From contig NZ_WIQU01000031.1 in the NCBI RefSeq assembly GCF_015732285.1, positions 1 through 43,147 of the forward strand: DNA of 43,147 bases, read 5' to 3'. Below, piece by piece: positions 1-43,147 of this stretch. A program made the position numbers and the translations under genes. Under the pieces are notes generated by a model that searched no databases, was not told where the DNA came from, and worked only from the letters and a program-made list of their open reading frames with translations. The DNA is from Pectinatus frisingensis. Its GTDB lineage: Bacteria > Bacillota > Negativicutes > Selenomonadales > Selenomonadaceae. Position 1 is the first letter of the stretch. The number at the start of each line of letters is the position of its first letter.

Positions 1-523
1 CTCTGGATGAGCGATAGCCCTGCGTTGGTTCACCGGCGCGATTTACCGCATAGTGGTTAAAAAATTTATCCGAAGAAAGTGGCCGGTCGTGTTCGATGAT
101 TTTTTCATTGAACATCAGGTGGCAATGGATGTTTCGATGCTGTTTGTCAAAAGTGGCCGCTTTATCATGAATGGCATAGGAATAGACATGATGATCCTTA
201 ATGCCGGTTTCTTTTAAAAGCTGCTCAATAAGCTCCATATTTTCAGCAAGCGTGAATTCTTCCTGCAGGGCAAAGCGAAATTCCCGGTAAGCGCGGCCAT
301 CCGGCTTGTCACGATGTGCTTCGGCTGCTTCCCAAAACATTCCCGGATTATCGGCCCAGATTGGCATATTTCCAAAAGACGTAAAGGCGAGATCTTCCTC
401 GCGGGTTTCCATATGGGCGTACTCGCCTTCACGGAAAATATAGTCATAATGCGTTTTGGTATTTAGCTTGGAACCATTTTTTCGTGTGCCGTGTGGCGTG
501 TTTTCGAAATAGTAATGGGCCAT
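1..523 (-). CDS. MobA/MobL-family relaxase, N-terminal part (runs off left edge)
   Basis: Reverse-strand reading frame open from the window edge to an ATG at 523; the C-terminal part lies outside. About 174 residues are visible. The start MAHYYFENTPHG, a YDYIFREGEYAH segment and the metal-binding histidine cluster HRNIHCHLMF are typical of MobA/MobL (MOB-Q/P type) relaxases, which nick oriT and lead the transferred strand through the coupling protein. The ATG at 523 is preferred because GGTGAG sits just upstream; an in-frame ATG at 535 has poorer spacing. It is divergent from the T4SS operon, the usual arrangement around an oriT. Length and any helicase or primase domain cannot be judged. Confidence 0.88.
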   Translation of the reverse strand, partial: MAHYYFENTPHGTRKNGSKLNTKTHYDYIFREGEYAHMETREEDLAFTSFGNMPIWADNPGMFWEAAEAHRDKPDGRAYREFRFALQEEFTLAENMELIEQLLKETGIKDHHVYSYAIHDKAATFDKQHRNIHCHLMFNEKIIEHDRPLSSDKFFNHYAVNRAGEPTQGYRSSR

Positions 524-595
524 ATTGCTCACCATTGGCAGTCCCAGATCTTTCGGAGCTGCTTTTTCTTTTTAAAATTTGTAAAAATTTTTCGG

Positions 596-760
596 GCCGT
601 TTATCCGAAGGAAAACGAAGCACGGCAAAGCCGTCTGCCGGAGGCAGCAATTCGGTCCAGCTGGAGGGTGGCGCAACAAAGCTCGTTAGAGTTTTGTGTA
701 AATGCGCATTATGGGTTTTGCCTCTCGACGTCGATGCATTTTTCTACTTATATTATATGA
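596..760. other. Putative oriT / control region between relaxase and T4SS operon
   Basis: Non-coding gap between the divergent relaxase and virB8. It holds two adjacent perfect hairpins, CGGC-AAA-GCCG (623-633) and CTGCC-GGA-GGCAG (635-647), then a stretch with a CGACGTCG palindrome near 727-734 and AT-rich DNA. Hairpins next to a relaxase gene are the common layout of oriT, but no nic consensus was recognised, so the assignment is positional inference. Confidence 0.35.
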
Positions 761-856
761 ATTTTATCTCTGAAAGTAAAATATATATTATTTTAATTTA
801 GGTAAAAATATTGAGAAGATAGCTTTATTATAGCTGATTTTGCACAAATATTATTA

Positions 857-885
857 TTTACATTTTATTAAAATAATGATAATAT
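857..885 (+). promoter_or_regulatory. Candidate promoter of the T4SS operon
   Basis: TTTACA (857-862), 17-bp spacer, TAATAT (880-885). Transcription would begin near 892, directly before the strong AAAGGAGG site of virB8 (start 909), giving a very short leader. The surroundings are AT-rich, so a chance match is possible. Confidence 0.4.
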
Positions 886-908
886 TCACCGTAAAGGAGG
901 TAGAATAT

Positions 909-1613
909 ATGGAACCGCAAACCAAATTTTTTCCTAAAGGGGAGCCGACAGAAGTTTTTGACCGAAAGGCTGCCGGGCCATTTCAATCTGATTTATATAA
1001 CTTGGCATTAGATAAGGATGTAGCGAAAAAAAGAAATTTGCTGTATCTCGTTCTTTTGATTATCTGTGTGCTTTCCATCATCTTCATTGCGACAACGGCA
1101 AATTATAAAACCTATGTCGTGCGCGTGGATAATGCTACCGGGCAGGTGGAAACCGGCGGACAGTTAAAGGCAACAAACTATAAACCGCAAGAGGCCGAAA
1201 TCAAAACCTTTCTAGCTCAATTTATTGCTGATACGAGAACCATTCCGCTCGATCCGGTCCAATATAAAAATAACTGGAATCGCTCCAAGCATTTCATGAC
1301 GCAGGAAGCGGCCCAGAAATTCAATACAATGGTGTCGAAAGACAATCCCATTGCGCTCCTTGGGCGTATGACCGTGCAGCCGCAGATCCGTTCCATTCAA
1401 CTGCAGCCGGGAACAAATGCAACCTATCAGGTTCGCTGGGTAGAAGAGGAATATGCCATCAGCGGCAATACGACGGGGAAAAAAGTCAGTTACGTGGCGC
1501 TCTTTTCTATTGTCATTGAGCCGCAGAGCAAAGAGGAAGAATTACTCATTAATCCATTAGGTCTTAAAATTAAGGATTTGACTCTTAGTAAAGAAAATGA
1601 AAGCAAGGGGTGA
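909..1613 (+). CDS. virB8: VirB8/TrbF-like T4SS inner-membrane protein
   Basis: Bitopic inner-membrane component that helps assemble the T4SS core. The ATG at 909 follows AAAGGAGG with good spacing; an upstream in-frame ATG at 840 lacks a site. The 234-residue protein has a short cytoplasmic N-terminus, one membrane segment at about residues 43-63 and a periplasmic domain, matching the VirB8/TrbF size and layout. It is first in a densely packed operon, and its TGA overlaps the region used to start virB9. Assignment rests on topology and on its place before virB9 and virB10, since VirB8 primary sequence is poorly conserved. Confidence 0.8.
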   Translation: MEPQTKFFPKGEPTEVFDRKAAGPFQSDLYNLALDKDVAKKRNLLYLVLLIICVLSIIFIATTANYKTYVVRVDNATGQVETGGQLKATNYKPQEAEIKTFLAQFIADTRTIPLDPVQYKNNWNRSKHFMTQEAAQKFNTMVSKDNPIALLGRMTVQPQIRSIQLQPGTNATYQVRWVEEEYAISGNTTGKKVSYVALFSIVIEPQSKEEELLINPLGLKIKDLTLSKENESKG

Positions 1614-1618
1614 CAGCA

Positions 1619-2467
1619 TTGAACCATCACAAAATTTTTATCGCGATAGCTGTAGCGGTTTCGATGTATTCATCGAATTTGCTTGCCCTTGCCGAGCAGA
1701 AAGCCTTTTATACAACGGATGATGCCTATGTTTCTGCCTCCAAACTGATGTATGACTATAACGAGGGCAGTGTGTATCAAGTGTATGTACAGCTTGGGCA
1801 TGTGACGGATATTACGTTGCATCCGAATGAAAAACTGGTTGGGGTATTAGCGGGGGATACGGAGCGCTGGAACATTGACACAGCCAATGTAGATAATACC
1901 GTTCATGTTTATATAAAACCAAAGTTTGCCGATATCAGCACAAATTTTATCATCAATACAGATAAACGTTCCTATCGTTTGGCGATATCATCGACGGATA
2001 CATATAATCCAGTCATTTCATGGGATTATCCGGAAGAAATGTATCGAAAATTGGCAAGTACGGAAGTTTATCAAAATCCTGAAGAGAAAGAATTTATCGA
2101 TATTTTTACGGAGAAAATCGATGGGCACTATGTAGCCAAAACGATGAACTATTCCTATGAAACCAAGGGCAGCAAAAAGGCGGACGCTGCTTTATTTCCT
2201 CTCAAAGTTTTTGACGATGGAACGCGGACCTACATTCAGATGCCAAAGTCTAATAAATATGATTTGCCAGTGCTTTACAACGTAGAAAATACCGACAAAG
2301 AAAAATTGATGCTCGTCAACTATAGGATACATGGAGCCTATTTCATTGCGGATCGCGTGTTTATGCATGCCAGACTTCATTATTCCGCCAATGTATATGT
2401 AGATATCTATCCGAAAAAAGCAGAAACTGGTTTGTCCAAACGTTTAACAGGTGGTGATGCACAGTGA
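1619..2467 (+). CDS. virB9: VirB9/TrbG-like T4SS core protein
   Basis: Periplasmic/outer-membrane core complex subunit. The TTG at 1619 is chosen because AAGGGGTGA precedes it; a GTG at 1610 overlapping the virB8 stop is an alternative. The 282-residue product begins with a signal peptide of about 25 residues ending in LALA. The following segment has the VirB9 pattern of a short strand, GHVTDITLHPNE and then GDTERW (about residues 57-82). It is followed by virB10 with a 4-base overlap. No separate VirB7-like lipoprotein was seen nearby, so how this subunit is anchored in the outer membrane is open. Confidence 0.85.
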   Translation: MNHHKIFIAIAVAVSMYSSNLLALAEQKAFYTTDDAYVSASKLMYDYNEGSVYQVYVQLGHVTDITLHPNEKLVGVLAGDTERWNIDTANVDNTVHVYIKPKFADISTNFIINTDKRSYRLAISSTDTYNPVISWDYPEEMYRKLASTEVYQNPEEKEFIDIFTEKIDGHYVAKTMNYSYETKGSKKADAALFPLKVFDDGTRTYIQMPKSNKYDLPVLYNVENTDKEKLMLVNYRIHGAYFIADRVFMHARLHYSANVYVDIYPKKAETGLSKRLTGGDAQ

Positions 2468-3777
2468 TTTTCGACAAAGTCAAAGGGTTCTTTCATAGAA
2501 AGCGGGATGAGGATTTTGGGGACGGGGAAAGCGAAGCGGTTCAGGAACTTGATGCGAAAGAGGAAGAGCAGGCAGGGGAGAGTGGAGAAATCGATTTTTT
2601 GGATGACGATGATCCGGAAAGCCGGGCAAAAATCTTAAAGAAAAAAGCCATTATGGTCACAGGCGGCGCAGTTCTGCTTTTTGCGATTACGGCAGCTGCC
2701 AGCAATGCGTTTTTTGGGACGAAAGAGAGAGCAGATAAGCCACTTTCCAATCGGGGAATTGCAACTGTGGCTACACCGGCAGAGCAGCTTCCAGATAAAT
2801 ATTCGGATATCGGCAAGTATCAGAAAAATAAAGGGAATGATCTGAATAGCAATGGGAGTCAGGCTGGGCAGGCAACAACTTCGCCAAATACGGTGCAGAA
2901 TTCCTATCGGCCATCCAGCACGACAACCAGTCGACCCGCTGCAGTAACGTATGTTCCAACAGCACCGGCTACAGTATCCAATAGTAGTTACCGGGATACT
3001 GCAGCGGCAGAAGAAGAAAAAGCAGTGAAAGCACAGCAGGCCATTAATAGCAGTGCGTTGGCTTTCAAAATTGCAGCAGCTGTCTCGCAAGGCCAGACGC
3101 CGGAATTTACACCGGTTTCTACAGGAGCAGCAGGCGTAATCGAAATACAAAATTCATCGCGGTCTTATGCTTTTTCAGATGATGAACCGCAGGATATGGG
3201 CAGTTATGTTTTAAATGCCGGTGCGGTGATTCAGGCAACGCTGCTCACGGGCGTAACCAGTGATGTTCCCAATGGCGATGTCGTGGCCCAGGTCCGGCAG
3301 AATATTTACGACAGCCTTACAGGCACGCATTTATTGATTCCGCAGGGTAGCCGGATGATTGGTACTACGGGTGCTACTGGCGGCCTTGGCAATCAGAGAA
3401 TCAGCGTAGTTTTCAAGCGAATTATCTTGCCTAATGGTGCCTCACTTACACTGCCGAATCAGCAGGCAATTGATGGAACCGGTTATCCGGGACTCATGGA
3501 TAAGTACAATGAGCATCGCGGTAAGTTATATCAAACGGCTTTTCTAAGCGCACTCTTTAGCGCGGCGGCGCAAAGTTTGACCGGCAATACGTCTGGTAGT
3601 GATAAACGCAGTCCGGGACAAGAAGCTGTTTCGGGAGCGGTTGCCTCCATCTTGCAGACCGGGCAGAAACTCATCGAAAAGGATGCCAATATTAATCCGA
3701 CGATTGAGATTGAGCCGGGCTTTCAGTTCAGCATTTTCGTCAATCAGGATTTAGCCATCGGCGCATACCATGATTAG
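2464..3777 (+). CDS. virB10: VirB10/TrbI-like T4SS core protein
   Basis: Energy-sensing core subunit spanning inner and outer membranes. GTG start at 2464 overlaps the virB9 stop (GTGA). The 437 residues comprise an acidic cytoplasmic tail, one membrane segment (about 61-82), a Ser/Thr/Pro-rich periplasmic linker (about 100-190) and a C-terminal beta-barrel domain with the family hallmarks GSYVLNAGAVI, VAQVRQNIYDS and LLIPQGSRMIG. These are close to TrbI of RP4-type systems. It overlaps virD4 by 8 bases, implying translational coupling. Confidence 0.93.
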   Translation: MIFDKVKGFFHRKRDEDFGDGESEAVQELDAKEEEQAGESGEIDFLDDDDPESRAKILKKKAIMVTGGAVLLFAITAAASNAFFGTKERADKPLSNRGIATVATPAEQLPDKYSDIGKYQKNKGNDLNSNGSQAGQATTSPNTVQNSYRPSSTTTSRPAAVTYVPTAPATVSNSSYRDTAAAEEEKAVKAQQAINSSALAFKIAAAVSQGQTPEFTPVSTGAAGVIEIQNSSRSYAFSDDEPQDMGSYVLNAGAVIQATLLTGVTSDVPNGDVVAQVRQNIYDSLTGTHLLIPQGSRMIGTTGATGGLGNQRISVVFKRIILPNGASLTLPNQQAIDGTGYPGLMDKYNEHRGKLYQTAFLSALFSAAAQSLTGNTSGSDKRSPGQEAVSGAVASILQTGQKLIEKDANINPTIEIEPGFQFSIFVNQDLAIGAYHD

Positions 3778-6085
3778 GTTGTTGTTCTTTTTCCTGCCAG
3801 CATTGGCTGGTTTATGGACGGCAACACAAAAGCTGGCCGCTTTGGTCCAATACAATCCCCTTTTGGGTGCGCCGTTTCAAATGAATGGGCAGTCCTACTA
3901 TTATCCGTGGAAGTATTTCACCTGGTACATGAACTTTCATTCCTATATTCCGGATTTATTCAAACAGACCTATGTCTATATTTATGGTGGCTTTGTTGCT
4001 GGGCTGTTGCTTTTGCTGTTTTTACAGCCACCGCGACGGTTGGATTCCCATGGCAGTGCACATTGGGGCGAGTACAAGGACATCTTAGGGATGGACCTGA
4101 TTTCAGCCAGCGGTGTAGTTGTTGGGTTATATGATAATGCACTTACGCGAACCTTTACTTCCCTGCTTCGTTCGGTGGAGAAAATCAAGCAGGAAAAGGT
4201 GTCTTTTGCTGAGATGGCCTTTGATAAGCGTTTAGATAAAAAGATGGACCGCTTAAGTGATCAGTTAATCCTAGGGCAAACCCAATTAAAAGAAATTCCG
4301 GAAAATGAACCTGCATCACGGCAGAAGCTAGAAAAGAGACTGCAGGTCTTGCAAAACAAAGTAGAGCATCCGTCAAAATATGAGCCGCAAAGATATGACT
4401 TCTATACGGTCTATCCTTGGGTGTGGTTTTACAAAAAAATGCTGCATTTATATATTGTTTGTTCGCATTTTTATCTGCGAGATAACTCCAATAAGCACTT
4501 GGCGGTCATTGCGCCAACGCGTTCCGGCAAGGGCGTAGGGCTGATTATTCCAACGCTCCTTGGCGGCTGGAAGGCAAGCGTCATCGTCAATGATATTAAA
4601 AGTGAAAATTGGGGGATTACGGCAGGCTATCGAAAGAGGATGGGGCATAAGGTCATCAAGTTTGAACCAACGGCACTGGATGGCAGCTCTGCCCGGTGGA
4701 ATCCGCTGGAGGAAATTTCGATTGGAACGGCAGCGGAAGTTCCGGCAGCACAGAACTTGGCCTATATTCTAGCCAATTATGAAGGCAAAGCCAGCCTTGA
4801 CCATTGGGGCGCGAATGCCGCGACGGTCATTACGGTGGTCATTTTGCATCTGATGTATGCGCACTATAGTGATCCGGAGCATTATCCCCATGTCCCAAAC
4901 CTTTATACAGTGGCCGCCTTTATGAAGGCAAATATCGTTCCGGAATTTGATAAAGACGGCAATCCAGTCATGGAAAATCTAGACGGCGAACTGGTGCAAA
5001 AAGTAAATGCAAAAGGCTTTTTGGATACGCTGAAAGCGTTGCAGACCTTTGATCATGTGCCTGACGAAGGCATTGAGCTTGTGGAGTGGGATAAGGTCAG
5101 TGAGGCCTATGTGAAAAGAAGATTTACCCCAGAGGATTTAAAGGAAATTTATCCGAATGCGCTGTCTCTCGATTATATGCCCAATGTGCATCCCATCATC
5201 TATCAGAACTTTGTCGAGATTTTATCGAAACCAGATAACGAGTGCGGCAGCATTGTTTCCACAGCCAATACGGCGCTAAAGGAATATCTTGATCCAACGT
5301 TGGCTAAGAACACGTCTGTCAGTGATTTCTGCATTGATGATCTTATGAATTATAAAAAACCGGTATCACTTTACTTGGTAACGCCGCCTTCCGACCTTTT
5401 ACGGCTGGCACCGATCTTCCGCTTGTTCTTTGAAATGATGGTCAAGCATCATGCGAAAAGAATCGGTACGTATGAAAATGGGCAAGCCAAAACCTTGTAC
5501 AAACATAAATGCCTGTTTTTGATGGATGAGTTCTCTGCGTTGGGGAATCTGCAGTCCTTTGCGGCAACGCTTTCCTATATCGCCGGCTATGGCATGAAGG
5601 CCTTTTTAATCAATCAGGGACTGCCGCAGATCAACGGCATCTACGGGAAAGACAATCAGATTCTCATGAACTGCCATTTGCAGATTTTTTATGCGCCCAA
5701 TGACAACGATACCGGCAAATATACGGAATCACTGCTTGGCAACAAGACAATTACGGTAGAAAGCGTTTCAAGCAGCGGCTGGTTTTCCAATAAGAATTAC
5801 TCAAAGTCGGAAACCGCCAGAGCTCTCATGACGGCAGATGAAATCAAGCGGCTTGGGGATCGGGAAATCATCGTGGCGAGCGGTAGCCCGCCGGTTTTAA
5901 CCGATAAAGTCAAGTATTACGAAAACGGCTTTTTCCTAAAAAAATTGATGGATGCCCCGGCCGCTAGTGATCTTATCCGCAATAATCCTTATCAGGAGCG
6001 GGACCGTTTATTGGAGGCGGCAGCCGAAGAGAAGCGCCAAAGAGAAAAAGTCAAGGAATTTTCTTATGAATATCAAGAGCCATGA
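3770..6085 (+). CDS. virD4: VirD4/TraG-family type IV coupling protein
   Basis: ATPase that brings relaxase-bound DNA to the T4SS channel. The 771 residues contain two N-terminal membrane segments (about 4-24 and 71-86), a Walker A motif APTRSGKG (about 248-255) and a Walker B region LFLMDEF (about 581-587), followed by sequence typical of the T4SS-DNA transfer family. A Lys/Glu-rich, probably helical insertion at about residues 134-200 separates the second membrane segment from the nucleotide-binding domain. Its position inside the virB cluster, right after virB10, differs from the Agrobacterium order. Confidence 0.95.
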   Translation: MIRLLFFFLPALAGLWTATQKLAALVQYNPLLGAPFQMNGQSYYYPWKYFTWYMNFHSYIPDLFKQTYVYIYGGFVAGLLLLLFLQPPRRLDSHGSAHWGEYKDILGMDLISASGVVVGLYDNALTRTFTSLLRSVEKIKQEKVSFAEMAFDKRLDKKMDRLSDQLILGQTQLKEIPENEPASRQKLEKRLQVLQNKVEHPSKYEPQRYDFYTVYPWVWFYKKMLHLYIVCSHFYLRDNSNKHLAVIAPTRSGKGVGLIIPTLLGGWKASVIVNDIKSENWGITAGYRKRMGHKVIKFEPTALDGSSARWNPLEEISIGTAAEVPAAQNLAYILANYEGKASLDHWGANAATVITVVILHLMYAHYSDPEHYPHVPNLYTVAAFMKANIVPEFDKDGNPVMENLDGELVQKVNAKGFLDTLKALQTFDHVPDEGIELVEWDKVSEAYVKRRFTPEDLKEIYPNALSLDYMPNVHPIIYQNFVEILSKPDNECGSIVSTANTALKEYLDPTLAKNTSVSDFCIDDLMNYKKPVSLYLVTPPSDLLRLAPIFRLFFEMMVKHHAKRIGTYENGQAKTLYKHKCLFLMDEFSALGNLQSFAATLSYIAGYGMKAFLINQGLPQINGIYGKDNQILMNCHLQIFYAPNDNDTGKYTESLLGNKTITVESVSSSGWFSNKNYSKSETARALMTADEIKRLGDREIIVASGSPPVLTDKVKYYENGFFLKKLMDAPAASDLIRNNPYQERDRLLEAAAEEKRQREKVKEFSYEYQEP

Positions 6086-6108
6086 GTAGGGAAGAGAGGA
6101 TGTGAAAC

Positions 6109-6483
6109 ATGGCTGGAACAAAAGCAATTCATCGCTTAGAGAAGAAGTTCAGCTTTTTGCAGCAAAAACAAGAGCAGACCATGGCGAAGATTCGACAGGA
6201 GATGAAGCGGACCAAAAGGGAGATTGAGGCCCAGCGGCTGGATTTTATTGCCCAAACCATCAAAAAAACAGGCTTTCCTATCGATAAGACGGTGTTGTTG
6301 ATCGGTGCTGTTCTGGATGCCAAGGAGAAAATTGAGGGAAGTGAAAGTACAGCTGCAATCAATCGCTATATTGAGCTGTATAACGATTTTGCGGCAAAGC
6401 AGGGGATTCAAACGCTTGAGGAAGCAGCAGAAGAGGAAAGCATAGACAATTCAGTGGAAGTGAGCGGCTATGGCAGAGAATAA
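6109..6483 (+). CDS. Small TraD-like coiled-coil protein of the conjugation operon
   Basis: A 124-residue soluble protein, rich in Lys/Glu/Gln in the first 45 residues (predicted coiled coil), then a segment (IAQTIKKTGFPIDKTVLLIGAVL) whose pattern resembles the small TraD/MobC-like accessory proteins that sit beside coupling proteins. A site in GAGAGGATGTG precedes the ATG. It overlaps virB11 by 14 bases. A role in helping the relaxosome or coupling protein is inferred from position and weak resemblance only. Confidence 0.6.
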   Translation: MAGTKAIHRLEKKFSFLQQKQEQTMAKIRQEMKRTKREIEAQRLDFIAQTIKKTGFPIDKTVLLIGAVLDAKEKIEGSESTAAINRYIELYNDFAAKQGIQTLEEAAEEESIDNSVEVSGYGRE

Positions 6484-7450
6484 GAATCTGGATGTGATGC
6501 TTGGTGCTGCTGTTGTGGACCTGATGCATAGGCCGGACATCACAGAAATTTACAACAACGACGATGGTTTCGTTCGGTATCAGTCAAATGAAGAGGGCAA
6601 GGTAAAGTCCAAGATCTTTTTGGAGTCGGAAAAGATTCAAGCCATTATTGAGCTGGTAGCCGGTCAGGTAGGCAAAATTGTCAATGAAGACATTCCTTCG
6701 ATTTCCGCAGAGATTGCAGGCTACGGGGCCCGCTTTCAAGGTGAGATTCCGCCAATCGTGCGTAAGCCGCAGATGAATATCCGGAAAAAGGCACTTAGAA
6801 TCTTTTATCTGGAAGATTATGTTGCCAATAAGGTGCTATGCCTCAGCTATAAAAACTATATCGAAAAAGCCATAGCGGCGCGAAAAAATATCTTGATTGT
6901 CGGTGGGACAGGCACCGGAAAAACTACCTTTCTCAATGCCATTTTAGCGGCTATTGCCAAAATATCTCCTTATCACCGGATTATCAGTCTGGAAGATTTG
7001 CCAGAGCTGCAATGCCCGGCAGATGACTATAGCCCGATGTTTACCAAACAAGACACCGGGCAAGGCGGGATCAAATACAACATGACGCGTCTTTTGGCCG
7101 ATTGCATGCGCAGGTCGCCGGATCGCATTGTTGTGGGAGAAGTCCGGGATGGCGCTGCCTATACGATGCTCAAAGCTTGGAATACCGGGCATGAAGGCGG
7201 TGCTTGTACGGTGCATGCTAATGGTGCCGAGGAAGGGCTGACGCGTATCAAGTCACTGGCGCAGGAAGATCCTGATGCCGCTGGTGATTTAAAGGAACTC
7301 ATTGGGGAAGCCGTTGATGTAGTGATTTCCATTGCACATGTGGAGCTCGAAGACGGCAAAAAAAGCCGAGTGGTAAATGACATCATTGAAGTTAAGGCCT
7401 ATGACAGTTTGAAAGACCAATATATTTTGCATCATATAGAAAAAATTTGA
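6470..7450 (+). CDS. virB11: VirB11/TrbB traffic ATPase
   Basis: Hexameric cytoplasmic ATPase that powers pilus biogenesis and substrate transfer. The 326 residues have a variable N-terminal domain, Walker A GGTGTGKTT (about 145-153), an Asp/His-box region around SLEDLPELQ, and Walker B with the following arginine in VVGEVRD (about 220-226). The HEGGACTVHANG segment is the family His box. It starts inside the preceding gene, and its TGA is followed at once by the ribosome-binding site of virB2. Confidence 0.95.
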   Translation: MAENKNLDVMLGAAVVDLMHRPDITEIYNNDDGFVRYQSNEEGKVKSKIFLESEKIQAIIELVAGQVGKIVNEDIPSISAEIAGYGARFQGEIPPIVRKPQMNIRKKALRIFYLEDYVANKVLCLSYKNYIEKAIAARKNILIVGGTGTGKTTFLNAILAAIAKISPYHRIISLEDLPELQCPADDYSPMFTKQDTGQGGIKYNMTRLLADCMRRSPDRIVVGEVRDGAAYTMLKAWNTGHEGGACTVHANGAEEGLTRIKSLAQEDPDAAGDLKELIGEAVDVVISIAHVELEDGKKSRVVNDIIEVKAYDSLKDQYILHHIEKI

Positions 7451-7464
7451 GGAGGCGGTTTCCT

Positions 7465-7842
7465 ATGAAAAATGGTTTGCTTGAAAAAATCCGGAAAAAG
7501 ACGCTGGAAAAGTCTATTGCAGTTATGTTGCTTTTAAATAGTGCTTCAACACAGGCTTTTGCCAGCACGGTCAGTGGTGATCGCGTCGAAGGCATTACTT
7601 GGCCGTGGATGAAATTTTTTAATTCGCTGGCGGACCAATTGACAGGACCACTACCCATGACGCTAGGAGCCATGGGGATTGCCGGGGCTGCGATAGCACT
7701 CTTTTCCGGCCATGCCGGCGGCGGTACACAGAAGTTTATTGTGCTCATTTTGGCTGTTTCCATTTGTTTGTTCGCACCGAATTTCATGACCTATATTCAG
7801 ACATCTGCAGGAGGTCTTACCATTGCCGGAGCTACGCCATGA
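7465..7842 (+). CDS. virB2: VirB2/TrbC-like pilin
   Basis: Major conjugative pilin. Start ATG 7465 follows GGAGG; an in-frame TTG at 7447 lies upstream of that site and is not preferred. The 125-residue precursor has a long leader ending near QAFA-S (about residue 35), then two hydrophobic helices (about 65-83 and 93-113) separated by a short Gly-rich loop, the standard VirB2/TrbC topology. Its TGA overlaps the ATG of virB3. Confidence 0.85.
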   Translation: MKNGLLEKIRKKTLEKSIAVMLLLNSASTQAFASTVSGDRVEGITWPWMKFFNSLADQLTGPLPMTLGAMGIAGAAIALFSGHAGGGTQKFIVLILAVSICLFAPNFMTYIQTSAGGLTIAGATP

Positions 7843-8108
7843 GTCAAAAAGAAGAATTGCCGGAAGGCTATGAAATTCCGATTCATCGTTCTTTGGTAAA
7901 GCCTTTGTACTGGATGGGTGTGCCGCGTAATTTGTTTATTGCAGAAATATTGTTTGCCGTATTAGGCGGTATCTTCATGAAAACATGGACCGTTATTTTC
8001 GTGGCAATTGCAGCTCATTATTTGTTCCGCTATCTTGGTCAGCAGGACCCGCAGTTTCATCTGGTGTTTTGGCGGGCGAGAGGGCATAAATCTTATTATT
8101 ATCGCTAA
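7839..8108 (+). CDS. virB3: VirB3/TrbD-like protein
   Basis: Small inner-membrane subunit that docks with VirB4. The true start is the ATG at 7839 (MSQKEELPEGYEIP), overlapping the virB2 stop by 4 bases; a longer frame from 7764 would read through the pilin gene and is rejected. The 89 residues hold the conserved IHRSLVKP-type N-terminus and a hydrophobic hairpin (about 25-65). Position between virB2 and virB4 supports the call. Confidence 0.85.
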   Translation: MSQKEELPEGYEIPIHRSLVKPLYWMGVPRNLFIAEILFAVLGGIFMKTWTVIFVAIAAHYLFRYLGQQDPQFHLVFWRARGHKSYYYR

Positions 8109-8123
8109 AGGTGGTGAAAGCTA

Positions 8124-10598
8124 TTGTCATTTTTAAAAAGGACGCTCACAGCTAGGTTTTCACAGCAGGTAGGCGTTTTTCATGAAAAAGCGCGGTTGCC
8201 CTATCTTTTACCGTGGGCCTTTGTTGATGAAAAAACAGGAGTCGTCCATGGAAAAGATCATTCCATGATGGCTGTGTATGAATTTCGGGGCCCGGATATG
8301 GACAGCTCTACGCCCCTGGAGCTCATGCAGTATAACGCTGCCGTAAACAATGTCATCAAAACATTGCCAACGGGCTATGTCCTATATTTTGAGGCGCAAC
8401 GTCATCTTGCCAGTAAGTACAATGCGGCAAAGATCGACATCCCCATCGTGCAGAAGATGGAGGATGAAAGAGCCGGTTATTATGCCGGTCAGAAGCATTT
8501 TGAAACTAGCTATTATTTTATTGTTTACTGTGAACCGCCGCAGCTTTTGAAATCGCGAATTACGGATGCCTTTATTGCCGATGCCAAACACAAAGGGAAG
8601 AATAAGGCCGATATGCGGGTCTATTGTGAGACGGTTGAAAAATTTATCAATAACGTCAATCTCATTGGGAATATGCTGCAAAATTGGTTTCCGGAAATGA
8701 AACCACTCAATGCCCAAGGCGCTTTAAGTTATCTGCATTCCAATATTTCTACACGGCGTTTTCCTGTGAAAGTGAATCCCGATAAGTACATTACGGATTA
8801 CATCTGTGACTCGGATGTACTTGGTGGCCGGGAAATGAAGCTGGGTGAAAAGCACATCAAACTGGTTACGATCTTGGATTTTCCGCCAGTATCTACACCG
8901 GGGTTTTTTGACGTATTCAACAACATGGATATCGAATATCGCTGGGTATCGCGCTATATTTGCTTATCCAAAATGGACGCCACGGAAGAATTGAAGAACT
9001 TTTTAATGCGCTGGAACCAGCAAATTAAGAGCTTTTGGACACAGGTTCGTGAGGCTGTTTTAAAGGAACAACTCAATGATGCTCTTGATGAAACAGCAGT
9101 ACTGAATAAAGACGATGTCAGCGTTGCCATGCAGGAGCTCGGACAGGATGCCGTAAGCTACGGCTATTACACCATGACAATGCTGGTTTTCGATGACAAT
9201 AAGGATCGCTGCACGGATAAAGCCAACCGGATACTTGAGGCCGTCAATTCTCTAGGCTATTGCGGTTATATTGAAACAGACAACAGCATGGAAGCATGGT
9301 GGGGCTCGATTCCGGGCTGTTACCGGGCCAATATCCGCCGTCCCATCGTGAATAGCTTAAATTTTTGTCACCTTGCCCCGGTCACATCGATATGGCCTGG
9401 AGACAGAAGAAATGAATACTTAAAGGGGCCTGTGCTGCTCTACACGGATACGAATGGGTTTACGCCGTTTCGGTTATCCCTTCATGTAGGCGATGTGGGG
9501 CACACGTTGATCTGCGGTCCTTCCGGCAGCGGAAAGTCTGTACTACTGAATACTTTGGAAGCGCATTTTTTGAAATATCCGGACAGCAATGTGTTTATCT
9601 TTGATAAAGCAGCCTCCAGTCGGGCGCTGACGCTCGCGGTTGGCGGCAATTTCTATAACATTGCTGCCGAAGGTAAAGGCGAGTTATCTTTTCAGCCTTT
9701 AGCAAGAATTGATGATGAACAGGAAATTAAATGGGCGAAAGAATGGATCTTGGCGTATTTGAAGCAAAAAAACATAGAAATTACCCCAGTTAAAGATAAC
9801 TTTGTCTGGAAAGCACTTCGTTCCCTGAAGGAATTTCCCCAGGAGCAGCGCTCCATCTCCACGTTTTGTGAAATGGTACAAGATCAGGAAATTCGGCAGG
9901 CGTTGATTCCGCTCACCGTAAAAGGCAGCTATGGCAAGCTTTTCGATAACACCAAGGATGTGTCCGGTATCGGGCGCTGGCAGGTGTATGAAATGGAAAC
10001 GCTTATGAGTACCCCTGCGATTGTGCCATCGACACTGGATTATCTTTTCCATCGTATTGAATCGCGGTTAAAGGACGCAGTGGGGCCTTCTCTGATTTTA
10101 CTTGACGAATCTTGGCTGTTTTTTGACAATGAAGCCTTTAAGCAGAAGCTTCGGGAGTACTTTAAGGACATGCGCAAAAAGAATACCTCCATTATTTTTG
10201 CTACGCAGAATCTTTCGGATTTAGCCAATAAACCGGAACTTCTAAATACAGTGATGGATAATTGCCCGAACCGGATTTATCTGGCAAATAAGAATGCGCG
10301 GACCGCGCAAAATCGGGAGCTTTATAAGGCCTTTGACTGCAATGATAAGCAGATTGATATGATTGCCAGCATGACACCAAAACGCGATTATTATTATTCC
10401 TCAGAAAAAGGAAATCGTATTTTTCGGCTCGCACTGCAGCCTGCTGAAATCCCGTTCGTTACGGCGACAGCTAAGCAGGATCAGCAGGCGATGAATCGGA
10501 TCTTAGCGGAATATGGCCGTGAAAACTTTATCCAAAGATGGTTTGAGTACAAAGGCTATGAGGAGGAGTGGCAGGATTACAGGGAACATTATTTGTAG
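8124..10598 (+). CDS. virB4: VirB4/TrbE ATPase
   Basis: Largest T4SS ATPase, at the base of the channel. The TTG start at 8124 follows AAAGGTGGTGA. The 824-residue protein has the CagE/TrbE/VirB4 N-terminal domain, Walker A GPSGSGKS (about 466-473), Walker B LILLDES (about 658-664) and the downstream ATQNLSDL motif. No truncation is visible. A hairpin (10607-10629) separates it from trbJ, the longest untranslated break in the first half of the operon. Confidence 0.95.
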   Translation: MSFLKRTLTARFSQQVGVFHEKARLPYLLPWAFVDEKTGVVHGKDHSMMAVYEFRGPDMDSSTPLELMQYNAAVNNVIKTLPTGYVLYFEAQRHLASKYNAAKIDIPIVQKMEDERAGYYAGQKHFETSYYFIVYCEPPQLLKSRITDAFIADAKHKGKNKADMRVYCETVEKFINNVNLIGNMLQNWFPEMKPLNAQGALSYLHSNISTRRFPVKVNPDKYITDYICDSDVLGGREMKLGEKHIKLVTILDFPPVSTPGFFDVFNNMDIEYRWVSRYICLSKMDATEELKNFLMRWNQQIKSFWTQVREAVLKEQLNDALDETAVLNKDDVSVAMQELGQDAVSYGYYTMTMLVFDDNKDRCTDKANRILEAVNSLGYCGYIETDNSMEAWWGSIPGCYRANIRRPIVNSLNFCHLAPVTSIWPGDRRNEYLKGPVLLYTDTNGFTPFRLSLHVGDVGHTLICGPSGSGKSVLLNTLEAHFLKYPDSNVFIFDKAASSRALTLAVGGNFYNIAAEGKGELSFQPLARIDDEQEIKWAKEWILAYLKQKNIEITPVKDNFVWKALRSLKEFPQEQRSISTFCEMVQDQEIRQALIPLTVKGSYGKLFDNTKDVSGIGRWQVYEMETLMSTPAIVPSTLDYLFHRIESRLKDAVGPSLILLDESWLFFDNEAFKQKLREYFKDMRKKNTSIIFATQNLSDLANKPELLNTVMDNCPNRIYLANKNARTAQNRELYKAFDCNDKQIDMIASMTPKRDYYYSSEKGNRIFRLALQPAEIPFVTATAKQDQQAMNRILAEYGRENFIQRWFEYKGYEEEWQDYREHYL

Positions 10599-10606
10599 AA
10601 AAATAT

Positions 10607-10629
10607 AGGGGGTTCATAATGGACCCCCT
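10607..10629 (+). repeat. Perfect hairpin between virB4 and trbJ
   Basis: AGGGGGT (10607-10613), 9-nt loop, ACCCCCT (10623-10629), ending 22 bases before the trbJ ATG and just before its AAGGAGAGGAG site. There is no T-run, so it is not a classical terminator; it may mark an RNA processing or stability point inside the operon. Confidence 0.6.
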
Positions 10630-10651
10630 GCGAAGGAGAGGAGAAATTCAA

Positions 10652-11437
10652 ATGGCGGCTGTTCGAAACCACTTTACGATGGGAATTGTAGGAGCTTTTT
10701 TGCTGGTAGCGCCCATGGCCGCGCAAGCATCCATCCCGGTCATTGACAGTGAAAATATTCTGCAGCAGATCAAAACCTATACCGAAACGCTTCAGGTTGT
10801 GACGAATACGGCGCAGCAAATTACGTTGCAGATGAAGGAACTCACGGCACTGCCGGAAACCGTTCTGGATAGTTATAAAGATGCCTTGAATAACAGTATG
10901 TCTTCTATCAATACGGCCATGAAAAAATCCGGGTTCTTTACAGAGGACACAGCATGGAATAGCTATTGGCAAAGTACCTTTCCTAAAATCGCCGTAGATA
11001 CCTATGCGCAAACTTCTTTGGCCGAGCAAAATGTGAACACGACGCTGCAGGAAATCTTATCTATGCGAAATCGGGATGATGTAACGACATACCATCAGCT
11101 CATGACGGAGCTTGATGCTTCCAGAACACGACTAACGGATCTGTTGGAGCAAAACAAATCGCCCGAAGGCAGCAAACAGGCACAGCAGCTTGCCAATGAG
11201 ATTGCGGCGGAAAAGGCGCATATCGACAGCGTTCATACAGCACTTCAAGCCTTAACTGCGCAGAATCAGGTGATGAAGAATCAGGCGGAGGTGCTGGAAA
11301 AGCAGAATCATCAGGCGGTTGTTAATGCTGCGATACAGGCCGAAGATGCAGCACTTACGAAAATGCAGCAGGAAGTAACGAAAACCGTGCCTGCCCTTGA
11401 TGATCCCTGGCAAACCTATGGCCATGTGAGGTGGTGA
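10652..11437 (+). CDS. trbJ: TrbJ/VirB5-like T4SS protein, copy 1
   Basis: Secreted minor pilus-tip or channel protein. The ATG at 10652 is preceded by AAGGAGAGGAG; the longer frame from 10568 would overlap virB4 and cross the hairpin. The 261 residues start with a signal peptide (about 1-25, ending AAQAS) and continue as an almost entirely alpha-helical, Gln/Asn/Ala-rich protein with predicted coiled coils (about 30-60 and 150-240), the TrbJ pattern. A second TrbJ-like gene lies at 14907, so the two may be alternative or successive tip subunits. Confidence 0.8.
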   Translation: MAAVRNHFTMGIVGAFLLVAPMAAQASIPVIDSENILQQIKTYTETLQVVTNTAQQITLQMKELTALPETVLDSYKDALNNSMSSINTAMKKSGFFTEDTAWNSYWQSTFPKIAVDTYAQTSLAEQNVNTTLQEILSMRNRDDVTTYHQLMTELDASRTRLTDLLEQNKSPEGSKQAQQLANEIAAEKAHIDSVHTALQALTAQNQVMKNQAEVLEKQNHQAVVNAAIQAEDAALTKMQQEVTKTVPALDDPWQTYGHVRW

Positions 11438-11441
11438 GCGC

Positions 11442-12575
11442 GTGGATTTTGCAAGCAGTGATTTTTTGACGGAATTACTGAAATTTTTCGAGCTGCACAG
11501 CATTACGGGCTTTTTAGCCTTGCAGCCCTATGCGTGGCAGCTCGTTTCTGTTTTGGCGGTTATTGATGTTTGTACAACTTGGACACTGTATAGCGCGGAG
11601 CTGCGGATGGCCGCCGTGATCAGCCGGGTGATGAAGGTCGGATTTTTCCTTTTTCTCATTTTGCAGTGGGATAAAATCAATTCGGCTATTTTAGTTTCAT
11701 TCCAATATGCCGGACTAACAGCTGCCGGGGTAACACCATCTAGTGATTGGATTGCACCGAGCAAGATATTGGAACAAGGATTTGAAGTTGTCGGCGGTCT
11801 TTTGAAAGCATTTAATGAAACCGGCATAATGAGCAATGGGGGCCTCGGAAAATGTTTTATGTACCTACTGTCTACAGTCATTACCTTAGGCGCTTTTTTC
11901 TTTATTACCTTACAGATTCTTTTGACGAAGATTGAATTCAATGTGTTTGCTTCGATTGGTGTCATTTTGCTGCCGTTTGGGGCCATTCGCTATACGTCCT
12001 TTTTATTTCAGCGCGTCGTAGCTGCTGTTTTCAGTTTTGGCATCAAATTGATGGTCATGTATTTCCTGATTGGCCTATTTAATTCGTTGGCAGGGGATGT
12101 AAAAGCCATTCCGGCAACCGAATCGTTCGCAAACATGCTTCGCATGTCCTTATCCTATGCAGCCATGGCCTTTCTTACATGGCAGCTGCCGAATCTGGCG
12201 GCAAGCATGATGAATGGGCAGCCTGCCATGGATGCCGGAGCTGCGATTGGCGGGGCAAGAATGGCAGGCACAGCTGTCGTTGCTGCTGTGAGCGGTGGCG
12301 TAGGCGGTGCGGTAACAAAGGCAGCTTCCACCTACGGCAATGCAAGAGTGACAATGAATGCGGCCCGCGCCAGTCAAGCTGTGAGCGGGGGTTCGCTTTC
12401 CGGCAATTTTGCCAAAACCATGATGCGGCAAAAATTTGCCAATAGCACCATTGGCAGATCCTTGATGCGTGGGGCCAACAATGCCATTAATCATCATGAG
12501 GATTATAAAAACCTGCGGTCGGGCAGAGCATTTGAAGAAGCACAGAGAAACCGCAATGACTATGGCAACAAGTAA
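11442..12575 (+). CDS. trbL: TrbL/VirB6-like polytopic channel protein
   Basis: Inner-membrane channel subunit. The GTG start at 11442 follows GAGGTGGTGAG, four bases after the trbJ stop. The 377 residues contain about six hydrophobic segments in the first 260 residues, then a Gly/Ala-rich soluble tail (about 260-377), as in TrbL/VirB6. The neighbouring gene carries a second VirB6-like membrane region between two cell-wall hydrolase domains, so this operon encodes two VirB6-type proteins. Confidence 0.85.
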   Translation: MDFASSDFLTELLKFFELHSITGFLALQPYAWQLVSVLAVIDVCTTWTLYSAELRMAAVISRVMKVGFFLFLILQWDKINSAILVSFQYAGLTAAGVTPSSDWIAPSKILEQGFEVVGGLLKAFNETGIMSNGGLGKCFMYLLSTVITLGAFFFITLQILLTKIEFNVFASIGVILLPFGAIRYTSFLFQRVVAAVFSFGIKLMVMYFLIGLFNSLAGDVKAIPATESFANMLRMSLSYAAMAFLTWQLPNLAASMMNGQPAMDAGAAIGGARMAGTAVVAAVSGGVGGAVTKAASTYGNARVTMNAARASQAVSGGSLSGNFAKTMMRQKFANSTIGRSLMRGANNAINHHEDYKNLRSGRAFEEAQRNRNDYGNK

Positions 12576-12584
12576 GGTGTGCCT

Positions 12585-14393
12585 ATGAGAATAAAACAAA
12601 TTTGTGTGGCGATAGGCATTTTTCTATTAGTAAGCATGCCGGCTGTCTTTGCCGCAGCACCGTTTGCCGGAGGCGAAGTGACGGCGCCATTTGGTGAAGA
12701 AGACCATCTGGGGCATACGCATAAAGGATTGGATGTCGGTACTTCGTCCGGCACGCCGATTCTTGCTCCATTCAATGGCACCGTCGAGCATGGCGCAGGC
12801 AATGGTTTTATTTATTGGGTGCTTATTACGGGAGACAATGGGGAAGCACTTCTTTTCGGCGACTGCAATCCGGATACCTTGATTTGTCCGGATGGCACGG
12901 TAGCGGAAGGTACATTGATTGGCTATACCGGCGGCGATGTCTATGAAGGCGAGCTTGGCACCTCGACCGGGGCGCATTGTCATCTGGAATATTGGCCTTC
13001 TGGTTATTACACGGGCTCGGTCATAGATCCATCTTCCCGATTGGTAGCGCTGGGGGTTAACCTTAGCGGGAATGGCAGTGTAAATCCGGGAAGTGGACAA
13101 AAAGGAAGTGACAATATTTCACTGCCGTGGGGCGTGGCAGCGATGTATCAGCTGGGAGATTCCCTAAATCAGCTGATGGAACAAATGGTGACGACTTTAT
13201 CAAAAGGCTATAGCGGCCTGCAGACGGCAGGACTTGCCTTGTTATTTGTCCTGGCAATCCTTGATCTGACGCTGCCGATTATTGTCGCCGGTCTGGAGAC
13301 TTCCTTGAATCAGGTCATTACGAAAACCTTTAAATACGGTTTCTTGTTTTTGATTTTTACCAATTGGCAGCGAATCATCAACGATTTTTTTCTGAGTTTT
13401 GTAAGTTCGGTATCGGGCACCTTTATTCAAGATCCAACGATAATTGCCGATAACGTGTCACAGCCGCAGCTTTTGATGCAAAAATGCGTGTATCTGGTTA
13501 CGCCGGGACTCAATAAAATTGCGTCGTTCGGTTCGATGGATTTTGTCCGGAATTTCGGAACGATCCTGCCGATTTATCTCATTACCTTTTTGACCATGGG
13601 CATATTTTTCTTTCTGTCCTGTTACATCATGCTCGTCTATATCGAATTTTATTTTTCGGCTTCGGTGGCACTTTGTACCGGACCGTTTGCCGCCTTGGGG
13701 TTTACGAAATTTGTGGCTGAAGGGAGTTTCGGCCATCTGGTATCTACAACTATAAAGCTCATGATTTTGTCCGTGATGGTCGGGCTGTGCGTTTTCTGCA
13801 TCAAGGATGCCAAGCCGCAGGACCTTTTTACCATGAAAACACCGGCAGTAACCCAGACGGGATCAGGCAGTGTTTCCGGACCGGCAGACTTGGTAGCTTT
13901 GGCGACAGAAAAGGCGCAAAAATATAACATTCCCGTTACGCTTTTCTTGGCACAGATTCAGGCGGAGAGCAGTTGGAACTCGCAGGCGGTCAGTGCGGTT
14001 GGCGCGGAAGGCTTAGGTCAGCTTATGCCGTCTACTGCTGCTGGGCTGGGCTGCTATGATTCCTTTAATCCGGAGCAGAATTTGGAAGTCTCGGCAAAGT
14101 ATATGCGGGGGCTGTATGAACAGTTTGGTGATTGGAACTATGCTTTGGCCGCTTATAACGGTGGACCTAATAGTATTTCCAGGAATGAGCCGCTGCCAGG
14201 ATGGGCACAGGCTTATGTAAATCAGGTCAATCGGAATTTGTCAGGAACCTATACCGTAAATAATGGAATTACTGCAGAAGCCATGTCAAAATATGTGCTG
14301 TTCTGCTTATCCTTAATTGGCTTAGCGATATTAACCTTCCGTGTGCCAAAGTCCATTATGAATGCCTTGGGAGGTCGTTATGAATTGTCTTAA
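12585..14393 (+). CDS. M23 peptidase - VirB6-like membrane region - lytic transglycosylase fusion
   Basis: A 602-residue protein joining three activities. After a signal-like segment (about 1-24) comes an M23 endopeptidase domain with both zinc motifs, HKGLD (about 46-50) and HCHLEYW (about 132-138). The middle (about 190-430) has several hydrophobic helices like TrbL/VirB6. Residues about 435-545 form an SLT transglycosylase domain with the catalytic glutamate in QAESSWN, then GLGQLMPST and ALAAYNGG. A last membrane helix lies near 570-590. VirB1-type hydrolases normally open peptidoglycan as separate proteins; here two hydrolases of different bond specificity appear tethered to a channel subunit. 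The ATG at 12585 follows AAGGTG. Confidence 0.88.
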   Translation: MRIKQICVAIGIFLLVSMPAVFAAAPFAGGEVTAPFGEEDHLGHTHKGLDVGTSSGTPILAPFNGTVEHGAGNGFIYWVLITGDNGEALLFGDCNPDTLICPDGTVAEGTLIGYTGGDVYEGELGTSTGAHCHLEYWPSGYYTGSVIDPSSRLVALGVNLSGNGSVNPGSGQKGSDNISLPWGVAAMYQLGDSLNQLMEQMVTTLSKGYSGLQTAGLALLFVLAILDLTLPIIVAGLETSLNQVITKTFKYGFLFLIFTNWQRIINDFFLSFVSSVSGTFIQDPTIIADNVSQPQLLMQKCVYLVTPGLNKIASFGSMDFVRNFGTILPIYLITFLTMGIFFFLSCYIMLVYIEFYFSASVALCTGPFAALGFTKFVAEGSFGHLVSTTIKLMILSVMVGLCVFCIKDAKPQDLFTMKTPAVTQTGSGSVSGPADLVALATEKAQKYNIPVTLFLAQIQAESSWNSQAVSAVGAEGLGQLMPSTAAGLGCYDSFNPEQNLEVSAKYMRGLYEQFGDWNYALAAYNGGPNSISRNEPLPGWAQAYVNQVNRNLSGTYTVNNGITAEAMSKYVLFCLSLIGLAILTFRVPKSIMNALGGRYELS

Positions 14394-14910
14394 GAGTGGG
14401 CAGAAAAAACTCAAGATATTCATGATAGCTATACTTTTTGGCATTGCCGTATTAGGTGCAGTAAATATTTTTGTCGGAAAACTATTTTATATCAATTCTA
14501 CAGATTCTGCGCCAAGGGGAATTTATCTAATTTCGCTTAACCAGAATTTGCACTATGGAGATTATGTCATCGTAGCGCTACCGGTGGATGTGCCAAAGCT
14601 TCATGTGGAAAAAGGCTTTTTGCTATTAAAGCAGGTTCGGGGATTTCCAGGCGATAAATATACGGTTTCTGATGATGCGTTAGAGCTTTGCGGGAAAGCC
14701 TATAAAATTTTTCAACAGGAAGGATTGCCGCAGTTAGAAACTGGCGAAAGGCAGGTGCCGGATAATGAAATGCTGCTTTTAAATGATAGGGAACTTTCTT
14801 TTGATTCCCGGTATTTAGGGCCAATTTCAAAAGATTTGATTGTAAAGAAAGTAGACTTGCTTGTACCCTATGAACCGTTTACTTGTTTTGTAAAGAAGGT
14901 GATTGAATGA
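14380..14910 (+). CDS. traF: TraF-type S26 signal peptidase
   Basis: Conjugation-specific serine peptidase; in RP4, TraF processes and cyclises the pilin. The 177 residues have one N-terminal membrane helix (about 11-33), the nucleophile serine in TDSAPRGIY (Ser43) and the general-base lysine in LLKQVRGFPGD (Lys84). The ATG at 14380 follows GGGAGG and overlaps the preceding gene by 14 bases. Together with the two-helix VirB2 in this operon it suggests TrbC-like pilin maturation, which is inference. Confidence 0.88.
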   Translation: MNCLKSGQKKLKIFMIAILFGIAVLGAVNIFVGKLFYINSTDSAPRGIYLISLNQNLHYGDYVIVALPVDVPKLHVEKGFLLLKQVRGFPGDKYTVSDDALELCGKAYKIFQQEGLPQLETGERQVPDNEMLLLNDRELSFDSRYLGPISKDLIVKKVDLLVPYEPFTCFVKKVIE

Positions 14911-15647
14911 GAATCCGTAAAGCAGCTGTTGTTGTTTTTACTATTGCAATGCTTAGCGGATCTTCTCTGATTGCGCAGGCCTGGTGGGGAGAGCTGTTAT
15001 ATCCGGGAGCATATGTCTTTGATGCCAAGCGTTTCGCTGACAACGTAAAAGAAACAGAACAGGCTATTGCTGCGGTGCAGAATACCCTAGAAAATTTGAA
15101 TAACAGAATCTTGATGATAACAGGCATAAATTCTGAACTGAAAAATGTTTTTAAAGCTGTGCAAGGAAGCGGCGATATGCCAACAAGAAAAAGTGCGGCA
15201 GAGCTGGATACAGTTTTTCGGGAGGTCCAAGGAAAGGCGGATCCTGATGAACCGTATGAGATGCTTCTTTATAGCAGTTTAGAAAGTGTGAATCAAGATG
15301 TTGCCAATACCGCGCAGAAGGTGTTTCAAAACCAGCAGCTTAGGGGAACCGCACAAGAAGAAATTTTACAGGCGGGAACAGCAGGCCTTTTGGGTGAGAA
15401 GCAAAAACAAAATGCAACAGTGGTTTTAGAAGCATTGGAAGGCATTGATCAGGCACAGATCAAGGGTTCAAAATTTATGAAGCAAGTGACCATGCAGGAA
15501 GCAGAGTATACGGCCAATCGCATTGAACGGGAAAAAGCCAGGGATGGAGAATTTTACGGTTATGATCCCTACCATCCAAACGAATACGATATGCAAAACC
15601 GGGTAGTGAAAACGAAAAGTTTGGGTTTTATGCAGTATGGGGAATGA
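14907..15647 (+). CDS. TrbJ/VirB5-like protein, copy 2
   Basis: Secreted helical protein of 246 residues: signal peptide (about 1-25, ending AQA), a WWGELLYPGAYVFD segment, then long amphipathic helices (about 40-210) typical of TrbJ/VirB5. It overlaps traF by 4 bases (ATGA) and ends the main T4SS operon. It shares layout but little obvious sequence with the TrbJ at 10652. A tip-adhesin or channel role is inferred from family and position. Confidence 0.65.
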   Translation: MRIRKAAVVVFTIAMLSGSSLIAQAWWGELLYPGAYVFDAKRFADNVKETEQAIAAVQNTLENLNNRILMITGINSELKNVFKAVQGSGDMPTRKSAAELDTVFREVQGKADPDEPYEMLLYSSLESVNQDVANTAQKVFQNQQLRGTAQEEILQAGTAGLLGEKQKQNATVVLEALEGIDQAQIKGSKFMKQVTMQEAEYTANRIEREKARDGEFYGYDPYHPNEYDMQNRVVKTKSLGFMQYGE

Positions 15648-15726
15648 AAAAATCGTTGGATTACTGCACTGAAAAAATTGAATTTGGCTTGAATCTTACT
15701 AAGCGAATATGGAGCAATGATTATTT

Positions 15727-16188
15727 ATGAGTGATTTAGCCGTGCATTTCTCAAGTAAAACCGATGAATGGGAAACACCGTGGGATTTTTTTGAGAAATT
15801 TAATGCAGAATTTCATTTCAAACTAGACGTTTGTGCTACGGTTCAAAATACAAAGTGTTGTGAATGGTTTGATAAAAAACTTGATGGCTTAAAGCAAGAA
15901 TGGCCGCCCTGTGCTTGTTGGATGAATCCGCCTTATGGAAGAGAAATCGGTAAATGGGTAAAAAAAGCTTATGAATCATCCTTGAACGGTTCTACCGTGG
16001 TTTGCTTGCTGCCATCAAGAACAGATACAAAATGGTGGCATGACTATTGTATGAAAGGCGAAATAAGGTTTATTCGCGGCAGGCTTAAATTTGGTTGTAG
16101 CAAAAATGCAGCCCCATTTCCAAGTGCAGTGGTCATATTCAACCCCCATAAGCAAAGCGGTAGTACGGGCATTCAACAGGCAGGCTAA
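15727..16188 (+). CDS. dam: Phage-type DNA N6-adenine methyltransferase
   Basis: A 153-residue enzyme of the small phage Dam family (DNA N-6-adenine methyltransferase). The start region SSKTDEWETPWDFFEKFN and the catalytic motif NPPYGREIGKWV (about residues 64-75) are diagnostic. It has no partner endonuclease here, so a protective role for the incoming element against host restriction, or methylation-based control, is more likely than a restriction-modification pair. About 80 bases separate it from the T4SS operon, and an inverted-repeat terminator follows at 16234. Confidence 0.88.
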   Translation: MSDLAVHFSSKTDEWETPWDFFEKFNAEFHFKLDVCATVQNTKCCEWFDKKLDGLKQEWPPCACWMNPPYGREIGKWVKKAYESSLNGSTVVCLLPSRTDTKWWHDYCMKGEIRFIRGRLKFGCSKNAAPFPSAVVIFNPHKQSGSTGIQQAG

Positions 16189-16233
16189 TTTATTCGGGGC
16201 AAGACATGTTGCTCTAATTTAGAAAGAAACGAA

Positions 16234-16256
16234 AAAGAGCAGGGTCCCTGCTCTTT
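16234..16256. terminator. Bidirectional terminator-like palindrome
   Basis: AAAGAGCAGGG (16234-16244), one base, CCCTGCTCTTT (16246-16256): a perfect 11-bp inverted repeat between the convergent adenine methyltransferase and XRE regulator genes, with A and T runs at the stem ends. Confidence 0.8.
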
Positions 16257-16276
16257 GCCCAGACAGATAAAAAGGT

Positions 16277-16864
16277 TTATTTTTCTTTGGTAAAGGATGA
16301 GACAAAGAGCTCCAAACATTGACGGCAAAGCTTGAGCTTATCATGGGAAAGTGAATTCAATAGCTTATTGATGCGTGTCCGTTCCCAATCGGCAGCCGTA
16401 TCCTCTAAAACCTGTTTTGGCGAAATTGGCTGGTTGTTTTCGCCATAGAGCAGCCATTCCAAGGAAAATCCCATTTTGCCAAGCTTTTGGATGACTTCGG
16501 CAGAGGGAATGGTGCCATGTTCAATGGAGGAGAGGGCCGATTGACTGATGGCTAAGTCTTTGGCGAATTCTTCCTGTGATTTGTCGTAATACACACGGAT
16601 GACTTTGATGCGCTGGGCTAAGGTATCTGCTTCTTTATCCACGGAAGCGTCCTTAGCTGGGGTTTTTCCCGAAAGAAAATCGGTTGTGACATCAAACATT
16701 TCTGCGATTTTTTTGAGAATCTCTGGTGCCGGCTCATCCTTACCGGTTTCATATAAAGAAATTTGTACTTGGGTCGTATTTAAAAGATCAGCCAGTTCGC
16801 CCTGCGTCATCTTGCCTTTTCTTAATTCTTTTAAACGTTTTGCAAATTCACTCAACCAAATCAC
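16277..16864 (-). CDS. XRE-family regulator with two HTH domains
   Basis: A 195-residue DNA-binding protein with two HTH_3 domains in tandem: residues about 8-62 (MTQGELADLLNTTQVQISLY) and about 82-135 (KSQEEFAKDLAISQSALSSIE). A C-terminal helical tail may mediate dimerisation or inducer response. GTG start at 16864; an in-frame TTG at 16855 with GGGTGA upstream is an equally good start. It is divergent from topB across an AT-rich gap with two direct repeats and is placed to act as the element's repressor, possibly controlling topB and itself. Confidence 0.85.
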   Translation of the reverse strand: MIWLSEFAKRLKELRKGKMTQGELADLLNTTQVQISLYETGKDEPAPEILKKIAEMFDVTTDFLSGKTPAKDASVDKEADTLAQRIKVIRVYYDKSQEEFAKDLAISQSALSSIEHGTIPSAEVIQKLGKMGFSLEWLLYGENNQPISPKQVLEDTAADWERTRINKLLNSLSHDKLKLCRQCLELFVSSFTKEK

Positions 16865-16875
16865 CCACTTATATA

Positions 16876-16914
16876 TTTACCGCAAAACAAATATTATATT
16901 TTATATTTTACCAC
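16876..16914. promoter_or_regulatory. Candidate operator repeats between XRE gene and topB
   Basis: TTTACCGC (16876-16883) and TTTACCAC (16907-16914) are direct repeats 31 bp apart, about three helical turns, in the AT-rich space between the divergent XRE gene and topB. This is a plausible site for a regulator with two HTH domains; the assignment is inference. Confidence 0.4.
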
Positions 16915-16941
16915 GATAAAAATAAAAAGGAAGTGTTTCTT

Positions 16942-19083
16942 TTGAGAAAAATCACGTATATCGCAGAGAAACCGGATATTGGCAAGGCTTTGGCGGCCTA
17001 TTTATGGCCGAATGGAAATTGTCATAAAGAAAAAGTTTTTATCCAAAGTGGAGATACGACTGTGACCTGGGCGTTTGGACATATTCTAAGGCTTGCTTCA
17101 CCGGAGGAATATGGCGAGGAATATAAGGTTTGGGCGAATTACCCGGTTCTTCCTAAAGTATGGAAAGTGAAACCGGCTGCAGCTGCTGTGGCACAGTTAG
17201 CCGTGATAAAAAAGCTCTTAATGGAAACGGATGTTGTTGTTCATGTGGGGGACCCAGATCGTGAGGGACAATTGCTGATTGATGAGATTCTGCGATATTT
17301 GCATTTTGATGGAAAGGTACAGCGTCTTCTTATCAATGCAAAAGATGATGAAAGTTTGAAACGAGCCTTTTCACAGATTACAGACAATAAAAAATATGCG
17401 AACTTATATTATGCAGGTCTGGGCCGGGAGCAGGCAGATTGGTTAGTTGGGATGAATCTTACACGCGCCTATACCGTGAATGCACGAAAATATGGTTATG
17501 AGAGCACGTTTCGTATAGGGCGAGTAAAGGTGCCCACATTGGCGCTTGTCGTTAACCGGGAAAAAGAGATCAAGGGCTTTAAGCCAGCAAAATATTATGA
17601 ACTGAAGGGGATTTTCGAAAAAGAGGGCATTCCGTTTAAAGCAACTTTGAAACCAACGGAAAAATTGCCACTGGATGAAGAAAACCGTATTAAGGATAAA
17701 AACATCCTGCAGGCTGTTAAGCTGAAGGTCGAACAAGCAGAGGTTATTGTCAAGGACATACAGGAAAAGGATATGGTGCAGCAGCCACCTTTGCCGTATT
17801 CTTTGGATACTTTGCAGGTGGAAGCAAATAAAAAATATGGCTTTTCACCAAAAGAAGTATTGGCTACGGTGCAGGATTTGTACGAAAAGAAATATGTGTC
17901 ATATCCGCGCAGTGATTGTAACTATATTCCGGTATCGCAAAAAGAGGATGCTCCAAGAATTTTGCCTGTATTGCAGGCATTTGGAATTGCTGGTGCAGAT
18001 ACCGCTGATATGAAGCTTACGAGTAAGGCTTTTAATGATGAGAAAATAACAGCGCATCATGCCATTATTCCCACGGGAATTCAACCGGAAAAATTAACGG
18101 AAACAGAACAAAAAATTTATGCACTTATAGCACAACGGTACGTGCTGCAGTTCTTTCTTGCACATGAATATAGAAAGATCACGTTTACTTTGGTCGTTGC
18201 CGACGAAATCTTTACGGGTAGCGGGAAAGTCATTTTAAAACAAGGTTATAAGGCCTATGAAACGGAAGAGAAGGAGGCAGAATCCCTTGATTCTAATTTA
18301 AAACTTCCGGCGCTTGCTGTAGGAGAAAAGATAGAAAAGGCCACTTATTCTATCGCTGATAAGGTAACAACTCCGCCAAAGCGCTTTACCGAAGGTACGC
18401 TTTTGGCGGCAATGGCAAATATCTGGCGTTTTGTCGATGCGAAAAATCCCAATAGGGAAAAGCTGAAAGAGGTCAAAGGAATTGGTACTCCGGCAACACG
18501 GGATACGATTATTGCGGAACTGCAGGCAGATATTTTGAACGGTAAACCGATAGAGCCTTGTATGACGAAAATAAAAAAAGAACTGTTACCTACAGAATTC
18601 GGTATCAGCCTGATAGAAAATGTGGATCATTCGCTTACATTGCCGGATGCAACGGCAGAAATGGAATATGCTCTGTCGGAAATTGCGGCAGGGAAGAAAA
18701 ATTTGTCTGAATATATGGATGACATGATTACCATGGTGCATCAAAACATTCAGTTTGCTGAGAATAGGAAATTCCCATTGCCAAAGGGCAAAATATGTGA
18801 GATGTGTCCGATTTGCAGCAAAGGAGAGCTCATCCGTCGTTACTCGCCAAAGGTTAAAAAGTATTTCCATATCTGCAGTAATCCGGATTGTGTTTCACCA
18901 GTAACCGGCAGAAAACTTTTTTATGAGGATGAGCATGGAAAGCCTATTGTTGTTAAATGCCCAGAATGTGGAACAATTCTTGTTCGTATTTTGAAAAATG
19001 GGGTATTTTGGCTCTGCAGCAAATGCAATAAAACTTTTAATGACAAAGCTGGTAAACCGGATCTGTCGTTGAAAAAGGAATAA
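16942..19083 (+). CDS. topB: DNA topoisomerase III (type IA)
   Basis: Relaxes and decatenates single-strand-containing DNA; plasmid and conjugative-element copies aid transfer and replication. The TTG at 16942 follows AAGGAAGTG; a longer frame from 16726 overlaps the XRE gene and is rejected. The 713 residues contain an N-terminal TOPRIM domain with GDPDREGQ (about 104-111), the active-site tyrosine in VSYPRSD (Tyr321), TPPKRFTEGTL and GIGTPATRDTI, and two C-terminal zinc-ribbon segments (CxxC pairs near residues 625-655 and 675-700). Two broken topB copies lie downstream at 19715 and 33014. Confidence 0.95.
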   Translation: MRKITYIAEKPDIGKALAAYLWPNGNCHKEKVFIQSGDTTVTWAFGHILRLASPEEYGEEYKVWANYPVLPKVWKVKPAAAAVAQLAVIKKLLMETDVVVHVGDPDREGQLLIDEILRYLHFDGKVQRLLINAKDDESLKRAFSQITDNKKYANLYYAGLGREQADWLVGMNLTRAYTVNARKYGYESTFRIGRVKVPTLALVVNREKEIKGFKPAKYYELKGIFEKEGIPFKATLKPTEKLPLDEENRIKDKNILQAVKLKVEQAEVIVKDIQEKDMVQQPPLPYSLDTLQVEANKKYGFSPKEVLATVQDLYEKKYVSYPRSDCNYIPVSQKEDAPRILPVLQAFGIAGADTADMKLTSKAFNDEKITAHHAIIPTGIQPEKLTETEQKIYALIAQRYVLQFFLAHEYRKITFTLVVADEIFTGSGKVILKQGYKAYETEEKEAESLDSNLKLPALAVGEKIEKATYSIADKVTTPPKRFTEGTLLAAMANIWRFVDAKNPNREKLKEVKGIGTPATRDTIIAELQADILNGKPIEPCMTKIKKELLPTEFGISLIENVDHSLTLPDATAEMEYALSEIAAGKKNLSEYMDDMITMVHQNIQFAENRKFPLPKGKICEMCPICSKGELIRRYSPKVKKYFHICSNPDCVSPVTGRKLFYEDEHGKPIVVKCPECGTILVRILKNGVFWLCSKCNKTFNDKAGKPDLSLKKE

Positions 19084-19095
19084 CAGGTGACCATT

Positions 19096-19563
19096 ATGGA
19101 TGTGGAAATAAGTGAAACATTAGAAGATGAATATATGGCGCAGCGGGAGGTTGCGCTACATATTCATCCTGTAGAAATACAAGCGAAAAATGAGAAAAAG
19201 CGAGAAACGGAAATATCTGCTTTGTTGATAGATATCAGCGAAACCTTACGGCTTTTGAGTGAACAAATAGGACGCTTGAATGAGGTGACAAAAACTGTTC
19301 CGGAAACAGTGGCGGCATTGAAGAAAACAACAGAAGCAGTACAGAGTATTGCAAATGAGTTACCTGCAATAGTTCGTGAGCAGTGTCTGGAGGAATATAA
19401 AAAAATCCTTGCTAATGCGGTGAAGAATTATAATCAGATGCAAAAAGCGGCTGATAAATGGCAAAAATCTATAGATGAAAAACAAGTGGGGATTTTTAAA
19501 ATACTCACTGCTTCTGCGATTATAACACCTATTTTATTGCTCTTGAATTTGCTATTTAAGTGA
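19096..19563 (+). CDS. Coiled-coil protein with C-terminal membrane anchor
   Basis: 155 residues, not recognised as a named family. Residues about 35-135 are Glu/Lys/Ala/Thr-rich and helical (coiled coil likely), and the last 20 residues (ASAIITPILLLLNLL) form one membrane helix, so it is probably tail-anchored. The ATG at 19096 follows CAGGTGA, 12 bases after the topB stop, so it is cotranscribed with topB. The layout recalls small mobilisation accessory proteins, but that is only a resemblance. Confidence 0.65.
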   Translation: MDVEISETLEDEYMAQREVALHIHPVEIQAKNEKKRETEISALLIDISETLRLLSEQIGRLNEVTKTVPETVAALKKTTEAVQSIANELPAIVREQCLEEYKKILANAVKNYNQMQKAADKWQKSIDEKQVGIFKILTASAIITPILLLLNLLFK

Positions 19564-19665
19564 TATGAAAAGAAGGAATATCTTTTTCTCGGAATATGTT
19601 AATAAAATGAGTTGCAGTTATCGGCAATACTTCGCTTTTGCGCCAAATTAGAACGCTGGATGTTG

Positions 19666-19690
19666 TAACAACAGGTTTTGTTATTTTTTT
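19666..19690 (+). terminator. Rho-independent terminator after topB operon
   Basis: TAACAA (19666-19671), 6-nt loop, TTGTTA (19678-19683), then a run of Ts. It ends the topB / coiled-coil gene unit. Confidence 0.6.
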
Positions 19691-19714
19691 TACTATTAGA
19701 GAGCAATTTGATAA

Positions 19715-20014
19715 AAGATTACGCCACCGGAACGATTTACCGAAGGTACACTTTTGGCGGTTATGGCACCTGAATTAGCTACTTTGGATTTTAAGACGGA
19801 TACGTCCGTCGCGGTCATAAAAGCTATGATACAGGAAATGAAACAGGATGGCCTGAGTAGGCAAAAAATGAGCAATATTATCAAGCCGAATAAGAACTTT
19901 GATTTGAATTTGCTTGGAGAAAAGTCAACAGAGAATGCTCCAAAGGCTCAAAAACGTAAACTGCAGGTGATTCAAGGCAAAGAAAACAGTCGGAGTTGTG
20001 AAATAGGTATGTGA
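19715..20014 (+). pseudogene. Scrambled remnant: topB fragment joined to 3' end of the ArdC-N-like gene
   Basis: The frame opens after a stop at 19712 and first reads ITPPERFTEGTLLAVMA, matching topoisomerase III TTPPKRFTEGTLLAAMA in the intact copy. At about 19768 it switches to the C-terminus of the 755-residue protein at 35377 (ELATLDFK, EMKQDGL, FDLNLLGEKSTEN). From 19887 the DNA is identical to 37517 onward. There is no convincing start site, so I call it a recombination scar, not a gene; translation from TTG 19754 would give 86 residues. Confidence 0.8.
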
Positions 20015-20035
20015 GTAGGAGTGGGGGGAATTTAT
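19887..20035 (+). repeat. 149-bp perfect direct repeat, left copy
   Basis: Identical by eye to 37517-37665: the last about 42 codons of the ArdC-N-like reading frame plus 21 bases past its stop, including GGAGTGGGGGGAA. Homology upstream continues at much lower identity, so the perfect block looks like a recombination or conversion tract. The copies are 17,630 bp apart in direct orientation and bracket the resistance cargo. Confidence 0.92.
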
Positions 20036-20039
20036 AAGG

Positions 20040-20105
20040 CGCGGTTGCATGGAGGTGCAGGGGTGGAATTCCCGTGAGTATATAAATACCATCCGCAAAG
20101 TTTTT
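20040..20105 (+). ncRNA. Candidate structured RNA, 3' half only (copy C)
   Basis: Matches the 3' half of the longer elements at 34615 and 37781. Hairpin TTGCAT-GGAG-GTGCAG (20045-20060), then GGGGTGGAATTCCCG, hairpin GTAT-ATAA-ATAC (20078-20089), ATCCGCAAAG and TTTTT. It starts right after the 149-bp repeat. The 5' half is missing, so it may be inactive. Confidence 0.5.
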
Positions 20106-20211
20106 GTGGGAAACCAATAAGTGCAAAGCATGTCCGTTATTTAGGTAATTGGAATGGCACTAAAGCGTAACTAATATAAAGTCATTAAAGATATATGAGT
20201 GGGTACTTCTT

Positions 20212-20268
20212 AACCTCATTGGATTTTATTAATTAATTATTAATTGATACAATTCAATGGGGTTTTTT
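20212..20268. terminator. Terminator-like stem between remnant region and merR
   Basis: AACCTCATTG (from 20212) pairs, with one G-T pair, with CAATGGGGTT (from 20255), followed by TTTTT. The AT-rich loop is long. The stretch 20106-20369 otherwise holds no gene that I can support. Confidence 0.55.
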
Positions 20269-20369
20269 ATCAAAAGCTGAAAAATTTTGACGATTTTACC
20301 CAAAGATGAAAGATCCGATAACTATCTCCTTTGATGTTGATTGTTGTGGAGTAAGTGATACGACTTTTG

Positions 20370-21209
20370 TTATGGATTGGGGTGTAAGGCAAGCGGTTGC
20401 TTCAATCCATTATCGATTGCGACTGAAATTTCTGTAATATAGCTAGTTTCATCCTCTGTGGAGAGGTTGTTGATAATATAATTTTCATAGAAATCTCCTA
20501 AGATCATTAACTGGTTTGATTTTATATATGTTAATAGTTTATCGTAGGTACCGTCAAGGGTGTCATAAGGCCCATAATGATAAGTACACAGGTAGTTGCC
20601 GGCCGGTTTCAACCTAACATATTGATCCACTATAGCGTTGTCTAATGCAACAAACATTGACTCCTTAACATCTTCCAAAGGTTCAAGTGTTGTGATACAT
20701 CCTACGTTCCAATAAAACGGAATAGAATAGCTGGCCATACGCTCTGTGATTTTCGATAGGGTCAAGTAATAATCAGGAAATCCGTTGACATACTGTACAG
20801 GCATTGCCAAAAGGTGCTGTTCGGCTACAGACTTTATCCTAAACTCATATTCTTTCATTTCTTCAATCTGCTTGATTTGAACGAGATTTTTATATAACCT
20901 ACTTTTGGCTGTTTGGAGATTCTCAATTTTGTTTTGAATTTCAGAAATTTGATTTTCCAGTATAGTACTGGTTTCATTTACCGTCCTCTGAGCCAGAAGG
21001 CTTTTAATTTTACTTAAGGGTATCCCCGTTTCCCGAAGCGAGAGAATTAAATACAACAGGTCAAATTGAGCTAACGTATAGTAACGGTATCCGTTGCTAC
21101 GGTCTTTATATTTGGGCTTCAGAATACCGGTCTTATCGTAAAAAAGCAGCGTCTGTTTGGTAATGCCGAATATTTTGCATACCTGTCCTGAAGTAAATTG
21201 CAAATCCAT
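20370..21209 (-). CDS. MerR-family multidrug-sensing activator (BmrR/BltR type)
   Basis: 279 residues: N-terminal MerR winged helix (FTSGQVCKIFGITKQTLLFYD, then GYRYY at about 41-45), a dimerisation coiled coil (about 80-125) and a C-terminal GyrI/BmrR-like ligand-binding domain (about 130-275). Such regulators bind a palindrome between over-spaced -35 and -10 boxes and activate on binding lipophilic cations or other drugs. The ATG at 21209 follows AGGAGAAAC. It is divergent from the tolC-acrA-acrB operon, and a matching operator also precedes bltD-MFS at 31139, so it probably controls both export systems. Confidence 0.88.
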   Translation of the reverse strand: MDLQFTSGQVCKIFGITKQTLLFYDKTGILKPKYKDRSNGYRYYTLAQFDLLYLILSLRETGIPLSKIKSLLAQRTVNETSTILENQISEIQNKIENLQTAKSRLYKNLVQIKQIEEMKEYEFRIKSVAEQHLLAMPVQYVNGFPDYYLTLSKITERMASYSIPFYWNVGCITTLEPLEDVKESMFVALDNAIVDQYVRLKPAGNYLCTYHYGPYDTLDGTYDKLLTYIKSNQLMILGDFYENYIINNLSTEDETSYITEISVAIDNGLKQPLALHPNP

Positions 21210-21239
21210 ATTGTTTCTCCTAAAGTTATACTAGTATGC

Positions 21240-21270
21240 TTGACTATATTCTAAGAATATAGTTTATGCT
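21240..21270 (+). promoter_or_regulatory. MerR-type promoter/operator of the RND operon
   Basis: TTGACT (21240-21245), 19-bp spacer, TATGCT (21265-21270). The palindrome ACTATATTC-TAA-GAATATAGT (21243-21263) is perfect and fills the spacer, the diagnostic architecture for activation by a MerR protein. Transcription runs toward tolC, and the divergent merR start lies 31 bp to the left of the -35 box, so the site may also autoregulate. Confidence 0.85.
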
Positions 21271-21410
21271 GGATTTTGTCAATATAATGTGAAGGTCGTA
21301 ATCCAATTGCCTTACTCAAATCAAGAATTTACTTTTTAATTTTAGTTTTTTGCTTAATTATAGACCAAGATCAGTAAGAATTAATTGAAATCTTAAAAAG
21401 GGAGAAAATC

Positions 21411-22700
21411 ATGAACCTAAACAAAACTTTACTTTTATGTGGCATAGCTCTAATGGTTTGCAGCATGCTCGGTCCAGTGTACGCATCCCAGCCTGCTCAA
21501 CTGACGATAGCCGACAGTGTCCGGCTGGCAATCACGCATAGCCCGGCGTTAAAAGCTGCCAAAGCGGAAACAGAAAAAGCATCCTGGTTAGTGAAGGAAA
21601 ATCATTCAGCTTATCTGCCCACTCTCAGCGTAAATCATTTACAAGCATATAATGATCCGGACACAATCACTTATCCATCTAATTATCGCTCTTCTTCTCT
21701 AGAAGCAAAAACAATATTATACAGCGGCGGACTCACTGAAGGCCTTGTGGGCCAAGCTAAGGAACTTTACACTGGTGCACAGCATAGCTTTGCGTATACC
21801 AAACAGCAAGTTATCACCAATACTTATTTGGCCTATTACAACGTCCTGCAAGCGGAAAAAAATGTGGCTCTTGCTGACGAAGCTGTTCAACGTCTGACAC
21901 AGCACTTGTCTATCGTCCAGGCGCAATATTCTGAGGGGACAGTGATTAAAAGCGATGTGCTGCGAACCGAAGTCGAACTGGCTCAGGCAAAGCAAAACCA
22001 CAGCAAAGCTAAAAACACCTCCAGATTGGCCAGCAGCCAGTTCGCTACATTGCTCGGACTTCCCGCTGATCAGGATATTGCTTTAGCCGACGTCAGCGAA
22101 ACGGTAGCCTATAATGGCTCGATAGCTCAGGCCATTCAAACCGCACTAACATAGCGGTCAGATTTCAAAGAAATCTGTCAGGAAGAAAAAGCCGCCCAGT
22201 ACGGCGCGCAGATCGCGAGAAGCGGCTATTTACCAACTGTGAGCCTGTCACTCAAGAAAGAATGGCAGAACCAGGATAGTGCCCCTAATCCATGGTCTAC
22301 CCAATTGACAGTCGGCTTCAATCTATTTGACGGTAGCAAAACCAAATCCAAAATCAAACAAGCAGAGTGGGAAATTACGAAAACTCATGAAATGCTGCAG
22401 CAAAAGATGGAGCAAATCACATTAGAAACCAAAGAAGCCTATTTCAATTTACAAAATGCCCGTACGGCTCTGGACATCGCCTCTCAGGTGGTTGCCAAAG
22501 CGGAAGAAGATTATGCAATCGCCCAGGTGCGCTACCAGTCTGGTCTCGGCACCAACCTGGATGTCATCGATTCCCAGGGGGCACTTACTTCCGCCAAGCT
22601 CAACTACACCAATGCCCGCTATGACTATAACAAATACAGCGTGCAATTAGCACAGGCAATGGGAACTATTACGGAGGAGGATACCCATGATAAAGAATAA
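21411..22700 (+). pseudogene. tolC: TolC-family outer-membrane efflux protein, interrupted by one in-frame amber codon
   Basis: Outer-membrane channel of the tripartite pump. The single frame from ATG 21411 (after AAAGGGAG) to 22700 would encode 429 residues: signal peptide (about 1-25), then two OEP repeats rich in Ala/Gln/Asn. It is broken only by TAG at 22152-22154 (codon 248); translation stays in frame and homologous on both sides (QTAL before, RSDFKE after), and a CAG-to-TAG change would explain it. Products would be 247 residues, plus a possible 153-residue tail. It is either a recent nonsense mutation or a read-through codon. It overlaps acrA by 14 bases. Confidence 0.88.
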
Positions 22701-23796
22701 ACCTCGCACTAGAACTTTAATGATTATACTGATTTTGGTGCTGCTTGCCGGTACTGCCGCTTGGCGGATATATAATGCTCAGCAACAGGCCGTTGTAAAT
22801 ATCCAGCCTCTGGCCGTTACTACCGCAGAAGCAAGACAAACGCAAAAGCCAAACACACTCAAATTAACCGGTACGGTCGAAGGACTGACCTCGGCTGTTA
22901 TTAGCAGTCGTTTTGCCGGTAAAATCGATCAAATACTTGTTGAAGACGGGCAAGCTGTCCAAAAGGGAGCAACACTACTGACGCTGGATACCATAGAGAT
23001 GGCAAATGCTGTTCGCATTGCTCAAAACAACGTTCGGCAAACTGAGGCCAATTTGAATACCGCCCAGGCCGATTATCAGCGCTATAATTATCTGTATGCC
23101 AAAAACGCCGTGACCAAACAACAACTCGAGAGTGCAGAAGCCCGTTTAATTACCAGCCGTACCGAGGTTGATAACGCTTATGCTAATTTGAACAATGCCC
23201 AAAAACAAATTGAAGACGGCAGCATCATAAGCCCAGTAACCGGCGTAATCGCCAATAAAGCGGCCACCATTGGACAGGTCGTTTCACCCGGCAATGCGCT
23301 CCTTACTGTGGAACAAATTGATCAGGTGTACGTTGTGGTAAATGTTGAGCAAAAGGATATTGCCCTAGCCAAAATTGGAGCCGCTGTAACCGTTACCGTG
23401 GACGCCTATCCTGAACAAACTTTTCCAGGAACAATAGCGGTCATAAATCCAGTGGCAGGCAATGAAAGCCGTATGTTCCGGGTAAAAATCAAAGTAGATA
23501 ATTTGAATCAATTGTTAAAACCAGGTATGTTTGCGCAAACAACCTTAACAGCGGGCGAACCTGTGACTACTTTGGCGATACCGCGGTCAGCGATACTGAC
23601 CCAAAAGGGTTTGCACTATGTCTACGTCGCAACTAACCATCAAGCGAAAAAAACTTTGGTGGAAACTGGTGATTTAATCGATAACCTGATGGAAGTCAAA
23701 GCAGGGCTTCGGCCAGGTATGTCCGTGGTCATCGATAATCTTGATAAAATCAAAGACGGTGACGCTTTACTGATTGAAGGAGGCATAAGCCAATGA
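22687..23796 (+). CDS. acrA: RND efflux membrane-fusion protein
   Basis: Periplasmic adaptor linking the RND pump to TolC. The 369 residues have an uncleaved N-terminal membrane anchor (about 9-27), a lipoyl half-motif (about 70-105, GKIDQILVEDGQAVQKGA), a coiled-coil hairpin (about 106-175), the second lipoyl half (SPVTGVIANKAATIGQVV), and beta-barrel and membrane-proximal domains. The ATG at 22687 follows GGAGGA and overlaps the tolC end; its stop overlaps acrB by 4 bases. It belongs to the HlyD/AcrA family. Confidence 0.93.
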   Translation: MIKNKPRTRTLMIILILVLLAGTAAWRIYNAQQQAVVNIQPLAVTTAEARQTQKPNTLKLTGTVEGLTSAVISSRFAGKIDQILVEDGQAVQKGATLLTLDTIEMANAVRIAQNNVRQTEANLNTAQADYQRYNYLYAKNAVTKQQLESAEARLITSRTEVDNAYANLNNAQKQIEDGSIISPVTGVIANKAATIGQVVSPGNALLTVEQIDQVYVVVNVEQKDIALAKIGAAVTVTVDAYPEQTFPGTIAVINPVAGNESRMFRVKIKVDNLNQLLKPGMFAQTTLTAGEPVTTLAIPRSAILTQKGLHYVYVATNHQAKKTLVETGDLIDNLMEVKAGLRPGMSVVIDNLDKIKDGDALLIEGGISQ

Positions 23797-26700
23797 GTTT
23801 GCCGGAAATCAGCATCAAACGCCCGGTTTTTGCCACCGTTACCCTGCTTGCCCTCATATTACTGGGGATTGTCAGTTACTTGCGCATGAATGTGGACGAA
23901 ATGCCGGATGTATCCTATCCATATGTAACAGTCAGCATTACCTACGAAGGCGCGCTGCCGGAACAAATTGACACGCAAGTCACAAAAAAAGTAGAAGAAG
24001 CGGTCGGCGAGGCCAAAGGAGTTAAACATATTCAGTCTACATCCCGCGAAGGTGAAGCGGAAATCGGCGTTCAGTTTAATCTAGATATCGATCCGTCTGT
24101 GGCTGCACAGGATGTCCGGGATAAAATCAGTGCTATCCGCAGTGAACTGCCGGATAACATCAAAGAGCCCGTCATCGCTCGCTACGACATGAAAGCAGCA
24201 CCCGTTGTCGCTGTTGCCCTTACCAGTGAAACAGCGAATCTCCGCGAACTAAGCGTTCTGGTGGAAGATGTGATTAAACCTCGTCTGCAGAAAATTGGCG
24301 GCGTTGGTCAGTTAAAAATATCCGGTTTGCAGAAACGGGAAATCCAACTGCTGCTGGACCGGGACAAAATGGCTGCCTTCGGTTTTTCTATACCGGAAAT
24401 CACCCAGCGCCTGCAGCAGGAAAACATGGATATTCCCGCCGGTAAACTGACAGAGGCCAGTCAGGAATTATCGGTACGTACAGCAGGTAATTTTAAAAAC
24501 CCGCAGGATTTTCTCTCTATCATCATAGGTACCAAAAATGGCGCACCGGTCTATTACCGGCAAATCGGCAGCGTGAAGGACACAATCAAAGATGTTGAGA
24601 CGCTTGCCCGTTACGACAATCAGCAGGCCATTGGCATTGAAGTCGGTAAACAGTCCGGTGCCAATGCCGTAAATGTAGCTAAACAAGTGAAAGCCGAACT
24701 TAAAAATATCCAACAGGATCTGCCAAGGGGCATGACTTTGCATATGGTTCGCGATGATGCTCAACGAATTGAAGACTCCATACATGAAGTTTGGTTCGAC
24801 CTCATAATCGGCGGTTTATTTGCTGTAATTATCGTGCTATGGTTTCTTGGCGACTGGCGTAGCACTCTCATCAGCGCAATAGCCATTCCTGCCTCTATTA
24901 TAGCCACTTTTTTCTTTATGAAATTGGCCAATTTTTCCATCAATACCATGTCGCTCTTGGGCCTTTCGTTGTCAGTCGGCCTCCTCATTGATGATGCCAT
25001 CGTCGTTATTGAAAATATTATTCGCCACCGACAAATGGGAAAACCAGCCATTAAAGCCGCTGCGGATGGAACCAAAGAAATTGCCCTGGCGGTTATGGCC
25101 ACTACCTTTACCGTTGTCGCCGTTTTTATTCCGGTCGGCTTTATGTCTGGTGTAGTCGGCCAATATTTTAAAGAATTTGGACTGACCATCGCTTTTGCCG
25201 TATTGGTCTCACTCTTCATTGCCTTTACCTTGACGCCGATGATGGCAGCCTTGTATCTGCCGGTTGGACAGCATCACGAAGCATCTGGCCGCATAGGACA
25301 GTGGTGGTCCAAGTGGAATCGCTGGTTTGACAAGATGGCTGATGCCTACGCTGTTATATTGAGAAAATTGCTTGGACAGCATCGCAAAAAGGTATTGGGG
25401 GCCTCAATCACCCTATTTGCTTTCAGCATGATGCTGTTCCCGTATCTGGGTTCATCCTTTATTCCCATTACCGACCAGGCACAATTCACCGTTAAAGTAA
25501 CAACACAGGCCGGTCCGACGGTAGAAGCATTGGACAATACTACCCAAAAAATGATCCAGGAACTCAAGTCAATTCCTGAAGTTAAACATGTCTACAGCAC
25601 CTCGTCTGCTAAAGAACAAACCCTATTTGTAACATTGGTGCCCAAAAAAGAACGACAGCGCAGTCAAAATGAAGTAATCATTGAAGTACGCAATAAACTC
25701 AACCGTATTCCTGGCGTCCGAATTGATATTGAACAAGGTGACGGTAAACCTGTTGCCGTTTCAATAACAGGTGATTCTGTAGAAAAATTGGGAGAAATCA
25801 CTGAACAATTGCGGCAAAAAATTGAGAGCATTGCCGGTGTGCAAGATATTGTTTCCAGTTATCGTCCAGGAGCACCGAACCTGGATATTAAAATCAAAAC
25901 AGAGCGTGCCAACGATTTGGCCGTTTCCACCGCCACCATTGGCAACACCCTTCAAACTCTGCTAAATGGAACAGTCATCGGCAAATACAACGACAGTGAC
26001 GAACGTGTCGATATCCGTACGCGCCTGACAGTTACAGACCGCAACCGCCCTGAAAGTCTGAATGCTATCTATGTACCCAGTGAAAAGACAAGAACTGATG
26101 GACAAAAAATGCTGCTCCCGCTGTCTCAGGTGACCGAGTGGCAATATACAACAAGCCCGGCGGAAATTAGCCGCTATGATCGGCAAAAAGAAATTCGTCT
26201 GACTGCCAATTTGGAAAAAACTACTCTAGGGGATTTTAATGATCAATTTTACCCCAGCCTTAAAGCTATACAAATGCCGGTAGGCTATCAGGTAAGCGCT
26301 GTCGGTGAATCAGAAGATATGGAGGAGTCTTTCTCTAGTATGGCAGTTGCCTTGAGCTTGGCAGTTGCCTTCATCTTCATGATACTGGCAGCACAGTTTG
26401 AAAGCTATACCGAACCGTTTGCCATAATGCTCTCTTTGCCATTAGCCATTATCGGCGCACTGTTTGGGCTGTTTTTAGCCGGCAGCGATCTCAGTGTAAT
26501 TTCGCTCATCGGCATCATGATGCTTATGGGACTTGTTACCAAAAACGCGATTCTCTTGATTGATTTTGCAAAACAACGCATGCAGCAAGCTGTCCCTTGC
26601 AATGACGCCCTGGTGGATGCAGCTCGTACCAGGTTGCGCCCCATTTTAATGACCAGTATAGCTATGATTTTCGGTATGCTTCCTATTGCATTATCCATAG

Positions 26701-26828
26701 GTTCAGGTGCTGAAACTCGTGCACCCATGGCGCATGCAATCATTGGCGGACTGCTTACTTCGACACTGCTTACACTAATAGTCATACCTGTCGTTTATTC
26801 ACTCATTCATGACTGGAAAGCACGTTAA
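23793..26828 (+). CDS. acrB: RND multidrug transporter (AcrB/HAE-1-like)
   Basis: Proton-driven inner-membrane pump of 1011 residues, close to the family norm. Membrane helices occur in the expected 1+5 and 1+5 arrangement around two large periplasmic loops. The proton-relay aspartates lie in GLLIDDAIVVIEN (about 396-408), and GGLFAVIIVLWFLGDWRS and VFIPVGFMSGVVG are also family signatures. It is translationally coupled to acrA (ATGA). With tolC and acrA it forms a tripartite pump that presupposes an outer membrane. Specificity cannot be read from sequence. Confidence 0.96.
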   Translation: MSLPEISIKRPVFATVTLLALILLGIVSYLRMNVDEMPDVSYPYVTVSITYEGALPEQIDTQVTKKVEEAVGEAKGVKHIQSTSREGEAEIGVQFNLDIDPSVAAQDVRDKISAIRSELPDNIKEPVIARYDMKAAPVVAVALTSETANLRELSVLVEDVIKPRLQKIGGVGQLKISGLQKREIQLLLDRDKMAAFGFSIPEITQRLQQENMDIPAGKLTEASQELSVRTAGNFKNPQDFLSIIIGTKNGAPVYYRQIGSVKDTIKDVETLARYDNQQAIGIEVGKQSGANAVNVAKQVKAELKNIQQDLPRGMTLHMVRDDAQRIEDSIHEVWFDLIIGGLFAVIIVLWFLGDWRSTLISAIAIPASIIATFFFMKLANFSINTMSLLGLSLSVGLLIDDAIVVIENIIRHRQMGKPAIKAAADGTKEIALAVMATTFTVVAVFIPVGFMSGVVGQYFKEFGLTIAFAVLVSLFIAFTLTPMMAALYLPVGQHHEASGRIGQWWSKWNRWFDKMADAYAVILRKLLGQHRKKVLGASITLFAFSMMLFPYLGSSFIPITDQAQFTVKVTTQAGPTVEALDNTTQKMIQELKSIPEVKHVYSTSSAKEQTLFVTLVPKKERQRSQNEVIIEVRNKLNRIPGVRIDIEQGDGKPVAVSITGDSVEKLGEITEQLRQKIESIAGVQDIVSSYRPGAPNLDIKIKTERANDLAVSTATIGNTLQTLLNGTVIGKYNDSDERVDIRTRLTVTDRNRPESLNAIYVPSEKTRTDGQKMLLPLSQVTEWQYTTSPAEISRYDRQKEIRLTANLEKTTLGDFNDQFYPSLKAIQMPVGYQVSAVGESEDMEESFSSMAVALSLAVAFIFMILAAQFESYTEPFAIMLSLPLAIIGALFGLFLAGSDLSVISLIGIMMLMGLVTKNAILLIDFAKQRMQQAVPCNDALVDAARTRLRPILMTSIAMIFGMLPIALSIGSGAETRAPMAHAIIGGLLTSTLLTLIVIPVVYSLIHDWKAR

Positions 26829-26873
26829 TCTCAACCGGTAAATGAATTTTCTAAAAGGGAGTAGGTGAACATT

Positions 26874-26957
26874 TTGACAGAAATTAACTGGACAAGTCAG
26901 CGGCGCTTTAAAAACGGCATAGATTGTTTATCGGCTTTTGTATTGTATACGCTATAG
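26874..26957 (+). CDS. Very short frame after acrB (possible truncated gene)
   Basis: TTG start with a good site (AGGGAGTAGGTGA) and 27 codons, MTEINWTSQRRFKNGIDCLS..., ending at TAG. The strong site and abrupt end suggest the 5' end of a gene whose remainder was lost, but I recognise no family; a chance frame is possible. Confidence 0.25.
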   Translation: MTEINWTSQRRFKNGIDCLSAFVLYTL

Positions 26958-26997
26958 TACTTAATAATGATAACCCATTGAAAGAAGTGTACTCAAT

Positions 26998-27921
26998 GTG
27001 ATTAAAATGATAAATTTATTTAAATTAGGGATACGTCTTTACAATTGTGATAGATGGATCAATTATCGTTGTGTGATGGTATTTGTAATCAGATCGTTAC
27101 TTCATTATAAAAAAGTACAGACTTTACACAACTTTTTCTGCAATACTCCTCTGCGTCACGAAATCGTCACTATGCATCCCTTATTTTTTGCCCAATTAAC
27201 ACGGCAGTTTTTTTACAGAGGTTCCTGTACTTCCAAAAGATTGACCATTATTACACAAAATTTTTTAGTATGGGAGAATCAATTTACAGAACAGGCTTTG
27301 CAGCAAATTTATCTTGGGCCTGGGCTTCAACTTTGGAGTGACAATTATAAGGAACAAGCCCTGACTATTGATTTAGCATTTCGCGGTAGTGAAATCAAAG
27401 AGGGCGCAATGAGTATAGGCCTGAAACTTGATAATAAATATATATATCATATAAATTTCTGGATTGTTTTTGACGAGAATGACACTCTTTCCCTGTACAT
27501 TGGCGCTTTACAAGGCTCACGGAACGGCTTGTCCATTAACAAAGAACTAACCAAATATTTTTTTGGCTACCGTCCCCAAAATCTAATTGTGTATACACTG
27601 CGCATCTTAGCTCAAATTTTATCGGTAAGCGGCATAAAAGCCGTATCTAACTACGGCTTTTATGCCAACAATCATTTGTGCCGGAACCGAAAACTAAAAA
27701 CATCTTTAGATAAATTTTGGAATGAAACTGGAGGAAAAGTTCACGATGATCCTCGCTTTTTTGAAATTCCAATAACTGAGCCACGAAAAAACATAGAAGA
27801 CGTGGTATCTCATAAACGTAATCTTTATCGAAAGCGATACACTTTAATTGATGAAATTAGAAAAACAATTGTACAGTCCCTTGAATTGTATATTGTAAAA
27901 ACTAAAACTGTCTCAACGTAG
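26998..27921 (+). CDS. VirK/YbjX-family (DUF535) protein
   Basis: 307 residues with the family's features: LFFAQLTRQFFYRG, a central LTIDLAFRG...EGAMSIGL region, GSRNGLSINKELTKYFFGYRP, and the C-terminal YRKRYTLIDEI motif. Members in Gram-negative bacteria are linked to virulence and tolerance of membrane-acting peptides, with unknown biochemistry. GTG start at 26998 with AAGAAGTG upstream; ATG 27007 is possible. Base composition is more AT-rich than the RND genes before it, suggesting a different origin. Confidence 0.8.
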   Translation: MIKMINLFKLGIRLYNCDRWINYRCVMVFVIRSLLHYKKVQTLHNFFCNTPLRHEIVTMHPLFFAQLTRQFFYRGSCTSKRLTIITQNFLVWENQFTEQALQQIYLGPGLQLWSDNYKEQALTIDLAFRGSEIKEGAMSIGLKLDNKYIYHINFWIVFDENDTLSLYIGALQGSRNGLSINKELTKYFFGYRPQNLIVYTLRILAQILSVSGIKAVSNYGFYANNHLCRNRKLKTSLDKFWNETGGKVHDDPRFFEIPITEPRKNIEDVVSHKRNLYRKRYTLIDEIRKTIVQSLELYIVKTKTVST

Positions 27922-28062
27922 GGTACCTATCATCTACTTAATCATTCCAAATATCATTTAGCTAGCAAAGCTACTGCTCAAATCTTATTGTATGGTCATG
28001 TTAATTTTAAACTCATTTGAATGCTGTATTTATTATATATGCTGGAGGTATTTTCAATTTCA

Positions 28063-29547
28063 ATGATTAAGGAAAATATTTATAAAGCAGTTACTTTATA
28101 TTCTTTTCTTGGTCTTGCTGCGATCATTTTTATAGGTGTTACTTATGTCTGCTGGGTAGGTTTTATTGATCATGGGGAAGTAAATATGAGTGCCGTTTCG
28201 TGGCTGTTGGCTGAAGGTAAACCGGTATATACTGATTTAAATGCCGACGAGCGTTATAGTTTGGAGCATGGACCGGTTATTTATTTAGTAACCGCAGGGG
28301 TTATGAGACTTATGGGGCCAAGTCTATTAACAGCGAAAGTCCCTGGGTATGTTGCACTGGTGCTGTCCATAATAATCTCCGCAATTTGTTTTTATCGGCT
28401 TGTTGGTATAAAAAAGGCAATTTACTTGATTGGCCTGGAAACATGGATTTTATTAAAATGGCCATTTATTTTTATGAACCGTGATGATTCATTTATGTTA
28501 TTGTGTATGGTAATTGGTCTTTTATCCGTAATGGCCCGTGACAGTAAAAATTTTATTGGTATCGGTATTTCGCTGGGGATACTAGTGAATCTAAAAATTC
28601 ACGGATTTATCTACTTCTTGCCCATATTAGTATTAGCATATAAATACGACGGGTGGAAAAGGGTAGTTTGTGGGTTATTATTGGCTTTTGCAATTGCTAT
28701 TATTCCGTTTTTATTACCGGAAATATCATTGGTAAATTATCTGCAGTGGTTGTTGAAAGCCGCTGCTCATGGAATATCTATCAAAATCTTTGTTGGGAAT
28801 TTAATCTATACACTACTGCTTGTATTTTTAATAGTAGCGATGGGATTCTTGTATGGGGTAAATTGGAATAGCTTTTGTCAGGAGCATCGTGCGCTTATTA
28901 TTACGAGTGCTATTTCAACGCTTATTATTAATATAATAGGTGCAAAATTAGGAAGCGGCAGTTATCACTTGATTCCGCTAGTACCAATACTGTTATATTT
29001 TGTTGCGTTAATAATAAAAGTGAATTTGGTAAATACATCCCAAAAGAAAATGTATGCCGGCGCAGTGCTAGCTTTAATCGTTTTACTAGTTGTATCTGGA
29101 AATGCAATCAATAGTCAGCAACGGTTGCTAGAGAAAATAAATAAATATTCTTATGCGGCTAATGTGATTGAAGAAATAAGAGCGGTAGAGTCTAATTATA
29201 ATGGGCATACCATTGAAATTGGCTATGGTGAGGACAAAACCTACAGTTTTTACCGGCAGTTTATTCCCTTGCTTGTTTTTGACGGCAATCCATATCTTGT
29301 TGATGGTGCGGCACTAATGGATATGCAGTTGGCAGGTTTACCAATGCCCCAAACTACTATTTCTGATCTTACTAACGGAAAAACCAAGATATGGTTAATT
29401 CCAAAAGGTAATGAACCATTTTCATTACATAGTTATTATGACTCTTCACACGCCTTATTCGAGAAATCTTTTGGTGATACTTTTAAAGAACATTATTCGT
29501 TAGTTGAACAGTTAATTTATTTTGACGTGTGGGTTTATCAAGGGTGA
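28063..29547 (+). CDS. Polytopic GT-C (family 39-like) glycosyltransferase
   Basis: About 494 residues with roughly ten membrane helices and a small C-terminal extracytoplasmic domain (about 360-494). An acidic motif in the first loop (GFIDHGEVN) and FMNRDDSFM in a later loop fit the GT-C fold (PMT/ArnT-like enzymes that use lipid-linked sugars). Start is uncertain: ATG 28063 has GGAGG 14 bases upstream, while ATG 28021 has none. Acceptor unknown; envelope glycan or lipid modification is inference. AT-rich compared with flanks. Confidence 0.65.
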   Translation: MIKENIYKAVTLYSFLGLAAIIFIGVTYVCWVGFIDHGEVNMSAVSWLLAEGKPVYTDLNADERYSLEHGPVIYLVTAGVMRLMGPSLLTAKVPGYVALVLSIIISAICFYRLVGIKKAIYLIGLETWILLKWPFIFMNRDDSFMLLCMVIGLLSVMARDSKNFIGIGISLGILVNLKIHGFIYFLPILVLAYKYDGWKRVVCGLLLAFAIAIIPFLLPEISLVNYLQWLLKAAAHGISIKIFVGNLIYTLLLVFLIVAMGFLYGVNWNSFCQEHRALIITSAISTLIINIIGAKLGSGSYHLIPLVPILLYFVALIIKVNLVNTSQKKMYAGAVLALIVLLVVSGNAINSQQRLLEKINKYSYAANVIEEIRAVESNYNGHTIEIGYGEDKTYSFYRQFIPLLVFDGNPYLVDGAALMDMQLAGLPMPQTTISDLTNGKTKIWLIPKGNEPFSLHSYYDSSHALFEKSFGDTFKEHYSLVEQLIYFDVWVYQG

Positions 29548-29970
29548 ATGTATTGTTTTCCTTCAGGGGGACAGTTAACGCAGATTACACACTGTTAAAT
29601 CCAATAAAGTTATTGATAAGTAATATCTAATAGTGTATTGAACGTACTATTTCTGGTTGTATGATCAGTTGGCAAGGAGGCTTATTTTTTTGGAAAAAGT
29701 TATTTTACATACGGATGACAGGTTGCAGCATGTTAGTAGTTAACAGCCTCTCAAATTGATTTACGTGACCTGCGGGATGCATTGCAATATTTCGTGCCAA
29801 GATACATTTTCCTGTACGCCAGGCTTTAACTGTCAAACTCAGGAGCTGCAAAAGATTGTCTAAAAAAAATAGTCGCTAATAAAAAACATTACTTATATAA
29901 TAAATATCCGTTATATAGGTTAGAAGCTCAATTTCAAAATAGTACATACAAAGAGAGGAATGGCTTAACA
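29548..29970. other. Intergenic stretch with decayed coding traces
   Basis: 423 bases without an intact gene. A TTG frame at about 29692 (after AAGGAGG) reads EKVILHTDDRLQHVSS and stops, and a further stretch near 29752 resembles coding sequence (SQIDLRDLRDALQYF), so a small gene may have decayed here. No family was recognised. Confidence 0.3.
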
Positions 29971-30882
29971 ATGAAAAAGATACTGGTTGGTTTCTTATGT
30001 GCTATAACTATGATGTTTGCAGCAGTGCCTGCATTTGCTTCTGAGACATCCAGGACGCTTATTTCTCCGAATATCACTGCTACGACGCTGAAATCTCCCA
30101 CAATGCAGTATACTCTTAAAATCAATTGCAAGAATGTTGACCTTGGAGCACTAAAAATTGTTGAAATGAAAGAACAAATCATGGTTCCGCTCAGAATGAC
30201 AGCGGAAGCACTTGGATTTACCGTGACGTGGGATGAAGAAAAGCGAGCCGTCCACATGGATAGTGGTACCATGCAAACCGACTTAACCCTGGGTGAAGAC
30301 AACTATTTCGCATACACCAGTAGAGCTATCGGAATGACAGCACCACAAAGACTAGGAATGGCTCCCATTATCATAAAAGGATCTATCTATGTGCCGCTTG
30401 ATTTCTTTAAAATATTAGTAACTGATCCCAATTGTGTCAGTATAAAAGGTAGTATTATAAGCATATCAACTGGTTTGACTAAACGGGATGAGATACCTAG
30501 CCCTTTGGTAAATTACAGTACCTTGGATGAAGCGAGAAAAGCAATAGAATTTACATTTGCAGTACCTACAATCCTACCAGATGGTTATCAAATGAAAGAT
30601 ATTATTGTGATAAATAACAAACTGGTTGAAATATTCTACTTGAAAGGTGACAGCCGGATTATATATCGTACTGCCAAAGGGCATTCTGATATCAGTGGGG
30701 ATTATAATGTTTATGATAAAGTCAAAACTGTTACTGTTGGAAATACCCCAATTACCGTAAAAGGTAAAAGTGACAGTATCAATCTTGCTACATGGACAAA
30801 AGACGGAGCCAGCTTTTCCTTATCCCTTGACCAAGCCGTCAATGAGAGAGCATTGTCAACAATCATTAGAAGTATCAAATAA
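29971..30882 (+). CDS. Secreted copper-amine-oxidase-N / DUF4367-like domain protein
   Basis: 303 residues. Signal peptide (about 1-24, ending AFA). Residues about 45-165 match the copper amine oxidase N-terminal-like domain common in envelope proteins of Negativicutes and Bacilli (IMVPLRMTAEALGFTVTWDE, then IYVPLDFFK). The C-terminal half (about 180-300: FTFAVPTILPDGYQ, ATWTKDGASFSL) looks like the DUF4367 fold. There is no oxidase catalytic domain. Probably an envelope-associated protein; function unknown. Site AGAGAGG lies upstream of ATG 29971. Confidence 0.8.
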   Translation: MKKILVGFLCAITMMFAAVPAFASETSRTLISPNITATTLKSPTMQYTLKINCKNVDLGALKIVEMKEQIMVPLRMTAEALGFTVTWDEEKRAVHMDSGTMQTDLTLGEDNYFAYTSRAIGMTAPQRLGMAPIIIKGSIYVPLDFFKILVTDPNCVSIKGSIISISTGLTKRDEIPSPLVNYSTLDEARKAIEFTFAVPTILPDGYQMKDIIVINNKLVEIFYLKGDSRIIYRTAKGHSDISGDYNVYDKVKTVTVGNTPITVKGKSDSINLATWTKDGASFSLSLDQAVNERALSTIIRSIK

Positions 30883-31002
30883 TAAGTTTGGTTTTAATGA
30901 GAAAGGAGTGTTCCAATAATTTATTGATACACTCGCGTACGCTAAGGGAATGGCTTTATTGTTATTCAATAGGGGGTTCATACGCAAAATCCCGTCCAAT
31001 AA

Positions 31003-31050
31003 GAAAGAGCATTTTCTGCAGTGATTCATCATTGGGGAAAATGCTCTTTC
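31003..31050. terminator. Strong inverted-repeat terminator
   Basis: GAAAGAGCATTTTC (31003-31016) and GAAAATGCTCTTTC (31037-31050) form a perfect 14-bp stem with a 20-nt loop, then CTTTGT. It lies between the amine-oxidase-N gene and the bltD operon and insulates the MerR-type promoter from upstream reading. Confidence 0.8.
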
Positions 31051-31138
31051 CTTTGTAGCTCTATAAATTTAGATTCAAATAAGCTGTCAAGATCATCTTG
31101 AGTAACTCTGCAATTGCCACTACTTTATTAGCAATGTA

Positions 31139-31169
31139 TTGACTGTATTCTAACAATATAGTTTACACT
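31139..31169 (+). promoter_or_regulatory. Second MerR-type promoter/operator, before bltD-MFS
   Basis: TTGACT (31139-31144), 19-bp spacer, TACACT (31164-31169), with the near-palindrome ACTGTATTC-TAA-CAATATAGT (31142-31162). It closely matches the site at 21240, and both are followed by TGTCAATATAA or TTGTCAATATAA. The same MerR protein is the obvious candidate activator, although its gene lies about 10 kb away. Confidence 0.82.
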
Positions 31170-31303
31170 GAATGATGTCAATATAAAGCAATGGAGTGTT
31201 ATGCAACATGATTTATAAAATAGCCCCTTGGAAGTGGAGGCGAGACGCCATGCGTCTTACGCAAGTGAACGGCTACGGGTTAAAACGAAGGAAAGAACCC
31301 AAT

Positions 31304-31792
31304 ATGAATATAGAAATTAAAGAAGTAACTAAAGAAACTGCCAACAGTATTTTGCAATTGCAGGTAAGCACAAAGCAAACGGCTTATATCGAATCAACCC
31401 GGCAATGTCTGACAGATGCGTTGGAGTGCAGCTACTATAAACCTGCCGGACTCTATAAGGATGGCATCTTAATTGGTTTTGCCATGTATGGATATTTCCC
31501 CAGAGAGGGAATAGACGGTCGAGTATGGTTAGACCGGTTCTTTATTGATGAAAAATATCAGGGACACAGCTTGGGAAGCGTATTGTTAGAGGCTTTAATC
31601 CGGCATCTTACCGATTTATATCATTGCAACAAGATATTTTTGAGTGTCTACGAAGATAATCAACACGCCTTGTATCTATTTCAAAAATTCGGCTTTGTTT
31701 TTAATGGGGAATTGGATATTAACAATGAAAAAGTAATGGTAAAGACAATCATATCGACATCAAATAAGAATCCCTCCGAACCGGGAGCATGA
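31304..31792 (+). CDS. bltD: BltD-like spermidine/polyamine N-acetyltransferase
   Basis: GNAT acetyltransferase of 162 residues, strongly similar to Bacillus BltD, which acetylates spermidine: TAYIESTRQCL, YYKPAGLY, GFAMYGYFP, VWLDRFFIDEKYQG (acetyl-CoA-binding region) and FGFVFNGELD. The ATG at 31304 follows GAAGGAAAG; in-frame ATG 31250 (GGAGG upstream) would add 18 residues not typical of BltD. In Bacillus, bltD pairs with an MFS pump under the MerR protein BltR; here too it is followed by an MFS gene and preceded by a MerR-type promoter. A hairpin (AGACGC-CAT-GCGTCT, about 31241-31255) lies in the leader. Confidence 0.9.
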   Translation: MNIEIKEVTKETANSILQLQVSTKQTAYIESTRQCLTDALECSYYKPAGLYKDGILIGFAMYGYFPREGIDGRVWLDRFFIDEKYQGHSLGSVLLEALIRHLTDLYHCNKIFLSVYEDNQHALYLFQKFGFVFNGELDINNEKVMVKTIISTSNKNPSEPGA

Positions 31793-33006
31793 GAAACGTA
31801 GAAAGAAGTAATGATATGCTGCAAACATTATTACACAATAAAGTGTTTCTTATTGTTACTACCGCGGATTTGATTCAGCAAATGGGTATTTGGATACGTA
31901 ACATGGCTCTGCTATTTTTTGTCATGGATCTCACTGCGAATGATCCTGTTGCCGTTTCGTTATTGACCGTATTAGAATATCTGCCGATACTCTTATTTTC
32001 TTTGGTTGGCGGCGCCTTGGCCGACCGATGGGAACCAAAACGGACAATGATCATGGGCGATTTGTTAAGCGCCGTCTCCATTGCCTGCATTATTTTATCA
32101 ATGCAGGCTGGTTATGGAAAAACGATATTTGTTGCCGTATTTATCTCCGCTATGATTACCCAATTTTCTTGGCCTTCTTCCAGTGTTATGTTTAAGCGGC
32201 ACATCCCCGAACAGCAAGTCACTACCGCGATCAGCATATCAGCAGCTTTAGCCTCCTTGTTTGTGATTATCGGTCCGATTATTGGCACGCTTATTTTTAC
32301 ATGGTTGGGCATTTATGCTTCAATGACTGTATTAGTCATCCTATTTCTTTGCTCGGGCGCCATGCAAACGGCTTTACCTAAGATCAGCCACCGAACCTCC
32401 TACGCTGCAGTTACTCTGATCCACCAGTTCAAAAAAAGCTACTCCTATCTACTAAACAATAAAAATCTTCGGGTTTTGGTGGTTGGGTTAACCCTGTTAG
32501 AGCTTGGTTTGGGACTAATCCAGCCATTAGAAGTGTATATTGTCATGGACCGACTGGGGTTAGAAAAAGAAGCCATCCAATGGCTTTACGGACTGTATGG
32601 AACCGGTATGTTTGCCGGCGGCGTGCTTGCCGCCAGAATGATTCATAAAATTCAAGCAACCAACTTGACAAGTACAGGATTTTGTGTACTGGCGTTGCTC
32701 ATTCTTAGCGAAGCATTGTCCATTTGGTTTTTATTCACAGGCAGCATACGTTTTATGTCTGGAATCGTCGCCGCTTTCTTACAAATCGTGATCGAAGCAT
32801 TTTTGATAAGACTTACCGCTGAACGTTACATTGGTATTATCAATGGTACCATTTCAACGTTTGTAATTACGGGAACTTTGCTGGGCTCTTCGGTGACCGG
32901 AGTATTGATGAAACATACTTCTTTGCTGTTTGTATACTGCCTGGCATCCGGCATTGTCTTCGCTGCCGGAATGTATTGCAGGAAACTGAATCTAAACAAT
33001 AAATAG
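31789..33006 (+). CDS. MFS drug efflux transporter (MFS_3/MefA-like)
   Basis: 405 residues, about 12 membrane helices. The DxxxR-type loop 2-3 signature is seen in LFSLVGGALADRWEPKRTM (about 65-80). Overall pattern resembles the MFS_3 group (macrolide and siderophore exporters), not the DHA1 subgroup of Bacillus Blt. ATG 31789 overlaps the bltD stop; ATG 31816 is an alternative. Probably cotranscribed with bltD under MerR-type control. Substrate not predictable. Immediately after its stop the sequence enters the middle of a broken topB. Confidence 0.88.
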   Translation: MRNVERSNDMLQTLLHNKVFLIVTTADLIQQMGIWIRNMALLFFVMDLTANDPVAVSLLTVLEYLPILLFSLVGGALADRWEPKRTMIMGDLLSAVSIACIILSMQAGYGKTIFVAVFISAMITQFSWPSSSVMFKRHIPEQQVTTAISISAALASLFVIIGPIIGTLIFTWLGIYASMTVLVILFLCSGAMQTALPKISHRTSYAAVTLIHQFKKSYSYLLNNKNLRVLVVGLTLLELGLGLIQPLEVYIVMDRLGLEKEAIQWLYGLYGTGMFAGGVLAARMIHKIQATNLTSTGFCVLALLILSEALSIWFLFTGSIRFMSGIVAAFLQIVIEAFLIRLTAERYIGIINGTISTFVITGTLLGSSVTGVLMKHTSLLFVYCLASGIVFAAGMYCRKLNLNNK

Positions 33007-33013
33007 GGAGTAA

Positions 33014-33648
33014 ATTATATATATTCCGGAAGCTCAATTCAAGGATGTAAAAGTCATTTTGGAAAATCTGGCATGGTTCGGTTGGCAGGAAGAAGTGGCA
33101 AGCGCGATGTGAACAGAAAAGCAGGGCCTGGGCCGATGAAAAGGTTTCGGTGCATCATGCGATTATCACGACAACGCTCCTGTGCGATAAGGCAAGATTT
33201 ATTAAAGAGCAGCAAGATATTTACGCCTTAATTGCCCACTCGTATCTTGCACAATTTTATCCGCCGCATTGCTTTTCTAAGACAATGCTTCGTATCGATA
33301 ACCATACTTTTCAAGGGGCCGGGAAAGTGGTCCTGGAAGAAGGTTGGAGGACATTATATAAGGCAGAACCAGATAATGAAAAGCCAGGGGAGGAAGCGTT
33401 TTACCGGGTCTGCAAAATGGGAATGAAGTAAGCTTACGGGAAATGAAGGTACAAGAGAAAATAACAAAGCCGCCGAACCGGTTCAATTTATCCAGCATTA
33501 TTGAAGCTATGAAAAATATTCACCATTTTGTTCAGAAAGAGACATTAAAGGCGCAGATGAAAGAATGTCCGGTATCGGAACAGAGGCAACGCGGGTAGGA
33601 ATTTTAGATGAACTCGTACAGGAAATTCAACAATATAGACAGTTATGA
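33014..33648 (+). pseudogene. topB: Broken topoisomerase III remnant
   Basis: Begins abruptly within the sequence that follows the catalytic tyrosine motif in topB (NYIYIPEAQFKDVKVILENL). It continues through VSVHHAII, DIYALIAHSYLAQFY, GAGKVVLEEGW, KITKPPNRF and, in another frame, GIGTEATRVGILDELV. Several frameshifts and stops and the missing TOPRIM and tyrosine regions make it inactive. It is a different allele from the intact topB at 16942. The 5' junction lies within 10 bases of the MFS stop codon. Confidence 0.88.
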
Positions 33649-33739
33649 TCACATTAGAACATGGCTATCCCAAGTTGTTAGACGATATATTTGATAAGTG
33701 AAGAATCTGCCATCTATTGGGTAATTTCATTAAAAAGAA

Positions 33740-33791
33740 AAAGACTGCTTTAGCTTTCTACAGGGTGTGGGACTAAAGTGGCCTTTTTTTT
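33740..33791 (+). terminator. Terminator-like stem before the sigma-factor unit
   Basis: AAAGACTGCTTTAG (33740-33753) pairs, with one mismatch and two G-T pairs, with CTAAAGTGGCCTTT (33773-33786), followed by a run of Ts. The same arrangement (stem containing CTAAAGT, then the conserved AT-rich block) recurs at 35004. Confidence 0.65.
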
Positions 33792-33853
33792 CAAAAAAAT
33801 TTTTCGCAGAATTTGCCAAAACCATTTTTCCAATTGTTTTAGTTATATGAAAG
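33792..33853 (+). promoter_or_regulatory. Conserved upstream block, copy 1 (before sigma factor)
   Basis: About 62 bp roughly 75% identical by eye to 35071-35132, with constant parts CAAAAAAA, TTTGCCAAAA, CAATTGTTTTAG and TATATGAAAGA. No perfect sigma-A promoter is visible, so it may be a promoter for the element's own sigma factor or a binding site. Confidence 0.45.
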
Positions 33854-33949
33854 GAAACTGCGGAGAGTGTCTCTGTGGACACCATAAAGTAATAAATAGA
33901 ATGAAATCTGCGTTCGCATGAACCTCTCTTTGCTGCGAGGGGAGGTGAT

Positions 33950-34354
33950 ATGTTGGAATGCCAGGAGCGTTTTGATAGCTTTTGTAAAAAAGTCTTACGA
34001 AACCATGCCCGCAACTATGACCGGATGTTACGCCGTCGCAGAAAACAAGAGTGCTTTTCGGAAGATGTTTGCAGAGACAAAAGATTTCAACGCTTTTTTT
34101 CTGTAGCAGCTTTTCAAGATTCTTATGTATTTCATGTATTGGGTATAGATGTGAGTGTAGAAGACGGATTTCTCGGTGCAGCTTTGCAAGAATTATCCGA
34201 GGAACGCAGGACAATTGTTTTACTGTCCTACTTTTTGGATATGACGGACAGCGAGATTGGTGAATGCTTGCATATTATCCGGCGAACCGTATCGTATCGC
34301 AGAGACAGCACACTAAAGCAGTTAAAAAAATATTTGGAGGATCGGTGCAGATGA
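33950..34354 (+). CDS. Small sigma-70-like factor (Tn916 Orf7-like)
   Basis: 134 residues. The C-terminal half (about 70-130) is a sigma region-4-like HTH (LQELSEERRTIVLLSYFLDMTDSEIG, then RRTVSYRRDSTLKQLKK). The short, cysteine-containing N-terminal half lacks clear regions 2-3. The ATG at 33950 has a very strong GAGGGGAGGTGAT. It overlaps the HTH_16 gene by 4 bases. The pair sigma-like/HTH_16 matches Tn916-type elements, where it takes part in control of transfer genes. It could direct polymerase to the repeated blocks at 33792 and 35071 (inference). Confidence 0.82.
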   Translation: MLECQERFDSFCKKVLRNHARNYDRMLRRRRKQECFSEDVCRDKRFQRFFSVAAFQDSYVFHVLGIDVSVEDGFLGAALQELSEERRTIVLLSYFLDMTDSEIGECLHIIRRTVSYRRDSTLKQLKKYLEDRCR

Positions 34355-34614
34355 GAAAAAAAGCAAACGGTAAGAAAGCGAGATCAAAAAGAAAGTACTC
34401 CTTGCTGCCGCTTACTGTTATTTTAGCAGCTGTGCAGGGAGAAGAATCTGCAATAAAACAGGTATTAAAGTATTATGAGTGCTATATTACAAGGCTGGCA
34501 TCCAAAGAATTATATGATCGGTATGGAAATTCTTATATTTGCGTGGACTATCAGTTAAAAACAGAACTACAGAATAAGCTGATTGCGGGAATTTTAAGAT
34601 TTCATGCTGTGTAA
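34351..34614 (+). CDS. HTH_16 domain protein (Tn916 Orf8-like)
   Basis: 87 residues: basic N-terminus, then the HTH_16 pattern (LLPLTVILAAVQGEESAIKQVLKYYECYI, DRYGNSYICVDYQLKTELQNKLIAGIL). Start ATG 34351 overlaps the sigma gene stop, with GGAGG 9 bases upstream. In Tn916-like elements this small protein accompanies the sigma-like factor. The last 37 codons recur almost unchanged at 37667-37780. The candidate structured RNA starts directly at the stop codon in both places. Confidence 0.85.
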   Translation: MRKKANGKKARSKRKYSLLPLTVILAAVQGEESAIKQVLKYYECYITRLASKELYDRYGNSYICVDYQLKTELQNKLIAGILRFHAV

Positions 34615-34800
34615 TGAATGATGGAACTTTGAAAAAGAAAGTGCAAAAGCACAGTATAGCGTTTTGCGGATACAAGATCATGAAACTCCCGTATAGCTAT
34701 CGTCCGAGCAGAAAAAAACTGTCGCAGACAAAGGTACGGCTGCATGACCGTGCAGGGGTGAAATTCCAGTGGGCCAAAATGCCGTTCGCAACGCTTTTTT
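34615..34800 (+). ncRNA. Candidate structured RNA downstream of HTH_16 gene (copy A)
   Basis: About 185 nt closely similar to 37781-37966. Hairpins: GTGC-AAAA-GCAC (34641-34652); CGAGCAG...CTGTCG with one bulged G (34705-34724); CTGCAT-GACC-GTGCAG (34740-34755), followed by GGGGTGAAATTCC; GGC...GCC (34772-34783); ending CGCAACGCTTTTTT. Against copy B, paired positions are kept or replaced by compatible pairs, while loops differ in length by one base. A 72-residue frame (34614-34832) overlaps it but is frameshifted in copy B, which argues against coding. Confidence 0.6.
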
Positions 34801-35003
34801 ATTGTAAAATAGACGATAGCATCGCTTATTAAACGAATATTTGCGACATCAAAAAAGACGAAGTTATTATTTGATTTATGGGGAACACCGCTGTATATAG
34901 CATGTTATCCACTAGAAAATTAAAGTTTGAACTTATGAAAGGATGCAATTGTGGATACTGAGGGCGTATGAGAAATGTTTTCAAAGACATAAAATTTAAT
35001 AAT

Positions 35004-35060
35004 AGAAAGGACTACTTTAGTTTTTTACATGATCTAATAGAAACTAAAGTAGTCCTTTCT
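35004..35060. terminator. Perfect 20-bp inverted repeat terminator
   Basis: AGAAAGGACTACTTTAGTTT (35004-35023) and its exact complement (35041-35060) with a 17-nt loop. It has T-rich flanks on both sides and separates the sigma/HTH_16/RNA unit from the next operon. The stretch 34801-35003 shows no gene I can support. Confidence 0.85.
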
Positions 35061-35070
35061 CATTTAAAAT

Positions 35071-35132
35071 CAAAAAAAATTTCGTCGGTTTTGCCAAAAA
35101 GACAAATTCAATTGTTTTAGGTATATGAAAGA
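35071..35132 (+). promoter_or_regulatory. Conserved upstream block, copy 2 (before ArdC-N-like operon)
   Basis: Counterpart of 33792-33853, again directly behind a terminator stem: CAAAAAAAATTTCG, TTTTGCCAAAA, CAATTGTTTTAG, TATATGAAAGA. Likely a shared promoter or operator of two units of the same element. Confidence 0.45.
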
Positions 35133-35225
35133 CAAAAAAAGAAAGAGTCTGTGCGATGGAATTTTTTACAGACGAAATCTTAAAAATAAGCAAGCTGGTA
35201 TGTGAGGCGGAGAGGAGTAAGTACT

Positions 35226-35387
35226 ATGGAATTAATGAAGAGAACAGAGTATTTGCAGGAAGATTATATTGGTCGTAAAATAGCAGCAAATTTGGCGATT
35301 GATTATGATGAGAACCAGCTGTTAGTAGAAGAATTTTTAGATAGGACGCATGGCGATAGAAAGGAGTGTGAGATTGATGTCAAATGA
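35226..35387 (+). CDS. Small hypothetical protein before the ArdC-N-like gene
   Basis: 53 residues (MELMKRTEYLQEDYIGRK...), acidic and soluble, no family recognised. ATG 35226 has AGAGGAG upstream, and its stop overlaps the start of the next gene by 11 bases, so the two are probably co-translated. It could be a small antirestriction or regulatory partner, but nothing in the sequence says so. Confidence 0.5.
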   Translation: MELMKRTEYLQEDYIGRKIAANLAIDYDENQLLVEEFLDRTHGDRKECEIDVK

Positions 35388-37644
35388 AGAGGTTTTTGAA
35401 AGTCGTAATAGGGTCAATAAAATAATTGTGGATAATTTGACGGATTATGGTAACATCGAGCCGCCAGCACTTTATGGACGGGCCTATAATGATGGTACAC
35501 GAACGAAATATCAGTTTAGTGCGGCCAATTATTTACGTATAGCGGCAGCACAAAGAGAAAATAACTGGCAGGATCTTCGCTGGCTGAGTGAACAAGAAAT
35601 TGAGAATAAAAATTTCACCTTGAAATCGGCTGCAAAACCAGTAGCAATCGAATACTGGCAAGGGATTGATGATGGTCAAAATTATGAGGGTAATCTTCGG
35701 AAATTCTATAATGCAGCAGATCTTGTGGAACTGGATGGGACGGAAAAAGTTGTTCTTGGCAATGAAGAGACGGATAGGGAATATGCATTGGATCTTTTGC
35801 GGGTGAATGGATTCGATGTCGATGAAAAAATGAATTCCTATGATAAGATTTTTTCAGCCGTCCAGGATTATGCGAAAAGTAAAGGCGCGGATGAATTTGC
35901 CGCGCCGATGACTTCCCAGATATTTTTCAAGACAAGTCATCTTGGTTACGACTATTCTGTGTATCCGCTTTATACGGAGGCGCAGATCCGTGAGATTGCA
36001 GAGAATCCGAAAATCATATTTCATGCCACGAAAAAAGCACAGGAATTAGTCAGTGGTATGCAGCAGGAACAAAATAAGGAACTGAAAAAACTAGCGGATA
36101 AACTTAAGGCAGAGCAAAATCAACCGTTTAACGATTTATCCGTAGATTTTTTATGGAGCGAACGTCGCCTGAAAGATTTGCAGGGCAAAGAATATCAAGA
36201 AGGGCAGCATCTTCAGGGTGAAGCTGCTTATCAATTTTTGGTACAACTCAATGCAGCGGATAAGGAACAGTTTAATAGCAAGTTGCAGGGAATCGGCAAC
36301 TACGATAAAACAAAAATTGCCGTTCGGTACGGGAATTATGACCACGGTGAGATGCGGATAGATCTTGGCGATTTAGAACTGCGCAATCAAAGCACAATAG
36401 CGGATGCCATGGTGATGCGCTTCAATGAATATCGCAATTACTTAATGACGGATGAGCAGGCGATGAATGCTCATATCGGTTTGCAAAAATCTGATAGCCA
36501 GGAAGTTACCAAAGAACAGGTTATTGCAGAATGCGAACAGGAAAATGCGCAGTGTGAACTGGTAATGATGCAATTTGCCAAAGAAGAAAACATATATTTG
36601 GCAAAGCATCCGGAGTTAAAGAAAATCAATGAACAGAAGGCGGATGTATTTTTGTATTACTGTACAGAGCAAGATTTTTGCAAAGTGCCAAAAAATATGG
36701 TATTGGCGGTTCATAGGGCTATTGAATATGATGGGCTTGTTTTTGATCAACGCGATTCTAGTCAAACCTTATTTTCTGCAGAAAGAAAATTTAATAAACC
36801 AAAGCCAAATGATATTGTTTTTGAATCCGCAATAGCGAATGATGAAATCAAAGGGAACCTTCCTGTTAAAGCAGCCTTTTCTAGAGAAGATCAAGTCGCT
36901 ATGGGGAATTTAGAGAAATTCTCTATTAAAATAGAGAACTACGGTACTGTTATGGAACCTTTTGAAATTCCTGCAACTCAAGTGTATAAAGGAAAACAAG
37001 CTGTGCAGCGGTTTATCTATGAAAAAAATTATGAAGTGAGTGCGATGCGTAGCATGAATTATGAACAAAAAATAATACGCCACCCACAACAACAGATGAC
37101 ATTTTCTTATGATGGCAAAGAATTTTGTAAGTTAAAGTATGAAATTGGCAGTGGGATTCTCAATCAAAGTATTCCGTCGGGACTGCCTTTATATAATGAA
37201 GGGGAAAATGCAATAAATAAAGAATTGCAGCAGGCCGTTTATACGCAAATGAAATATCAAGGGATTTATAGGGATAATGGTATCCATGATCTAAATCGAA
37301 AAAATGAAATCAAACTTCCAGACCTTGAAGTTGTACGAGCTAAGGCAATGGAAAATAAGCCGGATGCAAGGGCTAATAGTAAGCAATTTGCGTATTATGC
37401 TGAACTGGCTACTTTGGATTTTAAGAAGGACACACCAGATAAGGTCATGGAAGCCATGGTACAAGAAATGAAGCAGGATGGTTTGAGCGATAAGAAAATC
37501 GCCAATATCGTTAAGACGAATAAGAACTTTGATTTGAATTTGCTTGGAGAAAAGTCAACAGAGAATGCTCCAAAGGCTCAAAAACGTAAACTGCAGGTGA
37601 TTCAAGGCAAAGAAAACAGTCGGAGTTGTGAAATAGGTATGTGA
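35377..37644 (+). CDS. Large polyvalent protein with ArdC-N-like domain
   Basis: 755 residues. The N-terminal region (about 30-95) resembles the ssDNA-binding domain of ArdC antirestriction proteins (PPALYGRAYNDG, RWLSEQEIENKNFTLK, AKPVAIEYWQ). No HExxH metalloprotease motif follows, so the protease half of true ArdC appears absent. The middle (about 210-385) is Lys/Gln-rich and helical with IRVDLGDLEL-like sequence of large polyvalent-protein-associated domains (here MRIDLGDLELRNQST). The C-terminus has a basic tail. A role in protecting or processing entering single-stranded DNA is inferred. The ATG at 35377 follows AAAGGAG. Its 3' end lies in the 149-bp direct repeat. Confidence 0.7.
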   Translation: MSNEEVFESRNRVNKIIVDNLTDYGNIEPPALYGRAYNDGTRTKYQFSAANYLRIAAAQRENNWQDLRWLSEQEIENKNFTLKSAAKPVAIEYWQGIDDGQNYEGNLRKFYNAADLVELDGTEKVVLGNEETDREYALDLLRVNGFDVDEKMNSYDKIFSAVQDYAKSKGADEFAAPMTSQIFFKTSHLGYDYSVYPLYTEAQIREIAENPKIIFHATKKAQELVSGMQQEQNKELKKLADKLKAEQNQPFNDLSVDFLWSERRLKDLQGKEYQEGQHLQGEAAYQFLVQLNAADKEQFNSKLQGIGNYDKTKIAVRYGNYDHGEMRIDLGDLELRNQSTIADAMVMRFNEYRNYLMTDEQAMNAHIGLQKSDSQEVTKEQVIAECEQENAQCELVMMQFAKEENIYLAKHPELKKINEQKADVFLYYCTEQDFCKVPKNMVLAVHRAIEYDGLVFDQRDSSQTLFSAERKFNKPKPNDIVFESAIANDEIKGNLPVKAAFSREDQVAMGNLEKFSIKIENYGTVMEPFEIPATQVYKGKQAVQRFIYEKNYEVSAMRSMNYEQKIIRHPQQQMTFSYDGKEFCKLKYEIGSGILNQSIPSGLPLYNEGENAINKELQQAVYTQMKYQGIYRDNGIHDLNRKNEIKLPDLEVVRAKAMENKPDARANSKQFAYYAELATLDFKKDTPDKVMEAMVQEMKQDGLSDKKIANIVKTNKNFDLNLLGEKSTENAPKAQKRKLQVIQGKENSRSCEIGM

Positions 37645-37665
37645 GTAGGAGTGGGGGGAATTTAT
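37517..37665 (+). repeat. 149-bp perfect direct repeat, right copy
   Basis: Identical by eye to 19887-20035 (offset 17,630). Here it is in its native place, the end of the intact ArdC-N-like gene, so this is probably the source copy. Recombination between the two would delete the whole cargo plus the sigma unit. Confidence 0.92.
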
Positions 37666-37666
37666 C

Positions 37667-37780
37667 ATGTCGAAAGATTTAATCCGCTATGGAAATTCGT
37701 ATATTTGCGTGGACTATGAGTTGAAAGCAGAACTACAGAATAAGCTGATTGCGGGAATTTTAAAATTCCATACTGTGTAA
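37667..37780 (+). pseudogene. Truncated HTH_16 protein fragment
   Basis: 37 codons from ATG 37667 to TAA 37780. After MSKDLI it repeats the C-terminus of the HTH_16 protein at 34351 (RYGNSYICVDYELKAELQNK) with a few substitutions. The helix-turn-helix part is missing. A strong GGGGGGAA site happens to precede it, so it may be translated, but as a DNA-binding protein it is broken. Confidence 0.75.
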
Positions 37781-37966
37781 TGAATGATGGATCTTTGAAA
37801 AAGAAAGTGCAAAAGCGCAGTATAGACTTTTCGGATACAAGATAATGAAACTCCCGTATAGCTCTAGTCCGAGCAGAGAGAAACTGTCGCAGGCGAAGGT
37901 ACGGCTGCACAAAAGGTGCAGGGGTGAAATTCCCGTGGGTATATAGATACCGTCCGCAAAGTTTTT
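37781..37966 (+). ncRNA. Candidate structured RNA (copy B)
   Basis: Second full copy of the element at 34615. Hairpins: GTGC-AAAA-GCGC (37807-37818); CGAGCAG...CTGTCG (37870-37889); CTGCAC-AAAAG-GTGCAG (37905-37921), then GGGGTGAAATTCCC; GGTAT-ATAG-ATACC (37938-37951); CCGTCCGCAAAG and TTTTT (to 37966). It forms the leader of the 46-residue gene at 37997, so the 3' stem plus T-run could act as an attenuator. The last hairpin uses different base pairs from copy A. Confidence 0.6.
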
Positions 37967-37996
37967 CCTTTATTCCAGTGAGGAGGGGAGGGTTTT

Positions 37997-38137
37997 ATGG
38001 ATAATAAGGCATTAAGAATAAAAGTCATAACAAATACTCCGTCTGAACAAGCACTACGGAGTTTTCGAACAAAATTATTTGAAATGCAGAGTAAGAAAAA
38101 TACACGTTCTGGGGGGAGTGGCCTTAAGAAAACATGA
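37997..38137 (+). CDS. Small basic protein upstream of recombinase (46 residues)
   Basis: ATG 37997 with a very strong GAGGAGGGGAGGG site. 46 residues, net positive, ending in a Ser/Gly/Lys-rich tail; no family recognised. It follows the candidate RNA and converges on the RHH gene (3 bases between stops). Small basic proteins next to large serine recombinases sometimes act as directionality factors; this is a guess from position. Confidence 0.5.
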   Translation: MDNKALRIKVITNTPSEQALRSFRTKLFEMQSKKNTRSGGSGLKKT

Positions 38138-38140
38138 GCG

Positions 38141-38326
38141 TTAATCTTTACTCATTTTGGTATCAGGTTGCATTTTTTGTTTTTTAATGACTTCCAGGCC
38201 TAAACGAATTAGTTCGGTAGTTGCTTCCGAGCGTGTTGGATAGCGTCCTTCAAAACGAAAATCTTCTATTTCCTTAAACATATCTTTATCTACGGAAACC
38301 ATGAATCGTGGTCTTGTTGTTGCCAT
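38141..38326 (-). CDS. Ribbon-helix-helix (CopG/Arc-type) repressor
   Basis: 61 residues: beta-strand RPRFMVSVD (about 5-13), then helices around MFKEIEDF and TRSEATTELIRLGLEVI, the RHH fold. The ATG at 38326 follows GAGGTGAT; the upstream ATG at 38335 is less likely. It is divergent from the serine recombinase, and the gap holds four copies of a TGATACA-type heptad around a good promoter, so it probably represses the recombinase and itself. Confidence 0.85.
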   Translation of the reverse strand: MATTRPRFMVSVDKDMFKEIEDFRFEGRYPTRSEATTELIRLGLEVIKKQKMQPDTKMSKD

Positions 38327-38362
38327 TACTATCACCTCAACTTATCAATATTATAACAAGGT

Positions 38363-38447
38363 TGATACACTGATGTAAAGAAACACTATTGACAGGTGTA
38401 TCACTGATGCTCTATACTAAAATTAGATGTACAGATACACTGATACA
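38363..38447 (+). promoter_or_regulatory. Recombinase promoter with RHH operator heptads
   Basis: Promoter TTGACA (38389-38394), 18-bp spacer, TATACT (38413-38418). Heptads TGATACA at 38363-38369 and 38441-38447, AGATACA at 38433-38439, and inverted TGTATCA at 38397-38403, which sits inside the spacer. Such heptad arrays are typical targets of RHH repressors. Confidence 0.75.
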
Positions 38448-38478
38448 CCAATGCGCAGCGATAGGTGGTGAAAATCCG

Positions 38479-39996
38479 ATGAACTTAGAAAACAGAAAAT
38501 ATGATATTCGCTATGTTGCAAACTATCTTAGAAAGTCTCGTGCTGAAAGCATGGAAGACCTGGAAAAACATCGGATGGTACTCACCGAATTATGTATCAA
38601 AAACAGCTTTAAGTTCGTTGAATATATGGAAGTTGGGACATCCGATAGTATTGATATGCGCCCAAAAATTACACAGCTTTTAAAAGAGGTTGAAGACGGG
38701 GTATATGACGCTGTTTGTGTTGTTGAATACGATAGGCTGGGACGCGGCGACCTCGGAGAACAAGACCGGCTTAAAAAGGCATTTCAAAAGTCGGAAACGC
38801 TTATTATTACACCGGATAAGATTTATGATCTTAATAACGATATAGATGATACATATGCCGACCTAAAAGGCTTTTTTGCTAGGCAAGAATACAAGATGAT
38901 TACTAAGCGTTTACGGCAGGGGAAGATCATAGGTGCTAGGCGTGGACAATGGACAAATGGTATCCCTGCATTCCCTTATGTATATCAGCGGTATCGTGAT
39001 AAGTATAATGAAAAAGGTATTGTTGTTAATGATGAAAGATTGCCAATATATCGTGAAATGATCGAAAAAGCATTATCGGGAATTCCATCACAGAAAATAG
39101 CTGAAAGCCTGAATCAAAGAGGAATTTTTACTCCAAAGGGTAATTATTGGAGTGCTGTTGCTGTACAGAGGTTGTTGCTTGATGAGACACATCTAGGGCG
39201 GATTATTAGCAACAAGACAAAAGGTAGTGGACATAAAAATAAACGCCCTAATGCTAAAAATTATGAAGCGATACCTAAAAGCGAATGGACTATTGTGGAA
39301 AATTGCCATGAAGCAGTGAAAACTAAAGAAGAGCATGATCGTATTGTTGCCATCCTAAGCAGTAGAAAAAAGGTTCCCACAAAAAGCCGGAAGCAATCTC
39401 ATGTATTAACGGGACTAGTCAAGTGCGCTAAATGTGGACATACTCATACGATCCATTTAGTTGACGGTAAAGCATTTGTCAGAGCATGTTGGTACATAGA
39501 CCCTTTAGGCAATAAATGCCGTAATAAAGGCATTTTGTCCGATACTTTGGAAGAAATTATTTTGAAAGAAATATCAAAGTATCAGAGCAAAATTATAAAT
39601 AACAATGAACCTGTAGACAGCCAACAATCCGATAATATTAAAACAGAAATCAGTGAGCTTGAAAACCTGCTTCAAAAGTATAAAAAAGCATTGGAAACAG
39701 TAAATGATGCTTATGAACTTGGAGATTATAACCGTGAGGAATGGCAAACAAGAAAAAGAAAATGGCAAAAGCTCATAGGTCAAACCGAAGATGAAATATA
39801 CGACATGAGAAAAATTTACCAGTCTAATCAAAACATAAGCGACGAGGAACGTAAACAAAACCTTATAAATTTTCTTGCTAATATCAGAACAATGACTGAT
39901 AATGTACAGCGTAACGATTTGTATAGAACAGTAATTGAAAGCATTGTTTACTTGCGTGAGGGAAATACTATCGACGTAAAAATTAATTTCAAGTAA
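38479..39996 (+). CDS. Large serine recombinase (integrase of the element)
   Basis: 505 residues. Resolvase catalytic domain with the nucleophile serine in YLRKSRAE (Ser20) and [15 protein letters not shown]; Recombinase domain (about 190-290: [22 protein letters not shown]); zinc ribbon (CAKCGHTHT ... [11 protein letters not shown], about 320-355); C-terminal coiled coil (about 390-460). It catalyses site-specific integration and excision through a 2-bp crossover. The ATG at 38479 follows GGTGGTG; the frame from 38389 would start inside the promoter. Regulated by the adjacent RHH protein. Directly followed by a truncated yyaL. Confidence 0.94.
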
Positions 39997-40010
39997 GGAG
40001 GTGGTCGCGC

Positions 40011-40175
40011 ATGTTATCAGAAAAGAAAATACCCAATAGATTGGCAAACGAGAAATCGCCTTATCTGTTGCAACACGCTTATAATCCTGTGGATTGGTAC
40101 CCGTGGGGCTCGGATGCCTTTGAAAAAGCAAAGGCCGAAGATAAGCCGATATTCCTCTCTATTGGGTATAGCTGA
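40011..40175 (+). pseudogene. yyaL: Truncated 5' end of yyaL (thioredoxin-domain protein, DUF255 family)
   Basis: Starts 14 bases after the recombinase stop with AAGGAGG and reads [25 protein letters not shown] and [10 protein letters not shown], the highly conserved beginning of YyaL/SSP411 proteins, then hits TGA. In the family the next residues are TCHWCH; here the match ends exactly before that motif at 40172. Only 54 of the usual 600-700 residues remain, and the 3' part is not in the window. The break beside the integrase suggests the gene is, or carries, the attachment site. Confidence 0.88.
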
Positions 40176-40626
40176 CGACTTGCATTGATGAACTTGCCAC
40201 TGGTAGCAGGCCTGTAACAGTAACATTTTCGTTTGAGATTAGTTATGGTTGGAAATCTCATCTTCAGTAATGAAAAAAAATTCCTGTAAAAATTAGCAAC
40301 AATCTGGCAGGAGCTTTTCTTTTGTCAAGGAATAATATAAATGATAATTGCCTAATTAATATTTTTGACGATAAGGATAATTATTCTTAATCTTTTATAG
40401 GCAACAGCAAGCAAAAAAGTTTCTGAGGGGATTGGCACTTCCTATCCCTTGTCCCTCTGGCATTATCTCAGTCGCGGAAATACAAATGAATATAAATATA
40501 TAAAATCAATAAGACATTAATTAGAAACGGCCTTTTCATAATACGCTCATGAAGTGATGAATGGCTAGTAATTGACAATAATGCTATATTGCGAAAGAGT
40601 TAAAAAAAGCAGGGAGTTATTATATA
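40176..40626. other. Junction region without an intact gene
   Basis: On the minus strand 40176-40261 reads MRFPTITNLKRKCYCYRPAT..., ending exactly where yyaL breaks, so it may be the start of another gene cut at the same point; I do not recognise the family. From 40262 to 40626 the DNA is AT-rich with only a weak stem (about 40280-40315) and presumably the promoter of the beta-lactamase. Confidence 0.4.
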
Positions 40627-41511
40627 ATGAGAAATAGTAGAATGAGAATATGCATAGTTTTCGTGATAGTAAATTTTTTTATGATTTCTTGGCAGGCATC
40701 GATACAGGCAGCGCAATTCGAAAAAGGGATGGCATTTGAAATGTTTGCTTCACTAGAAAAGCAACATCAAGCGAAGATTGGCGTGTATGCACTGGATACA
40801 GAAAGTAATAAAGAAATTTTTTATCATGCAGATGATCGATTTGCATATTGTTCTACAAATAAAATTTTGATAGCAGGTGCTCTTTTGCGGCAGGAGACCT
40901 TGAATGGACTTAAAAAGACAGTGTCGTATAACAAAAAAGATATTTTATCTTATGCGCCTATAACAGCGAAGCATGTTGAGACAGGAATGTCTTTAGAAGA
41001 ACTTTGCTCGGCTGCACTGCGGGTTAGCGATAATACAGCAGCGAATTTGTTATTGGCACATATTGGTGGGCCGAATGCATTAAAAGAATCATTACGTCAA
41101 ATAGGGGATACGGTGACAGAACCATACAGAATAGAACCCATGTTGAATGAGGCAGTCCCGGAAGATTTGCGTGATACCAGTACACCACGTCAGTTGGCAA
41201 TTGATTATCAAACCTATCTATTGGGAGATATATTACCAGTGGAGAAGAAAGGGCTTCTTCTTAACTGGATGTCCGGCAATAAAGTTACAGATACATTGAT
41301 TCGAGCAGGCCTGCCAAAAGAATGGAGCGTTGCAGATAAGAGTGGCAGTGGTGGTTATGGAACAAGAAATGATGTTGCAATTATTACGCCGCCAGGACGT
41401 AAACCCATCATTCTTGCAATACTTACCACACATTATAGGGAGAATGCCAAAATAGAGGATTCTCTGGTTGCCGAAACTGCGAAGATTGTATATGAGCAGT
41501 TAGAACAGTAA
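40627..41511 (+). CDS. bla: Class A beta-lactamase
   Basis: 294-residue periplasmic serine hydrolase opening the beta-lactam ring. Signal peptide (about 1-30, ending IQAA). Catalytic motifs: STNK (Ser76 and Lys79, equivalent to Ambler 70 and 73), SDN, EPMLNEAVP (Glu equivalent to 166) and KSG (equivalent to 234-236). A cysteine directly before the nucleophile is present but its usual partner at position 238 is glycine, so no disulfide. The ATG at 40627 follows GGGAG. Not linked to a bla regulator here. Spectrum cannot be inferred. Confidence 0.94.
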   Translation: MRNSRMRICIVFVIVNFFMISWQASIQAAQFEKGMAFEMFASLEKQHQAKIGVYALDTESNKEIFYHADDRFAYCSTNKILIAGALLRQETLNGLKKTVSYNKKDILSYAPITAKHVETGMSLEELCSAALRVSDNTAANLLLAHIGGPNALKESLRQIGDTVTEPYRIEPMLNEAVPEDLRDTSTPRQLAIDYQTYLLGDILPVEKKGLLLNWMSGNKVTDTLIRAGLPKEWSVADKSGSGGYGTRNDVAIITPPGRKPIILAILTTHYRENAKIEDSLVAETAKIVYEQLEQ

Positions 41512-41538
41512 ATTTATACAATTTAACATTAATCAAAG

Positions 41539-41590
41539 GACGCGGAAACGGTGTACTGTTTAGAGTAGACGCAACCACCTTCCCCGTGTC
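41539..41590 (+). terminator. Imperfect stem-loop after bla (possible terminator)
   Basis: GACGCGG...CGGTG (41539-41553) pairs with CACC...CCGTGTC (41576-41590) around an internal loop, followed by TTTCGG. The rest of 41591-41973 is AT-rich and shows no gene. Confidence 0.4.
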
Positions 41591-41973
41591 TTTCGGCTTT
41601 AGGGTCTAATGATCAATCATGTTTGTAACACTTGAGTCTTTCAACGTTTTTATCTTGCCTCAAATAGAGTCATATTATTGTTGTATGAACGAGGTATTAT
41701 ATATTTGTCCACATTATGTTCCACCTGTAACTAATACAACAGCAGATAATAAAAAATAGGCGTAGACAGTAGTCAGATGAAATCATAAAAATTATATCAT
41801 ATAGCAACAAAGCAAGCCACGCATGAGCAAATTTAGCAAAACGTTTAGTAGATATTGAAACAAAACAGCCCTAACAAGAACGAATTAACGAAAAAGTAAA
41901 TCCTTTAAAATAATTAAAAGATAAAAGTATAGGTGCAAAAGTAATGCATATGATAACTAAAATAGATATTAAT

Positions 41974-42002
41974 TTGACATAACCGCTGATTACTGTTATT
42001 CT
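41974..42002 (+). promoter_or_regulatory. ssrA promoter
   Basis: TTGACA (41974-41979), 17-bp spacer, TATTCT (41997-42002), about 22 bases before the mature tmRNA 5' end. A near-consensus sigma-A promoter. Confidence 0.8.
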
Positions 42003-42024
42003 AATGGAGATACAGATGCACCAT

Positions 42025-42376
42025 GGGGACGTAAAGGTTTCGACGGGGGCAGCTGTTGCATAAGAAGCGAGTCGGGGGGTCATCAACCCGTCAGCAAGGT
42101 GAAAACTTTTATTTAAATATAAAAGCTAACGAAGATTACGCTTTAGCAGCTTAATGCTAACCTCTTTTATTTCTTTTCCCGCGTGAAATAAAAAGAGGCA
42201 AACAGCGGGATACTTGATATTCAATTCTCGGAGGATATTGGGGAATTTTATCGAGATAGGATGATAAGAGTTTGTTTGTGTAGTTTTATTATCTAAAACA
42301 TGAACACAAAATGCACTCGGAGAAACTTATGCAGCAATGTTTTCGGACAGGAGTTCGATTCTCCTCGTCTCCACCA
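42025..42376 (+). ncRNA. ssrA: tmRNA (transfer-messenger RNA)
   Basis: 352 nt. The 5' end GGGGACG pairs with CGTCTCC near the 3' end, then A and an encoded CCA (42374-42376). The T-arm GTTCGATTC is present. The tag frame at 42125-42154 reads ANEDYALAA then TAA, a Firmicutes-type degradation tag. The usual GUAAAGGUUUCGACGGGG-like start is present at 42031. Rescues stalled ribosomes. Its 3' end doubles as the C-terminal coding end of a recombinase remnant on the other strand, a classic mobile-element insertion point. Confidence 0.97.
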
Positions 42377-42856
42377 TTCATAAGCAAAACGCAACTTAAT
42401 AATAAGATACTCTTTTGATACAGTTATTCGTTCTACGAATGTTTCTATGAGATTTCTGATGTTTTCAGGTTTCTTGCCCTTTTGAATATAGGATTCTATT
42501 AACTTGGCTACCTGCTCTTCTGTTGGCACAAAGTTATTAGTATTTTTTAATTCTGCCATACGTTTTTCTAAATTTATGAGTCGATTTTTATTTTCTATTA
42601 GTCTTGCTTTTATTAGATCTCCATCTTCTGCGAAATCCAATAAGTGGTTTATTTTGCCGGTTATTTCGTTATGCTGTTGTTCTATGGACATTTTTTCGGT
42701 TTTATATGATGTAGACACTGAGCTTAATCTATTTTTTATTTCTTTCGTAAGCAGTGGAACTAATTCCGGATTAAGTAACTGCATATCTATATAATTAAGA
42801 GTGACGCCTTCGAGCCATTCTTTTGAGCCTATGAAAAAATCTCTGTAAACAAACTT
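42293..42856 (-). pseudogene. C-terminal remnant of a large serine recombinase abutting ssrA
   Basis: Open minus-strand frame from after a stop at 42857 to 42293. It reads YRDFFIGSKEW..., then MQLLNPELVPLL and a coiled coil (IENKNRLINLEKRMAEL), FVERITVSKEYLIIKLRFAYEWW, and finally RRGESNSCPKT, which is translated from the tmRNA 3' end. Catalytic, recombinase and zinc domains are missing; the break lies near the IS256-type element. It differs from the intact recombinase at 38479, so it marks a second, older integration at ssrA. Confidence 0.82.
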
Positions 42857-42870
42857 TCACTCGAAGTCAT

Positions 42871-42908
42871 AAGGTCTTCTATGGTACAATCTAATCATAG
42901 GAGACCTT
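42871..42908 (+). repeat. Hairpin upstream of IS256-type transposase
   Basis: AAGGTCTTCTATG (42871-42883) and CATAGGAGACCTT (42896-42908) form a 13-bp inverted repeat with one G-T pair around GTACAATCTAAT. It lies between the recombinase remnant and the transposase start; it could shield the transposase from outside transcription or include a terminal repeat of the IS. Confidence 0.6.
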
Positions 42909-42950
42909 TTTATTATAGCAAAACAGCGGAAAGAGATTCACAAGGTTGAA

Positions 42951-43147
42951 ATGACCGATGGAAAGCGGGCTATTATCCAGCAGCTCTTCCAAGAGTATAA
43001 CATCGAAAAACCAAATGACATCCAAGATGCCCTGAAGGATCTGCTTGGCGGCACCATCAAGGAGATGATGGTGTCTGAAATGGATGAACACCTGGGCTAT
43101 AGCAAATCGGAACGCTCCGACAGCAAGAACGCCCGCAACGGTTATAA
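42951..43147 (+). mobile_element. IS256-family (mutator-type) transposase, N-terminal part at right edge
   Basis: Frame from ATG 42951 (AAGGTTGA upstream) to the window end, 65 residues visible: IIQQLFQEYNIEKP, DIQDALKDLLGGTIKEMM, EMDEHLGYSKSERS, NARNGY. This is the highly conserved start of Mutator/IS256 transposases (DDE enzymes that move by copy-out). The rest, including the catalytic residues and the right terminal repeat, is outside. Confidence 0.93.

Follow-up and report, generated by a model that had tools for sequence, protein, structure and literature searches.

Two full copies of the pemK RNA in a Pectinatus frisingensis mobile element are candidate relatives of the Tn916 antiterminator canT

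The window analysed here is a 43,147-nt stretch of Pectinatus frisingensis DNA (contig NZ_WIQU01000031.1, forward strand), and all positions refer to it. It carries two full copies of an RNA element, termed A and B, and a remnant of a third, together with regulator and recombinase genes, as follows.

20036-20105, + strand: remnant with only P3, P4, P5 and the 3' strand of P1 (repeat families D5 and D7)
33950-34354, + strand: Sigma-70 region 4 protein, orf7-like (PF04545, PF08281)
34264-34614, + strand: HTH_16 protein, orf8-like, ahead of A (PF12645, E 7.6e-20)
34658-34803, + strand: copy A, canT/pemK-type RNA (RF02913 match 34677-34772, 40.9 bits)
37667-37780, + strand: HTH_16 C-terminal remnant, 37 aa, ahead of B (PF12645 positions 37-65 of 65, E 3.9e-6)
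37819-37971, + strand: copy B, canT/pemK-type RNA, the better preserved copy (RF02913 match 37842-37938, 54.6 bits)
37997-38137, + strand: small 46-aa ORF, starting 58 nt past the RF02913 match of B
38389-39996, + strand: large serine recombinase (PF00239, PF07508, PF13408)

As originally predicted, two full copies and a partial third are present. Copies A (34615-34800) and B (37781-37966) can be aligned end to end, with 160 of 189 columns identical (blastn: 85% identity, query 1-184, E 8.4e-53), and the third copy is a partial, decayed 3' half that is 92% identical to B over 53 nt and 80% identical to A over 41 nt. A plasmid search with copy A as query gave no match. In the course of the analysis neither the ends of the element nor a terminator at its left end came to light. 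Each full copy had been said to follow an HTH_16 gene and to begin at its stop codon; a complete gene does precede A, but B is preceded only by the C-terminal remnant, and the modelled RNA begins approximately 40 nt past the stop codon in both cases. The order at A is complete HTH_16 gene, RNA, a 764-aa ORF and then B, while at B it is HTH_16 remnant, RNA, small ORF (no Pfam or NCBIfam match) and recombinase, all on the same strand.

Although the original prediction knew of no described family with this layout, an Rfam search identified one. Both full copies exceed the gathering cut-off of RF02913, the pemK RNA (34.8 bits), and span the whole model (1-61 of 61); they are members of this family. 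The RNA class is therefore already known, being catalogued in Rfam but functionally unexplained, and the literature searched showed no tested function for it. The only other Rfam matches up to E 1 between positions 33500 and 39000 were two at chance level. The remnant gave no RF02913 match in the Rfam search and scored 11.8 bits (E 0.12) with our own model R1, against which B and A, both part of its training set, score 98 and 87.5 bits. The RF02913 RNA was found in 13 of 300 sampled genomes of the window's class and in 21 of 299 sampled genomes of its phylum, the own genome being included in each count, and in 0 of 14 control genomes; the own-genome search at E values up to 1 gave matches below the cut-off in 3 of 14 control genomes.

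When A and B were folded separately the same layout was obtained, comprising a 5' hairpin, an interrupted closing stem of 12 bp (P1) and the helices P2, P3, P4 and P5. The hairpin stems named in the original prediction are legible in the sequence, and the parts are placed as follows.

34658-34671 with 34784-34795, + strand: P1 closing stem of A (minimum-energy fold; 12 bp, interrupted)
37824-37836 with 37952-37964, + strand: P1 closing stem of B (minimum-energy fold; 12 bp, interrupted)
37842-37852, + strand: ATAATGAAACT box of B, placed by alignment; its aligned ATA is where the Tn916 canT(S3) mutation falls (PMC11658703, methods)
37854-37859 with 37899-37904, + strand: P2 of B, with an apical insertion
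37905-37921, + strand: P3 of B, the third hairpin of the original prediction
37922-37934, + strand: P4 of B, loop GTGAAAT
37938-37951, + strand: P5 of B, the fourth hairpin of the original prediction

Alignments from cmscan show that the helices of RF02913 correspond to P2, P3 and P4, three consecutive hairpins inside the closing pair in both copies, whereas P1, P5 and the 5' domain lie outside the coverage of the Rfam model. Relative to the Rfam pemK RNA, the first hairpin of the window copies is longer by a 38-nt insertion, and other differences change stems. The folding energy of the two copies is ordinary (z -0.98 and +0.12), and the case is therefore built on comparing them with relatives rather than on stability.

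The conserved segments of the RNA are ATAATGA and GGTGAAATTCC. Copy A has ATC in place of ATA at the start of the box and has lost one P4 pair, and this, together with the HTH_16 remnant in front of B and the plainly truncated third copy, might point to decay, the window copies being duplicates that have lost their function. However, both score above the Rfam cut-off, both keep all 12 of the columns that are invariant in a 46-row alignment, and P1 has 12 bp in each despite differing in sequence. Moreover, the first three letters of the box at 33 loci derived from RF02913 are ATA (17), ACA (9), ATC (3), ATT (2) or TTA (2), and the ATC of copy A is thus a natural kind of variant. We regard decay to functionless duplicates as quite unlikely.

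Relatives were assembled from a pattern scan and from RF02913 matches, giving at least 149 unique instances, of which 143 had enough flank, and 107 representatives (81 pattern-derived and 26 RF02913-derived). The pattern-scan loci were taken among the matches listed, with titles for 80 of 117 records, and since the scan pattern fixes ATAATGAWACTYC and GGTGRAATTCC, conservation of these letters in the pattern loci is by construction. Alignments A1 (46 rows) and A4 (49 rows) were built from 67 less similar representatives, with rows chosen by hand. The pairing showed strong covariation, with 325 double-change cells where shuffles gave 103.6, which supports the structured regulatory RNA of a group of mobile elements that had been proposed; on a weaker measure of the same test, further pair types, the observed level was met in 16 of 500 shuffles. 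In a second covariation test the weaker measures were met more often, further pair types in 114 of 500 shuffles and double-change pairs in 45 of 500. Relatedness among the sequences remains in both the swap and the shuffle tests.

Most members carry a 5' GAGCGA domain that makes a loop-loop contact. A4 omits 18 rows, namely four of the window type and 14 with a 5' part judged different by eye, which biases it in favour of this contact; a less selected loop test used 98 of the 107 representatives; six rows of the window type and three whose loops were short were left out. Helices P2-P5 and the loop-loop contact, which lies outside Rfam's model, are supported by covariation. In window-type rows the loop-loop test finds pair runs of only 2-3, and the window copies belong to a subtype without the 5' domain and the contact, for which the predicted folds show a closing stem of 12 bp. 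Outside this subtype P1 is weakly supported (energy z -3.6; run length met in 37 of 2000 swaps).

The element had been judged non-coding, and the wider sample bears this out. Core lengths modulo 3 among the 107 representatives are 0 in 34, 1 in 24 and 2 in 49, and none of the forward frames stays open in more than 14 of them, which rules out a protein-coding region. It had further been noted that each copy ends in a T-run. A T-run does follow P1 in A and B, and the remnant also ends in one, which would fit a riboswitch or protein-sensing attenuator in which the closed P1 structure and T-run act as a conditional terminator. As a family feature the T-run terminator does not hold up: T-rich tails occur in 25 of the 107 representatives against a background of 19%, TTTT occurs in 18 of 107 against 9%, and a terminator scan (limited to loops of 3-8 nt, to which a terminator formed by the closing stem is invisible) found nothing on the + strand at either A or B.

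Across the family, the RNA lies between regulator genes and recombinase genes. The 122 upstream ORFs at 81 loci include 59 with Sigma70_r4_2 and 30 with HTH_16, and the first same-strand downstream ORF of at least 130 aa, scored for 88 representatives, matches Resolvase in 50, Phage_integrase in 18 and PemK in 2, with up to 18 matching none of these. What follows B is the small ORF and the recombinase, not the gene for which the family is named, and a general role as leader of the pemK toxin gene can be rejected, since PemK comes first in only 2 of 88. A leader acting on the next gene alone, by translation or attenuation, is suggested by the name pemK and the Rfam classification as Cis-reg, by PemK downstream at two loci (L080 and L147), and by a ribosome-binding site and an ORF of at least 40 aa downstream of 74 of the 107 representatives (median distance 133.5 nt). 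Copy B, read as such a leader in the original prediction, would then control the small gene at 37997, 58 nt away; against this reading stands the variety of first downstream genes.

A role of a different kind is known from Tn916, where canT was shown in 2024 to be a processive antiterminator that acts in cis and in a single orientation (PMC11658703). It is required for Tn916 conjugation but not for excision (PMC11658703). Read-through is abolished in a 452-bp reporter by either of two changes: canT(S3), a 3-nt mutation that alters the ATA from nt 283 after the orf8 stop codon, or Delta162, a 162-nt deletion that takes out nt 229-390 (PMC11658703). The functional limits of canT are harder to place, as S3 made little difference within a 400-bp fragment, and no activity was seen with a 291-nt fragment described as containing the altered sequences (PMC11658703). 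One of our loci, L006, lies in a region that matches 10 plasmid records at 100% identity over 541 nt; two of these records name the Tn916 excisionase. Counted from the orf8 stop codon, the RF02913 match of L006 runs from nt 283 to nt 383, with ATA at 283-285; canT(S3) therefore coincides exactly with the three nucleotides that open the pemK match, and the whole match lies within Delta162. At this site ATA is kept in B and is ATC in A. The correspondence indicates that the pemK RNA is the same RNA as canT of Tn916, as judged from sequence; the text of PMC11658703 names neither pemK nor Rfam.

The Tn916 work bears on each of the remaining alternatives. Mutations in canT leave excision, for which the next genes are needed, undiminished, but reduce expression of genes beyond T1 (PMC11658703), and a processive antiterminator explains more than does a leader for a single gene, which we consider unlikely. 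In Tn916 canT promotes read-through without other Tn916 genes (PMC11658703) and, with tails near background, attenuation at the T-run is not favoured; a conditional terminator appears very unlikely. Lastly, a trans-acting small RNA released from the element and ending at the T-run, as had also been proposed, would be compatible with the length and T-run of the window copies; however, a canT mutant did not regain conjugation when canT was provided at another site (PMC11658703), making this reading extremely improbable.

The window copies resemble Tn916 canT, which has an RF02913 RNA at its mutated site, and like it they lie after sigma-like and HTH genes and before recombination genes on the same strand. 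They differ in being without the GAGCGA domain and loop-loop contact, in being present twice and in standing ahead of a serine recombinase. The RNA is also retained where the recombinase is TndX, which we take to be the mark of Tn5397: a Tn5397-type module of E. faecium (NZ_KP345886) has a sigma factor, an HTH gene, an RF02913 RNA (68.9 bits) and then the serine recombinase tndX, which is only 24.7% identical to that of the window. Processive antitermination serves long transcription units in other systems, namely pLS20 conAn, EAR, put and lambda nut (PMC11658703). In pLS20, the span covered, nucleotides 1-50000 of 65774, which may or may not include conAn, yielded neither an RF02913 match nor any hit by R1 better than E 0.13.

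By analogy with Tn916, we propose that the window copies are most likely canT-type antiterminators of this conjugative element. RNA polymerase starting from the element's regulatory promoter would transcribe the RNA on its way from the HTH_16 gene to the recombinase gene, and the folded RNA (P1, P2-P5, ATAATGA and GGTGAAATTCC) would act in cis on that polymerase, possibly by direct contact, so that later terminators are ignored. Transcription would thereby pass the recombinase gene and, after excision and circularization, cross the junction into the transfer genes, which presumably lie downstream in the circle. Both copies may be active, with B as the probable main copy.

In addition, we think it likely that the pemK RNA and canT form one processive antitermination family, the canonical form of which is tied by a kissing contact of its 5' and 3' hairpins. 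Many Bacillota mobile elements would then carry this RNA as a regular component of their regulation-recombination module, irrespective of the recombinase they use; the window subtype would have a long P1 in place of the kissing domain. The proposal would give a specific, testable function to an RNA that occurs in 13 of 300 class and 21 of 299 phylum genomes. If true, canT would no longer be the device of one element but an antitermination RNA family, and its aligned natural variants, extended structure and subtype would guide the choice of sites for cutting, pairing and probing. A further suggestion is that the coupling of transfer-gene expression to excision through antitermination may extend to many conjugative elements beyond the Tn916-like ones.

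The two full copies of the repeat, A (34615-34800) and B (37781-37966), are both located after HTH_16 sequence and ahead of the recombinase, and as originally noted they are alike along their length, with 160 of 189 aligned columns common to the two. The accompanying claim that no described family has this layout falls, since Rfam already contains it as RF02913 (pemK RNA, type Cis-reg; cut-off 34.8 bits), and as a sequence family the RNA is already known.

Matches to RF02913 (Rfam 15) in the window
34677-34772, copy A, 40.9 bits
37842-37938, copy B, 54.6 bits

A genome search showed these to be the sole RF02913 matches above cut-off in the host, and the half copy gave no RF02913 match when searched against Rfam. 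pemK RNA was reportedly first described by Weinberg in 2017. It is listed with three additional covarying pairs in the Rfam 15 paper (PMC11701678), placed in the CaCoFold paper among families whose database structure misses supported pairs (PMC7657543), and cited in the RAGATH-18 RNA paper to illustrate RNAs located close to defence-associated genes (PMC11061315); in the passages naming it, two further papers use it solely as test data (PMC11507696, PMC7682815).

One core sequence is common to 7 of 42 collected RNA loci. Over 541 nt the region of the locus L006 shows 100% identity to 10 plasmid records, and in two of these the excisionase of transposon Tn916 is named. Counted from the orf8 stop codon, the RF02913 match in L006 spans nt 283-383, with ATA at 283-285. 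In canT, the cis-acting processive antiterminator of Tn916, the S3 mutation places TGC instead of ATA from nt 283 and the Delta162 deletion removes nt 229-390; each reduces conjugation about 100-fold and does not lower excision (PMC11658703). The S3 coordinate is exactly that at which the RF02913 match begins, an agreement that was not fitted. With a 452-bp canT fragment, read-through occurs at T1, T2, T3 and the gatB terminator as well as at several rrnB and lambda terminators; canT acts in cis, in one orientation, and needs no other Tn916 genes, its processivity was shown in Tn916, and contact with polymerase is its authors' proposal (PMC11658703). These authors write that they took sequence and structural analyses no further, and a word search of their text gave 0 occurrences each of pemK and Rfam (PMC11658703). 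No paper joining pemK RNA with canT was found in the literature searched, which includes only a minority of subscription papers. S3 made little difference within a 400-bp fragment, and a 291-nt fragment reported to include the altered sequences was inactive (PMC11658703), which puts the functional limits of canT beyond the Rfam core or makes them more complex than it. These fragment results are consistent with, though no proof of, the conservation beyond that core seen in the alignments below.

The structure was examined in A1, an alignment of 46 sequences, in which 28 pairs were tested (the closing pair, P2 with its inner parts, P3, P4 and P5). Cells were paired in 89.5% of cases vs 66.5% in shuffles, double-change cells numbered 325 vs 103.6 (sd 11.9), and the covariation score was 0.586 vs 0.216, slid versions giving 0.089-0.144. 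Changes occurred on both sides in 25 of the 28 pairs; the letters of the other three are fixed by the search pattern in most rows, and these pairs lend no support. Support for the closing stem P1 in the canonical set is weak. An additional contact is formed between the P5 loop and a hairpin loop of the 5' GAGCGA domain: among 98 of the 107 representatives, the longest Watson-Crick run averaged 3.91 for a sequence's own loops vs 2.84 after loops had been exchanged among sequences (z 11.7; as high in 0 of 2000 swaps), and two control loop combinations showed no excess pairing (z 0.2 and -1.1). For four loop-loop pairs in A4, an alignment of 49 chosen rows, cells were paired in 88.2% vs 73.9%, double-change cells numbered 32 vs 9.3, and the score was 0.484 vs 0.231, with slid versions at or below 0.182; two weaker measures were not distinctive, being reached in 45/500 and 114/500 shuffles. 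GAGCG occurs twice in many members (L006, L049, L056 and others), in the 5' domain and in a P2 insertion.

The window copies belong to a subtype of six representatives among the 107, the other four coming from other genomes of the class. All six are without the GAGCGA domain, and their loops form runs of just 2-3 pairs. The predicted folds give P1 a length of 12 bp in both A and B, despite its different sequence. Copy B keeps the ATA of the conserved box and a whole P4, whereas copy A has ATC and has lost one P4 pair. The remnant at 20036-20105 has no box and no 5' strand for either P1 or P2, and should be inert.

Within the window's class RF02913 turned up in 13 of 300 sampled genomes, and within its phylum in 21 of 299. 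Searching the window's family with R1, an RNA model trained on a set including both window copies, identified this genome only (1/189), as expected for an RNA that sits on a mobile element. A pattern scan returned at least 117 stretches, and the organisms, where named among 80 listed titles, are presumably Bacillota. Downstream sequence of at least 1.4 kb was available for 95 of the 107 representatives; 88 of the 95 have an ORF of 130 aa or more on the same strand, starting within 2.5 kb (Resolvase 50/88, Phage_integrase 18/88, PemK toxin 2/88). Upstream, 90 representatives have at least 1 kb, and for 81 of them ORFs of 60 aa or more on the same strand end within 900 nt; of these 122 ORFs, 59 match Sigma70_r4_2 and 30 HTH_16, and recombinase catalytic domains were absent among the 25 families listed out of 37. 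In an E. faecium record the order is sigma factor, HTH gene, RF02913 (68.9 bits), tndX. The RNA thus remains next to the regulator genes whichever type of recombinase follows. Phage_antitermQ (PF06530) is a further match for seven of the 122 proteins encoded upstream (best E 1.7e-4), possibly due only to their sigma-like helix-turn-helix. RF03532 (SQ2397), a second Rfam cis-regulatory RNA, lies upstream of the sigma-like gene in L006 (52-281, Tn916) and in the tndX element L170 (2016-2245), scoring 229.8 bits in each.

Besides the genes below, the window encodes cargo genes, a sigma-region-4 protein, an HTH_16 protein and a large serine recombinase, and this combination argues for an integrative conjugative element.

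Conjugation and topoisomerase genes of the window
2464-3777, TrbI/VirB10-like protein (conjugation)
3770-6085, coupling protein (conjugation)
8124-10598, TrbE/VirB4-like protein (conjugation)
12579-14393, TrbL with transglycosylase domain (conjugation)
16726-19083, topoisomerase III, full

The transfer genes (2464-14393) are of VirB10/TrbI-VirB4 type, while the end with regulators, RNA and recombinase looks like that of Bacillota conjugative elements; the element may be a hybrid. A topoisomerase fragment (33150-33431; PF01131 profile positions 215-293 of 411) precedes the sigma-like gene, and a complete class A beta-lactamase gene (40627-41511; NF033103, 302 bits, cut-off 200) lies just past the recombinase. 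Near the cargo genes is a 48-nt direct repeat (21240-21287 and 31139-31186, 85% identical) that starts TTGACT and looks promoter-like. The 764-aa protein (35350-37644) has no Pfam or NCBIfam match. The 3' end of its ORF is duplicated at 19754-20014 (88% over 266 nt), ahead of the truncated RNA copy, and the region is therefore a mosaic of duplications around cargo genes. Between copy A and this ORF lies a near-perfect long hairpin (35005-35060; predicted to fold with 22 pairs, at -30 kcal/mol for a 90-nt stretch) with no clear T-run behind it.

By homology with Tn916, the window copies probably act as antiterminators. Transcription would start ahead of the sigma-like gene and cross copy A, then the 764-aa ORF, then copy B; either copy or both would act in cis on the polymerase, which would then run through terminators past the recombinase. 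Once the element is circular, read-through would reach the transfer genes. The link between pemK RNA and canT is notable in that an RNA class without known function gains one, and canT becomes part of a family, with an extended structure and with a subtype.
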